A stretch of 64,000 nt of DNA from Methylocystis hirsuta (GTDB lineage: Bacteria; Pseudomonadota; Alphaproteobacteria; Rhizobiales; Beijerinckiaceae), in assembly GCF_003722355.1 (NCBI RefSeq), contig NZ_QWDD01000001.1, forward strand, positions 2,108,001-2,172,000, in the 5' to 3' direction. The position numbers and the translations under genes are program-made. How positions within the stretch are numbered: the stretch's first letter is position 1; the number at the start of each line of letters is the position of its first letter. Shown here piece after piece: positions 1 to 64,000 of this stretch. A model generated the notes under the pieces. It ran no database searches and had not been told where the DNA came from. It worked only from the letters and a program-made list of their open reading frames with translations.

Positions 1-149
1 TCGACAGCAAGAGCGCGCTCGCGTGGGCCTGGCTCGGCGTCGCTTACGACAAGAGCGGCAACCGCTCCAAGGCGCGGGAATCCTTTCAGCGCGCGCTCAC
101 GCTCGATCCGCAGCAGCCCCTCGCCAAACAGGGCATGGGACGCGGCTAG
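1..149 (+). CDS. TPR-repeat protein, C-terminal end (truncated by window)
   Basis: The frame beginning at base 3 is open from the left edge to a TAG at 147-149 and encodes about 48 residues. The stretch WAWLGVAYDKSGN, followed by A-FQRALTLDP, is the two-helix signature of a tetratricopeptide repeat (conserved W, L-G, Y/A, F, A and P positions). Such repeats form protein-interaction scaffolds. Only the last repeat and a short basic tail are visible, so the function and partner of the whole protein cannot be read from this window. Confidence 0.6.
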   Translation, partial: DSKSALAWAWLGVAYDKSGNRSKARESFQRALTLDPQQPLAKQGMGRG

Positions 150-156
150 CGCAGCT

Positions 157-229
157 TCCGAAAAAGTTGACGGACTTTTTCGCTGAGAACCTGCTCCAAT
201 ATTTTGATTTTGAGCGATTCTTATCGATC
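157..229. repeat. Dispersed intergenic repeat, copy 1 (inverted relative to copy at 28746)
   Basis: The reverse complement of this stretch matches 28746-28819 at nearly every position, with a shared core around TCGCTCAAAATCAAAAT and GGAGCAGGTTCTCA and a shared tail ending TTTTTCGGAA. Both copies sit just after a gene's stop codon. It resembles the short palindromic intergenic elements common in Rhizobiales. No coding capacity is evident. Confidence 0.65.
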
Positions 230-257
230 ACTTGATTCCATGTGATCGGGAAGCGCT

Positions 258-956
258 CTAGTCTCGCGAGACGCGCTGATCCTCGCGCCATTGCCGGTAA
301 ATCGCAATCGCGAAGGCGACGGCCAGCACCAGGACGCAGCCTGCAATCGAAAGCCCAAGTTCGAGCGCGCCGTGGTTCGTGACATGCACGAATGTGGGCA
401 GGGCTGGGTCGGCGCCCGCCATGTCGCCCGCGACCCAGCCGAGAAGGCCTGCGCCGGCCCAGACCAGCGCCGGAAATCTCTCCAGCACCTTCAGCAGCGC
501 GCCCGCGCCGAACATCACGATCGGCACCGAAACGAGAAGCCCGAAGACGATGAGATTGGTCGAGCCATGCGCCGCCGCCGCGATGGCGATCACATTGTCG
601 AGCGACATCACGGCGTCCGCCATAATGATTGCGCCGACTGCGCTCCAGAGGTTGGGTTTGGCCTTGACGTCGGAATGCTCGGCTTCGTCGATCAGCAGTT
701 TCACGGCGACGATGAGCAGCAGAATGGCGCCGACAATTTTCAGATAGGGAATCGCCATAAGCTCGACGACGACGAGCGTGAAAGCGATGCGCAGAATCAC
801 GCCGCCAAGCGCGCCCAGAAATACGCCCCAGCGCCGCTGACGCACCGGCAGTTGCCGACACGCAAGCGCAATCAAAATTGCATTGTCGCCCGAGAGCAGC
901 AGGTTGATCCAGATGATCTCGAAGACTTCCCAGCCAAGGCTGAATTCCGGAGACAT
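258..956 (-). CDS. TerC family integral membrane protein
   Basis: The 232-residue protein is almost entirely hydrophobic, with about seven membrane segments. It carries two acidic transmembrane motifs typical of the TerC/YjbE family: LLSGDNA near residue 20 and MSLDNV near residue 117, which form an inverted-repeat pair. Proteins of this family are linked to manganese or other metal export and to tellurite resistance; the substrate here is unknown. The start at 956 gives the usual MSPEF...WINLLLSGDNA beginning. It stands alone, with a 331-base gap on its 5' side that separates it from the divergent PRC-barrel gene. Confidence 0.85.
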   Translation of the reverse strand: MSPEFSLGWEVFEIIWINLLLSGDNAILIALACRQLPVRQRRWGVFLGALGGVILRIAFTLVVVELMAIPYLKIVGAILLLIVAVKLLIDEAEHSDVKAKPNLWSAVGAIIMADAVMSLDNVIAIAAAAHGSTNLIVFGLLVSVPIVMFGAGALLKVLERFPALVWAGAGLLGWVAGDMAGADPALPTFVHVTNHGALELGLSIAGCVLVLAVAFAIAIYRQWREDQRVSRD

Positions 957-1197
957 GCGCGCTTCTTACCTGCCGGGCGAGGCCCATTGGTGCGACTGAT
1001 GACGAACGGAGTCGCTAGGACGATTCCGCCTTGGCGCAATCCGCCTGATGCATTGGCGATGGGCGACTGTGGCCACCTGATGACTGAAGCTTTTCATCTG
1101 GAGGCGCCGCACATCACGCACTTGCATTAGCGGCATTTTACCGAAGAAGGAAGACGTCGCTAAGCTTATGTAGACGCCGATTTTTGGTTTTTCGCGA
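957..1197. other. Intergenic region without a gene
   Basis: This gap lies between the divergent TerC and PRC-barrel genes. Open frames crossing it have no recognisable protein character. It must hold the promoter of the TerC gene on the minus strand, but I cannot point to convincing -35/-10 boxes. The stress-type promoter of the PRC-barrel gene begins just beyond its right end. Confidence 0.4.
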
Positions 1198-1222
1198 GGA
1201 ACAAGGCGCTTCACCCTGTGTT
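1198..1222 (+). promoter_or_regulatory. Probable EcfG (general stress sigma factor) promoter
   Basis: GGAAC at 1198-1202 is followed after 16 bases by TGTT at 1219-1222. The alphaproteobacterial EcfG consensus is GGAAC, 16-17 bases, CGTT, so one base differs. It lies about 65 bases upstream of the PRC-barrel start codon. PRC-barrel proteins are common members of the general stress regulon in Rhizobiales, which supports the assignment. Confidence 0.5.
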
Positions 1223-1287
1223 CTTTTGGGAAAGGCGCGGCAAGTTCGACAATGGCGTCGGTTATGTGCGCGCTGCAGGAGGTTACT

Positions 1288-1686
1288 ATGGGCATGGCAC
1301 AGCCAAACGCCAACCTTATTTCCAGCGATAAGGTCGAAGGCACGGATGTGTATGACGCGGCCGGCAACAAGATTGGCGAAATCGATCACCTGATGATTGA
1401 TCGCGTCTCTGGTGCGGTTCGATACGCGATTATGACCTTCGGCGGCTTTCTTGGCATCGGCGAAGGCGAGCATCCCTTGCCCTGGAAGGCGTTCCGTTAC
1501 GACACCAATCTTGGCGGATACATCGCGGATGTGACGGAAGAGCAGCTGCAGAACGCTCCTGAATTCGCAGGCGAAGAAAGCTGGAGCGATCGCGATTGGG
1601 AAAGCCGGCTACACAGGAACTACGGGTCCTCCCCCTATTGGGAAGACACCGCGACGTCGACGATGTCGCGAGACCGTGACGTCTAA
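1288..1686 (+). CDS. PRC-barrel domain protein
   Basis: The 132-residue soluble protein has a PRC-barrel fold signature over residues 10-85: SSDKVEGTDVYDAAGNKIG, then IDHLMIDRVSGAVRYAIM and a GE-HPLPW segment. The family has diverse roles in RNA processing, photosynthetic reaction centres and stress; stand-alone copies in Rhizobiales are usually stress-induced proteins of unknown biochemistry. The ATG at 1288 is chosen over an upstream in-frame ATG at 1252 because CAGGAGG lies directly before it at 1276-1282. A strong terminator follows the stop, so it is monocistronic, and an EcfG-like promoter lies upstream. Confidence 0.8.
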   Translation: MGMAQPNANLISSDKVEGTDVYDAAGNKIGEIDHLMIDRVSGAVRYAIMTFGGFLGIGEGEHPLPWKAFRYDTNLGGYIADVTEEQLQNAPEFAGEESWSDRDWESRLHRNYGSSPYWEDTATSTMSRDRDV

Positions 1687-1716
1687 GTGACTTCGACCGA
1701 AGCGGGAACCCGCGGT

Positions 1717-1749
1717 AGGGCGGAGCCATAACTGGCTCCGCCCTTTTTG
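1717..1749 (+). terminator. Rho-independent terminator of the PRC-barrel gene
   Basis: A perfect 12-base-pair stem (AGGGCGGAGCCA pairing with TGGCTCCGCCCT), closed by the four-base loop TAAC, is followed directly by a run of five T. It begins 30 bases after the PRC-barrel stop codon and ends 43 bases before the next gene. Confidence 0.9.
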
Positions 1750-1791
1750 CCGCCTATATGGCGTCGAAGGGATATTCGAAAGGCCATTGAA

Positions 1792-2976
1792 ATGCGCGTC
1801 GGAGTCGCCGCACTTTTGCTTTTCTGCGCTGTGGGCTGTGGCGTCGCCGTCGCGAGGGCGGAAGACCGTCGTAGCGCAGAGCAAGACCGTCGTAGTGCAG
1901 AGATCGAATCGACTCTCAAGCGCATCAAACTTCCTCCCGGCTTCTCGATTTCGCTCTATGCTCTAGCGCCGCGGGCGCGCACGCTCGCCATCGGGCGAGA
2001 AGGAAAGACGATTTTTGTCGGCGCCGAGGAGAAGGACGTCTATGCGATCACGCCCGGCGAGAAGACGGCCGCTGCGGTCGAACGCTTCGCGCCGTCCATG
2101 CCATTCACGATGCCGCATGGCGTTTGCTTCTCAAACGGGGGCGCGCTTTTTCTCATTGAGCGTAACCGCGTCACACGGTTCGACGATGCGGAAAACACGT
2201 GGCGCGACGCGGCGGCGAACGCCAAGATCGTCGTAAAATCAGGCGATCTCATTCCAAGGAACGAAGAGAGCCGCGGCCATGCCTCCCGCGTATGCCGAAT
2301 AGGTCCGGACGACAAGCTCTACATTTCGCTTGGCCAGCCGCACAATGTCACGCCGCGCGACAGGCTCCCGCTTTACGACAGAACCGGAATCGGCGGCATC
2401 ATTCGGATGAATTTCGACGGATCGCAGCGTGAAGTCTTCGCGACCGGCATTCGCAATTCCGTCGGCATGGCGTTCGACACGGACGGATCGCTCTGGTTTA
2501 CCGACAATCAGGTCGACTCCATGGGCGACGATCGCCCGCCTGGCGAAATCAATCGCGCCGACAGGGCAGGATTGAACTTCGGCTTCCCCTGGTATGGCGG
2601 CGGACATGTGCGCACCGACGAATATGCGCGGGCTGAGCCGCCGAAAGACGTCGTCTTCCCTGTCGTGGAGACGGCGCCGCATGCGGCCGATCTTGGCATC
2701 ATGTTTTACCGCGGCGACATGTTTCCGAAGGAATATCGGGGCGCGATGTTTTACGCGCAGCACGGATCGTGGGACCGGAGCATCCCGATTGGCGCGCGCG
2801 TGATGGTCACGCGCGCCGGGACGACCGCGAGCACGCCCTTCGCCGAAGGGTGGAACGACGGTTCCGGATACTATCTCGGCAGGCCGGTTGACGTTGCAGA
2901 ACTTGCGGATGGCTCGCTTCTCGTCACCGACGATCAGAACGGCGCGATTTACCGGATCACCTACCAAGCGCCGTGA
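1792..2976 (+). CDS. PQQ-dependent sugar (sorbosone-type) dehydrogenase, exported
   Basis: The 394-residue protein starts with a signal peptide (MRVGVAALLLFCAVGCG, cleavage near VARAEDRR). It continues as a six-bladed beta-propeller of the soluble glucose/sorbosone dehydrogenase type, with family motifs GHASRVCRIGPDDKLYISLG, GIRNSVGMAFDTDGSLWFTDN, AHGSWDR-like QHGSWDRS and a closing [18 protein letters not shown]. Members oxidise sugars or aldehydes in the periplasm using PQQ; the substrate is not known here. The ATG at 1792 is preferred to 1747, which would lie in the terminator's T-run. A heptapeptide, QDRRSAE/EDRRSAE, is tandemly duplicated just after the signal peptide. The 3' end overlaps convergent mtaB by 20 bases. 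Confidence 0.8.
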   Translation: MRVGVAALLLFCAVGCGVAVARAEDRRSAEQDRRSAEIESTLKRIKLPPGFSISLYALAPRARTLAIGREGKTIFVGAEEKDVYAITPGEKTAAAVERFAPSMPFTMPHGVCFSNGGALFLIERNRVTRFDDAENTWRDAAANAKIVVKSGDLIPRNEESRGHASRVCRIGPDDKLYISLGQPHNVTPRDRLPLYDRTGIGGIIRMNFDGSQREVFATGIRNSVGMAFDTDGSLWFTDNQVDSMGDDRPPGEINRADRAGLNFGFPWYGGGHVRTDEYARAEPPKDVVFPVVETAPHAADLGIMFYRGDMFPKEYRGAMFYAQHGSWDRSIPIGARVMVTRAGTTASTPFAEGWNDGSGYYLGRPVDVAELADGSLLVTDDQNGAIYRITYQAP

Positions 2977-4135
2977 GGCGCGTCGTCAGCGCCCGCCCGT
3001 CGTGGCCGGTGCAGAGCGCCTCGATCATCATGCTCGCATCGACGCCAGGCGTGCGCGCGAGGGTGAAATCGGCGGCGCGGCCCATTCCGCCGCGCTCGCT
3101 CAAGAGCTGCAAGGTCCTGCCGATCTGCGAGTCGAGATGACGGCGCAGCGCGGCGTCGCCCTTTTCCCGCAATCGCGCCGCGCGCTCTTTGGCGATCTGC
3201 GGCGCGACGTGCGGCATGCGCGCCGCCGGCGTTCCCGGACGTGGCGAGAAGGGAAAGACATGAAGATGCGTGAGGCCGCAGGCGTCGACGATATCGAGCG
3301 TGGCGTCGAACATCTCTTCAGTCTCGGTCGGAAATGCGACGATGAAGTCGGCGCCAAAGATGATGTCGGGCCGTGCCTTGCGCAGCGCGCGGCAAAAGTC
3401 GATAGCGTCGTTTCGCGAATGGCGGCGCTTCATGCGCTTCAAGATGAGATCGTCGCCGGACTGCAGCGACAGATGCAGATGCGGGCAGAGCCGCGGATCT
3501 TCCGCAAAAGCCTCGACGAGATCTGCGTCGACTTCAATGCAATCGACCGACGAGAGACGCAGCCGTTCAAGTTCTGGAAGGCGGCGCAGCAGCAGACGCA
3601 CGAGGCGCCCGAGCGTCCAACCTTCGCCAAGGTCGACGCCGTAGCTCGTGAGATCGACGCCCGTCAGCACGATCTCCTTCTTGCCGCTCGCGACAAGCGC
3701 GCGGGCCTGCGCGACGACCTCCCTCGGCGGCGCCGAGCGCGCCGCTCCGCGTCCGAAGGGAATGATGCAGAAGGTGCAGCGATGATCGCAGCCGTTCTGC
3801 ACGGCAAGCAGCCCGCGCGTGCCCTCAACGCTCGCAAGCGCGCGATTTGGCGCATGTTCGGCGAGGACCTGCGTCACCCCCTCGATCTTGGCGAAGCCCG
3901 GAGGATCGAGCCGCGCCGCGCAGCCTGCGACGACGATCTCGGCCTCGGGCCGCTCGCGATGCAAGCGGCGGATCGCCTGACGCGCTTGTCGCGCAGCCTC
4001 GCCAGTGACGGCGCAGGTGTTGACGATCACCGTCTCGCGCGCGCTGGCGTGGGCTTTGGCGAGCTCCTGCGACTCGACGGCGTTAAGCCGGCACCCGAAG
4101 GTGACGACCTCGGCGTTGCGAAGCGGCGCGTTCAC
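2957..4135 (-). CDS. mtaB: tRNA t6A37 methylthiotransferase (MtaB/YqeV type)
   Basis: The 392-residue radical-SAM enzyme inserts a methylthio group into N6-threonylcarbamoyladenosine at tRNA position 37. The N-terminal MTTase domain has its three cluster cysteines at about residues 15 (FGCRLN), 41 (NTCAVT) and 72 (AGCAAR). The radical-SAM triad CDHRCTFC lies at 116-123. MtaB is preferred to MiaB from the VTFGCRLN start and the shorter length. Its start overlaps the dapF stop by four bases (ATG/TGA), so the two genes are translationally coupled, as is common in Rhizobiales. Confidence 0.9.
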
Positions 4136-4995
4136 GCCACGACGCCCTGAAAAATCTGGGGATCAAGCCTGGTTTCAAACTCGAATTCGACCGGCCCCGT
4201 CATCAGCACATGATCGTCGGCCCGCCATTCGATGTGGAGATCGCCGCCTGGCAGGCGCAGACGCGCCGCGCGCTCGCCGAGCCCTGCGCGGGCGGCGGCG
4301 ACGAGCGTCGCGCAGGCGGCCGAGCCGCACGCCTTGGTGGCGCCGGTTCCGCGCTCCCAGACGCGCAGCAAAATATCGTCGCGCGAAAGCATCTGCGCGA
4401 AGGAGACATTGGCGCGTTCGGGAAAGAGCGGATGGCGCTCGATGCGCGGCCCGAGCGCCTCGAGATCGACGTGCGTCGCGTCGTCGACGAAGAACACGGC
4501 ATGGGGATTGCCCATGCTCACCGCGCAAAAGCGCGCCGGCGCGCCCGCGACCGGCGGGTCGAGCGCGATCTCGCGCGTATCCTCCACGGCGCGTGCGAGC
4601 GGAATCTCGCGCCAGCCCAGCCGAGGACGGCCCATGTCGACAGTGAAAACCATATCAGCCTGGCGTCGCGTTTCGATGAGGCCGGCGTCCGTCTCCAGGC
4701 GCAGCGCGGCCTTGCCTTCGCGCGCCAGCGCATAGGCCACGCAGCGCGTGCCGTTGCCGCAGGCGGCGGACAGAGAACCGTCGATATTGTAGATGCGTAT
4801 ATAGGCGTCGTCGCCCGGCCTGCGCGGCCTGTGGAGCGCCATCAGCTGATCGAAGCGCAGGCCCGGCGCATTGGCGATGGCGCGCGCTTCATGCGGCGCA
4901 AGCTCGTGGTCGCTCCCGCGCAAATCGAGAACCAGAATCTCGTTTCCCGCGCCGTTCATGCGCAGAATAGGAAGATGGTCGAGCGGATGCGCCAT
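4132..4995 (-). CDS. dapF: Diaminopimelate epimerase
   Basis: The 287-residue cytoplasmic enzyme interconverts LL- and meso-diaminopimelate for lysine and peptidoglycan synthesis. Both catalytic cysteines are visible: ACGNGTRC (Cys79) in the N-terminal half and the C-terminal TKACGSAAC motif following [17 protein letters not shown] near residue 14 is the usual family start (commonly NGLGNDFV). It is the first gene of a two-gene operon with mtaB and is divergent from the GyrI-like gene, with a 140-base promoter gap. Confidence 0.95.
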
Positions 4996-5135
4996 GGGGC
5001 AGCTTTTCGCCTATTCTCCGGGAGACGCGCTCGTATATAGAGAAGGCTGCGCCGAAGCGCCACTGCGGCTCCCGCCGAACGCGCGTCGCATGTGCGCGCG
5101 AAAAGGCCATGATGGCCGCTTAGGGACGCTCGACG

Positions 5136-5891
5136 ATGGAAGAAGAACCGGGCTTACTGGACAGCCTGCGACGCCATTGGCGCGCGCTGGCGATCTTCAC
5201 AGTTCTGATCGCCGGCGCCGCGATCTATTCCGAACGCGCGCTGATTCCGGTCGGCGGCGTTGAGGAGGCGGACAAATCCGCCACGCCGCAAAAGCCTGCG
5301 CCGCCAAATGCGGCGCCAGACACGAAATCCAGCGAGACGAGCGACGCCAAGCCTGACGATGTGAAACCGGGAGAGGCAAAGCCAGGCGACGCGGCCCCGC
5401 CCACGGCCCACGACGAAGCGGCGCAGGCCATGATGAGCCAGACCGTTACCGTCGAGGCCCGGCCCGCCGCCGTCATCAAAGGACAGGGCAAGTGGGAGGA
5501 CGCGGCGAAGACGATCAGCGAGGCGCTGGGCAGACTCAACGACGCCGTCGGAGCGTCGGGGTTTGCCGTCAACGGCCGGCCCATCGCCGTTTTCACCAGG
5601 ACCGACGACGCCGGCTTCGCCTTCGAGGCGATGGTTCCGCTCGCGGCGGCCCCGGAAGGCAAGCCCAAGCTGCCCGAGGGCGTCAGCATCGGCGCGTCGC
5701 CGGCCGGAAAGGCGCTCAAATTCCAGCATCGCGGCGCTTACGACGAAATCGAAGCCACCTACGAGGCGATCGCCGCCTATCTCGACGAGAAGGGGTTGGA
5801 TACGAAGGATCTCATCCTCGAGGAATATCTGACCGATTTTAAGGGCGACGACGCGAGCGTCGACGTCGACATTTATGTGTTTTTGAAGTGA
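5136..5891 (+). CDS. Membrane-anchored GyrI-like domain protein
   Basis: The 251-residue protein has a short cytoplasmic head, one membrane helix at about residues 15-32 (ALAIFTVLIAGAAIYS) and a Pro/Lys/Asp-rich linker to about residue 95. The C-terminal half resembles the GyrI-like/AraC effector-binding fold: VEARPAAVIKGQGKW, then FEAMVPL, then a terminal LEEYLTDF segment and beta strand. That fold binds small amphipathic ligands. An exported, tethered version suggests ligand binding in the periplasm, but the ligand is unknown. It stands alone between dapF and mazEF. Confidence 0.6.
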   Translation: MEEEPGLLDSLRRHWRALAIFTVLIAGAAIYSERALIPVGGVEEADKSATPQKPAPPNAAPDTKSSETSDAKPDDVKPGEAKPGDAAPPTAHDEAAQAMMSQTVTVEARPAAVIKGQGKWEDAAKTISEALGRLNDAVGASGFAVNGRPIAVFTRTDDAGFAFEAMVPLAAAPEGKPKLPEGVSIGASPAGKALKFQHRGAYDEIEATYEAIAAYLDEKGLDTKDLILEEYLTDFKGDDASVDVDIYVFLK

Positions 5892-5895
5892 GCGG

Positions 5896-5938
5896 TTGCT
5901 AATCCAACCAACAATGTTATAACTAAGTTATAACATTG
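5896..5938 (+). promoter_or_regulatory. mazEF promoter and autoregulatory operator
   Basis: A perfect inverted repeat with 12-base arms and a TAA spacer spans 5912-5938 (arm CAATGTTATAAC). A possible promoter overlaps it: TTGCTA at 5896-5901, a 16-base spacer, and TATAAC at 5918-5923 inside the left arm. MazE-type antitoxins repress their own operons by binding such palindromes, so occupation would block the -10 box. The antitoxin ATG follows 11 bases later. Confidence 0.75.
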
Positions 5939-5949
5939 CGGGATGTGCC

Positions 5950-6204
5950 ATGCGTAGCGCACTTCGAAAAATGGGAAACTCTTCCGGCTTGATCATCCCC
6001 AAGCCGTTCCTTGCCGAAATTGGGGCGGATGTCGGTGACGACGTCGAATTGACCGTCGAGAAAGGCCGTCTTGTCGTCACGCCGCTCAAGAAGCGCGTTC
6101 GCGAGGGTTGGAGCGAAGACGCCCGCCGTATCGCCGAGCATGGCGACGACGCGCTTCTATGGCCGGAGTTTGGCAATGAAGGCGACGAAAAACTGACGTG
6201 GTGA
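5950..6204 (+). CDS. mazE: MazE-type antitoxin (AbrB/SpoVT fold)
   Basis: The 84-residue protein has the swapped-hairpin DNA-binding domain of MazE at its N-terminus: KMGNSSGLIIPKPFLAEIG, then VGDDVELTVEKGRLVV. A C-terminal acidic tail (EFGNEGDEKLTW) is the usual toxin-binding extension. It neutralises the downstream ribonuclease and, with it, represses the operon through the palindrome ending 11 bases upstream of its start. Its stop overlaps the toxin start, giving coupled synthesis. Confidence 0.9.
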   Translation: MRSALRKMGNSSGLIIPKPFLAEIGADVGDDVELTVEKGRLVVTPLKKRVREGWSEDARRIAEHGDDALLWPEFGNEGDEKLTW

Positions 6205-6518
6205 AGCGCGGCGAAATCTGGCTCGCTGCGCTCGATCCGACGGTCGGGAGCGAAATTCAGAAGACGCGGACATGCGTGATTGTTTCGCCGCCGGAAATGC
6301 ATGACCATTTGCGCACGGCGATCGTCGCGCCGCTGACGACGGGAAGCCGCCCCGCCGGCTTTCGCGTCGCGCTGACGTTCAAGGGCAAGCGCGGACTCGT
6401 GCTGCTTGATCAAATTCGCGCAATCGACAAGCAGCAGCTCGTCAAGCGCTTGGGCAAAGCGTCCGAATCTACGCTCGCCGCGATTCTCGCTGGCCTTCGT
6501 GAGGTCTTTGAAGATTAG
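6198..6518 (+). CDS. mazF: MazF/PemK-type mRNA interferase toxin
   Basis: The 106-residue toxin shows the PemK/MazF core: KRGEIWLAALDPTVGSEIQKTR, VIVSP, then TAIVAPLTT and a conserved LLDQIRAIDK segment. It is expected to cut specific mRNA sequences when the antitoxin is lost. Translation starts at one of two consecutive GTG codons (6198 or 6201), within the antitoxin stop region. Its stop overlaps the stop of the convergent protease gene by four bases (TTAG). Confidence 0.9.
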   Translation: MVKRGEIWLAALDPTVGSEIQKTRTCVIVSPPEMHDHLRTAIVAPLTTGSRPAGFRVALTFKGKRGLVLLDQIRAIDKQQLVKRLGKASESTLAAILAGLREVFED

Positions 6519-7387
6519 CCGTCAGCGTCGTTTCGTCGAAACGCCGAAACGAAGCGGAGCCAAAGTGACGGCGCGCTTTCGCCATAGGCCAATTGGAACG
6601 CGCCTTCGAAAGGCTGGCCCGCTTCGAGCGCGCGCAGAAGCTGCGAAAACGCCGTCTCGTCGCGCATGCGCAGCCAGCCGACGAACATGCCCGCCTGCCG
6701 ATAGGCAAGCCGCTGGCGCTGGGTGAGCGCATCCTTCTTCGGATCGCGCGGCGGTTCGCGTTCGAAGGCCAGCCCCGTGAAATCAATCCAGCGCCGATCG
6801 TCGAGCACGACCCGGTAGCCTTCGCGGATCGCCTGCGCGGCTTCGGCTTCGCTTACCCCCTCGGCGCCGCCGCCATTCGAGGCCATCACCGCGAGTCCTT
6901 CGGTGAACCATTGCGGCGGGCGCGGCGCGCCAAGCCGCCGCCAGCCGGAGAGATGCACATGCGACAATTCGTGCGTGAGGACTCCTTCTAAACGACCGCG
7001 CTCCCTGCCGCACAGCGTCGGCGACAACAGCGCGGCGCCGCCGCGCGTCACGGCGGCGATGCCGGAATCATCCATGGCGTTGGCGTTCGCGTAATTCTCG
7101 TAAGAAGCATAGACGCCGATCGCTGGCGGCTGTGCAAAGGGGCGCCCGTGCGCGGACTCGATCTGCGCGATGGCGCGCGGCGCGATTTCCGCCACGGCTT
7201 GCGCGCAGGCGAGCGCCTCAGGCTCATAGTGAACGCGCGCATCGTCAGCGAGAGCGGGAAGCAGGCGCGGATCGTTCCAGGCGGCGCGCGCCGCGAGGCG
7301 AAGCTCTGGCCGTAACGCCAGCGCCAACGCAGCCGCGGCGATGCACGCAAGCCCGAATCCCCAAGCGTTCGTCATGATACGCGGCAT
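6515..7387 (-). CDS. Membrane-anchored zinc metalloprotease-like protein (peptidase MA family)
   Basis: The 290-residue protein has an N-terminal signal anchor (about residues 5-26, WGFGLACIAAAALALAL). It carries a gluzincin zinc site, HELSHVH near residue 140, followed by WFTEGLAVMA, whose Glu is the likely third ligand. This matches the peptidase MA-like family of exported proteases, whose substrates are mostly unknown. It lies 15 bases after the XRE regulator gene on the same strand and may be cotranscribed with the regulator and DUF2975 gene. Confidence 0.65.
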   Translation of the reverse strand: MPRIMTNAWGFGLACIAAAALALALRPELRLAARAAWNDPRLLPALADDARVHYEPEALACAQAVAEIAPRAIAQIESAHGRPFAQPPAIGVYASYENYANANAMDDSGIAAVTRGGAALLSPTLCGRERGRLEGVLTHELSHVHLSGWRRLGAPRPPQWFTEGLAVMASNGGGAEGVSEAEAAQAIREGYRVVLDDRRWIDFTGLAFEREPPRDPKKDALTQRQRLAYRQAGMFVGWLRMRDETAFSQLLRALEAGQPFEGAFQLAYGESAPSLWLRFVSAFRRNDADG

Positions 7388-7402
7388 GCCTGTCGCGTCC
7401 TG

Positions 7403-7621
7403 TCACGCGGATTTCTCGTCCGGCCGATATTCGAGAATGTCGCCCGGCTGACATTGCAGAATTTCGCAGATTTTTTCGAGCGTGTCGAAGCGCACGCCCT
7501 TCACCTTGCCGGATTTCAAGAGGCTCACATTCTGCTCGGCGATGCCGATCTGGGCGGCGAGATCGCGCGAGCGCATCTTGCGCTTTGCCAGCATCACGTC
7601 GAGGTTGACGATGATCGGCAT
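7403..7621 (-). CDS. XRE-family transcriptional regulator (YozG-like)
   Basis: The 72-residue protein is essentially one helix-turn-helix: MLAKRKMRSRDLAAQIG, then QNVSLLKSGKVKGVRFDTLEKIC and the family ending CQPGDILEY. Small XRE proteins of this type are typically encoded immediately after a DUF2975 membrane protein, as here with a one-base overlap (ATG/TGA). A palindrome upstream of the pair (8231-8247) is a plausible binding site, so autoregulation is likely. Confidence 0.85.
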   Translation of the reverse strand: MPIIVNLDVMLAKRKMRSRDLAAQIGIAEQNVSLLKSGKVKGVRFDTLEKICEILQCQPGDILEYRPDEKSA

Positions 7622-8190
7622 CAGACGATCTGCGAATGTTCGTCGGCGATATCGGCCGCCGTCTTCTGGATATGGGCAAGCGCGAGGAGCGTTGCGAGCA
7701 GCATCAGCGTCGAAAGATCCTCGGGCCGAAAATATATGGACACAAAATGCCCGCCCGCCGGTTTATGCGCCGTAAGGATCAGCGACATGATCGGCCGCGC
7801 GGCGATATCGACGAGCGCCGCGATGAGGCCCATCAGCGCGAGAGAGCGCAGCCATCCTGCGGCGTCAGGCGTGAAGATGCGCCCGTCGAGATAGGCCGAG
7901 AACAATCTCCAACCGGCGTATGAGGCGAGGACGAGCAACGCCCAGATCGTGAAGCTGAGGCCGAAGGCGGAGAGGCGTTGAGAAGCGGATAAGCCTCCGA
8001 CGTCGACCTTGAGCGACGCAAATCGCGAGACGATCTGCGCCTCGTCGCTCCAAAAGGTCGCGATCGTGACGAACATCCAGAGACAATAGGCGACGAGCGC
8101 GACGCGCAGCGTCTGGCAAAGCCAGCCGATGCGGCGGCGCAGCGAGTCGAGGCGGTGGTCCTCAAAGGAAAGGGCAGGGAAGTCGGTCAT
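7621..8190 (-). CDS. DUF2975 family membrane protein
   Basis: The 189-residue protein has four membrane segments (starting near residues 25, 75, 115 and 150) and ends in the family tail LALAHIQKTAADIADEHSQIV. DUF2975 proteins pair with small XRE regulators and are of unknown function; a membrane sensor or anti-regulator role is a guess. The ATG at 8190 is preferred to an upstream in-frame codon at 8244 because AAGGAG precedes it at a good distance and because the longer version would cover the operator palindrome. Confidence 0.8.
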   Translation of the reverse strand: MTDFPALSFEDHRLDSLRRRIGWLCQTLRVALVAYCLWMFVTIATFWSDEAQIVSRFASLKVDVGGLSASQRLSAFGLSFTIWALLVLASYAGWRLFSAYLDGRIFTPDAAGWLRSLALMGLIAALVDIAARPIMSLILTAHKPAGGHFVSIYFRPEDLSTLMLLATLLALAHIQKTAADIADEHSQIV

Positions 8191-8230
8191 GGCGGTCTCC
8201 TTGTATCGCTTACGTTGACACAAGAAAAAT

Positions 8231-8247
8231 TTAATGTCAAACATTAA
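8231..8247. promoter_or_regulatory. Palindromic operator between DUF2975-XRE and the lipoprotein gene
   Basis: TTAATGT and ACATTAA form perfect seven-base arms around a CAA spacer. On the minus strand, the bases at 8240-8235 read TTGACA, a consensus -35 box for the DUF2975-XRE operon, so a protein bound to the palindrome would block it. The site also lies 17 bases before the divergent lipoprotein start. The XRE protein encoded here is the obvious candidate ligand. Confidence 0.55.
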
Positions 8248-8263
8248 AAACTAATAGTTCAAC

Positions 8264-8914
8264 ATGAGGCATTCCATGTCGCCTATTCTCTGTCGTCTGT
8301 CCGCCCTGGCGCTGGCCCTGGCGCTTTTCGCCTGCAGCCATGTGCCGGTCTCGACCATTTGGGCGCTGCGCAATTTCGACGCGGCCGCCTTCGATCCGGC
8401 CGTGCTGCGCGCGGCGGTGCGCCTGCCGGAAACTTTCGAGCCGCAAAAGGGCGGCGTGACGTTGAAAATCGGCTGGTGGCGCGACGGCGAGGAGAGCGTC
8501 AAGCATGAGCTCAAATTAGCGCTCAAGGAAACAACCGCTTCCGAAGACGTCGCGCCGCTCGCCGGCGAGAAGAAGGCCGGCGCGCGAATTTTCGCCTATC
8601 GCATCGACCCGGCCGATTATGCCGCGATCCGCGCAAGGCAGAAGGAATTTCTCGAAGAGAAGGCGCGCAATCCCGGCAAGACGCATGGTTCCTTTGGCGT
8701 TGGCGCGGACGCCTGCCGGCGCGGCGACTTCCCGGAAGGTCCGCTGCTGACGACGACTTATTTGCGCACGCAGCCTTCGGGCCCCTATCTCACGGTGCTC
8801 AAGAATCTCGACATGCGCGAGGCGGCGACGAAGGAAAAGTCGCTTGATGAACTCGTGCCGCCTTGCGAGAAATTCGCTGATCGGGCCGAGACGCCGATGC
8901 TCGTAAACCGTTAG
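8264..8914 (+). CDS. Lipoprotein of unknown function
   Basis: The protein of about 216 residues starts with a hydrophobic stretch ending in a lipobox, LFAC, near residue 24, so it should be lipid-anchored on the periplasmic side. The mature part has no motif I recognise. It contains VTLKIGWWRDGEE, a long charged helix around residues 120-145 (IRARQKEFLEEKARN) and two further cysteines. A second ATG at 8276 has a better ribosome site (GAGG at 8267) and may be the true start. Its stop overlaps convergent carA by four bases. Confidence 0.6.
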   Translation: MRHSMSPILCRLSALALALALFACSHVPVSTIWALRNFDAAAFDPAVLRAAVRLPETFEPQKGGVTLKIGWWRDGEESVKHELKLALKETTASEDVAPLAGEKKAGARIFAYRIDPADYAAIRARQKEFLEEKARNPGKTHGSFGVGADACRRGDFPEGPLLTTTYLRTQPSGPYLTVLKNLDMREAATKEKSLDELVPPCEKFADRAETPMLVNR

Positions 8915-10101
8915 GCCGCCCGCGCCTTCTCCATCATCTCGACGAAGCGGCGGAAAAGATAATGGCTGTCCTGCGGGCCGGGCGAGGCCTCGGGATGATG
9001 CTGCACGGAAAAGGCGGGCCGGTCGGTGAGCGCAATGCCGCAGTTCGAGCCGTCAAAGAGCGAGCGATGGGTCTCGACGGCGTTTGCCGGCAGGCTGTCG
9101 CGATCGACCGCGAAGCCGTGATTCATCGAGACGATCTCGACCTTGCCGGTGGTGAAATCCTTGACCGGGTGATTGGCGCCGTGATGCCCCTGCGGCATTT
9201 TCTTCGTCTTGGCGCCGACCGCGAGCGCCATCATCTGATGGCCGAGACAAATCCCGAAGGTCGGCACCTTCGCCGCGAGCAGGTCGCGGATCACGGGCGC
9301 GGCGTATTTGCCGGTTTCAGCCGGATCGCCGGGGCCATTCGAGAGGAAGACGCCGTCGGGCTTGAGCGCCAGAATTTCGCCGCTCGTCGCGGTTGCCGGC
9401 GCGACCACCACTTCGCAATCCTGTTCGGCGAGAAGCCGCAGGATGTTGCGCTTCACGCCATAGTCGATCGCGACCACGCGATACCTCGGCGCGCCGTTGC
9501 GCGCGCCATAGCCGCCGCCAAGCCGCCATGTCGTCTCGCGCCAGTCGTAGCGCTCGCTCGAGCCGACGCTCGGCACCAGGTCCATGCCGTCGATCCCCGG
9601 CCAGGCGGCGGCCCTGGCTTTGAGCGCCGCAATGTCGAAGCGGCCATCCGGCGCATAAGCGATGACGGCGTTCTGCATGCCGCGCTCGCGAATAAGCGTC
9701 GTCAGCGCGCGCGTGTCGATGCCGCACATGCCCACAATGCCGCGCGAGGCGAGCCAGTCGGCGAGCGGCTTCTGGGCGCGGAAATTCGAAGGGTCGGTGC
9801 ACGGCGCGCCGAAGATGGCTCCGACCGCGCCGGCGCTCCTGTCGAGATCGACGGTTTCGACGTCTTCATCGTTGGTCCCGACATTGCCGATGTGGGGGAA
9901 GGTGAAGGTGACGATCTGCGCGGCGTAGGACGGGTCCGTGAGGATTTCCTGATAGCCGGTCATGGCGGTGTTGAAGCAGACTTCGCCGACCGCTTCTCCA
10001 ACGGCGCCGAGCCCGTATCCTTCGATCACTTCTCCACTGGCGAGAACCAGCACGCCGGTGTGGAGGGGTTTCTTCCAGCCGTTATCTTGATCGAGGGTCA
10101 T
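8911..10101 (-). CDS. carA: Carbamoyl-phosphate synthase small (glutaminase) subunit
   Basis: The 396-residue protein delivers ammonia from glutamine to CarB for arginine and pyrimidine synthesis. The N-terminal CPSase domain (LVLASGEVIEGYGLG, FNTAMTGYQEILTDPSY) precedes a class I amidotransferase domain with the catalytic Cys in GICLGHQ and the His/Glu pair in VQHHPEASPGP. The ATG at 10101 gives the standard length; the open frame continues upstream only through a palindromic repeat. carB is not adjacent. Confidence 0.95.
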   Translation of the reverse strand: MTLDQDNGWKKPLHTGVLVLASGEVIEGYGLGAVGEAVGEVCFNTAMTGYQEILTDPSYAAQIVTFTFPHIGNVGTNDEDVETVDLDRSAGAVGAIFGAPCTDPSNFRAQKPLADWLASRGIVGMCGIDTRALTTLIRERGMQNAVIAYAPDGRFDIAALKARAAAWPGIDGMDLVPSVGSSERYDWRETTWRLGGGYGARNGAPRYRVVAIDYGVKRNILRLLAEQDCEVVVAPATATSGEILALKPDGVFLSNGPGDPAETGKYAAPVIRDLLAAKVPTFGICLGHQMMALAVGAKTKKMPQGHHGANHPVKDFTTGKVEIVSMNHGFAVDRDSLPANAVETHRSLFDGSNCGIALTDRPAFSVQHHPEASPGPQDSHYLFRRFVEMMEKARAA

Positions 10102-10150
10102 ATAGGTCTCAGCTCTCCGGCGCGTCGCTGGCTTGACAGCGCTCTCGCCG

Positions 10151-10230
10151 CGCGTCATGGCCGGACTTGATCCGGCCGTCCACGGCTGCGGCGCCACGTG
10201 GATGCCCGCGACAAGCGCGGGCATGACGCG
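10151..10230. repeat. Composite palindromic (REP-like) element between carA and yqeY-like gene
   Basis: Outer arms CGCGTCAT (10151-10158) and ATGACGCG (10223-10230) enclose two hairpins. These are GGCCGGA/TCCGGCC near 10159-10177 and ATGCCCGCG/CGCGGGCAT at 10202-10224. The whole can fold as a cruciform. Similar elements are widespread between genes in Rhizobiales and are often mistranslated as MPALVAGIH-like peptides. Confidence 0.75.
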
Positions 10231-10285
10231 ATTGGCTGTGGATGTAATGCATCCGCCCCGGAATTGGAAACCCCAAGGACATAAC

Positions 10286-10735
10286 ATGCGCGAGAAGATA
10301 GCGGCGGACCTTAAGACGGCGATGAAGGCGGGCGAGCGCGCCAAGGTCGACGCGCTGCGGCTGATCAACGCGGCGCTGAAGGACAAGGACATCGAGGCGC
10401 GCGGCGCGGGCAAGACGCTCAGCGGCGACGACGAGCTCGCGCTTTTGCAGAAAATGATCAAAAGCCGGCAGGAATCGCTGGAAATCTATGAAAAAGCCGG
10501 GCGCGAAGACCTCGCGGGCAAGGAGCGCGGCGAAATCGCGGTCATTTCCGCCTATTTGCCGCAGCAGCTCTCCGAGGCGGAAGTGGCCGAGGCCGTGAAG
10601 GCGGCGATCGCCGAGACCGGCGCGGCCTCGATCAAGGACATGGGCAAGGTCGTGGCTTCGCTCAAGGCCAAATATACGGGACGGATGGACTTCGGCAAAG
10701 CCAGCGCCGCGGTGAAGGCGGCGCTGTCGGGCTAG
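10286..10735 (+). CDS. GatB/YqeY domain protein
   Basis: The 149-residue, helix-rich soluble protein matches the YqeY family. It has REKIAADLKTAMKAGE at the start, RLINAALKDKDIEARG, ISAYLPQQLSEAEV and a terminal GRMDFGKASAAVKAAL. The domain is homologous to the tail of the tRNA-dependent amidotransferase GatB, and a role in tRNA metabolism is assumed rather than shown. The ATG at 10286 follows AAGGA at a normal distance. It is divergent from carA and convergent with thiD across a short palindrome. Confidence 0.9.
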   Translation: MREKIAADLKTAMKAGERAKVDALRLINAALKDKDIEARGAGKTLSGDDELALLQKMIKSRQESLEIYEKAGREDLAGKERGEIAVISAYLPQQLSEAEVAEAVKAAIAETGAASIKDMGKVVASLKAKYTGRMDFGKASAAVKAALSG

Positions 10736-10763
10736 AAGCCTAAGCGGCTCAGCGCAACCTGCT

Positions 10764-10800
10764 CCCTCTCCCGCGAAGCGGGGGAGGGCTGGGGAGGGGG
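10764..10800. repeat. Palindromic repeat of the CCCTCTCCCGC family
   Basis: CCCTCTCCCGC and GCGGGGGAGGG form a near-perfect stem between the convergent yqeY-like and thiD genes. The same family recurs near 37611, 39119, 45689 and 48196. Here it could also act as a bidirectional transcription barrier. Confidence 0.65.
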
Positions 10801-11604
10801 CTACCGCCACAGCGCGTAGAAATGATGCGGCGGGCCGCGGCCCTCGCTCAATTTCAGCCGGTCCGCCGCCTCCAGAGCGCCCTCAAGCCAAGCTTTAGCA
10901 GTCGCAATGGCGTCGATCAGCGGCGCGCCCTTGGCGAGTTCGCAGGCGATCGCCGAGGACAGGGCGCAGCCGGTTCCATGCGTGTTGCGCGACGGGACGC
11001 GTCTTCCACGGAAGGTGCGCCTCTCTCCCCTTTCGAAAAGAACGTCGACAGGTTCGCCCTCGAGATCGCCGCCCTTGACCAGCACCGCGTGGGCGCCGGC
11101 TGTGCAGAGGAGCCGCCCCTGCGCAGCCATCTCCTCGGGGTTTTTGGCGAGCGGCGTTTGCGTGAGCGCGCTCGCCTCGTGGAGGTTGGGCGTCACGAGC
11201 CGCGCTAGGGGTAGTAGGCCCGCCAGCGCGGCTTCCAGCCCGGCCGAGGCGAGGCTGACGCCCTGCGTCGGAACCAAGACTGGGTCGAGCACGACGTTGC
11301 GTGCGCCGTAGCGCGCCAGCGCCTTGGCGACTGCGTGCGCGATATCCGGCGTCGCGAGCATGCCGATCTTGATCGCGTCGGGAGAAATGTCGGACAGCAC
11401 CGCCTCGATCTGCGCGGCGACAATCTCTGGCGCGACAGGATAGGAAGCGGTCACGCCCTGCGTATTCTGCACGGTGAGCGCCGTGATCGCCGCCATGCCG
11501 TAGCAGCCGAAGGCCGAGAAGGTTTTCAGGTCCGCCTGCACGCCCGCGCCGCCGGAGGGGTCGGAGCCGGCGATGGAAAGAAGCTTAGGAACGGGCGCGG
11601 TCAT
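10801..11604 (-). CDS. thiD: Hydroxymethylpyrimidine/phosphomethylpyrimidine kinase
   Basis: The 267-residue ribokinase-fold enzyme phosphorylates HMP and HMP-P in thiamine synthesis. The N-terminus LLSIAGSDPSGGAGVQADLKT is diagnostic. NTHGTGCALSSAIA near residue 210 holds the catalytic Asp/Gly anion hole (GTGC form), and the KGGD element precedes it. The start at 11604 is chosen because the extra upstream residues are not conserved in the family. thiL, another thiamine gene, lies 38 kb away in the window. Confidence 0.92.
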   Translation of the reverse strand: MTAPVPKLLSIAGSDPSGGAGVQADLKTFSAFGCYGMAAITALTVQNTQGVTASYPVAPEIVAAQIEAVLSDISPDAIKIGMLATPDIAHAVAKALARYGARNVVLDPVLVPTQGVSLASAGLEAALAGLLPLARLVTPNLHEASALTQTPLAKNPEEMAAQGRLLCTAGAHAVLVKGGDLEGEPVDVLFERGERRTFRGRRVPSRNTHGTGCALSSAIACELAKGAPLIDAIATAKAWLEGALEAADRLKLSEGRGPPHHFYALWR

Positions 11605-11781
11605 GACAGGAATGTCCGCGCTTCGCGCCCCCAACGCAAACGGCGCTGATCAGCTATGCAATTCGCGTCCGCCGGGCGAGCCCGCTATGCGGACTGGAGT
11701 TCCGGCGTTTTTTGTCGGTTTCGTCAGGCCAGGGTTTATTCCGTGCGCAGTCTTTTCCGCGGGCATGCCCCTTCAGCAGGC

Positions 11782-12786
11782 TCAGGGTTTCGGCAGGCTC
11801 AGCACGCCGGCGTCGCCGTTCTCCGCGCCGAAGGCGAGACGCGCGCCCTTGTCGTCCCAGGCGAGCGCGCTGATCCGCGCGCGGTCATCTTCCTGCGCCG
11901 GACGGCGAACCAGAATCTCAGATCCGTCCGAAAGCCGCGCCAACATGATCAGGCCGTCGTCGTAGCCGATCGCTATGACCAGAGTGGCGGGATGGAAGGC
12001 GACGCGCGTCACGATCGCCGAATGCACGCCGCATTCGCGCGGCGCCTGGCCCATCGGACCGTCCTTGCCCGAAAACGGCCAGACGATGCAGGCGTCGGCG
12101 CCTGAGGTGGCCAGCCATTTCCCGTCATGCGACCAGGAGAAGCTGCGCGTTTTTCCGGGATATCCGGCCATCCGCATGTGCTTGCCGTCGGCGAGACGCC
12201 AGCCGTGCAGCGTATTCTCCTGCATCGAGGTGACGAGAAAGCGCCCGTCGGGAGAGATCGTCGCGTCAAGGTGCGAGCCGGCCCAGTCGAGCGCTTCCGG
12301 CTTGCCGGCGTTCGGGAACCACAGCGTCGCGCCGCCGTAATGGGCGATCGCCAGCCGGTAGCCTTTGGGGAAGAAGGCGAGGCCGCGCGAGCTCGACGGC
12401 AGGTCCAGCGACTTCTCCTCGCCCTTGGCCGAGCGGGCGCGCGCCACCTTTCCTGCTGTCCACGCCACCGCGCCGCCCCGCGCGGCAACGGCGTCGATCC
12501 ATTTGCCCTTTTCGTCGCCGATGAGTTCGACGCCGCCCTTCGCGTCGGTCGCCACAACGCGCCCGTCGTCTCCGCCGGTGACGAGCCGGTCGCGGTCCTG
12601 CGCGGCGACGAGGATTGCTGCGTCCTCATGGACCGGAATGCGGCGTCCCTCCGCGCCGTCGCCGAAATGCAGCGTCCCGTCGGCGAGCGCGAAGACTGGC
12701 GCGCCGCCGAGGAACGCCGCGGCTGCGACAGGTTCACGAAGCCCGATCGTTTCGACTTTGTCGACGAGCGTGGAAGACAGCGTCAC
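11782..12786 (-). CDS. WD40-repeat beta-propeller protein
   Basis: The 334-residue protein contains successive WD40-like blades, such as RLVTGGDDGRVVATD, SWSHDGKWLATSGADACIVWPF and ALAWDDKGARLAFGAENGD. No signal peptide is evident, so a cytoplasmic scaffold role is likely; the partner is unknown. A GTG at 12786 is proposed as the start: the frame is open far upstream, but only as a shadow of the ligase gene. It begins two bases after the stop of the O-antigen-ligase-like gene, implying coupled translation. Confidence 0.7.
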   Translation of the reverse strand: MTLSSTLVDKVETIGLREPVAAAAFLGGAPVFALADGTLHFGDGAEGRRIPVHEDAAILVAAQDRDRLVTGGDDGRVVATDAKGGVELIGDEKGKWIDAVAARGGAVAWTAGKVARARSAKGEEKSLDLPSSSRGLAFFPKGYRLAIAHYGGATLWFPNAGKPEALDWAGSHLDATISPDGRFLVTSMQENTLHGWRLADGKHMRMAGYPGKTRSFSWSHDGKWLATSGADACIVWPFSGKDGPMGQAPRECGVHSAIVTRVAFHPATLVIAIGYDDGLIMLARLSDGSEILVRRPAQEDDRARISALAWDDKGARLAFGAENGDAGVLSLPKP

Positions 12787-12788
12787 GG

Positions 12789-14018
12789 CTAAGCTTGGTC
12801 CTCGGCAGGCGCGCTCCAGCCGATCGGCAGGCGCGGGCGACGTTTCCGAAATTGCCCGCGCATCACGAGCGCGAAGGCGATGGCGTCGAGCCCCGCGAGG
12901 GTCAGCCACCACAGCTGCTCGGCCGCGGGACCGAACAGGCAAATGGCGAATCCCGCGCCGAGGCCGCCGAGAAGAAAGGGCGCAAGCGCCGGACGCGATT
13001 GGCCGACGAACAGGCTGGTGCGGGCGGCGACGAGCGCCGCCGCGGCCGCGCCGAGCACGCCGAGGTCGAACCAGATCTTGAAGATCAGGCTGCGCGGCGT
13101 CGCCGGCGTCAGATAGCCGCCGAGCACGCCCCAGGTGGCCGCGCCAAAGCCGTGTCCGATCAATGTGCGCCAGCCGTCCGCGTCGATCATCTGACCCCAG
13201 AAGGCGAGATGTCTGAAGAAGCCGGGCGGACGCTCGGGCCAGATCAGATGCGCCGCGTAGGCGGTCAGCGGCGCGAGCAGCACGATCGCCGTCATGAGCG
13301 CCGCAAATATGATGGACATCATTCGAGCGCGGCCGAAGGCGGCGGCGAAAACAGCCGCTCCGACGGCCAGCGCCGGGACGCCGTTCGGTGCGCCGGAAAG
13401 ATAACAGGCGAGCGCCGTCGCCACCGCGAGGGCGGCCGCCGCATACCACCGGCCGCGGACGGCGAGGGCGCCCATGGCCGGCCAGACAAGCAGGGCCAGT
13501 CCAAGTCCGGCGCGGCCAAGCGGTCCGACGTCGAGAATGTCGTCGAGCGTATATTGCGGCTTCAACAGCAAAGTGACGGCGGCAAGCGCGAGCGTCGCCG
13601 CGGCGACGCCGATCGGCAACAGGTTGAGATTCGAGGTTTTGGTGCGCAGCGGCAGAAATCCGGTGGCGAGCGCAACCAGGGCGAGCGTCGCCGTAATTTT
13701 GGCGAAGCGTTCCGCCGGTCCCTCGAACGGCGTCCAGAGCAGCGAAAGCGCCGTCCAGGCGGCGAGCAACAGCGCGGCGAGAAACGGCGGCGAGCGCAGG
13801 ATCGAGCGCAGGGAGCGCCCGGACCCTTCCGCCGGCGTCAACGTCGCGGCGGCGAGCAGCAGCGCCGCCCCGATCGGCAGCAGCACATAAACCGTCTGAC
13901 GCGCCAGAATCGGCGCGATGAGCGAGATCACGAACAGCAAAAACACGCCGATCCGCAGCAGAAGGCGAGAAGCCTCCTCTGCGGGTTCGTCGGCATTGCG
14001 GCGCGAAAGGACAGACAT
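12789..14018 (-). CDS. O-antigen ligase/polymerase-like membrane protein
   Basis: The 409-residue protein has about ten to twelve membrane segments. A large loop near residues 270-310 contains GHGFGAATWGVLGG, the recognisable motif of the O-antigen ligase (Wzy_C/WaaL) superfamily. Members join polysaccharide to lipid A core or polymerise repeat units in the inner membrane. No glycan cluster surrounds it, so the substrate is open. The ATG at 14018 (MSVLSRRN) avoids an N-terminal extension without family character. Confidence 0.7.
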   Translation of the reverse strand: MSVLSRRNADEPAEEASRLLLRIGVFLLFVISLIAPILARQTVYVLLPIGAALLLAAATLTPAEGSGRSLRSILRSPPFLAALLLAAWTALSLLWTPFEGPAERFAKITATLALVALATGFLPLRTKTSNLNLLPIGVAAATLALAAVTLLLKPQYTLDDILDVGPLGRAGLGLALLVWPAMGALAVRGRWYAAAALAVATALACYLSGAPNGVPALAVGAAVFAAAFGRARMMSIIFAALMTAIVLLAPLTAYAAHLIWPERPPGFFRHLAFWGQMIDADGWRTLIGHGFGAATWGVLGGYLTPATPRSLIFKIWFDLGVLGAAAAALVAARTSLFVGQSRPALAPFLLGGLGAGFAICLFGPAAEQLWWLTLAGLDAIAFALVMRGQFRKRRPRLPIGWSAPAEDQA

Positions 14019-14148
14019 GGCGAAGGTGAGCTTGAGGAGGGGATCTTTGATAGAGATTAGAACGAAATCGCCGGCGAGTAGCCTGCCGCAACGCAGTAAA
14101 TCTGGGAAAGACCCCGATTTTTCGGCGACTGTGGCGCTTTTGCCTGTT

Positions 14149-15330
14149 TCAGGGCGTTTGGCGCCACTCTTGGCGGACCGCCGCGTCGGGTTCGGCCGCC
14201 AGTCGATGGGGACGCAGCTCCGCGGCTCGCGTCGGCGCCAGTCTGCCGAGCGCCCAGACGGCGGCGCCGCGAACAATGGCGGCGGCGTCTTCGATCAGCC
14301 GCTCGGCCTCGGCGGCAAGCTCGGGCCGGGCCGAATTGCCGATGGCGATCAGAACATTGCGCAAGAAGCGGTCCCGTCCGACGCGTTTGATTGGGGAACC
14401 CGAAAAAAGCGCGCGGAACGCCGCGTCGTCGAGGCGCGCCAGTTCCGCAAGCGGCGGGGAGCCGAATTCGGGGCGCGCGGCGAGCTTCGCCTCGCGTCCG
14501 GCGCTCGCGTATTTGTTCCAGGGGCAGACCGCGAGACAGTCGTCACAGCCATAGATGCGATTGCCAATCTTGGCGCGAAATTCGAGGGGTATAGGGCCCT
14601 TGTGCTCGATCGTCAGATAGGAAATGCAGCGCCGCGCATCGAGGCGGTAAGGCGCTGGGAAGGCCGCCGTGGGACAAACCTCAAGACATTTGCTGCACGA
14701 GCCGCAATGATCGCGCTCTAGCGGATCGGGTTCGAGGCGAAGAGTCGTGAAGATTGCGCCCAGAAAAAGCCACGAGCCGAAATCGCGCGACACGAGATTC
14801 GTGTGTTTGCCTTGCCAGCCGACGCCGGCCGTCTGCGCGAGCGGCTTTTCCATGACGGGCGCGGTGTCGACGAAGACCTTGGCGTCGCCGCCGCCGGCGC
14901 GGCTGAGGATGAATCCGGCGAGCTGTTTCAACCGGCCCTTGAGGACGTCGTGATAGTCGCGGTTGCGCGCATAGACGGAGATCGTCGCGCAGTCCGGTTT
15001 CGTCAGCGAAGCGAGCGGATCTCCGTCCGGCCCATAGTTCAGGCCGAGCATGACGAGACTTGCCGCCTCGGGCCAGAGCGCGCGCGGCGCGGCCCGCCGC
15101 TCGGCCGTCTCGCGCATCCAGGCCATGTCGCCGTGCGCGCCGTCCCGCAGCCATTCGCGCAACCGATCGCCCTGCTCCGGCGCGACATCCGCCCGCGCGA
15201 AGCGGCAGACGTCAAAGCCAAGCTCGAACGCACGGGCGCGAATGTCCTCCTCCAGCGCCGGAGCCGCAGGCCGTCGAACATCATAACCTGCCGGCGAAGC
15301 CATCGATGACTTCGGGACAAGCGCCTGCAT
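14149..15330 (-). CDS. queG: Epoxyqueuosine reductase
   Basis: The 393-residue cobalamin and iron-sulfur enzyme performs the last step of queuosine synthesis in tRNA. Two 4Fe-4S motifs are visible: CGSCSKCLEVCP near residue 207, and CDDCLAVCP near 268 followed by WNKYA. A HEAT-like tail (IEDAAAIVRGAAVWALGR) completes the family architecture. The start may be 15330 or the ATG at 15303. It begins one or two bases after the histidine kinase stop on the same strand. Confidence 0.92.
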   Translation of the reverse strand: MQALVPKSSMASPAGYDVRRPAAPALEEDIRARAFELGFDVCRFARADVAPEQGDRLREWLRDGAHGDMAWMRETAERRAAPRALWPEAASLVMLGLNYGPDGDPLASLTKPDCATISVYARNRDYHDVLKGRLKQLAGFILSRAGGGDAKVFVDTAPVMEKPLAQTAGVGWQGKHTNLVSRDFGSWLFLGAIFTTLRLEPDPLERDHCGSCSKCLEVCPTAAFPAPYRLDARRCISYLTIEHKGPIPLEFRAKIGNRIYGCDDCLAVCPWNKYASAGREAKLAARPEFGSPPLAELARLDDAAFRALFSGSPIKRVGRDRFLRNVLIAIGNSARPELAAEAERLIEDAAAIVRGAAVWALGRLAPTRAAELRPHRLAAEPDAAVRQEWRQTP

Positions 15331-15331
15331 G

Positions 15332-16537
15332 TCAGCAGGGCGCTCGTAGAGGGATCGAGACGATGAACTCGGTCCCTGGATCGTGCTTTTTCATTTCGAT
15401 CGTCGCACTGAGTTGACGCGTAAATGACGCAACGATCCGCATGCCGAGCCCTTTTCGATTGCGAGGGTCGACGTCATCGGGCATTCCAGCGCCTTCGTCG
15501 CGCACGGAAACGATGAAATTCTCGCTGCCCTGGCGCGCGACCTTCACCGAAATGATTCCCGATTGGCTTTCATAGGCGTATTTCGCCGCATTGGCGATGA
15601 ACTCGTTGACGATCAGCGCGGTCGAAACCGCCCGGTCGGTTGCGATGACGATTCCTTCATCGATCTCGGTGCGCATGTCGCATTGCGCGACGCTTTCATC
15701 CAAATCATGACACAGCGCTTCGATGTATTTGCCAACGTCCATGCACTCGACGTCGGAGCCGCGGGACAGCTGATCATGCGCCTTTGCGATCGCATCGACG
15801 CGGTGAGAGGCTTCGTTGAGAAGTTCGGACACCTGTTCGTCGCCGGCGTCGTTGGCTTGCAGGCGGAGCATGCTGCCGACGATGGAAAGGCTGTTCTTCA
15901 CGCGATGATTCATTTCTTTGAGCAGCGCTTCGTTGCGCGCGAGCGCCGCTCTAAGTTTGCGCTCTTCCCGCTCGCGTTCGATCGCCATGCCAAGAAGATT
16001 CGCCGCGCCCTGCAGAAAAGCGATGTCCTGCTCAACGAACTCGGTCGGCGAGCGGCTGTCGACTTCGAGGATGCCATAAGGTTTTCCGTCACCCTGCAGG
16101 ATCACGTTCATTGCCCGGCGAACACCGTGCTGACGTAGCAATTCGGGAGTTCTGAACCGCGTCTCCTTTTCAAGGTGATTGGAGATGACCGGTTGGCCGC
16201 TGCGTAATGCGTATCCAGCAGGCGAGTCGAGATCCGCGCCGACTTTCGCGACGCCCACAACGCCGCGACTCCAGCCGACGCCGGCGCGCACCAGAAACTG
16301 GTTCTCGGACGGAAGCAGCTCCAGCACCTTGCAGAATTCCGCATCCAATCCTTGCGCCGTGAGTCGTACTGTGTCCGTCAGAAGCTGATCGAGCGAAGCG
16401 CCTTGGAGGGCGGAAACGCCGAGCTCCGCCAATATCTCCTGCTGCCGAATGCGCTGCTGCAGTCCGCGCGACGGATCGCCGGCTTTGGCGGGTTTCGACT
16501 CAACCTTTTCGCTCTCGCGCTCGTTGGGTGCGCTCAT
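15332..16537 (-). CDS. GAF-domain HisKA_2 sensor histidine kinase
   Basis: The 401-residue soluble kinase has a GAF domain (about residues 40-185, with GVVGVAKVG and VILQGDGKPYGILEVDS) and a HisKA_2 dimerisation domain. The phosphorylated His sits in MNHRVKNSLSIVGSML. A C-terminal HATPase has VNEFIANAAKYAYE (N box), VRDEGAGMPDD and GLGMRIV. No response regulator is encoded nearby, so it is an orphan. Kinases of this class often signal to PhyR/EcfG in Rhizobiales, which would fit the stress promoters seen here, but this is inference. It is just upstream of queG. Confidence 0.85.
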   Translation of the reverse strand: MSAPNERESEKVESKPAKAGDPSRGLQQRIRQQEILAELGVSALQGASLDQLLTDTVRLTAQGLDAEFCKVLELLPSENQFLVRAGVGWSRGVVGVAKVGADLDSPAGYALRSGQPVISNHLEKETRFRTPELLRQHGVRRAMNVILQGDGKPYGILEVDSRSPTEFVEQDIAFLQGAANLLGMAIEREREERKLRAALARNEALLKEMNHRVKNSLSIVGSMLRLQANDAGDEQVSELLNEASHRVDAIAKAHDQLSRGSDVECMDVGKYIEALCHDLDESVAQCDMRTEIDEGIVIATDRAVSTALIVNEFIANAAKYAYESQSGIISVKVARQGSENFIVSVRDEGAGMPDDVDPRNRKGLGMRIVASFTRQLSATIEMKKHDPGTEFIVSIPLRAPC

Positions 16538-16662
16538 ACGATGGTCCCGTATTGCGGCTACTTGCCTCACTCCATCCGATAGGTGTCAAGCGCGGCCGCA
16601 GTGCGGGTTGTTAAAGCGGCGCTTGAGTCTCGCATCTGGCGCCGCCGACCACTCCGCGACGC

Positions 16663-17346
16663 TTAGAAATCCAGTTCCGCATAATATCGGCCCGGCGTAA
16701 GTCCCGGGGCCCGATAAGACAGCAGCGGACGAAACGCGGGGCGTGACTTGATTCGTTGATACCAGTGCTTCGCCGCCTCATCCTCGTCCCACGGCGCATC
16801 GCCAAGATAATCGGCGCAGGAGATATGCGCGGCCGCTGCGAAATCGGCATACGTCAAACGATCGCCCGCGAGCCAGTTGCGCGCATTGGTGAGATAGCCA
16901 ATGTAGCGCATATGGTGCCGGATGTTGGCGCGCGCCACACGCACCACGTCCATATCGGGCGCGCCGCCCGGAGGCGCAAAGCGCTTGTAGACCTTCTCCG
17001 TGATCAGCCAGTTGGTGACCTCGTCGAAAAACTTGACGTTGAACCAGTCGACAAGTCGACGCGTTTCGATGCGCGCCGCCATTTCCTGCGGCAGGAGCCG
17101 TTGCGCGCCACGTTCGGCGCCATAGGTCTCGTCGATATATTCGGCGATGAGATTGGCGCCGGGCGCGACAAGGCCGTTGTCGTCAACGAAAACCGGCGTG
17201 CGTCCGGCAGCGTCAAGCGCGAGAAATTCTGGGCGGCGGTCGCTCACGCGCTCCTCGATGAGCGTTGCGTCTATTCCATATTCGGAGAGGACGAGCCGGA
17301 CAAATCGCGAATGGGGGCAGAGCGGGTGATGATAAAGCGTGGGCAT
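16663..17346 (-). CDS. Glutathione S-transferase family protein
   Basis: The 227-residue protein has an N-terminal thioredoxin-like domain (YHHPLCPHSRFVRLVLSEYG, with CPHS in the active-site position). GRTPVFVDDNG and the ANLIAEYIDE segment bind the glutathione gamma-glutamyl part in relatives. The C-terminal helical domain has the N-capping WLAGDRLTYADFAAAAH motif. The role is probably detoxification or thiol chemistry; the substrate is unknown. It is divergent from the SIMPL-domain gene. Confidence 0.88.
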   Translation of the reverse strand: MPTLYHHPLCPHSRFVRLVLSEYGIDATLIEERVSDRRPEFLALDAAGRTPVFVDDNGLVAPGANLIAEYIDETYGAERGAQRLLPQEMAARIETRRLVDWFNVKFFDEVTNWLITEKVYKRFAPPGGAPDMDVVRVARANIRHHMRYIGYLTNARNWLAGDRLTYADFAAAAHISCADYLGDAPWDEDEAAKHWYQRIKSRPAFRPLLSYRAPGLTPGRYYAELDF

Positions 17347-17479
17347 GATGCCTTTTCGAGCGGACGCGAGGCGACGGTCGGGCGCCGCCTTCTGTATGCT
17401 GGTTCGGGTTAACGCCGCTAGCCGGCGGTTTTACGGCTTTGATGAGCTTTTTAGCGCGCAGCTTTTGCTAGGATATGCC

Positions 17480-18202
17480 ATGATTCGTTTGCTCTTCGCA
17501 CTTTCGCTCGGCCTGATGCTGTTCGCGGCCGCGGGGAACGCCGATACGCTGAAGGACGGCGTTCCAAATCTCTCCGTCATTGGCGAGGCTTACGAGGATG
17601 TTGCGCCCGACGTGGCGATCTTGCGGTTCGGCGTCGTCACCGAACGGCCGCTGGCCGCCGACGCCGCGGCGGAAAATGCGCGCGCGGTCGAAGCTATTCT
17701 CTCCGAACTCAAAAAATTTGGCGTTCCCGACGCTGAAGTGCAGACGCAAGGCGTAACGCTCGCGCCCGTCACCGTCGAAGAGCGAGACCCCAAGACGGGC
17801 AAACCCAAGACATCACAAAAGTTTTTCCGCGCACGAAACGATCTGAGCGTGCGCGTGACGCAGATCGAAAAGGCCGGCGAGATCGCCGGCCGTCTGATCG
17901 ACAAGGGCGTTAACAGCTTCGAAGGCATCGATTTCGAAATCGCGCATCCCAAGCAACGGCTTGACGCATTGCGGCGCGAAGCGGTCAAGGATGCGGAGCG
18001 GCAGGCGAAGATCTATGCGGAGGCGGCTGGATTGCGGCTGTCCCGCGTGATCGAAATTCGTCCGCTCGAGGAGATCGACGCGCGTCCGCGCGCCTATGCG
18101 GCGAAGGCCGCCGGGGCTCCCGGAGCCGCCGAGATTCCTTTGCGTCCCGGGCTGCAGCGTCTCTCGGCGCGCGTGAACATGGTCTGGGGACTCTCGCGCT
18201 AG
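17480..18202 (+). CDS. Exported SIMPL (DUF541) domain protein
   Basis: The 240-residue protein begins with a signal peptide (MIRLLFALSLGLMLFAAAGNAD). It has the SIMPL fold typical of periplasmic oxidative-stress proteins: LSVIGEAYEDVAPDVAILRFGV, then the N-x-x-A helices and GVNSFEGIDFEIAHP. The family forms channel- or shell-like oligomers of unclear function. The ATG at 17480 is chosen because it begins the signal peptide; the open frame extends upstream to 17339 without support. Confidence 0.85.
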   Translation: MIRLLFALSLGLMLFAAAGNADTLKDGVPNLSVIGEAYEDVAPDVAILRFGVVTERPLAADAAAENARAVEAILSELKKFGVPDAEVQTQGVTLAPVTVEERDPKTGKPKTSQKFFRARNDLSVRVTQIEKAGEIAGRLIDKGVNSFEGIDFEIAHPKQRLDALRREAVKDAERQAKIYAEAAGLRLSRVIEIRPLEEIDARPRAYAAKAAGAPGAAEIPLRPGLQRLSARVNMVWGLSR

Positions 18203-18337
18203 TTCCCTCTGCCTGTTGAAGCGGCGAAAGCCCGCGCTGCTGCTCGCAATTTGCTCGCCTGAAGCCGTATCGCGCTGCACAATTTCACGCTAAGCTCGCG
18301 TTCGCGACTGGTGGGGCCGCAATGTGAGGGGTCGCGG

Positions 18338-18748
18338 ATGGCGCATGTCATCTTTTACGAAAAGCCGGGCTGCGCCGGCAATGCGCGGCAGAAGGCGCTG
18401 CTCGTCGCCTCTGGACATGAGGTCGAAGTTCGGGACCTTCTGACCGAATCCTGGAGCCCGTCGAGCCTGCGTCCCTATTTCGGCTCCAAGCCGTTGCCGG
18501 AATGGTTTAACGCCGCCTCGCCGCGCATCAAATCCGGCGAGATCGACCTGGAGAAAGTCACGCCGCAGGAAGCATTGGTGATGATGATGCTCGATCCGGT
18601 GCTCATCCGTCGCCCTCTGATGCGCATCGGCGATCATTGCGAGGCGGGTTTCGACTCGGCCGCGGTCGACGCGTGGATCGGACTGAAGCGGACCGATGAA
18701 ACTGTTAGCGACGTGTGCGTGCGCTCCATCGCCAACGACGCTTTCTAG
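18338..18748 (+). CDS. ArsC/Spx-like nitrogenase-associated (NifO-type) protein
   Basis: The 136-residue thioredoxin-fold protein starts MAHVIFYEKPGCAGNARQK, with the single Cys of the ArsC/Spx superfamily. It continues with a LRPYFG segment, an MMLDPVLIRRPL motif (the cis-Pro and binding region) and IGDHCEAGFD. This pattern matches proteins annotated as nitrogenase-associated. No nif gene is present in the window, so a redox or arsenate-reductase-like role cannot be excluded. GAGGGGTCG precedes the ATG at 18338. Confidence 0.75.
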   Translation: MAHVIFYEKPGCAGNARQKALLVASGHEVEVRDLLTESWSPSSLRPYFGSKPLPEWFNAASPRIKSGEIDLEKVTPQEALVMMMLDPVLIRRPLMRIGDHCEAGFDSAAVDAWIGLKRTDETVSDVCVRSIANDAF

Positions 18749-18919
18749 CCTCCTCGCTAGCCTCCTCGGCAGCGCTTCTCCGCCATAAGTGGGGCGCTGC
18801 GAAACCCTTCCCGACGAACCATAATATGTAAATGGCGCCGGTTCGGCCCTCCGGCAGCCATCTGACTGGGCGTGGCCGGCGGTGAGTGAGTGGGAAGCTG
18901 CGGGGGAGGAGCCCTAAGT

Positions 18920-21900
18920 ATGCAGCCTTCGGCGGAAGGAAAGGACTATTGGGCGATCGGAGCCGATGCGGCGCTCGAGCGCCTGGGCGTGACGCGTTCG
19001 GGCTTGAGCAAAGCTGAGGCGGAACGGCGGCTCGCCGTCCATGGCCGCAATCGCCTTCCGGCCGGCAGGCGGCGCAGCGCGCTCATGCGCTTCGCGCTGC
19101 AGTTCCACAACGTATTGATTTATGTGCTGCTCGCCGCCGCCTTCGTCACGGCGCTCATGCAACACTGGATCGACACCGCGGTCATCGTCGCGGTCGTCGT
19201 CATCAACGCGGTCATCGGATTTATCCAAGAAGGCAAGGCCGAAGAGGCCATGGAAGCCGTCCGCAACATGCTCTCTTCGCAAGCCACCGTCGTGCGCGAC
19301 GGGCAGCGCGCTGTCATTGACGCGAGCGACGTCGCGCCGGGAGACATCGTCTACGTCCAATCGGGCGACAGGATACCCGCGGACATCCGTCTCATCCGGG
19401 TCAAATCTCTGAAAGTGCAGGAGTCGGCGCTCACCGGCGAGTCGCTGCCGGTCGACAAGGACCCGGCGCCGGTCATGGCGGATGTGCCGCTCGGAGATCG
19501 GGCGCCGATGGCCTATTCGGGAACCGTCGTGACCTACGGTCAGGGGACGGGCGTCGTTGTCGCCACGGGGGCCGCGACCGAGATCGGGCGCATCAACGCC
19601 ATGCTGTCGGAGGTGGAGACGCTCTCCACGCCCTTATTGCAGCGCATGGACGAATTCGCGCGCTGGCTCACGGTCGTCATTCTGGTCGTGTGCGCCGCCG
19701 TTTTCGCTTTTGGCGCGCTGGTATGGGGATTCGACGCCGGCGAGATGTTCATGGCGGCGGTCGGGCTCGCGGTTTCCGCGATCCCCGAAGGATTGCCGGC
19801 GATCATCACCATTACGCTGGCGATCGGCGTGGAGCGCATGGCCCGGCGTAAGGCGATCATTCGCCAGCTCCCGGCAGTCGAGACGCTCGGCGCGGTGACG
19901 ACGATCTGTTCCGACAAGACGGGCACGCTAACGCTCAATGAATTGATCGTGCGCTCGATCGTCACCTCCGGCGGCGTCTATGACACGACCGGGTCGGGAT
20001 ATGATCCGCACGGCGGCTTCCTGCGCAATGGCAAGGACGTCGTGGTGCGCGAGGACATTCACCTGACCGCCGCATTGCGGCCCCTCGCGCTCTGCAATGA
20101 CGCCGTGTTGCGCGAGAAGGACGGCGTCTGGAGCGTCGAGGGCGACCCCACGGAAGGCGCGTTGCTCGCCGCCGCGTTTAAGGGCGGCGTCAACCTGGAA
20201 GAGCTGGCGCTGGAGCTGCCGCGCACGGATGAGATTCCTTTTGAGTCGCAGCATCGCTTCATGGCGACGCTGCATCACGACCATGACGGCGCTGGCTACA
20301 TTTTCGTCAAGGGCGCGCCTGAGCGGCTGCTCGAAATGTGCTTCTGGGAGCAGGGCGTGCGAGGAGAGCAGCGTCCGCTCGACTGCGCCTGCTGGCTCGA
20401 CCGCATCATTGAGATGGCGACGCGCGGGCAGCGGGTTCTGGCGGTCGCCTCCAAGAAAGCCGAAGAGGGTCAGCAGCAACTCGCGTTCGGCGACGTTGAA
20501 AGCGGGCTCGTCTTTGTCGGTCTCATTGGCCTGATTGATCCGCCACGCCCAGAGGCCGTCGAGGCGATCCGCGCATGCGCGACCGCCGGCATGTCCGTCA
20601 AAATGATCACGGGCGACCACGCCGCGACGGCGATCGCCATCGCCCGCGAACTCGGACTCAACCGTCCGGATTCAGTGCTCACCGGACGCGACCTCGACGC
20701 GATCGGCGACGAGGATCTCGGCGAGGCGGCGAGCGCCACGACGGTGTTCGCGCGCACCAGTCCCGAACATAAGCTGCGACTCGTTCAGGCGTTGCAGAAG
20801 CGCGGCGAAGTCGTCGCGATGACCGGCGACGGCGTCAACGACGCGCCGGCCTTAAAGCGCGCCGACATCGGCATAGCGATGGGCGTCAAAGGCACCGAGG
20901 CGGCGAAAGAGGCCGCGGAGATGGTGCTTGCCGACGACAATTTCGCATCGATCGTGCATGCGGTGCATGAGGGCCGCGTCGTCTATGAAAATCTGAAGAA
21001 GACCATCCTCTACATCTTGCCGACCAATGGCGGCGAGGGCCTCACGGTGATCGCGGCGATCGCCATGGGCGAGACCCTGCCGGTGACGCCGGTGCAGATC
21101 CTGTGGATCAATCTGATCACCGCCGTCACGCTCGGCCTCGCGCTCGCGTTCGAGCCGCCGACCAAGGGCGTCATGCTGCGCCCGCCGCGTCCGTCGGGCG
21201 AACCGATCCTCTCCCGCTACTTCATCTGGCGCATCGTCTTCGTCTCTTTCCTGATGCTGATCGCGACCTTCGGTCTCTACGAATTGGAGAAGGCGCGGGG
21301 CATGGGGCTCGACAGCGCGCGAACGGTCGCGGTCAATTCGCTGGTCGCCTGCGAGGTCGCATATCTCTTCAACGCGCGTTTCCTTTCCGAGTCGTCGCTC
21401 TCGTTGAAGGGTCTGTTCGGCAGCCGCGCGGTGCTGATTTCCGTCGCCATCGTCGTCGTCCTGCAAGCGATGTTCACTTACGCGCCTTTTATGCAGGCGC
21501 TGTTCAACACCACGCCGCTCGACCCGGAGATATGGTGGCATATCGCGGGCGCGAGCGTCGTGCTGTTTCTGCTCGTCGAGGTCGAGAAGGCCATTTTCCG
21601 TTCGCCCGCGGCGGCTCCTGCGCCCCGTGGCGCTCCTGCGGCGCCGGCGACCGGCGCGGCCGCTGTCGTCGCGCCTGGCGATTGGGTTCGACCTGTCGTC
21701 GCCGGTCTATTGGGGCTGCTCATCATTGTCGTGAGCGGCGCGTTCTATCTTCACACGCGCGTCAGTCTCACGCGCGAAGAGGCGTCAGCTGGCCGAACGA
21801 TCGACGTCAGCGGCGTGATCGCCGCGGTCGCGCAGACGCCGATCACGGCTCCTGCGGCGGGCGTCGTCGTGACGCTGACGTGCGACCTCGGCGCGAAAGT

Positions 21901-22579
21901 CGAGGCGGGCGAAACCTGTGCGACGCTCGCGCCGTCTTCCTCCGACGAAGCTTTGGCGCGCGAGAAAAGCGCTCTGGCGGCGGCGGAGTCGCAATTGACG
22001 CAGCGCGAGCGCACGCAGGCGAGGGCGCAGGCGAATCTCGAAACACTGGAGGCGGGTTCGGCAAGTCGCGCGGCGCGCCGCAAGGCGCTGGCCAATGCGC
22101 GACGCGCGCTGGCGCGGGCGCAGGCGCAAGTCGCACGCGCCGAAGCGGAAGTCGCTCTGCGCCGCGAGGCGGCGACGAAGATGGAGGCGGATCGAGCCGG
22201 CGCCGCGATTGTCGCGCCGGTCGCAGGGTTCGTCTTAGAGCGAACGGCTGCTGTCGGCGCGCGCGTTGAAGCGGGCGCGCCGCTGTTCATGATCGGCGAC
22301 GCCAAGACCGTTCGCCTTCATGGGAAGGTGGAGGGGGAGGGCGCCCTCGCGATCGCGCCGGGCGCCAAGGCGCTGCTGACGAGCGACTCCGTCCCTGGCC
22401 GGACGCTTGCAGGAAAGGTGATCGAGGTGCGCCGTCCCGCCGCGCCGCAAGCGGGCGCGAGGGTCGACGTGGTGGTTGAGTTCGAGAATTCCGACCTCGC
22501 ACTTCGACCGGGAATGGCGGCTTCGGCGCGGATCGACCTCGAGGAGCGCGCCGCGGCGTTAGGCGAAGAAGAAATTTGA
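18920..22579 (+). CDS. P2-type cation-transporting ATPase fused to an HlyD-like periplasmic adaptor
   Basis: This 1219-residue protein is about 300 residues longer than usual P2-type pumps. Residues 1-900 form a complete ATPase: actuator TGES at 172-175, M4 motif IPEGLPA, phosphorylated Asp332 in DKTGTLT, and the GDGVNDAP hinge with its first Asp at 637. In M6 the sequence NLITAVTLGLALAF lacks the Asp of calcium pumps. After a Pro/Ala-rich linker an extra helix (about 922-948) leads to an HlyD-like module. This has a half-lipoyl segment TAPAAGVVVTLTC, a coiled-coil hairpin at about 1011-1095, the second half-lipoyl IVAPVAGFVLERTAAVGARV and a beta-barrel ending LRPGMAASARIDL. The expected topology puts that module in the periplasm. 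GGGGGAGGAG precedes the ATG. The ion is unknown. Confidence 0.85.
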   Translation: MQPSAEGKDYWAIGADAALERLGVTRSGLSKAEAERRLAVHGRNRLPAGRRRSALMRFALQFHNVLIYVLLAAAFVTALMQHWIDTAVIVAVVVINAVIGFIQEGKAEEAMEAVRNMLSSQATVVRDGQRAVIDASDVAPGDIVYVQSGDRIPADIRLIRVKSLKVQESALTGESLPVDKDPAPVMADVPLGDRAPMAYSGTVVTYGQGTGVVVATGAATEIGRINAMLSEVETLSTPLLQRMDEFARWLTVVILVVCAAVFAFGALVWGFDAGEMFMAAVGLAVSAIPEGLPAIITITLAIGVERMARRKAIIRQLPAVETLGAVTTICSDKTGTLTLNELIVRSIVTSGGVYDTTGSGYDPHGGFLRNGKDVVVREDIHLTAALRPLALCNDAVLREKDGVWSVEGDPTEGALLAAAFKGGVNLEELALELPRTDEIPFESQHRFMATLHHDHDGAGYIFVKGAPERLLEMCFWEQGVRGEQRPLDCACWLDRIIEMATRGQRVLAVASKKAEEGQQQLAFGDVESGLVFVGLIGLIDPPRPEAVEAIRACATAGMSVKMITGDHAATAIAIARELGLNRPDSVLTGRDLDAIGDEDLGEAASATTVFARTSPEHKLRLVQALQKRGEVVAMTGDGVNDAPALKRADIGIAMGVKGTEAAKEAAEMVLADDNFASIVHAVHEGRVVYENLKKTILYILPTNGGEGLTVIAAIAMGETLPVTPVQILWINLITAVTLGLALAFEPPTKGVMLRPPRPSGEPILSRYFIWRIVFVSFLMLIATFGLYELEKARGMGLDSARTVAVNSLVACEVAYLFNARFLSESSLSLKGLFGSRAVLISVAIVVVLQAMFTYAPFMQALFNTTPLDPEIWWHIAGASVVLFLLVEVEKAIFRSPAAAPAPRGAPAAPATGAAAVVAPGDWVRPVVAGLLGLLIIVVSGAFYLHTRVSLTREEASAGRTIDVSGVIAAVAQTPITAPAAGVVVTLTCDLGAKVEAGETCATLAPSSSDEALAREKSALAAAESQLTQRERTQARAQANLETLEAGSASRAARRKALANARRALARAQAQVARAEAEVALRREAATKMEADRAGAAIVAPVAGFVLERTAAVGARVEAGAPLFMIGDAKTVRLHGKVEGEGALAIAPGAKALLTSDSVPGRTLAGKVIEVRRPAAPQAGARVDVVVEFENSDLALRPGMAASARIDLEERAAALGEEEI

Positions 22580-22728
22580 GTCGCGCCGCCGGTCAGGTTG
22601 ACGCTGGGAGCGTCGCCGCCGGTGCGGAGCCAGCCGCCATGGCCGCCGCCCCAGTGGCGACCGCGTCCCAACCGCCGGCCACGGCGCAAGCCGCCGCGGA
22701 CGTCCCATCCCACCGTTCGATGAATCCG

Positions 22729-22813
22729 TGGTGCCCCTGGCCGGAGTCGAACCAGCACTCCTTGCGGAACTCGATTTTGAGTCGAGCGCGTCTACCAATT
22801 CCGCCACAGGGGC
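22729..22813 (-). tRNA. tRNA-Leu (anticodon CAA)
   Basis: The 85-base gene folds fully. The acceptor arms GCCCCTG and CAGGGGC are perfect and are followed by an encoded ACCA end. The anticodon loop CTCAAAA gives anticodon CAA (reads UUG), and the T arm contains GTTCGACTC. A moderate variable region (GTTCCGCAAGGAGT) fits the class II shape of tRNA-Leu. It lies between the ATPase fusion gene and the YqaA gene, on the opposite strand to both. Confidence 0.95.
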
Positions 22814-22944
22814 CCGGCCGGCGAGAAGCCGGCGAAGCGGCGCGGATATTAGCGGCGGCGCGGCGCCCGTCAACCCGCGAAACTTCTTTCTTCAACGCTT
22901 ACGTGCTATGCGCGGGCAGCGCGCCGCGCCAACCCCGGAAACAG

Positions 22945-23523
22945 ATGAAAAAGCTCTACGACTGGACCATGTCGCTTGCCGCGAGCCGGCATGCGCCCCT
23001 GGCGCTTGGCGCGATCGCTTTTGCCGAGAGCTCCTTCTTCCCGGTGCCGCCCGACGTGATCCTCGTGCCGATGACGCTCGCCGAGCCGAAGAAGGCCTGG
23101 TATTTCGCAGGAATCTGCACGATCGCTTCCGTCGCGGGCGGGGCGCTCGGCTACGCCTTCGGCGCGCTGTTCTACGATACGATCGGCCAGTGGCTGATCA
23201 ATCTCTACGGCTATGGAGAGAAGATGGAGGCTCTGCGCGCCTTCTACGCGCAGTGGGGGGCGATCTTCATCCTGGTCAAGGGCTTCACGCCCATTCCCTT
23301 TAAGCTCGTGACCATCGTCTCGGGGCTTCTCGCCTATAATTTCCCGCTGTTCATCGTATTGTCGGTGGTGACGCGGGGGGCGCGGTTCTTCGTGCTGGCG
23401 GCGGCGATCAATCGCTTTGGCGATCCGATCCGCGCGAAGCTCGAAAGCCACTTCGGACTTTTCATTGCGTCGCTCGCGGTCATCGTCGTCGCCGGCTTCG
23501 CGCTTGCGGCGAAGATGTTTTGA
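22945..23523 (+). CDS. YqaA/DedA-family membrane protein
   Basis: The 192-residue inner-membrane protein has the VTT (SNARE-associated) domain. SSFFPVPPDVILVP with acidic Glu upstream (FAES) marks the N-terminal re-entrant hairpin. The second one is KGFTPIPFKLVTIVSGLLAYNF. DedA relatives are lipid transporters or scramblases that support the proton motive force; the role of YqaA types is less clear. The ATG at 22945 begins a typical MKKLYDW start, while the longer open frame runs through the antisense of the tRNA gene. dsbB follows immediately. Confidence 0.85.
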   Translation: MKKLYDWTMSLAASRHAPLALGAIAFAESSFFPVPPDVILVPMTLAEPKKAWYFAGICTIASVAGGALGYAFGALFYDTIGQWLINLYGYGEKMEALRAFYAQWGAIFILVKGFTPIPFKLVTIVSGLLAYNFPLFIVLSVVTRGARFFVLAAAINRFGDPIRAKLESHFGLFIASLAVIVVAGFALAAKMF

Positions 23524-23540
23524 GCGTGCGAGTCTGTCGA

Positions 23541-24080
23541 ATGGAGTGGCGCAGCGTCGTTCATTGCGCCTTCGAGCCGCGCAACGCATCGCTCCTCATC
23601 CTCGCCGCCGCCGTTGCGGCGATCGGCGGGGCCTGGGCCTATGAGTCGCTCGGCTATCTGCCGTGCGAGCTCTGCTACAAGGAGCGCACGCCCTATTACG
23701 CGGCGTTCGCGCTCGCGCCGCTTGCCGCCTTCGCCGCGCAGACGGGGCGGAGGGGGATGGCCCTCGCGGCCTTCCTGCTGATGGCGCTGCTCTTCGCCGG
23801 CAACGCCATCCTTTCGATCTATCATTCGGGCGTCGAGTGGAAGATTTTCGCGGGGCCCAGCGACTGTTCGGGGCCGCTTTCGACCGCGCCGTCGGTCGCC
23901 GATTTCATGAAGCAACTTCAATCGGTGAAGGTCGTGCGCTGCGACGAGCCGAATCTATGGATTTTCGGCCTGACGCTGGCGAATTGGAACGTCGCGATTT
24001 CCGCGGCGCTGGCCGCGCTGGCGGGTTACGCTTACTGGTTTAACCGGCGCAAGTTCAACCCTGTCTCTCCTTCGCCATGA
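23541..24080 (+). CDS. dsbB: DsbB-type disulfide bond formation protein
   Basis: The 179-residue, four-helix membrane protein has the quinone-linked redox motif CELCYKER near residue 42 and a second periplasmic cysteine pair (DCSG and RCDEP). Together these match DsbB, which reoxidises DsbA in the periplasm. Start choice is uncertain: ATG at 23541 or TTG at 23520, which overlaps the YqaA stop. Its 3' end overlaps the convergent brnA by 26 bases. Confidence 0.85.
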   Translation: MEWRSVVHCAFEPRNASLLILAAAVAAIGGAWAYESLGYLPCELCYKERTPYYAAFALAPLAAFAAQTGRRGMALAAFLLMALLFAGNAILSIYHSGVEWKIFAGPSDCSGPLSTAPSVADFMKQLQSVKVVRCDEPNLWIFGLTLANWNVAISAALAALAGYAYWFNRRKFNPVSPSP

Positions 24081-24339
24081 CATGGCGTCGCAACACCTGG
24101 TTGATTTCTGTCTGATAGCCTCTTCCCTCTGCATGGCGCTTGAACCAGTCCAATACGTCCGCATCGATGCGAATACTCACCGGCTGTTTGACGGGCTTGT
24201 AGAACGCGCCGCGACGAGCGAAAGTCCAGTTTTCGGCGGGCGCTTCAGGAATATCCTGCGTATCGATCTTGTCGTCAGACAAGGCGACAAGCTTCTCAAG
24301 CTCGCAAAGCTCCTTGGGGCTAAACTCCTTCTTGCTCAT
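24055..24339 (-). CDS. brnA: BrnA-type antitoxin
   Basis: The 94-residue protein has a BrnA C-terminus: KQPVSIRIDADVLDWFKRHAEGRGYQ, then INQVLRRHV, a ribbon-helix-helix DNA-binding domain. The N-terminal segment (about residues 1-60) should bind the toxin. It starts inside the last codons of brnT with a 20-base overlap, the typical toxin-first order of brnTA. The pair is expected to repress its own promoter. Confidence 0.88.
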   Translation of the reverse strand: MSKKEFSPKELCELEKLVALSDDKIDTQDIPEAPAENWTFARRGAFYKPVKQPVSIRIDADVLDWFKRHAEGRGYQTEINQVLRRHVMAKERQG

Positions 24340-24628
24340 AGCGCCTTCTCTCATGAGGCGTCGCCTTTCGCGCGCCGATGATCCGCACGCGCTCGCCTTC
24401 GTTCGCGTGGGGGTAGCAATGCACAACGACTAAAAGCGCCACTCCGCCAACAACGCCGATCGCATGCCAACGTTCTTCGCCATCCTCGAAGCGGTCCGGG
24501 AGGTTGACATGCAGGGGATCGTCCCAAACCCGTCGTGCAATTTCAAATGAAACGCCATGCTTGGCGACGTTTCGCCGCGCCTTGTTGATATCCCAATTGT
24601 ATATACAATAATGTAAATAGGATAACAA
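24320..24628 (-). CDS. brnT: BrnT-type ribonuclease toxin
   Basis: The protein of up to 102 residues carries the BrnT core: NWDINKARRNVAKHGVSFEIARRVWDD, then EERWHAIGVVGG, VVVHCYP and IIGARKATPHERRRYE. These are RelE-fold mRNA-cleaving toxins. No ATG precedes the conserved region; the frame opens with a TTG at 24628, and the ten extra residues before NWD are unusual. The real start could be a non-standard codon nearer NWD, because a perfect palindrome lies across this N-terminal stretch. Confidence 0.85.
   Translation of the reverse strand: MLSYLHYCIYNWDINKARRNVAKHGVSFEIARRVWDDPLHVNLPDRFEDGEERWHAIGVVGGVALLVVVHCYPHANEGERVRIIGARKATPHERRRYEQEGV
24596..24609. promoter_or_regulatory. Palindrome at the brnT start, probable brnTA operator
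   Basis: ATTGTATATACAAT is a perfect 14-base palindrome in an otherwise GC-rich region. It lies within the first codons of the longest brnT reading frame. A BrnA ribbon-helix-helix dimer could bind it to shut off brnTA. Its position suggests either that brnT starts further downstream or that the operator is intragenic. Confidence 0.55.
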
Positions 24629-24640
24629 GCGCGACAGTAC

Positions 24641-25822
24641 TCACCCCGTCGCCATCCTGGCGCTCGCCCGGAGCTTTTCCGTCTCGCTCTTCAACTGCCC
24701 GCAGGCGGCGAGAATGTCGCGGCCGCGCGGGGTGCGCACCGGGCTCGCGTAGCCGGCGTTGAAGACGATGTCGGAGAAGCGCTCGATCGTCTCCCAATCC
24801 GAACATTCGTAAGGCGCGCCCGGCCAGGGATTGAAGGGGATGAGATTGATCTTGGCCGGCAGGCCTTTCAGGAGTCGCACCAGCTCCCTGGCGTCGGCGG
24901 GCGAGTCGTTCACGCCCTTCAGCATCACATATTCGAAGGTGATCCGCCTTGCGTTCGACGCGCCGGGATAGTCGCGGCAGGCCTGCAGCAGCTCTTTGAT
25001 CGGATATTTTTTGTTGAGCGGCACAAGATCGTTGCGCAGATCGTCGCGCACTGCGTGCAGCGAAATCGCCAGCGCCGGCCCGCATTCGGCGCCGAGACGC
25101 TCGATTTGCGGCACGACGCCGGAGGTCGAGACGGTGATGCGGCGCTTCGAGAGCGCCAGCCCGTCGCCGTCGGCCATGATCTCGATGGCCGCCATGACAT
25201 TGTCGAGATTGTAGAGCGGCTCGCCCATGCCCATGAAGACGATGTTGGAGACGGCGCGCACGCCTTCGCCCGACGGCACGAGCCCGTCGGTCGGCCGCTC
25301 GCGATCGGGAAAATCGCCGAGCCTTTGCCGGGCGACGAGCAATTGACCGACGATCTCAGCGGTCGTCAGATTGCGCACGAGCCGCTGCGTGCCCGTGTGG
25401 CAGAAGCTGCAATTTAAAGTGCAGCCGACCTGAGAGGAGACGCACAGCGTTCCGCGGTCGGTTTCCGGGATATAGACGCATTCGACTTCGGCGCCCTTGT
25501 CGAAGGCGTCGACCGGCCGCAGCCGCAGCAGCCATTTGCGCGTGCCGTCGACGGAAACCTGCTCCTCGACGATCTCTGGAAGGCGTAGCGCGAAGGCGTC
25601 CGCGAGCTGGGCCCGCATCGCCTTGGAGACATTCAGCATCTCGCCAAAGTCGCGCGCGCCGCGGAAGTAAACCCAGTGCCAGATCTGCGACACGCGCATG
25701 CGGATTTCGCGCTCGGGCAGGCCGAGCCCGCGCAGGGCGTTGCCGATCTCGGCGCGGGTCATCCCGGAGAGCGAAGGCTTGAGCGTCATCGTGGGCGCAG
25801 CGGAAAGATCGGATAGGCTCAT
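24641..25822 (-). CDS. rlmN: 23S rRNA/tRNA adenine C2-methyltransferase
   Basis: The 393-residue radical-SAM enzyme methylates A2503 of 23S rRNA and A37 of some tRNAs. The cluster motif is CTLNCSFC (Cys134, 138, 141). It is followed by HTGTQ, the [11 protein letters not shown] segment and a C-terminal [11 protein letters not shown], whose Cys is the methyl-carrying residue with its partner upstream. Length is normal for the family. It ends 13 bases before the brnT frame, which lies on the same strand. Confidence 0.95.
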
Positions 25823-25982
25823 GAAGTCCTCGGAACAGCGCCTCTTATATCATGTCTTCGCGCAATTTTTTGAGAGGCCGCCGCGACGTCGTCATTAACG
25901 GGCGTCGTCCTTCCTTGATGTCGCCCTTCAAAAACGATAAACGCTGCGCGCTCACGCCCAAGAGGGCCGACGGAGCGACTCC

Positions 25983-27545
25983 TTGCATAGCGCCGCGCCA
26001 GACGCATCCGATCCTTCGCTCAGGGCGACCCGCCGGGAGTGGATCGGGCTCGCCGTCCTCGCTCTGCCCTGCCTGGTCTATGCGATGGACTTCACCGTGC
26101 TCAATCTCGCCATTCCGGCGCTGACGGCGGAGCTGCGGCCGAGCGCCTCGCAACTGCTGTGGATCATCGACATCTACGGCTTCATGGTGTCCGGCTTCCT
26201 GATGATCATGGGCGGGCTCGGCGATCGCATCGGCCGGCGCAAGGTGCTGCTGCTGGGCGCCGCGGCGTTCGGCGCCGTTTCGATCCTGGCGGCTTTCTCG
26301 AAATCGGCGCAGATGCTGATTTTTGCGCGCGCCGCGCTCGGCGTCGCGGGAGCGACCCTCGCGCCGTCGACGCTGTCGCTGCTCGCCAACATGTTCCGCG
26401 ATCCGTCGGAACGCACCTTTGCGGTCAGCATGTGGATCTCGAGCTTCTCCGCCGGCGCCATCATCGGGCCGCTCGTCGGCGGCGCGCTCATCCAATCTTT
26501 CGGCTGGGGCTCGGTCTTTCTCGCGGGCGTCCCGGTGATGGTGCTTCTGCTTGTGCTCGGGCCGATGCTTCTGCCGGAATATCGCGATCCCGACGCGGGC
26601 CGGCTGGATCTCGCCAGCGCGCTTCTGTCGCTCGCGGCGGTGCTGTCCTTCATTTACGGATTGAAGCGCGCCGCCGAGGCGGGGTTCGGCGCCGACGCGA
26701 TCGGAGCGACGGCGGCAGGCGTCGGGCTCGCGCTTCTGTTCCTGCGCCGACAGTCGCGGCTCGAAGACCCTTTGATCGATCTCGCGCTGTTTCGCTCGCG
26801 GTCGCTGAACACGGCGCTCTGCATCAATATGCTTGGCGTCTTCTTCATGTTCGGGTCGTTCATTCTGCTCGCACAGTACTTTCAGCTCGTTGCGGGTTTG
26901 ACGCCGCTCGATGCAGGGCTGTGGTCGACGCCGTCGGCGATCGTCTTCATGATCGGCTCCTTCGCCACGCCCGCGCTGGCGCGCCGCATCACGCCCGTCA
27001 ATCTTCTCGCCGGCGGACTGATCGTCGCTGCGGCAGGATTTGTCGGCCTCGCGCTGGCCGACGGATTCTACGGGGTGCTTTTATCTTCTCTGCTACTCGT
27101 CGGCTTCACGCCGGTGATCGCGCTGACGACGGAAATCATCGTCACATCGGCGCCGCCCGAGCGCGCGGGCGCAGCGTCAGCCTTGTCGGAAACGGCGATT
27201 GAACTTGGCGGCGCGCTTGGCATCGCCGCGCTCGGCAGTCTCGGCACGCTGATCTACCGCGCGAAAATGGCCGGCGTCATCGCGGGGCTTCCGCCGGACG
27301 TCGCTCGGGCGGCCGGCGCGACGCTCGGCGGCGCGGCGGATGCGGTCAAATTCTTGCCCCCGGAGCAGGCCGAGCGGACGCTCTCCGCCGCGCGCGACGC
27401 CTTCTGCGCCGGTTTTCAGGCGACCGCCTGGTTGGGCGCCTTGGGGCTTGTCGGCGCCGCGTTCGCGACGAAGATTGCGCTCAAACACGCGCGTCCTCCG
27501 TCGGCGGAAGGCTCAGGCGAAAAGCCGAGTTCGGCCGCCGCGTAA
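25983..27545 (+). CDS. MFS drug exporter (DHA2, 14-helix, SmvA-like)
   Basis: The 520-residue transporter has 14 predicted membrane helices. It shows the family motif A region GGLGDRIGRRKVLL after helix 2, and LDxTIVNLALP-like MDFTVLNLAIPAL in helix 1. The 14-helix layout with a SmvA/LfrA-like sequence points to proton-driven efflux of cationic drugs or dyes; the substrate is unknown. A TTG at 25983 is used as start, with GGAGCGAC just upstream. No regulator gene is adjacent. Confidence 0.85.
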   Translation: MHSAAPDASDPSLRATRREWIGLAVLALPCLVYAMDFTVLNLAIPALTAELRPSASQLLWIIDIYGFMVSGFLMIMGGLGDRIGRRKVLLLGAAAFGAVSILAAFSKSAQMLIFARAALGVAGATLAPSTLSLLANMFRDPSERTFAVSMWISSFSAGAIIGPLVGGALIQSFGWGSVFLAGVPVMVLLLVLGPMLLPEYRDPDAGRLDLASALLSLAAVLSFIYGLKRAAEAGFGADAIGATAAGVGLALLFLRRQSRLEDPLIDLALFRSRSLNTALCINMLGVFFMFGSFILLAQYFQLVAGLTPLDAGLWSTPSAIVFMIGSFATPALARRITPVNLLAGGLIVAAAGFVGLALADGFYGVLLSSLLLVGFTPVIALTTEIIVTSAPPERAGAASALSETAIELGGALGIAALGSLGTLIYRAKMAGVIAGLPPDVARAAGATLGGAADAVKFLPPEQAERTLSAARDAFCAGFQATAWLGALGLVGAAFATKIALKHARPPSAEGSGEKPSSAAA

Positions 27546-27633
27546 CGCAAGCCGCCCGTCATGCGCTTGTCACGGCGCGCGTCGAGCTTTAGCCTTCAGC
27601 GCATTCTGTTGTTTTTTGCGCTCGGGGGATTTC

Positions 27634-28746
27634 ATGAGACTCGCCTCATACAACGTTGAGAATCTTTTCGACCGCGCACGCGCCATGAATCTCAAGAGCC
27701 TTTCGCAAGGCAAACCTATTCTCGAACGTTTCGCGGAACTGAATGCGTTGCTGGCGCAGCCTTCGTACAGCGCCGCCGACAAGACGCGCATGGCGAAACT
27801 TGTCATTGAACTTGATTTGGAAAAATCCGACGTCGGCGATTTTGTCATTCTGCGGCGTAATAGGGGCGGACTGATCAAACGCCCCAAGTCGGGCGGCGTT
27901 CAAATTGTCGCGAGCGGGCGCGCCGATTGGGTCGGCTCGCTGGAGTTGCGCGACGAGCCCGTCGACGAACAGGCGATGAGGAATACGGCGCGGGTGATGC
28001 GAGATGTCGAGGCGGACGTTCTCGGCGTCGTCGAAGTCGAGAGCCGGCCGGTGCTGCGGGATTTCAACGCGGACGTCGTCGCTGCGTTCGGCGGCGAGGC
28101 ATTCCGGCACGCGATGGTGATCGACGGCAACGATACGCGCGGCATCGACGTCGGCCTCTTGACCCGACAGGGATTTCCCATTGGCGCGCTGCGCAGCCAC
28201 GTCGACGAGATGTTGACCGAGCGTGATCCGATCTTCTCGCGCGACTGCGCCGAGTTCGAAGTGACGGCGCCGTCCGGCGCGCGCATGCTGCTGATGCTCA
28301 ATCACTTCAAGAGCAAGGGTTTCGGCTCGCAGCAATCATCCAACGCCAAACGTCGCGCGCAGGCGAAACGCGTCGCTGAAATCTACGACGAACGCGTTGC
28401 CATGGGGATCAAGAACATCGTCGTGATGGGCGACTTCAACGACACGCCGGACAGCGAACCTTTGAGTCCTCTCATCGAAGGGACGGATCTGAAGGACATC
28501 TTTTTGCATCCGAAATTTGACGACGGCGGTTTCCCGGGCACCTACGGCAGTTGCGCCGCGGACAACAAGATCGACTTCATTCTGCTGTCGCCGGCGCTGT
28601 TCGACAAGGTCACGAGCGGCGGCGTGTTTCGCAAAGGCATGTGGCCCGGCGCGCGGGCCAAACGCTGGGAGGCCTATCCGGAAGTCGCCCGCAAGGAGGA
28701 CGCAGCGTCGGATCACGCGGCGATTTGGGTGGACATCGACCTTTAG
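27634..28746 (+). CDS. Endonuclease/exonuclease/phosphatase-family protein (370 aa)
   Basis: The protein has the EEP fold signatures: N-terminal RLASYNVENLF, VEVESRPVL with the catalytic Glu, GDFNDTPDSEPL and a terminal SDHAAIW. These supply the metal- and phosphate-binding residues of DNase I-like enzymes. No signal peptide is visible. Substrate (nucleic acid or phosphoester) is unknown. The ATG at 27634 follows CGGGGGAT and is the natural start of the fold. A second member of this superfamily is encoded at 62084-63049. Confidence 0.82.
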   Translation: MRLASYNVENLFDRARAMNLKSLSQGKPILERFAELNALLAQPSYSAADKTRMAKLVIELDLEKSDVGDFVILRRNRGGLIKRPKSGGVQIVASGRADWVGSLELRDEPVDEQAMRNTARVMRDVEADVLGVVEVESRPVLRDFNADVVAAFGGEAFRHAMVIDGNDTRGIDVGLLTRQGFPIGALRSHVDEMLTERDPIFSRDCAEFEVTAPSGARMLLMLNHFKSKGFGSQQSSNAKRRAQAKRVAEIYDERVAMGIKNIVVMGDFNDTPDSEPLSPLIEGTDLKDIFLHPKFDDGGFPGTYGSCAADNKIDFILLSPALFDKVTSGGVFRKGMWPGARAKRWEAYPEVARKEDAASDHAAIWVDIDL

Positions 28747-28819
28747 ATCGATAGGGAATCGCTCAAAATCAAAATGCTGGAGCAGGTTCTCATCGAAAAA
28801 TCTGTCAACCTTTTCGGAA
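28746..28819. repeat. Dispersed intergenic repeat, copy 2
   Basis: This copy matches the reverse complement of 157-229, with only scattered substitutions and a one-base indel. It lies between the convergent EEP-family and DUF72 genes, where it begins at the stop codon. The two copies are 28.6 kb apart in inverted orientation. Confidence 0.65.
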
Positions 28820-28825
28820 CCTAGC

Positions 28826-29641
28826 CTAGCGGGAGAGTCGCTCGATCAGCGCCATGGCGGCGGCCGGATTGCGTTCCTTGGCGCCGCTGATGACATAGAG
28901 AAACACGTCGCGGGGCGTCGCCGCTTTCTGTTGTGTTTCCGCATAATAGTCGAGCCCGCTCGGAGTTGCGCCGCTCGCCCATTGTCGTACGCGCTGCGCC
29001 CATTCGTCGAGGGCGGCGGCGTCATAACCCTTCGGCTCAGCCTCCAGCGTTCCCATGATGCGCGCATAGACGAAGGGCGCCGTCACGTCGGCGATAAGCG
29101 GATATTTTGCATCGCCGGCGACGACGATGGCGACGCCATGTCGGCGCGCCAGCGCGACGAATTCAGCCGTCTTGAAGCTCTCATGGCGCGGCTCAATGGC
29201 GTGCATCAGCGACCGTCCGCCAATGTTTCTCGGCAGCAGCGAAAGAAAGGCGTCGAAGAACGCCGCGTCGAATTTCTTGGTGGGCAGGAACTGCCACAAG
29301 ATGGGTCCGAGTTTGTCACCGAGCTCCATCACGCCGCTTGCAAAAAAGCGGTCGATCGACTCTTCCGCCTCCTGTGGCGCCTTTCGCATCACGGCAAAGC
29401 GCGGCGCCTTGACGCTGAAGATGAAACCCTCGGGCGTTGCATCACGCCATTTGGCGAAGCTCGCGGCGCTCTGCGTGCGATAATATGTGGCGTTGATTTC
29501 AATGGAGGTGAGCTTACGGCTCGCATATTCGAGTTCGCGCTTATGCGCGAGGTCAGCGGGATAGAAGGATTCACGCCAAGGGGCGTAATTCCAGCCGCCG
29601 ACGCCGACATAGATGCGTACGGTCTTTCGACTCATTTGCAT
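28826..29641 (-). CDS. DUF72 family protein
   Basis: The 271-residue protein is a TIM-barrel-like DUF72 member: YVGVGGWNYAPWRESFYP, then LTSIEINATYYRTQSAASFAKW, FSVKAPRFAVMRK and the late PFVYARIMG segment. Function is unknown; some relatives lie near nucleases. The start is ATG at 29641 or 29635. An IS630 element begins only eight bases upstream of the ATG, so the native promoter and perhaps part of the ribosome-binding site have been displaced. Confidence 0.85.
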   Translation of the reverse strand: MQMSRKTVRIYVGVGGWNYAPWRESFYPADLAHKRELEYASRKLTSIEINATYYRTQSAASFAKWRDATPEGFIFSVKAPRFAVMRKAPQEAEESIDRFFASGVMELGDKLGPILWQFLPTKKFDAAFFDAFLSLLPRNIGGRSLMHAIEPRHESFKTAEFVALARRHGVAIVVAGDAKYPLIADVTAPFVYARIMGTLEAEPKGYDAAALDEWAQRVRQWASGATPSGLDYYAETQQKAATPRDVFLYVISGAKERNPAAAMALIERLSR

Positions 29642-29647
29642 TCCAGC

Positions 29648-30334
29648 CTAGTGGGCCGATTCAACGATTTTGAACGGGAAGATTGGGTAGAGGGATTTGA
29701 GTTTGACGCGGGCGTCGTCGGCTGTGAACTGCCAGTCGGCCTTGGCTTGATGCTTGTTGCGGGCGGCGACCCAGGCCGCGACCTCGTCGCGCAGGGTGGC
29801 CAAATCGCCGATACGCCGGTCGAGACATTGCGAGGAGAGAACGCTGAGCTCGCTCTCTGCCATGTCGAGCCAGCTTCCGTGCTTCGGCGTGTAATGCCAT
29901 TCGAAGCGCTCGGTCAGGCGGCGCGCTTCCTGCGGCGCAAATGCCTGGTAAAGCGACGCAGGCTTGTGCGTGTTCAGATTGTCCTGGACGAGTACGATCT
30001 TTTCGGCGCGTGGAAACATCTCGTCCGCCACATGCTTGAGCGCATGGGCGTAATCGATCGCCGTGTGACGCTCGGTTACGATGGCATCCCGCCGTCCCTC
30101 GAGCGGCGCGAAGATCATGAAGATGCTGGCGGTTCCGTTGCGCTCATATTCATAATCGACACGCCGCGGCTGGCCTTTCCGCATTGCAATGGGCGCGCGT
30201 GTCTCCTTCAACAGCTGCTTCGAGGTTTCGTCGAGACAGACCACCGGCCGCGCGGGATCATGCGGACGCTGATAAACGTCGAGCACGTCCTCCATCGCCG
30301 CGACGAAGCTGGCGTCGGCCTGCGGGGGAATCAC
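29648..30334 (-). CDS. IS630 transposase, C-terminal (DDE) frame
   Basis: This frame holds the full catalytic domain: first Asp in VVCLDETSK, second in LVQDNLNTH, and Glu in HGSWLDMAESEL, the DDE triad of IS630. It joins the upstream frame if one A is lost, or two gained, within the A7 run, consistent with transcriptional slippage or programmed frameshifting known in this family. The frame is open upstream of its first ATG as far as the slippery run. The stop codon TAG overlaps the TA target site. Confidence 0.8.
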   Translation of the reverse strand: MIPPQADASFVAAMEDVLDVYQRPHDPARPVVCLDETSKQLLKETRAPIAMRKGQPRRVDYEYERNGTASIFMIFAPLEGRRDAIVTERHTAIDYAHALKHVADEMFPRAEKIVLVQDNLNTHKPASLYQAFAPQEARRLTERFEWHYTPKHGSWLDMAESELSVLSSQCLDRRIGDLATLRDEVAAWVAARNKHQAKADWQFTADDARVKLKSLYPIFPFKIVESAH

Positions 30335-30917
30335 CCACTGCTGCTTGCGATGGGGTTTGAGAATGTTTTTTTAAGACACGACCGATCGTGCTGTCGCTCG
30401 CCGTCTCGACGATTTCGAGCTCGACGACTTTCTTTTCCAGCAGCCGCAACGTCCAGCGCGCATAGCCTTTCGGCGGCGTCGAGCAGGACAAGGCTATCAG
30501 CCTGGCTTCCTTCTCGCCGTCAAAAATCCGCGGCACGGAGGGACGCGTGTGCGGCTTGCGCGTCAAGACCGCGGCGAAGCCTTCCTCTACGAGCTGCTTG
30601 CGCACCCGATAGACCATCGACGCGCTCGTCTCCAATTGTTCGATGATCTCGCCGTCGCTCAAGCCTTCGCCCGCCTCGGAAACGTCCGCCTTCAGCAAAA
30701 TATGAGCCTTTACCAGCGTCTTCGCCCCATGCTTGCCCTTGCGCAGCATGGCTTCCAGATGCGCCCGCTCCTCGCCGCTCAAGCGCACCGCATACCGCTT
30801 CACGCCGATCGCTTCCCGCGCCATCTTCGCCTCCCGAGGTCGAATCAATGGCGGAGCGAATCAGGAATCTTCAGCCGGGGGAAGCGTCCTATTCAAATTC
30901 GCTGAAGCGACCCACTA
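29649..30917 (-). mobile_element. IS630-family insertion sequence
   Basis: Terminal inverted repeats of about 30 bases begin GTGGG at 29651 and, on the other strand, at 30915; about 25 of 30 positions match. Both ends are flanked by TA (29649-29650 and 30916-30917), the duplicated target of IS630/Tc1-type elements. Core length is 1265 bases. It carries a transposase split in two frames across an A7 run. Ends, target and transposase are all intact in appearance, so the insertion may be recent. Confidence 0.88.
30258..30824 (-). CDS. IS630 transposase, N-terminal (helix-turn-helix) frame
   Basis: Residues from MAREAIGVKRYAVRL form two helix-turn-helix units (ERAHLEAMLRKGKH, then DGEIIEQLETSASMVYRVRKQLVEEG). 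These are the DNA-end-binding part of IS630 transposases, followed by PKGYARWTLRLLEKK. The frame leaves the family sequence after LKK, at the A7 run on the minus strand (T7 at 30366-30372), and ends in an unrelated tail. The catalytic half continues in a shifted frame. Confidence 0.8.
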   Translation of the reverse strand: MAREAIGVKRYAVRLSGEERAHLEAMLRKGKHGAKTLVKAHILLKADVSEAGEGLSDGEIIEQLETSASMVYRVRKQLVEEGFAAVLTRKPHTRPSVPRIFDGEKEARLIALSCSTPPKGYARWTLRLLEKKVVELEIVETASDSTIGRVLKKHSQTPSQAAVGDSPAGRRQLRRGDGGRARRLSASA

Positions 30918-31063
30918 GTATGGACTGGCGAGGGCTTGAGACTTACCCCCGCCGCGCCATCTTAGCGGCGTCGTCGACACCCTATTTGGCGTCGTCGCCG
31001 GCTGTCGATGGTTGAAGCTGCGGCTTCTGGTGTTTGCCGGGATTCGTTTGGGGAGGAGGCGCC

Positions 31064-32379
31064 ATGGCGGCGAATTTTTTTGGGAGATTTCTATTCGCGC
31101 TGACCGCAATCGCGCTCGCGGCCCCGAAATGCCGGAGAGCGCCGGCTACGGACCCAATCCGACGCTGCCGGCGCCGCATCCGACCGGCGCCTTTCCTTAC
31201 GTGAATATCGCGCGCGCCGTGGGCTGGCCGAGCGCTGAAAAACCCACGCCCGCCGAGGGGCTGGGCGTTGAAGCTTTTGCGACGGGGCTCGATCATCCGC
31301 GCTGGCTGTACGAATTGCCAAACGGCGACATTCTTGTCGCGGAAACCGATGCGCCGAAATCCGAAAACGAAGGCGGCGGCGTTCGCGGCTTCTTCATGGA
31401 CCTTTATATGCGCCAGGCCGGGTCGAGTAAGCCGAGCGCCAACCGCATCACGCTGCTGCGCGACGCAGACGGCGATGGCGTGGCCGAAACGAAGGAGGTC
31501 TTTCTGGAGAATCTGAATTCGCCCTTCGGCATGGCGCTGGTGGGCGGTCAGCTTTATGTCGCCAACGCCGATTCGCTTGTGCGCTTTCCATATAAGGAAG
31601 GCGATACGCGTATCGAAGCGGCGCCCGAAAAGGTCGCGGATCTGCCCGCGGGACGCAATCTTCACTGGACGAAGAGCCTTGTCGCGGATCCTGTGGGTTC
31701 GCGTCTCTACGTCGGCGTCGGGTCCAACTCCAATGCCGCCGAGAATGGCATGGAGGAAGAGCATAACCGCGCCGACATTCTGGAGATCGATCCGGCGACC
31801 GGCGACACGCGGGTTTTCGCTTCTGGACTGCGCAATCCCGTCGGGATGGATTGGAATCCCGCGACGGGCGACCTCTGGGTCGCGGTGAACGAACGCGACG
31901 AGATTGGCGACAATCTCGTGCCCGACTACATGACGAAGGTCCAAGAGGGCGCCTTTTACGGCTGGCCCTACAGCTACTACGGACAGCATGTCGACGAGCG
32001 CGTGCAGCCGCAAGATCCGGAACTCGTCAAACAGGCGATCCGGCCGGATTACGCGCTCGGCTCGCATACCGCTTCGCTCGGATTCACCTTCGTCGGCGAC
32101 GCGGACCTCGGGCCGTTCCAGAACGGTGCCATCATCGGCCAGCACGGATCGTGGAATCGCAGTCCCCGCGTGGGCTACCGCGTCATTTTCGTAAAGTTCG
32201 AGAATGGCGCGCCGGTCGGCGCCCCGAAAGAGGTGCTGACCGGCTTTCTGAACGAGCGCGGCGAGGCGCAGGGCAGGCCGGTCGGCGTCATCGTCGATAA
32301 GCGCGGCGGACTGCTGGTGGCCGACGACGTCGGCGGCGTCGTGTGGCGGGCGAGCGCCGCCAAGAAGCAAGCGGAATAG
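31064..32379 (+). pseudogene. PQQ-dependent sugar (sorbosone-type) dehydrogenase with a frameshift after the signal peptide
   Basis: An excellent ribosome site (GGGGAGGAGG) precedes ATG 31064, which encodes a signal peptide, [20 protein letters not shown]. The rest of the protein, from [13 protein letters not shown] to a normal propeller ending, is in a frame that differs by one base. Adding one C to the C4 run at 31122-31125 restores one protein of about 439 residues. Motifs in the main frame include [46 protein letters not shown] and QHGSWNRS. The gene is either newly inactivated, read by slippage, or affected by a sequencing error. It is a paralogue of the gene at 1792. Confidence 0.75.
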
Positions 32380-32397
32380 CCAGGGGAATCGGGTGAG

Positions 32398-32576
32398 GAA
32401 AACACACGCGAAAGCGGGCTTCCTTGCATGTTTGTCATGGCCCCGCGACTCGCGAAGAAGGGGCTGAGTTCCGGGGGATGGCCATCCCCCGGAACTCGGA
32501 CGAACGGGACCGTGGTTTCCTTGGCTCGAACCGTGGATGAGCTTGGTCCGTTCGTCCTCGCGCTCGGCCTGAACAG
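32398..32576 (+). ncRNA. Candidate IS110 bridge RNA region
   Basis: The 180 non-coding bases before the IS110 transposase are strongly structured. A perfect 32-base palindrome spans 32466-32497 (arm GAGTTCCGGGGGATGG). A second long stem follows, with arms at 32498-32511 and 32545-32557, enclosing a 33-base loop with a small inner stem (GGTT/AACC). IS110-group elements encode a structured guide RNA at this position, so this is the expected place. The exact ends and the target- and donor-binding loops cannot be assigned from one copy. Confidence 0.45.
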
Positions 32577-33569
32577 ATGATTGGGAGCACGTCCCGAATG
32601 CAAGGCAAGGCATTGCCCGACCAAAGCGCGCAAGCGCAAGTTTACGTCGGCGTCGACGTCTGTAAAGACTGGCTCGACGTTTATTTCCATCCGCTTGGCA
32701 AGGCCCTGCGGATCGCCAACGACCGTCACGGCTTGAAGCACCTGAAACGCGCGTGCGAAGGCGTCGCCATCGCGCGCCTCGTTTTGGAGGCGACCGGCAA
32801 GTATCATCGGCAAGCGCATCGCAGCCTTCATGCGGCGGGCCTGCCCGTAGCCGTGGTCAATCCGCTGCGTTCGCGATTGTTCGCCGAGGCGGTTGGCGCG
32901 CTCGCCAAGACCGATCGGATCGACGCGCGCATGCTGGCGTTGCTTGGCGCGCGCCTCGATCCGGCCGCCGCGCCGCCGGCAGGCGAAGCCATGGACGGGC
33001 TGCAGGAGCTCGTGCGCGCCAGGCAATCCGCCGTGGCCGACAAGACCGCGCTCTCCAATCGCGCCGGCGAGGCTGAAACGGATTTTTTGCGCGTCGAGCT
33101 GGCGCAGCTCATCGCCGAGGCGGAACGTCATATTGCTCGCCTCGACGAAGAGATCGGACGACGCATCGACACCGACGAACGGCTGGCCGAGCGCTTTCGC
33201 ATCCTTTTGTCGATCAAGGGCGTCGGCCCCATCGCGGCGATGACGCTCCTTTCCTGTCTTGGCGAAATCGGCGCTTGCTCGGGAAAAGGCGCGGCCATGC
33301 TCGCGGGCCTCGCCCCGATCGCCCGCGACAGTGGCGACAAAAATGGCCAGCGGCGCATCCGCGGAGGGCGCGCCCATGTGCGGACCGCCCTCTATATGGC
33401 GGCCGTCGCCGCCGCGAGATGGAACCCTGATCTCGCCGCCTTTTACAAACGTCTACGCGAAAACGGAAAAGCCGCCAAAATCGCCATCACGGCCGTCATG
33501 CGAAAAATCGTCGTTCTCGCAAACGTCCTCATCCGTGAAAATCGTCAGTGGACCCCAACGCGGCCTTGA
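32577..33569 (+). CDS. IS110-family transposase (DEDD recombinase)
   Basis: The 330-residue protein has the RuvC-like DEDD domain, with acidic residues in YVGVDVCKDWLDV, LVLEATGKYH and KTDRIDARML. A coiled-coil region follows, then the C-terminal Tnp_20 domain (ILLSIKGVGPIAAMTLL, LAGLAPIARDSG, GGRAHVRTALYMAA) with the catalytic Ser expected there. The gene is full length with no disruption. An ATG at 32598 is an alternative start. Confidence 0.92.
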   Translation: MIGSTSRMQGKALPDQSAQAQVYVGVDVCKDWLDVYFHPLGKALRIANDRHGLKHLKRACEGVAIARLVLEATGKYHRQAHRSLHAAGLPVAVVNPLRSRLFAEAVGALAKTDRIDARMLALLGARLDPAAAPPAGEAMDGLQELVRARQSAVADKTALSNRAGEAETDFLRVELAQLIAEAERHIARLDEEIGRRIDTDERLAERFRILLSIKGVGPIAAMTLLSCLGEIGACSGKGAAMLAGLAPIARDSGDKNGQRRIRGGRAHVRTALYMAAVAAARWNPDLAAFYKRLRENGKAAKIAITAVMRKIVVLANVLIRENRQWTPTRP

Positions 33570-33585
33570 CACAAAACACAGATGC

Positions 33586-33632
33586 TCGTCCTTCGAGACG
33601 CGTGCTGCGCACGCTCCTCAGGATGAGGAAGT
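33586..33632. repeat. Palindromic intergenic repeat (TTCGAGACGC family), copy 1
   Basis: The segment contains CTTCGAGACGC, a hairpin GCGTGC-TGC-GCACGC, and CTCCTCAGGATGAGG. The same layout occurs at 49387, where the hairpin stem differs by a compensated base pair. It lies between the IS110 transposase and the TPR-like gene; the remainder of this 177-base gap holds no gene. Confidence 0.7.
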
Positions 33633-33746
33633 CCTTCACCCGATCGCCTTGGCGGAATAGCCGGCTTCGCTCGCATTTGGCCGCCGCCTGTGCTAACGGC
33701 TGCGGTCAGTCCGGTTTTCTCGGGCGGAGTCAAGGGTCTGGAGCAC

Positions 33747-34532
33747 ATGTCCGATATTTTCCATGAGGTCGATGAAGACGTCCGGCGCGACAAGGCGGCG
33801 GAGCTTTGGCGGCGCTATCACACGCCGATCCTGATCTTCGCCGTGCTGATCGTCGCTGCGACCGGCGCGTGGAGCTATTACCAGACCAACCGTCAGAAAA
33901 CGGCGGAAGCCGCTAACGCCCGCTTTGAAGCCGCGGTCGCGCTCGCCAGCGATGGCAAGGCTCAAGAGGCTGCAGCCGCCTTCGACGCGCTCGCCAAGGA
34001 CGGTCCCAAAGGCTATGCGGCGCTCGCGCGCATCCGGGCTGCGGAACTGCGCGAGGACAGGACGCGCGCGCTCCAAGAATTGGAGGCGATCGCCGACGAC
34101 AAGAATGTCGACAAACTGAACCAGGAAGTCGCTCTGCTGCGCGCCGCGCTGATCATCCTCCAGAGCGGAGACCGCCAGAAAATGGAGCGCGCGCTTGGAC
34201 CCATGATGACGTCGAACGGCGCATTCCGCTTCTCGGCGCAAGAACTGAATGGTCTCGACGCGCTGGCCAATGACGATTTCGAAGAGGCCGAAAGGGACTT
34301 CAATATTCTGCTCAGCGATCGCGACGCTCCGCAATCCATGCGCCAGCGGGCCGCGGCCTATCAGGGATTGCTGCACGCGAAGCGCGGACCCAAGGCGGCG
34401 GCGGCGCCGACGGCCGGGGCAGGGGCAGCCGCGAGCGGCGGCAATGTCACCGTGACGCCGGTGATCGAGCCGGAACAGGAAGGCGCCGCATCGTCCGGCG
34501 AGGCGCCGTTCGAGGTGAAGCCCTCGAAATAG
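33747..34532 (+). CDS. Membrane-anchored TPR-like protein (TPR_21, YfgM-like), upstream of der
   Basis: The 261-residue protein has a short cytoplasmic head ([24 protein letters not shown]), one membrane helix (about 29-46) and a helical TPR-like domain to about residue 210, then a Pro/Ala/Gly-rich tail. This is the layout of YfgM/TPR_21 proteins, which sit beside der in many proteobacteria and assist envelope protein assembly. The ATG at 33747 follows CTGGAG. der starts 38 bases after its stop. Confidence 0.8.
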
Positions 34533-34570
34533 TTGGCGTAGGGACGCGGCAGCGCAGCGAGAAACGAGTC

Positions 34571-35971
34571 ATGTCCTTTTCGCTCGCGATCATCGGCCGG
34601 CCGAACGTCGGCAAATCGACGCTGTTCAACCGGCTGACCGGCAAGAAGCTGGCGCTTGTCGACGATCGTCCCGGCGTCACCCGCGATCGCCGGGAGGGCG
34701 AAGCCAAGCTCGCCGATCTGCGCTTCACCATCGTCGACACGGCCGGGTTGGAGGAAGGCCCCGGCCCGACGTTGGAAGGGCGGATGCGCGCCCAGACCGA
34801 GAGCGCGATCCTCGCCGCCGACGCAATTCTCTTTCTCATCGACGCGCGCGCCGGCGTCACGCCCGACGACAAATATTTCGCCGATCTGGTCCGTCGCGCT
34901 GGCAAGCCGGTTATCCTGATCGCCAATAAAGCGGAAGGAAAGGCCGGCGAGCCAGGGGTTTACGACGCCTTTTCGCTGGGTCTTGGCGATCCGGTGCCGT
35001 TTTCCGCCGAGCATGGCGAAGGCATGGGCGCGCTCTATGACGCGCTGCGCGAGGCTCTGCCCGAGGAGACCGCCGAGCCTTTCGAAGACGACGTCGCCAT
35101 TGAAGAACATCTGCGCAACGACGAGGAGGACGGCAGCGACCTCGATGTCACCAAGCCGCTGCGCATCGCGGTCGTAGGGCGGCCCAACGCCGGAAAATCG
35201 ACGCTCATCAACCGCATTCTCGGCGAGGAGCGCCTGCTGACGGGACCCGAAGCGGGAATCACGCGCGATTCGATCTCTGTCGATTTCGTGTGGCGCGACC
35301 GCAAGATGAAGCTCTTCGACACGGCCGGTCTGCGCAAGCGCGCCCGCGTCGTCGACAAGCTGGAAAAGCTGTCGGCCGCCGACGCGCTGCGCGCGGTGCG
35401 GTTCTCGGAAGTCGTTGTGCTCCTCGTCGATTCGACGATCCCCTTCGAGAAGCAGGATCTCTCGATCGCCGACCTCGCGGCTCGCGAGGGGCGCGCCGTC
35501 GTCATCGCGCTCGGCAAATGGGACCTCGTCGAGGACCGCGGCGCGACGCTCGTCAAGCTGCGCGAAGACGCCGAGCGCCTGCTGGCGCAGCTGCGCGGCT
35601 GTCCGGTGGTTCCGGTGTCAGGCGCGACGGGGCAGGGGCTCGACAAGCTCATGCAAGCGATCGTCGCGGTTCATGAAATTTGGAACAAGCGCATCGGCAC
35701 GGGGCGGCTCAATCGGTGGCTGCTGCAGCAAATCGAGGAGACGCCGCCGCCGGCGGTTTCCGGGCGGCGCATCAAGATACGCTACATGACGCAAGCCAAG
35801 TCGCGGCCGCCGCATTTCGTGCTCTTCGGCAATCAACTCGACGAGCTGCCGACGAGTTACGAGCGCTTCCTGATCAACGGTCTGCGCAAGACCTTCGACC
35901 TCCCCGGCGTGCCAATCAGGATTTCAAAAAAGGCAGGGGAGAACCCGTTCGAAGGCCGTCACAAAGGCTGA
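34571..35971 (+). CDS. der: Ribosome-associated double GTPase Der (EngA)
   Basis: The 466-residue protein has two tandem GTPase domains. Their P-loops are GRPNVGKST (residues 8-16) and GRPNAGKST (about 205-213), each followed by a DTAGL switch. A C-terminal KH-like domain holds [17 protein letters not shown] and [13 protein letters not shown]. Der is essential for assembly of the 50S ribosomal subunit. Length and order are normal. Confidence 0.96.
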
Positions 35972-36013
35972 GCGACTCTTGTGTCATGACGCCGCTCGCG
36001 AGATTGTGGCGCC

Positions 36014-37024
36014 ATGCTCAAGCCTTCTCCTGAAAAACTTCTCGCTCTCGGCATGTCGTTCTGGAACGCCAAGGCACTGCTCTCGGCAGTGGAGCTCGGC
36101 GTGTTCGACGCTCTCGCCGACGGCCCCGCCGACCTTGCGACGCTGACGCCGAAGCTGGGTTTGCACAAACGCTCCGCGCGCGACTTTTTCGACGCGCTCG
36201 TGGCGATGAAAGTGCTGGAGCGCGACGCCAACGGGCGTTACGCCAATACGCCCGAGACGGAATTTTTCCTTGTGCGCGGTCGGCCGAGCTATGTCGGCGG
36301 GCTGCTGGAGATGGCCAATGCGCGTCTCTATGAGAGCTGGGGACATCTGTCGGAGGCGCTGAGAACGGGTCGCCGACAGAGCGAAGATCACGATGCCAGC
36401 GATCTTTTTGCGGCCCTCTATGCCGATCCGCAACGTCTGCGCGGCTTCCTCTCCGCGATGAGCGGCGTGAGCGCCAGCGCCGCCCAGGCGATCGCCGACA
36501 AATTCTCCTGGCGGGACTATCGGACCTTCATCGACGTCGGCGCCGCGCAGGGCATGGTCCCCGTCACGATCGCGCGGGCGCATCCGCATCTTTCGGGCGG
36601 CGGCTTCGACCTTCCCCAAGTCGGACCGATATTCGAGGAATTTGTCGTCGCCAATGGGCTCGCGGACCGACTGCGATTCTATCCCGGCGACTTTTTCAAG
36701 GACGATTTGCCGAAAGCCGACGTCATCATCATGGGGCACATCCTTCATGACTGGGATCTTGAGCAAAAGCGGCTGCTGTTGAAGAAGGCCTATGACGCCC
36801 TCCCAGAAGGCGGCGCGCTCATCGTCTATGAAGCGATGATCGATAATGATCGTCGCGAGAACGCTTTCGGCCTGCTGATGAGCCTCAATATGCTGATCGA
36901 GACCGACGGCGGCTTCGACTTTACGGGAGCCGACTGCGAGGGCTGGATGAAGGAAGCCGGGTTCTCCAGTTCCCGGGTTGAGCATCTGACGGGGCCGGAT
37001 TCCATGGTGGTCGGCGTCAAATAG
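36014..37024 (+). CDS. SAM-dependent O-methyltransferase-like protein with dimerisation domain
   Basis: The 336-residue protein has an N-terminal winged-helix dimerisation domain ([22 protein letters not shown], with [18 protein letters not shown]). A class I methyltransferase core follows: [13 protein letters not shown] as the SAM-binding loop, GGFDLPQVG, then the conserved [14 protein letters not shown] and [11 protein letters not shown]. This matches small-molecule O-methyltransferases of the acetylserotonin/hydroxyneurosporene type. No biosynthetic cluster is adjacent, so the acceptor is unknown. Confidence 0.8.
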
Positions 37025-37107
37025 AGCGCACCGCGCGCGAACGCTTCCTCGGCGCCTGCGACGAATCCCCGCGTCGCCGCGCTGGATTTTGGTTGGACAG
37101 AAGCTAG

Positions 37108-37125
37108 TTTTGAATTATTCTAATT
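37108..37125 (+). promoter_or_regulatory. Iron control element (Irr-type box) upstream of the rubrerythrin gene
   Basis: TTTTGAATTATTCTAATT lies 54 bases before the rubrerythrin start and stands out as an AT-rich dyad in GC-rich DNA. It matches the rhizobial ICE consensus TTTAGAA-N3-TTCTAAA closely, differing at about two positions. Irr or a related Fur-family protein is the likely ligand. The site would tie the downstream diiron/Fe-S cluster to iron status. Confidence 0.5.
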
Positions 37126-37178
37126 CTTGCGTCGCGAGCCTAGCGGCCGCGCCGACTCGATTACTCGGAGGCAAGAAA

Positions 37179-37598
37179 ATGGCTATGCTCAAGGGCAGCA
37201 AGACCGAAGAAAATTTGAAGGCCGCCTTCGCCGGCGAATCGCAGGCGAATCGTCGTTATCTCTATTTCGCTCAAAAGGCCGACGTCGAGGGCTACAATGA
37301 CGTGGCCACCGTGTTCCGCTCCACCGCCGAAGGCGAGACCGGCCACGCCCATGGCCATCTGGAGTTCCTGGAGACCGTCGGCGATCCTGCGACCGGCCTG
37401 CCCATCGGCAAGACCGCCGATAACCTCAAGGCCGCCGTCGCCGGGGAAACGCACGAATATACCGACATGTATCCTGGCATGGCGCGCTCGGCCCGCGACG
37501 AGGGCTTCGAGGAGATCGCCGACTGGTTTGAAACGCTCGCCAAGGCCGAGCGTTCGCACGCCGGCCGCTTCCAGCGCGCCCTGGATGAGTTGAAGTAA
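37179..37598 (+). CDS. Rubrerythrin-family diiron protein without rubredoxin domain
   Basis: The 139-residue four-helix protein carries the diiron ligands of erythrin: [38 protein letters not shown] and [12 protein letters not shown]. The usual C-terminal rubredoxin with its CxxC pairs is absent. Such proteins reduce hydrogen peroxide or store iron. CGGAGGCAAG precedes ATG 37179. It begins a cluster with an Fe-S oxidoreductase and a DUF3501 protein, an association seen in many proteobacteria. Confidence 0.9.
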
Positions 37599-37610
37599 GG
37601 GCGTGTTGAG

Positions 37611-37722
37611 TCCTTCTCCCGCGGAGCGGGAGAAGGTGGCCCTTGCGTAGCAAGGGTCGGATGAGGGCCGCCCTCACCCGGCTTGCTTCGCAAACCACCC
37701 TCTCCCGCGAGCGGGAGAGGGG
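37611..37722. repeat. Palindromic repeat pair (CCTTCTCCCGC family)
   Basis: Two hairpins, CCTTCTCCCGC/GCGGGAGAAGG and CCCTCTCCCGC/GCGGGAGAGGG, flank a variable centre between the rubrerythrin and Fe-S genes. The two ends are themselves inverted relative to each other. This is the complete form of the repeat found elsewhere in the window. Confidence 0.75.
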
Positions 37723-37751
37723 CCGTCCGGCGTTCCCATTATAGGACCATC

Positions 37752-39098
37752 ATGAGAGAAGGCAGCCTCGAGGCTCCGATCCGGCATCCGCTGGATTGGC
37801 GCAGCGCCGATTTCTATGACGATGCGAAGCTCGACGCGGAAATGCGGCGGGTTTTCGATATCTGTCACACGTGCCGGCGCTGTTTCAATCTATGCGATTC
37901 TTTCCCGCGGCTGTTCGATCTCATCGACGAATCGAAAAGCGGCGAACTCGACACGGTCGCGAGCGCGGATTTCAAACGGGTCGTGGACGCCTGCACCCTC
38001 TGCGACATGTGCTTCATGTCGAAGTGCCCCTATGTGCCGCCGCATGAGTTCAACATCGACTTTCCGCATCTGATCCTGCGCTACCGCGCGGTCGAAGCGA
38101 AGAAGAACGGCGTGCCCGCCGCCGATCGCGCGCTTGCCGACGCCGACCGAAACGGCAAATGGGCGACGCTGATCTCAGGCGCGGTCAATTGGGCGACGCG
38201 CCGCGAGAACACAATGATGCGCGGCCTCGAGGAGAAAGTCGCGGGGCTCGATCGCAACGCCGAGCTGCCAAAATACGCCAGCAAGACGCTCGAAGCGCAG
38301 GCCGCGGCGCATCCACCGATGCGCGACGAGTCGGCGCCGGCCAAGGCGCGCAAGGCCGTGCTCTACGCCACCTGCTACGGCGACTACAACGATACGTCCA
38401 TTGGCATGTCGGCGCTTGGCGTGCTCGCGAGAAACGGCGTCGAGACCAAAGTCGTGCACCCGGCCTGCTGCGGCATGCCGAAGCTCGAACAGGGCATGCT
38501 CGACGAAGTGGCGGAGGCGGCGCGCAAGGTCGCCGCGGCCTTCGCGCCCTACATCGACCAGGGCTACGACATTGTCGCGCCCGTGCCGTCCTGCGCGCTG
38601 ATGCTGAAATTCGAATGGCCGCTGATTCTGCCGGAGGACGAAAGCGTCAAGCGTCTGGCTGAGGCGACCTTCGACCTCTCCGAATATGTCGTCGACATCG
38701 CGCGCAAAGAGGGGCTGGCCGAAGGCATGGCGCCGCTCGATGGCGGCGTCGCCTTCCATGTCTCATGTCATTCGCGCGCCCAGAATATTGGCCAGAAAGG
38801 CGCCGAGCTGCTTGCGCTGATCCCGCAAGCCGATGTCGCCGTGGTCGAGCGCTGCTCAGGCCATGGCGGCGCCTGGGGCTACAAGAAGGGCAATTTCGAA
38901 ACGGCGATGAAGGTGGGCAAGCCCGCCGCGCGGCAGTTGCAGAACGCCGACAAGAAGCACGTCGTTTCCGAATGCCCGCTTGCCGGACTACATATCGAAC
39001 AGGTGATCGAGGCGCTCGGCGGCGAGACGCCGAGACCGGAACGCGTCGGCCATCCGATCGTGCTGATGGCGAGAGCTTATGGCATGGCGAGCTCGTAG
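37752..39098 (+). CDS. Heterodisulfide-reductase-like iron-sulfur protein (two CCG domains)
   Basis: The 448-residue soluble protein has two N-terminal 4Fe-4S motifs, CHTCRRCFNLCDSFP and CTLCDMCFMSKCPYVPP. Two C-terminal CCG-type cysteine regions follow: HPACCGMPKLEQGM, then VSCHSRAQNIG with CSGHGGAWGYKKG. This is the GlpC/HdrB-like layout of subunits that pass electrons to or from thiols or quinones. Its steady partners are rubrerythrin upstream and DUF3501 downstream, suggesting that it feeds electrons to the rubrerythrin, which lacks its own rubredoxin. That last link is inference. Confidence 0.88.
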   Translation: MREGSLEAPIRHPLDWRSADFYDDAKLDAEMRRVFDICHTCRRCFNLCDSFPRLFDLIDESKSGELDTVASADFKRVVDACTLCDMCFMSKCPYVPPHEFNIDFPHLILRYRAVEAKKNGVPAADRALADADRNGKWATLISGAVNWATRRENTMMRGLEEKVAGLDRNAELPKYASKTLEAQAAAHPPMRDESAPAKARKAVLYATCYGDYNDTSIGMSALGVLARNGVETKVVHPACCGMPKLEQGMLDEVAEAARKVAAAFAPYIDQGYDIVAPVPSCALMLKFEWPLILPEDESVKRLAEATFDLSEYVVDIARKEGLAEGMAPLDGGVAFHVSCHSRAQNIGQKGAELLALIPQADVAVVERCSGHGGAWGYKKGNFETAMKVGKPAARQLQNADKKHVVSECPLAGLHIEQVIEALGGETPRPERVGHPIVLMARAYGMASS

Positions 39099-39118
39099 CG
39101 GATGAACTGCGCAACCTT

Positions 39119-39244
39119 ACCCTCCCCTTGAGGGGGAGGGTCGCGCCGAAGGCGCGGGGTGGGGTGGCCCGCCCCTCGTTTTCGTTGTAGTCACCCCACC
39201 CCGAAGCGCTTTGCGCTTCGACCCTCCCCCTCCAGGGGAGGGTG
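39119..39244. repeat. Long palindromic repeat (CACCCTCCCC family)
   Basis: Outer arms ACCCTCCCCTTGAGGGGGAGGGT and ACCCTCCCCCTCCAGGGGAGGGT are each hairpins. Between them are an inner GGGGTGGGGTG/CACCCCACCCC pair and a CGAAGCGC-TTT-GCGCTTCG hairpin. The structure separates the Fe-S and DUF3501 genes without breaking either. Confidence 0.75.
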
Positions 39245-39261
39245 TTAGATGCGAGGCGTCG

Positions 39262-39852
39262 ATGACAAACCGTCACGAACTCACCACCGCCGATATCCTG
39301 CCCTGGGCGGAATACGCCAAGGACCGCGCGGAACATCGCAAGCGCCTCACCGCGATCAAGCGCAACCGCCGGGTCGAGGTCGGACCTTACGTCACCTTCT
39401 ACTTCGAGAATTTCGACACGATGTGGATACAGGTGCAGGAGATGCTGCACATCGAAAAAGGCGGCGCGGCGCAGCTCGCCGACGAACTTGCAGCCTATAA
39501 TCCGCTCATCCCCAAGGGCAAAGAGCTTGTCGCCACCTTCATGATCGAAATCGACGACGCGCTGCGGCGGGCGCGCGTATTGTCGCAACTCGGCGGCGTC
39601 GAAGAAACGGCCTCCATCGAAGTCGGCGGCGAGCGCGTCGTCGGCAAGGCCGAACAGGATCAGGACCGCACCACGGCGGAAGGCAAGGCGAGCAGCGTGC
39701 AATTCGTGCACTTTCCCTTCACCGACGCTCAGATCGCCGCGTTCAAAGAGCCGAACACGCGTGTGATTCTGGGGCTTTCGCATCCTAACTACAGCCATAT
39801 GGCGGTCTTGTCGGAAGCGACGCGGGCGGCGCTGGCGGGGGATTTCGCTTGA
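39262..39852 (+). CDS. DUF3501 family protein
   Basis: The 196-residue protein matches DUF3501: LTTADILPWAEYAKDRAEHRK at the start, then RRVEVGPYVTFYFENFDTMW, QEMLHIEKGG and a C-terminal VQFVHFPFTDAQ. The family has no assigned activity and is nearly always encoded with a rubrerythrin and an HdrB-like Fe-S protein, as here. It has no signal peptide or cysteines that would suggest metal clusters. The ATG at 39262 matches the family start. Confidence 0.85.
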   Translation: MTNRHELTTADILPWAEYAKDRAEHRKRLTAIKRNRRVEVGPYVTFYFENFDTMWIQVQEMLHIEKGGAAQLADELAAYNPLIPKGKELVATFMIEIDDALRRARVLSQLGGVEETASIEVGGERVVGKAEQDQDRTTAEGKASSVQFVHFPFTDAQIAAFKEPNTRVILGLSHPNYSHMAVLSEATRAALAGDFA

Positions 39853-39966
39853 AGGCGCGCTTGGCGGCGATCGATGATGCCTCGGCCCTGATATGAAGCA
39901 AGATTGCGGTGAGCCTCGCTTGCCATTAAGTCGTCTTCAAGCGTTTCCCCCACAACCGACAGTGCC

Positions 39967-41550
39967 TTGACAACCCCCGCCAACGATCCCGTTTCCCGCC
40001 GACGCACCTTCGCGATCATCTCGCATCCTGACGCCGGCAAGACGACGCTCACCGAAAAGCTGCTGCTCTTCGGCGGCGCGATTCAGCTTGCCGGCGCCGT
40101 CAAGGCCAAGCGCAACGCCCAGCAGACGCGCTCGGACTGGATGAGCATCGAGCGCGAGCGCGGCATTTCGGTCGTCACCTCGGTGATGACCTTCGAATAC
40201 GGCGGTTGCGTCTTCAATCTCTTGGATACGCCAGGCCACGAGGACTTTTCGGAAGACACCTATCGCACGCTGTCCGCCGTCGACGCCGCGGTGATGGTGA
40301 TCGACGCCGCCAAAGGCATCGAGGCGCGCACGCGCAAGCTCTTTGAAGTCTGCCGCCTGCGTGACATTCCGATCGTCACCTTCATCAACAAGCTCGACCG
40401 CGAGGCGCGCGATCCTTTCGAGCTCATCGACGAAATCGAGAAGACTCTCGCGCTCGACGCGACGCCGATCACCTGGCCGATCGGCTCGGGCAGAAGCTTT
40501 GCCGGCACCTACCGATTCGCCACGAAAACGGTTCGGCGGATCGACGAGGACGCCGAGCTGCTGCAAACCAGCGGGCTCGATGATCCGCTGTTCGACACGC
40601 TCCTGCCGGGCGGCGCGGATGCATGGCGCGAGGAGGCGATGCTCGCCGAGGAAGGCAACAAGCCCTTCAATCTTTCGGCCTTCCGCGAGGGCCATCTGAC
40701 GCCCGTCTTCTTCGGCAGCGCGCTGCGCAACTTCGGCGTTCGCGATCTGATCGACGCGATGGCGGAATATGCGCCAAGCCCGCGCGCGCAGGAGGCCGAC
40801 AAGCGTCTGGTGGAGGCGAAGGAGCCGAAGATGACCGGCTTCGTCTTCAAGATCCAGGCGAACATGGACCCGAACCACCGCGACCGCATCGCCTTCATGC
40901 GCGTCTGCTCGGGCCGGCTCACGCGCGGCATGAAGGCGAAACTCATTCGCACGGGCAAGAATATTCCGATCAATGCGCCGCAGTTCTTCTTTGCGCGCGA
41001 CCGCTCGATCGCCGACGAAGCATACGCCGGCGACGTTGTCGGCTTGCCCAATCACGGGCAACTACGCATCGGCGACACGTTGACCGAGGGCGAAGAGATC
41101 GTCTTTCGCGGCGTGCCGAGCTTCGCGCCGGAAATTCTGCGCCGCATTCTCATCGGCGATGCGATGAAGGCCAAGAAGCTGCGCGAAGCCTTGCAGCAGC
41201 TTGCGGAAGAGGGCGTCGTGCAGGTCTTCACGCCACATGACGGCTCAGGTTCGATTGTCGGCGTCGTCGGCGCGCTGCAACTCGATGTGCTGGCGACGCG
41301 GCTCCAGGGGGAATATGGATTGCAGACGCGCTATGAACAGCCGCGCTTCGCCATTTGCCGCTGGATCGCATCTGACGACCCAGCGAAGCTGAAAAGCTTC
41401 ATCGATGCGAACGGCTCCAGCATCGCTGAAGATCTCGACGGGTCGCCGGTGTTCATGAGCTCGTCGGCGTTCCAGCTCAACTGTGACGCCGAGCGCAATC
41501 CGGCGATCACATTCTCGGATGTTAAGGACTATCAGAAGCGGGCGGCGTAA
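39967..41550 (+). CDS. prfC: Peptide chain release factor 3
   Basis: The 527-residue GTPase recycles class I release factors. The G domain has SHPDAGKTTLTEKL (G1), the ERERGISVVTS switch I, DTPGHEDFSEDTYR (G3) and NKLDREARDP (G4). An EF-Tu-like domain 2 and an RF3 C-terminal domain follow. The start is a TTG at 39967 with weak upstream signals; no earlier start fits the family. It is monocistronic, with a small convergent membrane-protein gene downstream. Confidence 0.95.
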   Translation: MTTPANDPVSRRRTFAIISHPDAGKTTLTEKLLLFGGAIQLAGAVKAKRNAQQTRSDWMSIERERGISVVTSVMTFEYGGCVFNLLDTPGHEDFSEDTYRTLSAVDAAVMVIDAAKGIEARTRKLFEVCRLRDIPIVTFINKLDREARDPFELIDEIEKTLALDATPITWPIGSGRSFAGTYRFATKTVRRIDEDAELLQTSGLDDPLFDTLLPGGADAWREEAMLAEEGNKPFNLSAFREGHLTPVFFGSALRNFGVRDLIDAMAEYAPSPRAQEADKRLVEAKEPKMTGFVFKIQANMDPNHRDRIAFMRVCSGRLTRGMKAKLIRTGKNIPINAPQFFFARDRSIADEAYAGDVVGLPNHGQLRIGDTLTEGEEIVFRGVPSFAPEILRRILIGDAMKAKKLREALQQLAEEGVVQVFTPHDGSGSIVGVVGALQLDVLATRLQGEYGLQTRYEQPRFAICRWIASDDPAKLKSFIDANGSSIAEDLDGSPVFMSSSAFQLNCDAERNPAITFSDVKDYQKRAA

Positions 41551-41584
41551 GGCCGCGCTTGGACGCCAAACAAGCGCTAAATGC

Positions 41585-41728
41585 CTATGCGCCTTTGACA
41601 AGCGCCCAGAGGGCGATGACGAGCGCGATCGTCGTCGCAATGATGAAGAGATTCTGGGTCAGCTCCACATATCGTTGAGCCTCGACCAGAACAGCCTCAT
41701 AATATCTACTATACCATAGCGTCTGCAT
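41585..41728 (-). CDS. Small single-pass membrane protein (47 aa), function unknown
   Basis: An ATG at 41728 with GAGGA seven bases upstream opens a 47-codon frame ending TAG. The protein is MQTLWYSRYYEAVLVEAQ-like at the front, with a clear membrane helix NLFIIATTIALVIALWAL and a short basic tail (VKGA). A good ribosome site, a transmembrane helix and the lack of any other gene in this 220-base gap support it being real. I do not recognise the family. Confidence 0.5.
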   Translation of the reverse strand: MQTLWYSRYYEAVLVEAQRYVELTQNLFIIATTIALVIALWALVKGA

Positions 41729-41773
41729 TTCAGTCCTCGATTGCTCAACGGCAGCGAACTTCGACAGTGCGCG

Positions 41774-42607
41774 TCAGTCGATTCCCGGAACGAGCGGCGA
41801 AACGCGCTTTGGGTCGCGGAGAGGCGGCGCGCCGGACGGCGGCGGCCCAAGCCCTTCCGGGGGTCTGCTCGCCGACGCCTTCGACCGGGCGGCGGGGTCG
41901 ACGCCAATGACGAGCGTGACGAGGTAGCGCTGGTCTTCCTCGGTGACGCTCGCGAAGGAGCCAGGGCCGGCGCCGATCGCGATGAAATCATCCTTATTCA
42001 TTGTGTCGCGCTTGGCCGTCCGCTCCGAATAGGGACGAATGTCGCGATAGATGAATTCGCTCAGCGCGTCCGGGAAGAAGAGTTGTCCAGTCAATATGTT
42101 GGCGTCGTTAAGGAACGCCTTGAAGTGGATATGCGGCGTGCGTCCTGGATACCAGCCGGGATAGATGGACTTGAAGCTCGCGACGCCGGCGTTGTCCGCG
42201 AGCTGAGAGCCGCGCAGGAAGGTTTCGCCTTTCGTGCTGATGGGTTGCGCGCGGTCGTCGCCCTGTCCCGGATAGTTCGAATAGAGGCCCGCCGCGTCGC
42301 AATGCCAGACGTCGACTCGCGCGCCGGCGATCGGCCGGCACGCCTGATCGACGATCTGCAGGCGCAACATGATCGGAACGCCCGTCTTATTCTCGCGAAT
42401 GTCGCAGCGAACCAGTTTTGGATCGTCGTAATAGGGGCCCTGCACCGCTTCCGGCGTCAAAAGGCACGCCCGCGCCCCAAGCAGGGGAGGCCCCGAGTCC
42501 TCGGTCGGCGTCTGAGCGAAGCTCTCGCGCGTTGTTCCTCCGGCCGTCAAAGCGGCGATCATTCCCATAACGTCGCGCCGATCCGGCCATCCACTTCCAT
42601 GATTCAT
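41774..42607 (-). CDS. Intradiol ring-cleavage dioxygenase-like protein, exported
   Basis: The 277-residue protein has an N-terminal Tat-like sequence (DRRDVMGMIAALTAGG) and a dioxygenase_C beta-sandwich. EAVQGPYYDD, ARVDVWHCDAAGLYSNY and YPGWYPGRTPHIHF supply the Tyr/Tyr/His/His ferric ligands of the family. Typical cytoplasmic members open catechols; exported versions have unknown substrates. It lies downstream of the TetR gene on the same strand, with a 114-base gap, and could be part of its regulon. Confidence 0.8.
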   Translation of the reverse strand: MNHGSGWPDRRDVMGMIAALTAGGTTRESFAQTPTEDSGPPLLGARACLLTPEAVQGPYYDDPKLVRCDIRENKTGVPIMLRLQIVDQACRPIAGARVDVWHCDAAGLYSNYPGQGDDRAQPISTKGETFLRGSQLADNAGVASFKSIYPGWYPGRTPHIHFKAFLNDANILTGQLFFPDALSEFIYRDIRPYSERTAKRDTMNKDDFIAIGAGPGSFASVTEEDQRYLVTLVIGVDPAARSKASASRPPEGLGPPPSGAPPLRDPKRVSPLVPGID

Positions 42608-42721
42608 GTCTCAGCCTGTCGTTTGAACGTTTTCCGTCGAAGCGGATGCCGCCTCGCGTCAGAAAATGCGCCGGTTCAAGAATTTGAGCGCCTTCATCAT
42701 TAAGAGACGCGCGTAAACGAG

Positions 42722-43369
42722 CTACAGGTTTCCGAGTCCGCGAAGACTGAAGCCCGCCAGTGTATCGACCAGTCGTTCGAGCGACGCTTCGTCGAATTTC
42801 AGCGCGAATGGGGCGCGCGCCAGCCGCTCCGCGTCGCGCACGAAGAACATCGGTTGATGCGCGAGCCACAGCGTTGCGAAAGTGACGGTTTCCGCGGGCG
42901 CCTCTTCGGGCAGGAAACGTTTCACGACGCGCTCCGCCAGTTGAAAGATGCGCGGCGGCGACGCCATGATGAAGGCGTTGAACGCTTCGCTCGGCCGCAC
43001 GCTTTCCCAAGCGAAAATGCGCAAATACCTGCTGACGCGATCGCGCTTGACGAGCGGAAGCAGAAATTGATGCAGATAGAGCCGCAGCGCCTCTTCGGGA
43101 GAACGCGCGTCCAGTTCTTCCGGGCACAGAAAACTGTCCTGCTCGAAGGTCTTGGTCGCAGCAATCAGCACTTCGCGATAAAGTCCGTCCTTGCCGCCGA
43201 AGTGGTAATTGACGGCCGCCTGGTTGGCCATCGCCCTTTGGGTGATGAGCCGCACCGAGCCGCCGTCATACCCATATTCCGCGAAGACCGACGTGGCCGC
43301 TTTGATGAGCGCGGCGCGCGTCGTCTCTGCCGAGCGAGAGGCGACGCGCGCCTGATCCAGATTGCTCAA
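42722..43369 (-). CDS. TetR-family regulator with CerR-type C-terminal domain
   Basis: The 215-residue repressor has an N-terminal TetR helix-turn-helix (AALIKAATSVFAEYGYDGGSVRLITQRAMANQAAVNYHFGGKDGL). A DUF1956/CerR-like ligand domain follows, with the LRIFAWESVRPSEAF and LWLAHQPMFFVRD segments. It begins ten bases after the stop of the upstream membrane-protein gene, so it shares that gene's promoter and the palindrome at 44021, implying autoregulation. Confidence 0.88.
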   Translation of the reverse strand: MSNLDQARVASRSAETTRAALIKAATSVFAEYGYDGGSVRLITQRAMANQAAVNYHFGGKDGLYREVLIAATKTFEQDSFLCPEELDARSPEEALRLYLHQFLLPLVKRDRVSRYLRIFAWESVRPSEAFNAFIMASPPRIFQLAERVVKRFLPEEAPAETVTFATLWLAHQPMFFVRDAERLARAPFALKFDEASLERLVDTLAGFSLRGLGNL

Positions 43370-43379
43370 GGCGCCATCC

Positions 43380-43988
43380 TTAAAAAGGATATACGTTGAT
43401 CAAGCTCGACACCGCGCCGGTGAGCGACGCCGCGCTGGTCCACGCCTTCTGGCCGAGCGGAGCCAGTTTTGACGGGAGCCCTCTCGGGTCGAGCCTCGCC
43501 AACAAACTCACTTCCTGCTGCTCTGCGCTCCCGACCGTTGTCTGGGCGGCGGCGGCCGGCGCGGCGTTGGCGGTCGGGGGCGCCTGCGGCGTCGACTCGA
43601 CAGCGGTTCTCTTTTCCGGAGACGATTTGCGCAGGGCGACGACTTTCGTCGGCCTGACGGGGATCGTCTCCGTCTTTTCAACGACGGCTTCGTTCGACCA
43701 ATCCGTAATGCGCACCTGCGGATAGACGGCGAACAGCGCCGGAGCCGTCGAAGCGTTTTTCAACTTCAAGGATGGGCGCGCCGTCTCGGCGGACTCGATC
43801 CGGTCGATGATTTTGCCGCTCACCGGGTCGGTCGTGAAAGCGATTTCCTTCAGCGCTTCGCCATTCTTCCACTGTGGAGGCAGGAAAGCGATGAGCCAGG
43901 TCGCGACGAAACAGACCGCAGCATCGATGAGCAGCCTGCGTGACTTGGCGTTAAGCGCGGCGAATTTTGTTTCCAGATGGCTTCGCAT
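43380..43988 (-). CDS. Membrane-anchored protein of unknown function, operon with TetR regulator
   Basis: The 202-residue protein has one N-terminal membrane helix (about 20-37, LLIDAAVCFVATWLIAFLPP), a beta-rich stretch to about residue 95, an Ala/Pro-rich linker (QAPPTANAAPAAAA), and a short C-terminal segment. I recognise no domain. GGAGG seven bases before ATG 43988 gives a strong start. It lies between the TetR operator and the tetR gene, so it is probably the main target of that regulator. Confidence 0.65.
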   Translation of the reverse strand: MRSHLETKFAALNAKSRRLLIDAAVCFVATWLIAFLPPQWKNGEALKEIAFTTDPVSGKIIDRIESAETARPSLKLKNASTAPALFAVYPQVRITDWSNEAVVEKTETIPVRPTKVVALRKSSPEKRTAVESTPQAPPTANAAPAAAAQTTVGSAEQQEVSLLARLDPRGLPSKLAPLGQKAWTSAASLTGAVSSLINVYPF

Positions 43989-44020
43989 GGCGAACCTCCG
44001 TTTAAAACGACTGATTGAAA

Positions 44021-44038
44021 TTCAAACGCTCGTTTGAA
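44021..44038. promoter_or_regulatory. TetR-type operator palindrome
   Basis: TTCAAACG and CGTTTGAA are perfect eight-base arms around a CT spacer. The site is 33 bases upstream of the membrane-protein start and heads the operon that includes the TetR regulator. The spacing and size suit a TetR dimer. Confidence 0.65.
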
Positions 44039-44324
44039 GCGAAATTATGGCGCTGTCGGTTACGCAGCTTTGCGCCCATCGGGTCGAGGGCGACATGCGT
44101 CATTTTGGCGCTTGAGGCAACGAAGACGCTGGCGAGCGAAGCGCGGCCTCGCCGCAAAAGCGGATATCGCTGGCGCTGGCGCGAAAGATCGCCTTTACAA
44201 AGGGAAAGGCGACTGGCGACAGCGGGCGCGAGACTTGACGTGGGCTCAGTCCGCGACCGCGGCCGCTCTTCCCGTCGTGGCCTCGCCGTGATAAGCGACC
44301 CCTCTCACGATGCGCGTCCTAAGG
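44039..44324. other. Intergenic region upstream of glyA without a recognised gene
   Basis: This stretch separates the divergent TetR operon from glyA. Short open frames across it have no family character and no ribosome site. It should hold the glyA promoter. I looked for a known riboswitch fold and found none I could support; the only clear structure is the terminator-like hairpin at its right end. Confidence 0.4.
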
Positions 44325-44360
44325 ACCGGCTTCGCCGATTAAGACCGGGAGCCGGTTTTT
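44325..44360 (+). terminator. Terminator-like hairpin in the glyA leader
   Basis: ACCGGCT at 44325-44331 pairs with AGCCGGT at 44350-44356, and the 3' arm runs into six consecutive T. It ends 40 bases before the glyA start on the same strand. It either ends a short upstream transcript or acts as an attenuator for glyA. Confidence 0.55.
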
Positions 44361-44399
44361 GTTTTCGTTCAGCGCCGTTACGCATAGAGGTCCATTCCA

Positions 44400-45674
44400 A
44401 TGAGCCAATCCGGTTTCTTCACCGCCTCCCTCAGCGCTTCCGATCCGGAAATCGCGAAGGCGATCGAACTCGAACTCGGCCGCCAGAGGCACGAGATCGA
44501 ACTGATCGCCTCGGAGAACATTGTCTCCAAGGCGGTGCTGGAGGCCCAGGGCTCGGTTCTCACCAACAAATACGCCGAGGGCTATCCCGGAAAGCGCTAT
44601 TACGGCGGCTGCCAATTTGTCGACATCGCCGAGAATCTCGCGATCGACCGCGCCAAGAAGCTGTTCGACTGCGGTTTCGCCAATGTGCAGCCCAACTCCG
44701 GCTCGCAGGCCAATCAGGCGGTGTTCCTCGCGCTTCTTCAGCCGGGCGACGTCTTCATGGGGCTGGATCTCGCCGCCGGCGGTCATCTGACGCATGGGTC
44801 CCCGGTCAATGTCTCCGGCCGCTGGTTCAAGCCGGTTCCCTATACGGTGCGCAAGGACGATCAGCGCATCGACATGGAGCAGCTCGCCGCGCTGGCCAAG
44901 GAGCATAAGCCGAAGCTCATCATCGCGGGCGGCTCCGGCTATTCCCGCATCTGGGACTTCGAAGGCTTCCGCAAGATCGCCGACAGCGTCGGCGCCTATT
45001 TCATGGTGGACATGGCGCATTTCGCCGGTCTGGTCGCTGCGGGACTTCATCCGTCGCCGTTGCCGCATGCGCATGTCGTCACCACCACCACGCATAAGAC
45101 GCTGCGCGGTCCGCGCGGCGGCATGGTGCTGACGAACGACGAGGCCATCGCCAAGAAGATCAATTCGGCGGTCTTCCCCGGCCTGCAGGGCGGTCCGTTG
45201 ATGCATGTCATCGCCGGAAAGGCTGTGGCGTTCGGCGAGGCGCTGACGCCGCAGTTCAAGACCTATCAGCAGCAGGTCAAGGACAATGCGCAAACGCTGG
45301 CGCAGACGCTTGTCGACGCCGGGCTTGCGATCGTCTCGGGCGGCACCGACAACCATCTCATGCTCGTCGATCTGCGCCCCAAGAAGATCACCGGCAAGGC
45401 GGCCGAGGCCGCGCTGGGCCGGGCGCATATCACCTGCAACAAGAACGGCATTCCCTTCGATCCGGAAAAGCCCTTCGTCACCTCCGGCATTCGTCTCGGC
45501 TCGCCGGCGGCGACCTCGCGCGGCTTCGGCCAGAACGAGTTCAAGGAAGTCGGGCAGATGATCGTCGAGGTGCTCGACGGCCTCTCCTCAAAGGGCGAAG
45601 AAGGCAACGCCGGCACGGAAGCCGCGGTGAAGGAAAAGGTTCACGCGCTGACCGCGAAGTTCCCGATCTATTAA
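44400..45674 (+). CDS. glyA: Serine hydroxymethyltransferase
   Basis: The 424-residue PLP enzyme interconverts serine and glycine and feeds one-carbon units to tetrahydrofolate. In serine-cycle methanotrophs it also carries assimilated carbon. Diagnostic elements are [19 protein letters not shown], the GGHLTHG loop, and [14 protein letters not shown] with the PLP lysine at residue 233. It heads the conserved block glyA-nrdR-ribD-ribE, with a palindromic repeat before nrdR. Confidence 0.97.
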
Positions 45675-45688
45675 AAAAGTGGGACGTT

Positions 45689-45823
45689 CCCTTCTCCCGC
45701 TTGCGGGAGAAGGCGTCGCGCCGAAGGCGCGACGGATGAGGGTTCTCTCCGTCGCATCATTTGTGATAGCCCTCACCCGACCCCGCTTCGCGGGGCCTCC
45801 CTCTCCCGCATGCGGGAGAGGGG
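45689..45823. repeat. Palindromic repeat pair between glyA and nrdR
   Basis: CCTTCTCCCGC/GCGGGAGAAGG opens and CCTCTCCCGCA/TGCGGGAGAGG closes the element, with a CGAAGGCGCGACGGATGAGG-type centre. It is the same layout as at 37611. The second hairpin ends 14 bases before the nrdR ATG, close to its ribosome site. Confidence 0.75.
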
Positions 45824-45836
45824 AAAGGCGCCCAAC

Positions 45837-46337
45837 ATGCGCTGTCCCTATTGCGGTTCCGTCGACACGCAGGTGAAGGACTCCCGTCCCGCGGAGGATT
45901 CTTCCTGTATTCGGCGGCGTCGCGTCTGTCCGACCTGCGGCGGCCGCTTCACGACCTTCGAGCGCGTGCAGCTGCGCGAGATCATCGTCGTCAAAAAGTC
46001 GGGTCGGCGCGCGCCGTTCGATCGCGACAAGCTGACGCGCTCGGTTGAGATCGCCTTGCGCAAGCGTCCGGTCGAAGCGGACCGCGTCGAGCAGATGATT
46101 TCCGGCATCGTGCGCCAGCTCGAAAGTCTCGGCGAAGTCGAGGTGGAAAGTCAGCGGATCGGCGAACTGGTCATCGAAGGCCTGCGTTCGCTCGACCCCG
46201 TCGCCTATGTGCGTTTCGCCTCGGTGTATCGCGACTTCCGCGAAGTTCGCGACTTCTCTGCGGTGATCGATGAATTGGAGAGCGGTGGCGACGGCGCGGC
46301 TTTTGCTCCGGACGCCGACGACCCAGAGAAGGCATGA
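45837..46337 (+). CDS. nrdR: Transcriptional repressor NrdR
   Basis: The 166-residue repressor controls ribonucleotide reductase genes in response to ATP/dATP. The zinc ribbon is MRCPYCGS and [17 protein letters not shown]. An ATP-cone follows ([27 protein letters not shown]). The ATG at 45837 starts precisely at the ribbon. Its stop overlaps the ribD start by four bases (ATGA). Confidence 0.96.
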
Positions 46338-47464
46338 CGATCCGCGAATCCTTTCCGCAGACGGCGATCGACGACGCCTATATGGCGGCGGCCCTTTCGC
46401 TCGGCCGGCGCAATTTGGGCCGCACCGCGCCGAATCCCGCCGTCGGGGCGCTCCTCGTGCGCGACGGCGTCGTTATCGCCCGCGGCTGGACTGCGCCGGG
46501 CGGGCGCCCACATGCGGAGGCGATCGCCATCGCTGCGGCGGGCGAGGCCGCGCGCGGCGCAACGCTTTACGTCACTTTGGAGCCCTGCGCGCATCATGGG
46601 GCGACGCCGCCTTGCGTCGACTCGATCATCGCCGGCGGCGTCGCGCGCGTCGTCACCGCCCTCGAGGACCCGGACCCGCGCGTCTCGGGCGACGGCCATG
46701 CGCGGCTGCGAAACGCCGGAATTGACGTGCTGGTCGGTCCTGGCGCGGCGGCTGCGCGCGCCGATCATCTCGGGCACATTTTGCGCGTCACCCGTCGACG
46801 CCCGATGATTACGCTCAAGCTCGCGCAGACGGCGGACGGCTACGCCGCCGGCGCTGCGCATGATCCGCGCCTCCATATCACCGGACCCGTCACTGACGCC
46901 TTCACCCATGTGCAGCGATCGCTGCATGACGCCATCATGGTCGGCGGCGGCACGGCGCGCGACGACGATCCGCTGATGACCGTGCGCCTGCCGGGGATGC
47001 AACAATATAAACCGCTCCGCGTCGTGCTCGACGAGAAGCTGTCGCTGTCGCCGCGTTCGCGTCTGGCGTCGACGGCGCGAGAGACGCCGCTCCTGGTGAT
47101 CACCGGCGCCGCTATCTCCGATGAATCTGTCAAGGCGTTCGAAAGCGCCACTGGCGCCGAGGTCGTCTGCGTAGGGACGCATGACGGCCTGCTTGATCTC
47201 ACGAGCGCCTTAAGACTTCTCGCCGATCGGGGCGTGACCCGTGTCTTCAGCGAAGGCGGACCGCGCGTCGCCGAAAGTCTGCTCGCCGCGGATCTTGCCG
47301 ATGAAGTCATCCTGCACACCGCCATCAAGCCCTTGGGGAGGGCAGGGCGCCCCGCGCTGACCCCTGCGGCGCGCGCCGCCCTCGACGACGACTCGCGTTA
47401 CCGTCTGATCGAAACGCGCGCGCTCGGCGCCGACACGATGACACGATACGCGCGGGTCGGCTGA
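46334..47464 (+). CDS. ribD: Bifunctional pyrimidine deaminase/reductase of riboflavin synthesis
   Basis: The 376-residue enzyme performs the second and third steps of riboflavin synthesis from GTP. The deaminase domain has the zinc ligands HAEA and [11 protein letters not shown] (about residues 59-97). The reductase domain follows, with [17 protein letters not shown] and [12 protein letters not shown]. It is coupled to nrdR upstream and to ribE downstream by a one-base TGA/ATG overlap. Confidence 0.96.
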
Positions 47465-48102
47465 TGTTCACCGGCATCGTCACCGATGTGGGGGAAGTCG
47501 TTGCGATGACGCCGCGCGGCGAACTGCGCCGCCTGCACATCGCCTGCTCATACGATCCCGACGGCATCGCTCTGGGCGCCTCCATCGCCTGCTCGGGCGT
47601 GTGCCTGACGGTCGTCGCCGTCGCGCGCGAGGGCGCGCGAACGATCTTCGAGATCGACGCCGCCGCCGAGACGCTCGCCGTCACGACGGTCGGAACATGG
47701 GCCTGCGGAACGCGCGTCAATCTCGAACGCGCTTTGAAGATCGGCGACGAACTTGGCGGCCATATTGTCACCGGCCATGTCGACGGCGTCGCGAAAGTTT
47801 TGTCGCGCGACGATTTCTGCGATAGCGCGCCCGAAGGACGCCCGTTTGAAGAAACAAGCATGTCGAGATTCTGGGTCGAGGCGCCGCGCGCGCTGTCGCG
47901 CTTCGTCGCCAAGAAGGGCTCCGTGGCGCTCGACGGCGTTTCGCTCACGGTGAACGACGTCGAAGGCGATCGCTTTTCCGTGCTGCTCATTCCGCATACG
48001 CTTAGCGTTACGACGCTCGGCGCGCGCAGGGCAGGGGATGCGATCAATATCGAAGTCGATCTGATGGCGCGCTACGCAGCGCGGCTGAGCGAAGCGCGAT
48101 AG
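47464..48102 (+). CDS. ribE: Riboflavin synthase alpha chain
   Basis: The 212-residue enzyme dismutates two lumazine molecules to riboflavin. Two tandem lumazine-binding barrels are visible: [12 protein letters not shown] with SIACSGVCLTVV, and VTGHVDGVAKV with SVALDGVSLTVN. It overlaps the ribD stop by one base. The next pathway gene, ribH, is separated from it by 328 bases of palindromic repeats. Confidence 0.96.
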   Translation: MFTGIVTDVGEVVAMTPRGELRRLHIACSYDPDGIALGASIACSGVCLTVVAVAREGARTIFEIDAAAETLAVTTVGTWACGTRVNLERALKIGDELGGHIVTGHVDGVAKVLSRDDFCDSAPEGRPFEETSMSRFWVEAPRALSRFVAKKGSVALDGVSLTVNDVEGDRFSVLLIPHTLSVTTLGARRAGDAINIEVDLMARYAARLSEAR

Positions 48103-48195
48103 CCTGAGTTTGGCGCGAGGATGTGTATAACGGCCATACCGGCTGACAGAGCGCCGCTCGTGTGACATAACGCGCCCAGAAATTGGTTCGCGGAT

Positions 48196-48406
48196 TTCCC
48201 TCCCACAAGGAGAGGGTGGCCCCGGACATGGGCGTCCGTAAGGACGCCCATTGTAAACGACGGGCTTTTGGCCGGGTCGGGTGAGGGGTTTGCGCCTCGG
48301 CGATAATGCGTTCGCTGTGGCGGCGCGTCCCGCACCTTTGCAATTGAGAACGCTAACCCTCACTTGGCTGCTTCGCAGCCCAACCCTCTCCCGGCGGGAG
48401 AGGGTT
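48196..48406. repeat. Composite palindromic repeat filling the ribE-ribH gap
   Basis: The 328-base gap holds no gene. The repeat runs from CCCTCCCACAAGGAGAGGG at the left to CCCTCTCCCGGCGGGAGAGGG at the right. Inside is a perfect ten-base-pair hairpin (ATGGGCGTCC-GTAA-GGACGCCCAT, 48228-48251). The outer ends belong to the same family as those near nrdR. No FMN riboswitch sequence is recognisable here. Confidence 0.75.
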
Positions 48407-48430
48407 GCGTGCACTCATGGAGTCGCCTGA

Positions 48431-48913
48431 ATGGCTGGTTTTGCACCCGACGACGCTGACTCTGCGCCCGTTCCCGGCGCGCATATTCTCGTCGTCACGA
48501 CGAAGTTCAACGGCGAAATCGTCGCGCTGCTGCGCGAAGGCGCGCTTGACGCGTTGCGCGCGCTCCAGGCGCAGGCGACGGTGATCGAAGTTCCCGGCGC
48601 GCTGGAGATCGCCACAGCGGCCGCGATCGCGCTGGACGATGCGGAGCTTGCCGGCGCGCCCTATGATGGAGTCGTTGCGCTCGGCTGCGTCATCCGCGGC
48701 GAGACCTATCACTTCGAACTCGTCGCCAATGAAAGCACGCGCGCGCTGATGAATCTTTCCGTCTCGCGCCGTCTGCCGCTCGGCAATGGCGTGCTCACCG
48801 TCGAGAATGAGGCGCAGGCGATCGTGCGCGCCGATCCCAAGCAGGGCGACAAGGGCGCTGACGCGGCGCGCGCGGCGCTCGCGCTCGTGCGCCTCAAACG
48901 GGGCGTCGTATGA
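48431..48913 (+). CDS. ribH: 6,7-dimethyl-8-ribityllumazine synthase
   Basis: The 160-residue protein makes the substrate of riboflavin synthase and assembles as icosahedral or pentameric shells. Family features are ILVVTTKFNGEI near the start, VIEVPGALEIATAA, and the catalytic GCVIRGETYHFELVANE with its His. The stop overlaps the nusB start by four bases. Confidence 0.95.
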   Translation: MAGFAPDDADSAPVPGAHILVVTTKFNGEIVALLREGALDALRALQAQATVIEVPGALEIATAAAIALDDAELAGAPYDGVVALGCVIRGETYHFELVANESTRALMNLSVSRRLPLGNGVLTVENEAQAIVRADPKQGDKGADAARAALALVRLKRGVV

Positions 48914-49362
48914 GCGTCGATCAACGCTCGGCGTCGCGTCTGGCGATCGTGCAAGCGCTTTATCAAATGGAAGTCGCCGGCAAAGGACTCAACGAGATTT
49001 TCGCCGAGTTCGAATCTCACTGGATTGGGCGCGAGATCGAGGGCGCGCAATATAAGCCGGCGGACGCCGCCTTTTTTCGCGACGTGCTGCAAGGAGTCCT
49101 GACCGACCAGGTCGCGATCGACCGGCAGATTGATCGCGCGCTGTCCGGCGGCTGGCCGCTGTCACGATTGGAGTCCGTCATGCGCGCCGCCCTGCGCGCC
49201 GGCGTCTATGAACTGCGTTCGCGCAAGGATGTTCCGGCGCGCGTCGTCATCAAGGAATATGTCGACGTCGCCGGCGCCTTTTTCGGGCCGACCGAGTCGG
49301 GGATGGTGAACGCCGTGCTCGACAGGATCGCGCATGAGGAGCGCGCCGAGGAGTTGAGTTGA
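48910..49362 (+). CDS. nusB: Transcription antitermination protein NusB
   Basis: The 150-residue helical RNA-binding protein, with NusE, supports antitermination on ribosomal RNA operons. It shows SASRLAIVQALYQME at the N-terminus, LESVMRAALRAGVYEL in the middle, and the conserved VIKEYVDVAGAFFGPTESGMVNAVLDRIA. Overlap with ribH (ATGA) indicates coupled translation, a normal Rhizobiales order. Confidence 0.95.
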   Translation: MSVDQRSASRLAIVQALYQMEVAGKGLNEIFAEFESHWIGREIEGAQYKPADAAFFRDVLQGVLTDQVAIDRQIDRALSGGWPLSRLESVMRAALRAGVYELRSRKDVPARVVIKEYVDVAGAFFGPTESGMVNAVLDRIAHEERAEELS

Positions 49363-49386
49363 CAGGAACGGAGCCTCCGGCTTCCT

Positions 49387-49536
49387 CCTCCTTCGAGACG
49401 CCTGCTGCGCAGGCTCCTCAGGATGAGGAAGACTGGCGTGGGCTTTCTTGGCCCTCATGCTGAGGAGCGAGCGAAGCTCGCGTCTCGAAGCACGCGGGCC
49501 AAGAAAGCTTGGCTCGCGTCTCGAAGCATGAGGGCG
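49387..49536. repeat. Palindromic intergenic repeat (TTCGAGACGC family), copy 2 with inverted partner
   Basis: The left half, CTTCGAGACGC, hairpin GCCTGC-TGC-GCAGGC, CTCCTCAGGATGAGG, matches 33586-33632. The right half repeats the motif inverted (CTCATGCTGAGGAGCG...CGTCTCGAAG), then a further partial copy up to the thiL start. It separates nusB from thiL. Confidence 0.7.
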
Positions 49537-49541
49537 AAGCC

Positions 49542-50489
49542 ATGTCGCGCTATAGCGAAGACGAGATCATCGCCCGCGTCTTCGCGCCGATCGCCGGCGC
49601 GGCCGCGCTCGGTCTCAAGGACGACGCTGCGCTTCTCGCGCCCGAAAGCGCGCCGCTGGTCGTCACGACCGATATGGTCGTCGCAGGCGTGCATTTTTTC
49701 GCGGACGACGATCCATCGCTCGTCGCCAAGAAAGCCCTGCGCGTCAATCTCTCCGACCTTGCGGCGAAAGGCGCTGAGCCGATCGGCTTTCTCTTGGCCT
49801 TGGCGCTCCCCGATGACTGGACCAATGACTGGCTGGACGCTTTCGCCGCCGGGCTCGCCGAGGATGCGCGCGCTTACGGCGCGCCGCTCATCGGCGGCGA
49901 TACGGGGGCGACTCCCGGCCCGCTGACCATCTCGATCACGGCGCTCGGCCGCGCCCGGCGCTTCGTGCCGCGCACCGGCGCAAAGCCTGGAGACGCCATC
50001 TTCGTCTCGGGCCCGATCGGAGACGCCGCGCTGGGTCTCGCGCTGCGCCGCGACCCTGCGCTCGCGCGACGACTGTCGGATGAGGCGCGCGACTATCTGA
50101 CGGGGCGCTATCTGCTGCCGCAGCCGCGTGTCGATCTCTCGGCGTGGCTTGGCGCCAACGCCAGCGCCGCGATGGACATTTCCGACGGCCTCGCCGGCGA
50201 TCTTGCGAAGCTTTGCCGCGCCTCTGGCGTGAGCGCAGCTATCGATCTCGCCTCCGTGCCGCTTTCAGCGGCGGCGCGAGAGGCGATGGCCATTGATCCC
50301 GCGCTCTTCGAAACGGCGATAACCGGCGGAGACGATTACGAAATCCTCATTACTACGGGGAGCGAGGCGCCGCCTGCCGCGCCCGCCTGTCGGATCGGCG
50401 AGATTGTGGCGGGAAGCGCGCCGCCGGTTTTTCTCGACGGACACAAAAAGCCCGTCTTTTTCAAAAAATTGTCCTTCCAACACTTCTGA
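49542..50489 (+). CDS. thiL: Thiamine-monophosphate kinase
   Basis: The 315-residue enzyme phosphorylates thiamine monophosphate to the active cofactor. Conserved points are LKDDAALL and TTDMVVAGVHF near the start, LSDLAAKGAEPIG, GGDTGATPGP, the AMDISDGLAGDL motif and a late GGDDYEILIT. The ATG at 49542 is the family start; the longer frame runs back into the repeat. hppA follows after a 186-base gap. Confidence 0.94.
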   Translation: MSRYSEDEIIARVFAPIAGAAALGLKDDAALLAPESAPLVVTTDMVVAGVHFFADDDPSLVAKKALRVNLSDLAAKGAEPIGFLLALALPDDWTNDWLDAFAAGLAEDARAYGAPLIGGDTGATPGPLTISITALGRARRFVPRTGAKPGDAIFVSGPIGDAALGLALRRDPALARRLSDEARDYLTGRYLLPQPRVDLSAWLGANASAAMDISDGLAGDLAKLCRASGVSAAIDLASVPLSAAAREAMAIDPALFETAITGGDDYEILITTGSEAPPAAPACRIGEIVAGSAPPVFLDGHKKPVFFKKLSFQHF

Positions 50490-50675
50490 CAAATACGGGA
50501 TCGCGCAGCATTGCCGTGCGGCCACGTTTCTGGCAGAAAGCGCGCCGGAAAGCCGCTGTCCTCGCCGAATCGCTCGGCGGGGCCGCGACTCCTTTTTTCG
50601 TTGCGCGACATCCGTTCGCGGCGACGCGACCAATTCGGCCAATTCGGGGTCGAAGAACGAAAAGGCGAAGCCAAA

Positions 50676-52859
50676 ATGGTTCTGTTTCTAACCATCGTCT
50701 TCGGATTGATGTCTATCGTCTACGGCGTCAAGACGTCTCAGGAATTGCTGGCGGCAGATCCGGGGTCGGCGCGGATGCAGGAGATTTCGGGCGCCGTCGC
50801 CGAGGGCGCGCAGGCCTATCTCAACCGCCAATACAAAACCATCGCCATGGTTGGCGGCGTGATCTTCGTCATCCTGGTCATCCTGCTCGGCTGGGCGGTC
50901 GCCTTTGGATTCATGCTTGGCGCAGTGCTCTCCGGCGCGGCCGGCTATATCGGCATGAACGTCTCGGTGCGCGCCAATGTCCGCACCGCGCAGGCGGCGA
51001 CGAAATCGCTCGCCGGCGGCCTCGACATCGCCTTTAAGGCGGGCGCGGTCACCGGACTTCTGGTCGCCGGCCTCGCGCTGCTTGGCGTCGCGGTTTATTA
51101 CGCGATCCTCACCTGGTTCGCCGGCTATGCGCCCTCGGATCGCACGGTCGTCGACGCGCTGGTCGCGCTCGGCTTCGGCGGGTCGCTGATCTCGATTTTC
51201 GCCCGTCTGGGCGGCGGCATCTTCACCAAGGGCGCCGACGTCGGGGCTGATCTCGTCGGCAAGGTCGAGGCCGGCATTCCGGAAGACGACCCACGCAATC
51301 CCGCCACGATCGCCGACAACGTCGGCGACAATGTCGGCGATTGCGCCGGCATGGCGGCCGACCTCTTCGAGACCTATGCGGTGACGGTCGTCGCCACCAT
51401 GGTGCTCGCCTCGATCTTCTTCGCCGGCCAGGACGGCCTGTCGTCGGCGATGATCTATCCGCTCGCGATCGGCGGCCTTTCGATCCTCACTTCGATCGCC
51501 GGCACCTATTTCGTGAAAATGGGCGACGACGAGGATACCCAGTGGGGCAAGTTTGCTTCGCCTTATTTCAAGCAGATGGGCATCGACGATTCGATCATGG
51601 GCGCCCTTTATAAGGGCCTCATCGCCGCGGGCGTGCTGTCGATCGCCGGCCTGTTCCTGGCCACGACTTTCACTGTCGGCTGGGGCGAGATCGGCAAGGC
51701 GAATGGCGAAGCCATCCACGGCTACGGCCTGTTCCTCTCCGGGGTGCTGGGCCTGATCGTCACGGGCGCCATCGTCTACATCACCGAATATTACACCGCC
51801 ACCGGCAAGCGTCCGGTGGTGTCGATCGCGCAGGCGTCGGTGACCGGACATGGCACCAATGTCATCCAGGGCCTCGCCGTGTCGCTTGAATCGACCGCGG
51901 CGCCGGCGCTCGTCATCGTGCTCGGCATTATCCTCACCTATGAGCTCGGCGGGCTCTATGGCACGGCGATCGCGGTGACGACGATGCTCGGCCTTGCCGG
52001 CATGGTCGTGGCGCTTGACGCCTTCGGCCCCGTCACCGACAACGCCGGCGGCATCGCCGAAATGGCGGGCCTGCCGAAAGAGGTGCGTCGCAACACCGAC
52101 GCGCTCGACGCCGTGGGCAACACCACGAAGGCCGTCACCAAGGGCTACGCCATCGGTTCGGCGGGCCTCGGCGCGCTGGTGCTCTTTGCCGCCTACACGA
52201 ACGATCTGAAGCATTTCATCGACGACGGCGTGCCGTTCTTTAAGGGCATCACCAAGGTCGATTTCGACCTGTCGAACCCTTACGTCGTCGCGGGGCTCCT
52301 GTTCGGCGGCCTCATTCCCTATCTCTTCGGCGGCATCGCCATGACGGCGGTGGGCCGCGCGGCGGGCTCGGTGGTCGTCGAGGTGCGCCGTCAGTTCAAG
52401 GAAAAGCCCGGCATCATGGCGGGCACGGATCGGCCGGATTACGGCCGCGCCGTCGACATGCTGACGCAGGCGGCGATCAAGGAAATGATCGTGCCCTCGC
52501 TGCTGCCGGTGCTGGCGCCGATCGTCGCCTTCGTCGTCGCCTGGATCCTTGGCGGCAAGGCCAACGCCTTCGCGGCGCTGGGCGCGTTGCTGCTGGGCGT
52601 CATCGTCAACGGGCTCTTCGTTGCGATTTCGATGACCTCGGGCGGCGGCGCCTGGGACAACGCCAAGAAATCCTTCGAAGACGGCTTCATCGACAAGGAC
52701 GGCGTGAAGCATGAGAAGGGCTCCGAGGCCCATAAGGCGGCGGTGACCGGCGACACCGTCGGCGACCCCTACAAGGACACCGCCGGCCCTGCGGTGAACC
52801 CGGCGATCAAGATCACCAATATCGTGGCGCTGCTGATGCTGGCGATCCTGGCGCACTGA
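50676..52859 (+). CDS. hppA: Membrane-bound proton-pumping pyrophosphatase
   Basis: The 727-residue, roughly 16-helix inner-membrane enzyme couples pyrophosphate hydrolysis to proton export. The hydrolytic site shows [20 protein letters not shown] and AGMAADLFE. The motif [10 protein letters not shown] carries Lys where potassium-dependent enzymes have Ala, so this should be the potassium-insensitive, proton-pumping type. ATG 50676 gives the usual N-terminus. A strong terminator follows. In methanotrophs such pumps are linked to pyrophosphate-dependent glycolysis. Confidence 0.95.
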
Positions 52860-52876
52860 GCGAAGCGACATGCCGA

Positions 52877-52909
52877 AACAAGGGCGGGGGAAACCTCGCC
52901 CTTGTTTTT
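52877..52909 (+). terminator. Rho-independent terminator of hppA
   Basis: AACAAGGGCG at 52877-52886 pairs perfectly with CGCCCTTGTT at 52897-52906, leaving a ten-base loop, and runs into five T. It begins 18 bases after the hppA stop. Confidence 0.9.
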
Positions 52910-52928
52910 GAACGTCTGTCTTGAAATT

Positions 52929-52945
52929 TCTAGATAGAACTAGAT
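52929..52945 (+). promoter_or_regulatory. Candidate operator of the antitoxin-doc operon
   Basis: CTAGAT occurs twice in the same direction exactly ten bases apart (52930 and 52940), and the same bases give TCTAG/CTAGA inverted arms. The site ends 28 bases before the antitoxin start. Ribbon-helix-helix antitoxins bind such one-turn repeats. Confidence 0.4.
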
Positions 52946-52972
52946 GTGTTATTTGGGTCTAACGGATGCAAC

Positions 52973-53200
52973 ATGGCTCACGTTCGCGAGAAGTTCGCCA
53001 CCCAGGTCGATAAGGATCTGCTCGCCGAGATCCGAAGGATCGCGAAGGATGAGGGGCGGCAGCTTCAGGCCGTCATCGAGGACGCTCTGCGGGCGCATGT
53101 GGAGCAGCGCAGCAGGGCGAAACCGCGACGCCATGTGATGGACGCCTATCGTTCGAGCCTGCAGCGCTACGGCGGGCTTTACGAAAAACTCGCCAAGTGA
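52973..53200 (+). CDS. Ribbon-helix-helix-type antitoxin of a Doc module
   Basis: The 75-residue protein has a short strand (EKFATQVD) followed by two helices (KDLLAEIRRIAKDEG, LQAVIEDALRAHVEQ), the layout of a ribbon-helix-helix DNA-binding domain. A basic C-terminal half (RSRAKPRRHV, then YRSSLQRYGGLYEKL) may cover the toxin. It differs from classic Phd. The four-base overlap (GTGA) with the toxin start and the pairing with Doc identify its role. Confidence 0.75.
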   Translation: MAHVREKFATQVDKDLLAEIRRIAKDEGRQLQAVIEDALRAHVEQRSRAKPRRHVMDAYRSSLQRYGGLYEKLAK

Positions 53201-53577
53201 GCGGCAGGCGAACCGACTATCTGACAACTGCCGAGATACTGGCCATTCATGATGATCTGATCGAACGATACGGCGGAGCCGCAGGCGTGCGCGATCTTGG
53301 TCAGCTCGAAGCGGCGTTGTTTCGCCCGCAAACGGGCTATTACGCCGACGAGATCGCGCAAGCGGCTGCGCTGTGGGAAAGTCTTTCACAGAACCACGCC
53401 TTCGTCGACGGCAACAAGCGTGTCGCCTTCGCGGCGATGTTCGCCTTTCTCACCATCAATGGAATTTCACTTATCGCGAATGCGGACGAAGCGTGGACCT
53501 TCGCTTCTGCGCTCTACCAGAAAGACGCGTTTCGCTTCGAGACGCTGGAGGCGTGGCTGCGCCAGAACTGTCGATGA
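53197..53577 (+). CDS. doc: Doc-type (Fic fold) toxin
   Basis: The 126-residue toxin has the Doc catalytic loop HAFVDGNKR near residue 67, preceded by LTTAEILAIHDDLIERYGG and followed by FAAMFAFLTINGISL. Doc phosphorylates EF-Tu and blocks translation. The start is a GTG inside the antitoxin stop. The motif and length appear intact, so the toxin should be active. Confidence 0.92.
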   Translation: MSGRRTDYLTTAEILAIHDDLIERYGGAAGVRDLGQLEAALFRPQTGYYADEIAQAAALWESLSQNHAFVDGNKRVAFAAMFAFLTINGISLIANADEAWTFASALYQKDAFRFETLEAWLRQNCR

Positions 53578-53722
53578 AACTATTCAGGCTACGTCTCAAC
53601 CACCTGCGCCTCCAGACGACTGGCGCTGGCCGGCCCGCGCCATGTGACTTTCCCGCCGGCGTCTTGCATTATCACGATGGACAAGCGCTCCAGTCGAACC
53701 TTCGGCCGCCCGGGCGGACTAC

Positions 53723-55756
53723 ATGACCCATCCTTTCTATTGTCTGCACACGCATGGCTTCATCCGAGTCGCCGTCGCGACGCCGAACGTGCGAGTCGCC
53801 GATCCGGCTTTCAATGTCGCGCGGACGATCGAACTGGCGCGCCAAGCCGATCACCACGGCGCTTCGCTGACGCTGTTTCCCGAATTGGGATTGTCCTCAT
53901 ATGCGATCGACGATCTCTTGCAGCAGGAGGCGCTGCTCAATGCCGTCGACGCGGCGATCGTCGAACTCGTCGAGGCTTCCTGCAGCATTCATACGCTGAT
54001 CGTCGTCGGCGCGCCGCTGCGCCACCGCGGCCGTCTCTATAATTGCGCCGTGGCGATCCTGCGCGGCCGCGTGCTCACCGTGACGCCGAAGGTCTATCTG
54101 CCGAACTATCGCGAGTTTTACGAACAGCGCCATTTCGCCTCGGGCGCATTCATCTCTGGCGAGGACATCAAGGTCGCCGGACAAACCGCGCCCTTCGGTT
54201 CCGATACGCTTCTTGAAGCGACGGATTTCCCCGGACTCGTGATCCATACCGAGATTTGCGAGGACGTATGGGTTCCGATCCCGCCGTCGTCGCGTGCGGC
54301 TCTGGCGGGCGCGACCGTGTTGCTCAATCTCTCGGCGTCGAATGCGATCGTCGGCAAATCCGACTATCGCGAAATGCTATGCAGCGCGCATTCGGCGCGC
54401 TGCCTAGCGGCCTATCTCTATTCGGCGGCGGGGCAGGGCGAGTCGACGACGGACCTCGCCTGGGACGGAGAAGCGCTGATCTGCGAGAGGGGTGAGGTTC
54501 TCGCCAAGGCGCCGCGCTTTTCCGACGAACCGCAGCTGACGCTCGCCGATGTCGATATCGGCCGCTTACTTGCCGAGCGGCTGCGGCAGGGGACATTCGG
54601 CGCCTGCGCCGACGTGGAGCAGGGCGCGACGAATTACCGTCGCATTGCTTTCGAACTCGCCGCGTCTTGCGACCGCGATCTTGGGTTTCTGCGCGAGGTC
54701 GGACGCTTTCCCTTTGTCCCGGCGGATGAAACGCGGCTCGCCGAGCTGTGTTTCGAGGCGTTCAACATACAATCGCACGGTCTCGAACAACGGCTGCGCG
54801 CCACGAAAATCAAAAAGGCGGTGATCGGCGTCTCTGGCGGACTCGACTCCACTCAGGCGCTGCTCGTCGCGGTGACGGCGATGGATGCGCTCGGTCTGCC
54901 GCGCGAAAATGTGCTCGGCTTCACTCTGCCGGCCTTCGCCACGAGCGAAAGCACCAAGGCCAACGCCTGGCGGTTGATGCGCGCGCTCGGCGTCACCGCG
55001 CAGGAAATCGATGTCACTGCGGCGTGCAAGCAAATGCTCGCCGACATCGATCACCCGGCTGCGCGAGGAGAAGCGGTTTACGACACGACTTACGAGAATG
55101 TGCAGGCGGGCGCGCGCACGTCGCTGCTGTTTCGTCTTGCCAATCGCCATGGCGCGCTCGTCATTGGCACCGGCGATCTTTCCGAACTCGCGCTCGGCTG
55201 GTCCACCTATGGCGTTGGCGATCAGATGTCGCATTACAACGTCAACGCCTCGGTTCCCAAGACGCTCATTCAGCACCTGATCCGCTGGTGCGCCCGCGAT
55301 GCGCGCTTCGGCGCCGAGACGGTCGGCGTGCTCGATGACATTCTCGCGACGGAAATCTCCCCTGAGCTTGTGCCCGGAGAAGCGAGACAGCGGACCGAGG
55401 AAACGGTCGGGCCATATGCGCTGCAGGACTTCAATCTTTATTACGCGACGCGATATGGATTTGCGCCGGCGAAGATCGCTTTTCTCGCTTGGCGCGCTTG
55501 GCGGCATGAGGCTGCGGGATCATGGCCTGTAGGCGTCGGCGAAGAGGACAAGGTCGCCTATGACCTGTCGACGATCAAACATTGGCTCGGCGTTTTCGTG
55601 AAGCGATTCTTTGAGGGAAGCCAGTTCAAGCGATCGGCGCTGCCCAATGGCCCCAAAGTCAGTTCGGGAGGATCCCTGTCGCCGCGCGGCGATTGGCGCG
55701 CGCCATCGGATTCGGTCGCGGACGCGTGGCTGAGTTCGCTGGAGGACATTCCCTGA
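53723..55756 (+). CDS. nadE: Glutamine-dependent NAD+ synthetase
   Basis: The 677-residue, two-domain enzyme makes NAD from deamido-NAD. The N-terminal nitrilase-type glutaminase has its Glu in FPELGLSSY, Lys in [14 protein letters not shown] and Cys in HTEICEDVW. The C-terminal synthetase has the ATP loop [13 protein letters not shown] and later [16 protein letters not shown]. This is the long fused form typical of alphaproteobacteria. It is monocistronic; the 145-base gap after doc holds no clear gene. Confidence 0.96.
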
Positions 55757-55820
55757 CAACGACAAACCGGCCGCTCACGAGAAGCGGTCGGCTCGTAACG
55801 TAAGGACGAGCGATGGCCGC

Positions 55821-55994
55821 TCAGGCGCGCCGGATCAGGCCGAGAACGACCGACACGACCAGCAGAATCAGCGCCAGCCAGAACAATATCCGCGCGCCAT
55901 CCACCGCGACGCCGGCGACGCCGCCAAATCCCAGAAAGCCGGCGATGAGAGCGACGACCAGAAACACGACGGCCCAATACAGAAGGTTGCCCAT
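55821..55994 (-). CDS. DUF1328 (YtjA-like) small membrane protein
   Basis: The 57-residue protein begins MGNLLYWAVVFLVVALIAG and contains FGGVAGVAVDGARILFW, then a second membrane helix (LALILLVVSVVLGLI) and an RRA end. This is the complete DUF1328 family profile. GGAGG lies seven bases before ATG 55994. Function is unknown, but the family is typically induced by general stress, matching the perfect EcfG promoter just upstream. Confidence 0.88.
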   Translation of the reverse strand: MGNLLYWAVVFLVVALIAGFLGFGGVAGVAVDGARILFWLALILLVVSVVLGLIRRA

Positions 55995-56026
55995 TTTTGA
56001 CCTCCGCGTGTGAACTCACGTCCTAG

Positions 56027-56051
56027 AACGCGTCTGCTCCACACATGTTCC
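56027..56051 (-). promoter_or_regulatory. EcfG (general stress) promoter of the DUF1328 gene
   Basis: On the minus strand GGAAC (56051-56047) is followed after exactly 16 bases by CGTT (56030-56027). This is the full alphaproteobacterial EcfG consensus without mismatch, 33 bases upstream of the DUF1328 start codon. Confidence 0.75.
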
Positions 56052-56159
56052 GAAGGCGTGACGCCGATCTAGCTGCGAGGCCGTGGTTGAGGGTCTCAAC
56101 GCCGTCATATTCCGCATTAAAATAGTTCTAATCGCGATCTCACTTGTCCCTAAGACGTT

Positions 56160-56825
56160 ATGTGCTACTCGCTCGAGGCAAGCATTACGGCTGGGCTCGG
56201 CCTGGGATTGGCCGGCTACGGCATGGTTGCGAAAGCGCTGCGCCACGACCGGCGCATGTTGCTGTTCGCCGCATTCCCGCTGGTGTTTTCTGCGCATCAG
56301 TTCGTCGAGGCTGCGGTGTGGCTCACGCGCGACGATCCTGCCGTCGGCCAGCCTTATCGTTATCTCTACACGCTGATCGCGTTTGCGGTTTGGCCCGTGC
56401 TGACGCCATTCGCCGCCGCCCATGCGGAGTCCGATCCTGAGCGAAGGCGTCTTTGGCGAACCATGGGCGGCATAGGCTTCGTCCTGGCCGCCTATCTCGT
56501 CGCGCAACTTGCCGGCGCAGACGGCATCGATCTCTCGGTGTATCGGCATTCTCTCGCCTATGACCCCCTATTTGAGCGGCCGCCGCTCGTGACCGACTTG
56601 CTCTATCTGGCGCTCACCGTCTCGCCGCTCATCTTCAGCGAGCGAAGGGCGATCAATATTTTCGGCGCAGCGGTGTTTTTGACGTTTGTCATGGCGCTCG
56701 CGGCCAATCGCCCCGCCTGGTATTCCGTCTGGTGTCTCGCTGCGGCGGTCTTCAGCCTGGTCATTGCGCTTGGCATCGAGGAGGAGCGCAGCTCTGACTA
56801 TGATGAGCTGGAAATGCAGCGCTAG
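56160..56825 (+). CDS. Multi-pass membrane protein, DUF6629-like
   Basis: The 221-residue protein begins MCYSLEASITAGLGLGLAG and has six to seven membrane helices; FSAHQFVEAAVW near residue 45 is the most family-like segment. Proteins starting MCxSxxAS with an HQxxE motif belong to an uncharacterised integral-membrane family that I tentatively place as DUF6629. The stop shares a four-base CTAG overlap with the convergent aminotransferase gene. Confidence 0.65.
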   Translation: MCYSLEASITAGLGLGLAGYGMVAKALRHDRRMLLFAAFPLVFSAHQFVEAAVWLTRDDPAVGQPYRYLYTLIAFAVWPVLTPFAAAHAESDPERRRLWRTMGGIGFVLAAYLVAQLAGADGIDLSVYRHSLAYDPLFERPPLVTDLLYLALTVSPLIFSERRAINIFGAAVFLTFVMALAANRPAWYSVWCLAAAVFSLVIALGIEEERSSDYDELEMQR

Positions 56826-57688
56826 TCGGTCCGGGACGTGTTCGTCGCCCATTCGATGTAGAGCCGGCGCAGCAGGCGACTCGTGTCGCCCGGCGCGCCA
56901 GATCCGATGGGGCGGCCATCGAGCGAGACGACCGGCAGCACAAGATTTGAGGCGCTCGTGAGGAAGGCTTCCTTCGCCTCATAGGCCTCGGCGACCGAGA
57001 AACTGCGCTCCTCGACGGTCAATCCTTCCCGCTCCGCGATCACCTGCACGGCTTTCCGTGTACAGCCGGGAAGAACCGCGGAGGAGTTTAGACGTGTCAC
57101 GAGCACGTTCGCGCCGGTGAGGATGAAGGCGGTCGAGGATGAGCCTTCGGTCACGAAACCCTCCTGATCGACCATCCAAGCCTCCTGGCAGCCGCCCTCG
57201 AGCGCCGCTTGCTTCGCCAGAACCTGCGCGAGCAGCGCCGTGCTCTTGATGTCGCGTCGCGCCCAGCGCAGATCCGGAACAGTGAGCACCTTCACGCCGG
57301 TTTCGGCGGCGGGCGAGGCGATGATGTTTTTCTTCTGAGCGAAGGCGACGAACGTCGGCGCCGCTTCCGCGGGAAACCCGAACTCGCGTTCGGCGGCGGC
57401 GCCTCTGGTGATCTGCAGATAGACGAGGCCTTCGCTCAAACCGTTTCTTGCGACGAGTTCGGCTTCGACTTCCGCGATGCGCGACACTGGAATGGGACTT
57501 CCGATACGCAGTTCGCGAAGGGAGCGCTCGAGGCGCGAAAGATGCGATTCATTATCGATCAGCCTTCCGCCGATGACGGCCGCAACCTCATAGACGCCGT
57601 CGGCGAACAGGAAGCCGCGGTCGAGAATCGACACGCGCGCCTCGTCGATGGGGATGTAAGCTCCGTTCACGTAAGCGATATCAGACAC
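56822..57688 (-). CDS. D-amino-acid aminotransferase (class IV PLP)
   Basis: The 288-residue enzyme has YVNGAYIPIDEARVSILDRGFLFADGVYEV at the front, the PLP lysine in DIKSTALLAQVLAKQAA, and EGSSSTAFIL with a late LVLPVVSLDGRPIGSG. The GVYEV segment and length favour D-alanine aminotransferase over branched-chain or aminodeoxychorismate types. GTG at 57688 is taken as the start since CGGAG precedes it; an ATG at 57715 is possible. D-glutamate supply for peptidoglycan is the likely use. Confidence 0.82.
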   Translation of the reverse strand: MSDIAYVNGAYIPIDEARVSILDRGFLFADGVYEVAAVIGGRLIDNESHLSRLERSLRELRIGSPIPVSRIAEVEAELVARNGLSEGLVYLQITRGAAAEREFGFPAEAAPTFVAFAQKKNIIASPAAETGVKVLTVPDLRWARRDIKSTALLAQVLAKQAALEGGCQEAWMVDQEGFVTEGSSSTAFILTGANVLVTRLNSSAVLPGCTRKAVQVIAEREGLTVEERSFSVAEAYEAKEAFLTSASNLVLPVVSLDGRPIGSGAPGDTSRLLRRLYIEWATNTSRTD

Positions 57689-57902
57689 GGTCGGCTCCGG
57701 GTGAGGGGAGCGCAATCTACAGCAGCGCTCGCGGCTTGTCCTGCCGCCGCTTCGGGCTCTATCGATGGGGCGGGAGATGCCTAAATAGAATGATCTGCGG
57801 CGGATCGCCCCTGAGGGCTCCTCGCGACCTCGGTTGCGGACGCCGTTGCGCTGGCGCGCGTGAGATACGGAAAACTGCGCTTACGGGCGGGAAGGGGGAT
57901 CC

Positions 57903-59303
57903 TTGGGCGAGGAAATCAAGACCACGGGCTTCACGCCCGCCGACAAGGCGCGCTTTGCCGGCCGGCTCGCGCAGGAAACGCATCTCGCCCGCGCCCTGTT
58001 TGAACAGGACAAATTTTCGCGTGACGGCCACATGGTCGGCTTCGAAATCGAAACCTGGATCGTCGATCACAATTATGCGCCGTCCTCGATCAACCAAAAT
58101 CTCCTGGAAGTCCTCAATCATCCGCTCGTCGTGCCGGAGCTGTCGCGGTTTAACGTCGAATTGAATTGCGCGCCTTTCCGCCTCGAAGGCGACGCGCTGA
58201 CGCAGGCGCACAATTCGCTGACGGATCTATGGGCGAAATGCAACGACGTGGCCCATCAACTCGACGCCAATCTGGTGATGATCGGCACGCTGCCCACGAT
58301 CCGCGACGCCGATCTGACGCTCGCCAATATGTCGCCGCTCAACCGCTATTATGCGCTCAACCAGGAAGTGCTTCGTCTGCGCGGAGGGCAGCCGTTGCAC
58401 GTCAACATCGCCGGCCGCGACCGCCTTGCGTCCCAGCACAAAGATGTGATGCTCGAGGCTGCGACGACCTCGTTTCAAATCCATCTCAAGGCCCCGGCCG
58501 ATCTGGCGCATCTCTATTACAACGCCTCGGTGGCGGCGTCGGGGCCGATCCTCGCGGCCTGCGGCAACGCGCCTTTCCTCTTCGGCAAGGCGTTGTGGGA
58601 GGAAACGCGCATTCCGCTTTTTGAACAGGCCGTGAAAGTGCCGGGCCCGTCCAGGGTCTCGATGGGCTCGGGCTATGCGACGCGATCGCTCATCGAAATC
58701 TTCGAGGAGAATTTGCGCGACTATGACGCGCTGCTTCCTATGGCTTTTGACGATCCGCCGGAGGCGATGCGGCATCTACGCCTGCACAATGGCGTCATCT
58801 GGCGCTGGAATCGCCCGCTGATCGGCTTCGATGAGGGCGGGGCGCCGCATCTGCGCATCGAACACCGCATTCTGCCCTCGGGACCGACCTTCATCGATAT
58901 GATGGCGAACGCCGCGCTCTATTTGGGTCTCGCGCGCGCCATCGCGATGAGCGGGAACGGCGGCGCCGGCGGCGTCGGCTTCGCTGACGCCAAACGAAAT
59001 TTTTACGCCGCGGCGCGTTTTGGCCTCGACGCCAAGCTCGAATGGCCGGGAGAAGGCGAGATCGCCGCCGATCGTCTGCTGCTCGAACGGCTCCTTCCCG
59101 ACGCCCGGGCGGGGCTGCGCGACCTTGGCGTCGCCGAAGCCGATTTCCTCGATATTATCGAAGCTCGGGTGCAGACGCGGCAGACCGGGGCGGCTTGGCA
59201 GCGAAAAGCCCTTGAGGCGCGCGACGGGGACCTTTATGGCCTGATGGCGGCCTATTGCGAGCGCCAGCGGAGCGGCGCGCCCGTCCATCAGTGGGAAACG
59301 TGA
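57903..59303 (+). CDS. Glutamate-cysteine ligase-like (GCS2 superfamily) protein
   Basis: The 466-residue protein has carboxylate-amine ligase features: MVGFEIETWIVDHNYAP with paired acids for metal/ATP, SRFNVELNCAPF and SMGSGYATRSLIEIFEENL. RIEHRILPSGPTFIDMMANAALYLGLA follows. It is therefore expected to join an amine to a carboxylate using ATP. It is not clearly a standard GshA, and the gene eight bases downstream encodes an M14-type hydrolase, suggesting a distinct product. A TTG start follows GGGAAGGGGGA. Confidence 0.75.
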   Translation: MGEEIKTTGFTPADKARFAGRLAQETHLARALFEQDKFSRDGHMVGFEIETWIVDHNYAPSSINQNLLEVLNHPLVVPELSRFNVELNCAPFRLEGDALTQAHNSLTDLWAKCNDVAHQLDANLVMIGTLPTIRDADLTLANMSPLNRYYALNQEVLRLRGGQPLHVNIAGRDRLASQHKDVMLEAATTSFQIHLKAPADLAHLYYNASVAASGPILAACGNAPFLFGKALWEETRIPLFEQAVKVPGPSRVSMGSGYATRSLIEIFEENLRDYDALLPMAFDDPPEAMRHLRLHNGVIWRWNRPLIGFDEGGAPHLRIEHRILPSGPTFIDMMANAALYLGLARAIAMSGNGGAGGVGFADAKRNFYAAARFGLDAKLEWPGEGEIAADRLLLERLLPDARAGLRDLGVAEADFLDIIEARVQTRQTGAAWQRKALEARDGDLYGLMAAYCERQRSGAPVHQWET

Positions 59304-59311
59304 GGAGAACA

Positions 59312-60367
59312 GTGACCGACGCGCCCTGCGCCCTGCTCGACCGGCTGCCCGACGGATTTCTCGACTGTCCCGCCAATCGCCTGAAGGACATCCTTCCCCG
59401 ACCGACCCTGTTCGACCTTCCGGGACGCGACCCACAACCGCTGTTCGTGTCTACGCTGCTGCACGGAAATGAGACGAGCGGGCTCGCCGCCGTGCAGGAG
59501 ATTTTGCGCCGTCACGCCGCGCGCGGGCTCAATCGGTCGCTCATTCTGTTCATCGGCAATGTCGACGCCGCGGCGGCGAATGTGCGCACGCTCCCGAGCC
59601 AGCGCGACTTCAACCGGGTGTGGCGCGGCACGGCCTTTCCCGATGATCCGCTCGCGCATATGGCGCGCTGGATTTACGAATATGTCGAGAAGCGCCGAGC
59701 GTTCGCCGCCGTCGACATCCATAACAACACCGGTTTCAATCCGCACTACAGCTGCATCACCAAGCTTGAGCCGAAATATGTCGCGCTTGCGCAGCTTTTC
59801 TCCCGCATTGTCGTGCATTTTCAGCGCCCGCGCGGCACCTGCGCGGCGGCCTTCGCCGAACTGTGTCCGGCGATCACCGTCGAATGCGGCAAGTCGGGCG
59901 CCGATGTGGGCGTGGCGCACGCCGTTGAATTGCTCGACGCCTGCCTCTCGATCGCAGAGCTTCCCGACCATGCGCCTGCCCCGCAGGACATCGAGTTGCT
60001 GCGCACATGCGCCATCGTGAAGCCGCCCGCCGGCGCAAGCTTTTCTTTCGACGGAACGCCGGCGGATTTCGTCTTCCGCCCCGATATCGACCATCTGAAT
60101 TTCAGCGAATTGGGCGCTGGGGCCTCTTTCGGCGCGTTGGGCCACGAAGGCGCGCGCCTCGAAGTCCTCTCCGGCGACGGATTCGACACGCCGCCGATCA
60201 ACTATTTCGATTACGCGGGCGGCGAAATCAGGCTCGCGCGCCCCGCCATCCCGGCCATGCTGACAGTTGATCGCCGCGCGGTGCAGCAGGATTGTCTATG
60301 CTATCTGATGCACCGCATCGGCATGGACGGTCTGGGATATAGCCGCACTGACGCGAACGCGCATTAG
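59312..60367 (+). CDS. M14/aspartoacylase-like zinc hydrolase
   Basis: The 351-residue protein has zinc ligands in STLLHGNETSGL (His and Glu) and the third His in AAVDIHNNTGFNPHY. RDFNRVW and the catalytic region VECGKSG follow, as in succinylglutamate desuccinylase/aspartoacylase proteins. It should cleave an N-acyl or amide bond of a small molecule. GAGGAG precedes the GTG start at 59312, eight bases after the ligase gene, so the two form one operon. Its stop shares a TTAG overlap with the convergent CusF-like gene. Confidence 0.8.
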   Translation: MTDAPCALLDRLPDGFLDCPANRLKDILPRPTLFDLPGRDPQPLFVSTLLHGNETSGLAAVQEILRRHAARGLNRSLILFIGNVDAAAANVRTLPSQRDFNRVWRGTAFPDDPLAHMARWIYEYVEKRRAFAAVDIHNNTGFNPHYSCITKLEPKYVALAQLFSRIVVHFQRPRGTCAAAFAELCPAITVECGKSGADVGVAHAVELLDACLSIAELPDHAPAPQDIELLRTCAIVKPPAGASFSFDGTPADFVFRPDIDHLNFSELGAGASFGALGHEGARLEVLSGDGFDTPPINYFDYAGGEIRLARPAIPAMLTVDRRAVQQDCLCYLMHRIGMDGLGYSRTDANAH

Positions 60368-60732
60368 GGTTTCTCCGGCCGCACGTCCTCGATGACATAG
60401 AGGCCCTTGGCGTCGCGACTGATCGTGAATTTGATCTTCATGCCCTTCGACAGGCTGGAGAGGTCGACGTTCGGCGCGACGCGAAACGCCATTGTCATGG
60501 GCGACATTTCCAGGGGACCCGAGACCGGACCATGCGTAATCATGATCCGTCGCTCGTCCGCGTCGACCGCCCGGACAACGCCCTCGCCTTGCCCCGTCGT
60601 CGTCTCCGGCTTTTCCGTCGCCTGGGCGACAGTGTAGCGCGGCGCGCCTTGAACTGCCGCGCTGGCCGCGGCACCGCCAATCCCGATAGAGATGGCGGCG
60701 CACGCCGCGACGCGCGCAAATCGCGTCTTCAT
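60364..60732 (-). CDS. CusF-like periplasmic copper-binding protein
   Basis: The 122-residue protein has a signal peptide (MKTRFARVAACAAISIGIGG, cleavage near ASA). Its small beta-barrel contains ITHGPVSGPLEMSPMTMAF, where the His and the MTM pair correspond to CusF copper ligands, but the usual Trp is a Met here. It should bind Cu(I) in the periplasm. It starts 30 bases after the Csp1-like gene on the same strand, so the two are likely cotranscribed. Confidence 0.8.
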   Translation of the reverse strand: MKTRFARVAACAAISIGIGGAAASAAVQGAPRYTVAQATEKPETTTGQGEGVVRAVDADERRIMITHGPVSGPLEMSPMTMAFRVAPNVDLSSLSKGMKIKFTISRDAKGLYVIEDVRPEKP

Positions 60733-60762
60733 CGAAGCTCCCGATCTTGCTGCTGAGGTCGG

Positions 60763-61206
60763 CTAGACTTTACGGCACTCTTCGGCGCATTTCTGGCACG
60801 CTTTGCCGCAGGCCACGCATTCGGCGATCTTCGGAAACTTGTCGCATTGTTTCTTGCAGTCCTCGCACATCAAAGCGACCGTTTTCGCCAGCGCGACGGT
60901 ATGCGACGAATTGAGCGCCGCCAGCGACGCCAGCGCATTGCATGCAGCGACAAGCTGCAGCGAGGCGTCCGCACATTCGGCCATGCTCGTGTCTTTCATC
61001 GCAAACATGCCAAGACAGTGCCGAAGGCAGTCATTGCCCGTGGAGACGCATTCGATGCTCGCATTTTCCAGGTTTTTGTAGAGCGGCGGATGCATATCCT
61101 CCATTTTGGCCGCGCTGTCCTGTTGGCCGGTCGCCTGAGCAAACGCTTGTGTGGCGGACACGACGGCGGCGGCGGTTCCGACTGCAATGAATTCGCGACG
61201 TTCCAT
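60763..61206 (-). CDS. csp1: Tat-exported copper storage protein (Csp1-like, DUF326 four-helix bundle)
   Basis: The 147-residue protein starts MERREFIAVGTAAAVV, a Tat signal (RRxF-like) with cleavage near AFAQ. The mature helical part contains 13 cysteines: spaced pairs in ECVSTGNDCLRHC, AEC and AAC, then a dense C-terminal set (CEDCKKQC, CVACGKACQKCAEEC). Thirteen inward-facing cysteines per four-helix bundle is the hallmark of Csp1 of Methylosinus trichosporium, which stores Cu(I) for particulate methane monooxygenase. CTGGAGAAAG precedes ATG 61206. Confidence 0.9.
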   Translation of the reverse strand: MERREFIAVGTAAAVVSATQAFAQATGQQDSAAKMEDMHPPLYKNLENASIECVSTGNDCLRHCLGMFAMKDTSMAECADASLQLVAACNALASLAALNSSHTVALAKTVALMCEDCKKQCDKFPKIAECVACGKACQKCAEECRKV

Positions 61207-61239
61207 GGTCTTTCTCCAGGTGGGCTTCACTATACTTAC

Positions 61240-61437
61240 CGAGGGGACCCGCTCGCGGATTCCATCGGGATGGCTGCGCTCATGTCATCTTCGAGGGATT
61301 CATTTGCGACCGCGACGCTCGCATCGAATTCGGCGCGGCTCGACGCTATGCGCGCCGCCGCGCCTGTATGGACCGTATAAATAGAGCGGCGCTCCCGCGG
61401 ACAAGGTCCTGACTGCGCCCTCGAACAAGGCATTCAT
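61240..61437 (-). pseudogene. Remnant of a DUF938-type methyltransferase gene
   Basis: Two overlapping minus-strand frames together recall the middle of DUF938 proteins. One reads GAPLYLYGPYRRGGAHS after an ATG at 61437; the other continues ASSRAEFDASVAVANESLEDD. A single frameshift near the AHS codons separates them, and both ends of the gene are missing. It lies directly upstream of csp1, and its decay may have brought that gene under new upstream DNA. Confidence 0.5.
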
Positions 61438-61514
61438 ATTTTTCTCTCAGTTGCAGGAGCAACGCCAAAGAAGCTCTACGTTGTTCAAATTGCACACTCA
61501 TGACGTGGGCTTAA

Positions 61515-61532
61515 GCTACGTCAAAACGTAGC
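61515..61532. promoter_or_regulatory. Inverted repeat upstream of a small hypothetical gene
   Basis: GCTACGT and ACGTAGC are perfect seven-base arms around CAAA. The site lies in an AT-richer 270-base gap (61438-61707) that otherwise holds no recognisable gene. It may be an operator or a transcript hairpin; no regulator can be named. Confidence 0.35.
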
Positions 61533-61707
61533 GATGTAAATACGGTCATCCACTCAAAGCGAAGCCCTTGGCTGTTCGTAGGCATGAAATTTGATGCGTC
61601 TCATGTGCGAAAGGCGGGCGCCTGACAGTTTCTGTCAAGAAGGGCGCCTGCGCGACGGCGTGCAAGAGCTCGTCGCCTGCTGTGTTGAACTGCCGTGGGT
61701 CTTGAAA

Positions 61708-62028
61708 ATGTCTCAGCGCTTCGAAATTGTCGCCTCAGAGCATCGGGCGTTTGTCGCAGTGGCGACGCTCCGTCTTCCTGGCCAGCCGGTGCGGCGCTTT
61801 ACCAAAGAAGAGGCGGCGATCCTTTCGCGGGCCCTCGACTCCGTCGCGACGGGCGAGCGCGGCGAACAGCAGATCTATATGAGCCCCATCGCCAGCGATC
61901 ATGACTTCGATGCGAGAGTCGAACCGAGCGGCGTTGTCCTCTCCTCTGAAGGTCACGGAGACGTCAAACTGGACTGGAGCGAAGCGCGCGCGCTGGCCGA
62001 ACAGTTGAGATCGTTTGCGTTCGGGTAG
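61708..62028 (+). CDS. Hypothetical protein (106 aa)
   Basis: I do not recognise this protein. From ATG 61708 it reads MSQRFEIVASEHRAFVAVATL, then KEEAAILSRALDSVATGERG and ends DWSEARALAEQLRSFAFG: alternating strands and helices without signal peptide or membrane helix. An in-frame ATG at 61591 gives a less likely 145-residue form. It stands alone between the copper genes and the EEP-family gene. Confidence 0.5.
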   Translation: MSQRFEIVASEHRAFVAVATLRLPGQPVRRFTKEEAAILSRALDSVATGERGEQQIYMSPIASDHDFDARVEPSGVVLSSEGHGDVKLDWSEARALAEQLRSFAFG

Positions 62029-62083
62029 CAGGGAACGGTTTACGCTTGAGCGGCGCGTTGGGGTTTACAAGCGGCGCCGCGGT

Positions 62084-63049
62084 TCATTTTGCGACGAGCT
62101 CGAACCGCGCGACCACGGGCGCGTGAAGCGATCCCTCGACAGGCTCTTTCGCGTAGACTTCGTCCTGCAGCCCTTCGTTCAAGATCGTGGTCTCGCGCCA
62201 ATTGGCGGCCAATGCGCGTGAGGCAAGGAGGTGGTCGATCAGCGTTGGACGTCCCGCATGCACCACGGTAAAGCGCCTCGACGGCTCGACGCGCTCTTCC
62301 AAGGCGACGAGGGCCCGGTCCCCTTCCGCCGCTTCGTCTCCGCCGCCGCGCAAGAGTCTCGTCGGCGCGTCATGCTCGTCGGCGTTGAAGTCGCCGGCAA
62401 TCGCGATCTGCGCCTCCGGCTCCGCGTCAAAGAGAGTCTCGGCGAACAGCCGCGCCTCCAGCGCTTGGCCTTCGCGCTTGAGCGCGGCCACGAACTGGCC
62501 CTCGATTTGCGCCCGGCTCGAGCCGAAGCCGCGCGCCGTCGCGATAGGAATGGCGCGCGGCGCGCGGAGATGCAGATTGACGACGTGGAGCGCGCCTCCG
62601 TTGGGAAGCGCGACAGCAGCGTAGAGCAGGGGCCTGTCCCAAGCGATCTCGACCGGCTCCGGCTGGGAGCCGTCGGCGTCGCGCGGCGGCGGCCAGTTCC
62701 ATCGCGCCACAATATCGTGGTGGATCTGCCGTTGCGCGCGCATCGGCCATCGTGAAAGGATTGCGAGATTATGCACGTCGGCGGGGGCGTCGCCACCCGG
62801 CCTGACGGTCGTCGCCCGATGAAAGTTCGCGTATCTGGTCGTCGCCAACAACCGATCGAGGGCGATATATTGCCGCGCGCCATGCTTATGAAGCCTCTGC
62901 GCATGGATTTCCTGCAGGCACAATATATCGGCGTCAAGCGCCTCCAGAAGTGGGCGTAGCGCGTCGCTTCGGCGCGCAAACGCCTCCGGTTTGGTCCCCG
63001 ACCAATCGAGATTTTCCAGATTGAAGGTCGCGAGTCGGAACGCTTGCAT
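62084..63049 (-). CDS. Endonuclease/exonuclease/phosphatase-family protein (321 aa)
   Basis: The protein has the EEP signatures RLATFNLENLDW, ADILCLQEIHAQ (catalytic Glu), VVNLHLRAPR, AIAGDFNADEHD and a terminal SLHAPVVARFEL in place of the usual SDHxPV, so the final Asp of the pair is altered. Substrate is unknown. GAGGATTG precedes ATG 63049, preferred to the longer frame from 63139. It is divergent from the Crp/Fnr gene. The paralogue at 27634 keeps the SDHA ending. Confidence 0.8.
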   Translation of the reverse strand: MQAFRLATFNLENLDWSGTKPEAFARRSDALRPLLEALDADILCLQEIHAQRLHKHGARQYIALDRLLATTRYANFHRATTVRPGGDAPADVHNLAILSRWPMRAQRQIHHDIVARWNWPPPRDADGSQPEPVEIAWDRPLLYAAVALPNGGALHVVNLHLRAPRAIPIATARGFGSSRAQIEGQFVAALKREGQALEARLFAETLFDAEPEAQIAIAGDFNADEHDAPTRLLRGGGDEAAEGDRALVALEERVEPSRRFTVVHAGRPTLIDHLLASRALAANWRETTILNEGLQDEVYAKEPVEGSLHAPVVARFELVAK

Positions 63050-63153
63050 CGTCAATCCTCGCCCGAAGAGTCTGCATCCGCCAGCAGATTGCGCCTCGAC
63101 GAGGTCGACATTTAGCGGCAATATCGGGACTATTTCCAATCTAGGAGCGCGAT

Positions 63154-63843
63154 GTGTCCCTATTTGACGGGATTCCTTTCTTTGTTGGCCTAGACCCCAC
63201 GCGCGGCGAACAGCTCGCGCGCCAATGCGTGCGCAGGCGCTACGCCGAGCATGAGCTGGTCCTCGATTTCGACGATCCGTCGACCGATGTGTATTTCATC
63301 GTCAGCGGCGACGTTCGAGTGCTGATACGAACCGCCGCCGGCAAGGAGATGATCTTCGGGGATTTCGGACCGGGCAAATTCTTCGGCGAGATGGCGGCGG
63401 TCGACGGCGCCAAGCGTTCCGCCAATGTGACGGCGCTCACCAACGCGGAACTTCTGCTGGTGCCGCCAGCGGTCTTCAAGGAGATCCTGTTCGCCGAGCC
63501 GGAGATTTGCGAGCGGCTGTTGCGTCTGCTGACGGCGCGGGTGCGGGAGCTGAATACGCGTCTGTTCGAGCGCTCGGTGCTCGATCTCAAGCATCGGCTC
63601 TATTCCGAATTGTTGCGCATGTCGGCGCCGCGCAAAGGGGCGACGGGGCAGTCGATCGTATCGCCACCGCCGTTTCAGCATGATCTCGCCGCCCGCATCG
63701 GTTGTCGGCGCGAACAGGTCAGCCGCGAACTCTCGGCCATGATCGACGAAGGCCTCGCCGAAAAAATTCGCGGCGGTCTCGTGTTGTTGCGCCCGTCCGT
63801 CCTGGAGAAGCGGGTTCAAGAGGCGCTCAACGAAGCCGAATGA
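63154..63843 (+). CDS. Crp/Fnr-family transcriptional regulator
   Basis: The 229-residue regulator has a cyclic-nucleotide-binding-like domain (DVYFIVSGDVRVLI, FGPGKFFGEMAAVDGAKRSANV) and a C-terminal winged helix (FQHDLAARIGCRREQVSRELSAMIDEG). There are no Fnr-type cysteines at the N-terminus, so it is not an oxygen-sensing Fnr. The effector is unknown, though the GEMA-R-A loop is close to cAMP-binding members. The start is a GTG at 63154 after AGGAGCG. Confidence 0.88.
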   Translation: MSLFDGIPFFVGLDPTRGEQLARQCVRRRYAEHELVLDFDDPSTDVYFIVSGDVRVLIRTAAGKEMIFGDFGPGKFFGEMAAVDGAKRSANVTALTNAELLLVPPAVFKEILFAEPEICERLLRLLTARVRELNTRLFERSVLDLKHRLYSELLRMSAPRKGATGQSIVSPPPFQHDLAARIGCRREQVSRELSAMIDEGLAEKIRGGLVLLRPSVLEKRVQEALNEAE

Positions 63844-63948
63844 CCCTGTGCGTTCTCGCACAAACAGATGAGAGACGGGGCGCTACCGTCGCTATGCTGC
63901 CGACAAGAGGCAAAGGACCCGGCAGAGCAAGCGACTGGGAGAACCCGA

Positions 63949-64000
63949 ATGATTCCCGAATTGACGCCGATCGAGCGTTGCGCCGAAGTGGCGGGTCTGC
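63949..64000 (+). CDS. Start of an unidentified gene (truncated by window)
   Basis: ATG 63949, preceded by GGGAGA, opens a frame reading MIPELTPIERCAEVAGL that runs off the right edge. Seventeen residues are too few to identify it. Confidence 0.4.
   Translation, partial: MIPELTPIERCAEVAGL

What the first reader, a model, noticed from the sequence alone, without database searches (positions are those of the whole stretch)
18920..22579. A complete P2-type ATPase fused in one chain to an HlyD-like periplasmic adaptor
The sequence shows an intact P-type pump (TGES, DKTGT, GDGVNDAP) followed by an added membrane helix and a full HlyD-type module: two half-lipoyl segments, a coiled-coil hairpin and a beta-barrel tail. 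HlyD adaptors normally work as separate proteins with ABC, MFS or RND pumps. A P-type pump carrying its own adaptor suggests delivery of an ion across the periplasm or to an outer-membrane channel, or a regulated periplasmic metal relay. The calcium-pump Asp in M6 is missing, so the ion is not obvious.
Basis: partly seen in the sequence, partly recalled or inferred. Interest (0 to 1): 0.85.

Follow-up and report, generated by a model that had tools for sequence, protein, structure and literature searches.

The report
Calcium-type pump with periplasmic adaptor tail
A methane-oxidising bacterium makes an ion pump of the calcium-pump family that carries, in the same chain, a periplasmic adaptor domain normally found in drug-export machines, and relatives attach the same domain to several other ion pumps, which points to an unrecognised role for it.

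Summary
ATG 18920 to TGA 22579 encodes 1219 residues: an intact P2-type ATPase, a disordered linker, an eleventh helix and a periplasmic adaptor (half-lipoyl, hairpin, half-lipoyl, barrel; no membrane-proximal domain). The adaptor model matches MacA of MacAB-TolC best. It is not an assembly error: intact orthologues occur in 9 of 19 genus genomes searched, at the same locus in all 6 others whose flanks were read. The missing M6 Asp does not exclude calcium: CtpF, reported as a Ca2+-ATPase, lacks it too.

The larger result: the adaptor is one copy of a mobile C-terminal module from a MacA family with a Cys-x11-Cys pair. In Methylocystis and relatives it is fused to P2, P1B and P3-like ATPases, F1 alpha subunits, CyoD, TerC and others. 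Hosts ending in the cytoplasm carry an extra helix before it, CyoD does not, so it lands in the periplasm. The TolC-docking RLS motif is intact in 18 of 18 chosen standalone relatives but 8 of 51 fused modules. I favour a periplasmic tether or clustering domain over an export conduit; that step is inference, and RND pump genes near five of nine other fusions speak for efflux. No description was found in the papers searched.

The parts
18920..22579 (+). whole fusion gene, 1219 aa
18920..21598 (+). P2-type ATPase, residues 1-893 (ten membrane helices, A, P and N domains)
   Evidence: Pfam; model; SERCA/SPCA folds
19433..19444 (+). TGES actuator motif, residues 172-175
19781..19798 (+). M4 IPEGLP, residues 288-293 (ion site)
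19913..19927 (+). DKTGT phosphorylation motif, residues 332-336
20825..20848 (+). GDGVNDAP, residues 636-643
21104..21127 (+). M6 WINLITAV, residues 729-736; Ala735 stands where calcium pumps have Asp (SERCA D800)
   Evidence: alignment to SPCA1
21599..21685 (+). Pro/Ala-rich linker, residues 894-922, pLDDT under 50, predicted cytoplasmic
21686..21769 (+). eleventh membrane helix, residues 923-950, at the place of MacA's own N-terminal anchor
21797..21928 (+). first half-lipoyl segment, about residues 960-1003
21881..21883 (+). Cys988, first of the conserved C-x11-C pair
21917..21919 (+). Cys1000, second of the pair
21941..22198 (+). alpha-helical hairpin, residues 1008-1045 and 1050-1093; tip has Thr-Gly-Arg where MacA relatives have Arg-Leu-Ser
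22202..22300 (+). second half-lipoyl segment, about residues 1095-1127
22307..22537 (+). beta-barrel, about residues 1130-1206; no membrane-proximal domain follows

Best explanation
This is a P2A cation-export ATPase with a CtpF-like ion site, most likely for Ca2+, that carries a captured MacA-type periplasmic adaptor as its C-terminus. The adaptor is one copy of a mobile module that Methylocystis and close relatives attach to several inner-membrane proteins, cation pumps above all. Mechanism proposed: the pump works like an ordinary P2A ATPase (phosphorylation at Asp332, ion released to the periplasm); the module, on a flexible cytoplasmic linker and its own membrane helix, makes adaptor-type contacts in the periplasm (with itself, other tailed pumps or the envelope) and so clusters or holds the pump at a place in the cell envelope. 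It is not a TolC conduit. Shown here by sequence: the architecture, the kinship of the module, its recurrence on different hosts, purifying selection. Predicted: folds and topology. Inferred: ion, oligomerisation and the tether function.
For: Domains, folds and topology. Ion site as in CtpF: PMC7525011 (passages) states that the SERCA Ca2+ ligands except D800 and A305 are conserved in CtpF, which it reports as a Ca2+-ATPase; the window differs at the same two places (SERCA ligand list partly recalled). Module on different hosts: 57 fused frames, 52 P-type (3 of them cut or shortened), 3 F1 alpha, 2 CyoD; TerC, DUF202, AHSA1, hemerythrin by Pfam. Host pumps have different ion-site motifs, so the module does not look ion-specific. 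Helix before the module on hosts ending in the cytoplasm, none on CyoD in 3 of 3. RLS complete in 18 of 18 chosen standalone rows (17 distinct) against 8 of 51 fused; in a less selected set 43 of 67 with the first Cys within 125 residues of the start (some are fragments of fusions) against 10 of 95 with it later. Standalone relatives lie beside an ABC gene in 5 of 5 loci, MacB by Pfam in the 3 tested, while the window's own genome has no standalone member (E <= 1e-15: 2 matches, both fused). ATPase tree: 7 changes of fused state, at least 6 forced by starred branches. Median dN/dS: ATPase 0.113, adaptor 0.395. Another pump family in the same genome carries an OmpA tail after an extra helix.
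Against: No experiment shows clustering or tethering, and oligomerisation was not tested. The hairpin and barrel have MacA dimensions and are still under selection in this clade, as a conduit would need. RLS is not an absolute requirement (PMC4446572, passages). RND pump genes lie in the fetched stretch of 5 of 9 loci with other fusions (L007, L049, L050, L057, L167), with an outer-membrane efflux gene at L007, and about 7-15 kb from the fusion on pGW6_1. The adaptor evolves faster than the ATPase and one genome (G017) has a broken frame at the start of the adaptor, so it may be dispensable. DUF202 and AHSA1 hosts are not known ion pumps.
Confidence: 0.42

Rival explanations
1. Trans-envelope efflux: the adaptors of several pump chains form a ring that docks on an outer-membrane channel, so that the ion is carried out of the cell.
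For: MacA-like fold with hairpin and barrel; predicted periplasmic placement; RND pump genes near 5 of 9 other fusions and on pGW6_1, an outer-membrane efflux gene at L007; a membrane helix and no membrane-proximal domain fit the published rule for adaptors of transporters that take cargo from the cytoplasm (PMC4446572 section 37).
Against: RLS lost in this clade (0 of 5 rows) and in 43 of 51 fused modules; barrel missing in L049, L050, L053 (no HlyD match in L049); linker disordered; F1 alpha, CyoD and AHSA1 hosts have no cargo; no channel, RND or MacB gene recognised by eye among the frames at 12000-30000 of the window; the published rule also expects a hairpin extension, not seen here.
Confidence: 0.23
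2. Regulatory or redox/metal relay: the conserved Cys pair in the lipoyl fold senses or binds a metal, or forms a disulfide, and tunes the pump or receives its ion.
For: C-x11-C in 115 of 120 listed relatives; of the other 5, 4 start behind the first Cys and P0061 has a shorter spacing at its very start; present in all 57 fused frames, absent from 19 other adaptor frames hit by the same profile.
Against: The pair is also in the standalone MacA relatives, so it predates the fusions and may be a structural disulfide; hosts differ in ion site; no coordinates were available to measure the Cys-Cys distance.
Confidence: 0.15
3. Tolerated passenger: a mobile 3' gene segment without benefit, spread by recombination and slowly decaying.
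For: Loss series (membrane-proximal domain, RLS, barrel), faster evolution, one broken frame.
Against: Median dN/dS 0.395, maximum 0.685 over 28 pairs for the whole adaptor, though single short segments reach 1.07; intact frame in 8 of the 9 other orthologues found; repeated fusion; helix kept or left out according to the host's end.
Confidence: 0.15
4. Two adjacent genes merged by a sequencing or assembly error near 21600.
For: Reads were not available.
Against: 9 of 19 genus genomes carry the intact orthologue, in a conserved neighbourhood in 6 of 6 read; a relative is annotated as a single gene on complete plasmid pGW6_1.
Confidence: 0.01

Closest known systems
CtpF (P2A Ca2+-ATPase of Mycobacterium tuberculosis; literature only)
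   Same: P2A ATPase; keeps the SERCA calcium ligands except D800 and A305 (PMC7525011, passages), the same two exceptions as here
   Different: no adaptor tail is mentioned in the passages seen; its sequence was not compared here
SPCA1 / SERCA / LMCA1 Ca2+-ATPases
   Same: fold and domains; 34% identity to SPCA1 in the structural alignment
   Different: Asp in M6 replaced by Ala; extra helix and adaptor; scores below the NCBIfam cut-offs of the PMR1-type and SERCA-type equivalogs
MacA of MacAB-TolC
   Same: membrane helix, half-lipoyl, hairpin, half-lipoyl, barrel; best structural match; nearest standalone family has MacB neighbours
   Different: fused behind a P-type ATPase; no membrane-proximal domain, no RLS motif, no MacB beside it; Cys pair not present in E. 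coli MacA (alignment)
Standalone C-x11-C MacA relatives (e.g. P0121, P0082)
   Same: module sequence and Cys pair
   Different: RLS and membrane-proximal domain present; a separate group in the module tree
P1B-hemerythrin-adaptor and F1-alpha-adaptor fusions (P0023, L082, L167, L168, L170; L169, L176, L180)
   Same: same module at the C-terminus
   Different: other host proteins

Membership tests
P-type ATPase, P2 (type II) | TGES, DKTGT, GDGxNDxP and the P-type Pfam domains | tested here: met
P-type ATPase, P2 (type II) | SERCA/SPCA-like fold with ten membrane helices | tested here: met
   model (actuator domain poorly modelled); Foldseek
NCBIfam calcium-pump equivalogs (TIGR01522, TIGR01116) | score above the curated cut-off | tested here: not met
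   659.1 against 798.3; 625.9 against 703.4
P2A Ca2+-ATPase, CtpF-like | calcium ligands of SERCA kept except D800 and A305 | tested here: met
   M4 VSAIPEG, M5 N703 and E706, M6 N731 and T734, M8 E812 present; A305 to Ser, D800 to Ala (SERCA ligand list partly recalled, no SERCA or CtpF sequence aligned here; CtpF statement PMC7525011)
P2A Ca2+-ATPase, CtpF-like | transports Ca2+ | not testable with these tools
   needs a transport assay
Periplasmic adaptor (HlyD/MacA/RND_mfp) | lipoyl, hairpin and barrel | tested here: met
Periplasmic adaptor (HlyD/MacA/RND_mfp) | RND_mfp TIGR01730 cut-off | tested here: inconclusive
   96.8 on the C-terminal part, 92.5 in the full chain, cut-off 94.9
MacA of MacAB-TolC | membrane-proximal domain | tested here: not met
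   chain ends about 13 residues after the barrel; relatives L007, L055, L056, L171, L189, L190, L197, L199 have 68-81 more residues, taken to be that domain
MacA of MacAB-TolC | RLS tip motif RxxxLxxxxxxS | tested here: not met
   Thr-Gly-Arg; motif defined in PMC3391258 (passages)
MacA of MacAB-TolC | MacB-type gene next to it | tested here: not met
   neighbours, named by eye, are QueG, kinase, GST, SIMPL, ArsC-like upstream and DedA, DsbB, RlmN, MFS downstream
MacA of MacAB-TolC | binds TolC | not testable with these tools
   needs cross-linking or pull-down

The most novel reading that the evidence does not exclude
Methylocystis and its kin use a mobile MacA-derived module as a common periplasmic handle on their cation pumps (P2, P1B and P3-like ATPases, F1 alpha subunit, CyoD subunit of an oxidase, TerC), so that different ion-moving machines are gathered into shared periplasmic assemblies or held in one part of a membrane system that, in these methanotrophs, includes internal membranes. 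This would be a new way of organising primary ion transport, not an efflux system.
Probability: 0.3. Interest if true: 0.92.

Novelty: new variant of a known kind. Interest (0 to 1): 0.78.

Why it matters
Adaptors of this fold are known as partners of ABC, MFS and RND exporters. Finding one built into a P-type ATPase, and the same module joined repeatedly to unrelated ion pumps and even to an F1 alpha subunit, placed on the periplasmic side, suggests a function of the adaptor fold apart from TolC docking. It gives a testable handle on how methanotrophs with internal membranes place their pumps. The one annotated relative looked up is named only 'HAD-IC family P-type ATPase'.

Tried and rejected
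Assembly error: rejected. Search for this architecture in print: over the held library listed no paper that describes it (titles and abstract beginnings seen); subscription papers and preprints are not held, so absence is not shown. Adaptor as a partner of a neighbouring exporter: no such gene recognised beside the window gene. Co-assembly with the cell's own standalone C-x11-C MacA: none in the window's genome. Unfused neighbour pair as a fusion precursor: in the three same-order loci with an unfused ATPase (L046, L047, L048) blastp at 1e-4 found no adaptor of this kind. Fusion in the nearest ATPases elsewhere: of the 80 loci kept from 587 (a capped scan), 70 end soon after M10, 5 are intact fusions, 1 is the broken G017 frame and 4 have a different C-terminal extension. 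Disulfide in the Cys pair: could not be measured, no coordinates given. The C-x11-C count in the 69-row set is circular because rows were picked by that motif; searches are used instead, and the profile was itself built from that set, though it also found 19 adaptor frames without the pair (one place twice, L083 and L182). classes rest on motifs: the 9 'neither' rows include P2 chains without a plain PEGLP (L054 is P2 by Pfam). The module and ATPase trees are quick searches with long branches and midpoint roots. The family survey scored at most 24 candidates per genome, so misses are possible.
Full report

It is real. In 19 genomes of the genus (own plus 18) an orthologue of 84-94% identity reaching at least residue 1205 is present in 8 others, so in 9 with the window; a tenth, G017, has the ATPase frame ending after residue 957 of the match and the adaptor in another frame. 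Among the seven whose flanks were read (six intact, L059-L064, and G017, L045) the order QueG, kinase, GST, SIMPL, ArsC-like, fusion is kept as far as each stretch reaches; it is absent around the 74% relative L057 (a second copy in G018) and the unfused outgroup genes L046-L048 (gene names by eye). The complete plasmid pGW6_1 of Methylocystis rosea GW6 carries a 73.5% relative covering 99% of the chain, annotated 'HAD-IC family P-type ATPase'. Across 8 sequences (the window, six orthologues and L057), 28 pairs, median dN/dS is 0.113 for residues 1-892, 0.302 for 893-932 and 0.395 for 958-1219 with a maximum of 0.685: selection on the adaptor is weaker than on the pump but present.

The ion. 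M4 VSAIPEGLP, M5 PTNGGE, M6 WINLITAV and M8 ACEVAYLFN keep the SERCA ligands except A305 (Ser) and D800 (Ala) (ligand numbering partly recalled). PMC7525011 (passages seen) reports that CtpF, described there as a Ca2+-ATPase, conserves these except D800 and A305. Of 80 loci kept from a capped scan of named genomes, 71 have Ala at the D800 place and 70 end soon after M10, so the window's pump belongs to a common, usually unfused family of Proteobacteria. The chain scores below the cut-offs of the PMR1-type and SERCA-type equivalogs of NCBIfam, and Ca2+ transport is untested. The sister fusions L051 and L052 have other residues in M5 and M6.

The tail is a mobile module. A search with residues 890-1219 listed 27 proteins, three of them P1B-hemerythrin-adaptor fusions (P0023-P0025). 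A search with the adaptor of P0023 found 5535 relatives and listed 120. 115 of the 120 carry C-x11-C in the first half-lipoyl segment; of the other five, four start behind the first Cys and P0061 has a shorter spacing at its start. The list holds standalone adaptors of about 400-440 residues and fusions to hemerythrin/P1B, CyoD, TerC, DUF202, AHSA1 and P-type tails. In the genus, P-type plus module frames were found in 28 of 39 genomes (27 as frames, one, G012, from the match; census query); none was found in the other 11, several of which are incomplete. Of 99 genomes of the family, drawn evenly, with at most 24 candidates scored each, fusions outside the genus were seen in one other genus, in both of its genomes sampled (frames). 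A profile of the module found 57 fused frames in the stretches held: 49 with the P-type phosphorylation motif (32 with a P2 motif, 8 P1B, 9 neither), 3 cut or shortened P-type frames (confirmed by Pfam), 3 F1 alpha subunits and 2 CyoD; all 57 have the Cys pair, while 19 other adaptor frames hit by the profile do not. The F1 alpha fusion in L169 has three ATP-synthase domains and HlyD_D23 in one chain, and the L084 CyoD fusion directly follows a COX1 gene.

Origin. Five of five standalone C-x11-C adaptors examined (L075, L077, L078, L079, L174) lie next to an ABC gene; the three tested are MacB by Pfam. In a tree of 69 modules the 18 standalone rows (two identical) are one side of a branch with support 100 and the 51 fused ones the other side; host labels change 14 times, least possible 9. 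On a tree of 49 ATPases the fused state changes 7 times, at least 6 forced by well-supported branches, so fusion was gained or lost repeatedly; the second-genus fusion L166 groups with the unfused L047 of another family.

Topology. In hosts whose C-terminus is cytoplasmic by general knowledge (P-type ATPases, F1 alpha 3 of 3, AHSA1) a hydrophobic segment stands between host and module, where MacA has its own anchor. In the CyoD fusions (3 of 3), whose last helix already ends outside, the module follows directly (hydropathy only, 17 sequences). For TerC, DUF202 and the unknown hosts a similar segment is visible, in TerC below the hydropathy threshold, but host topology was not settled.

Function. 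A conduit to TolC is the obvious reading. For it: MacA dimensions; RND pump genes in the fetched stretch of 5 of 9 loci with other fusions (L007, L049, L050, L057, L167), no background rate known; RND genes near the pGW6_1 copy; and the published rule that adaptors for cytoplasm-loading transporters have membrane helices and no membrane-proximal domain (PMC4446572, section 37 read). Against it: the RLS docking motif (PMC3391258, passages) is complete in 18 of 18 standalone rows and 8 of 51 fused ones, 0 of 5 in the window's clade (in the wider set, 43 of 67 against 10 of 95); some fusions have lost the barrel (L049, L050, L053); the linker is disordered; and an F1 alpha subunit, CyoD or an AHSA1 domain has nothing to export. 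What is kept throughout is the lipoyl core, the hairpin and the Cys pair. I therefore think a periplasmic clustering or tethering role most likely (0.42), with the conduit (0.23), a Cys-based relay (0.15) and a tolerated passenger (0.15) as rivals. A parallel in the same genome supports anchoring: another P-type ATPase carries, after an extra helix, an OmpA domain with a peptidoglycan-binding type signature (signature recalled), and a second example was read by eye in L076.

Novelty. Both halves are known families; the combination, and the module's spread over ion pumps, was not found in the papers searched (held library only, listings seen). I rate it a new variant of a known kind, with a bolder reading in the novel case. 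Other papers: PMC9180918 (passages); PMC10654040 (outline, sections 5 and 15), which says that more prokaryotic P-type families are likely to be characterised.

Noticed in passing
L008:3189-6461 (own genome, contig C3) and L076:7671-11096 (G006): P-type ATPases with a C-terminal extra helix and OmpA-like domain with peptidoglycan-binding type residues (Pfam OmpA E 1.4e-18 for L008; L076 read by eye).
   Followed up: partly
L169:8233-10746, L176:1233-3827, L180:794-3415: F1 ATP synthase alpha subunits carrying a membrane helix and the same adaptor module at the C-terminus (L169 by Pfam, the others by motif and module profile).
   Followed up: partly
L054:6620-11503, L198:9669-14468, L210:1287-6086: Chains of about 1600 residues; L054 by Pfam is AI-2E transporter plus P2 ATPase plus adaptor; the other two are alike in length and module only.
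   Followed up: partly
L010:7405-11115 (own genome, contig C4): P-type ATPase with an N-terminal TPR domain, 1237 residues (Pfam).
   Followed up: no
L102, L115, L122, L137: In records named Methyloversatilis, Methylolobus, Methylotetracoccus and Methylocaldum the same ATPase family has a different C-terminal extension, by eye with several hydrophobic helices.
   Followed up: no
L045:8143-11740 (G017): The orthologue has ATPase and adaptor in two overlapping frames; a natural break or a draft error cannot be told apart.
   Followed up: partly
L009:4937-8241 (own genome, contig C4): A further P-type ATPase split over two overlapping frames.
   Followed up: no
window 24055-24628: Two small minus-strand genes that look by eye like a BrnT/BrnA toxin-antitoxin pair; untested.
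   Followed up: no
window 22729-22813: tRNA-Leu (caa) on the minus strand just downstream of the fusion gene.
   Followed up: yes
L007:889-4692 (own genome, contig C3): A second P2-adaptor fusion in the same genome, with extra residues taken to be the membrane-proximal domain, beside an RND pump and outer-membrane efflux gene (Pfam) and CusAB/CopA-like genes (by eye).
   Followed up: partly
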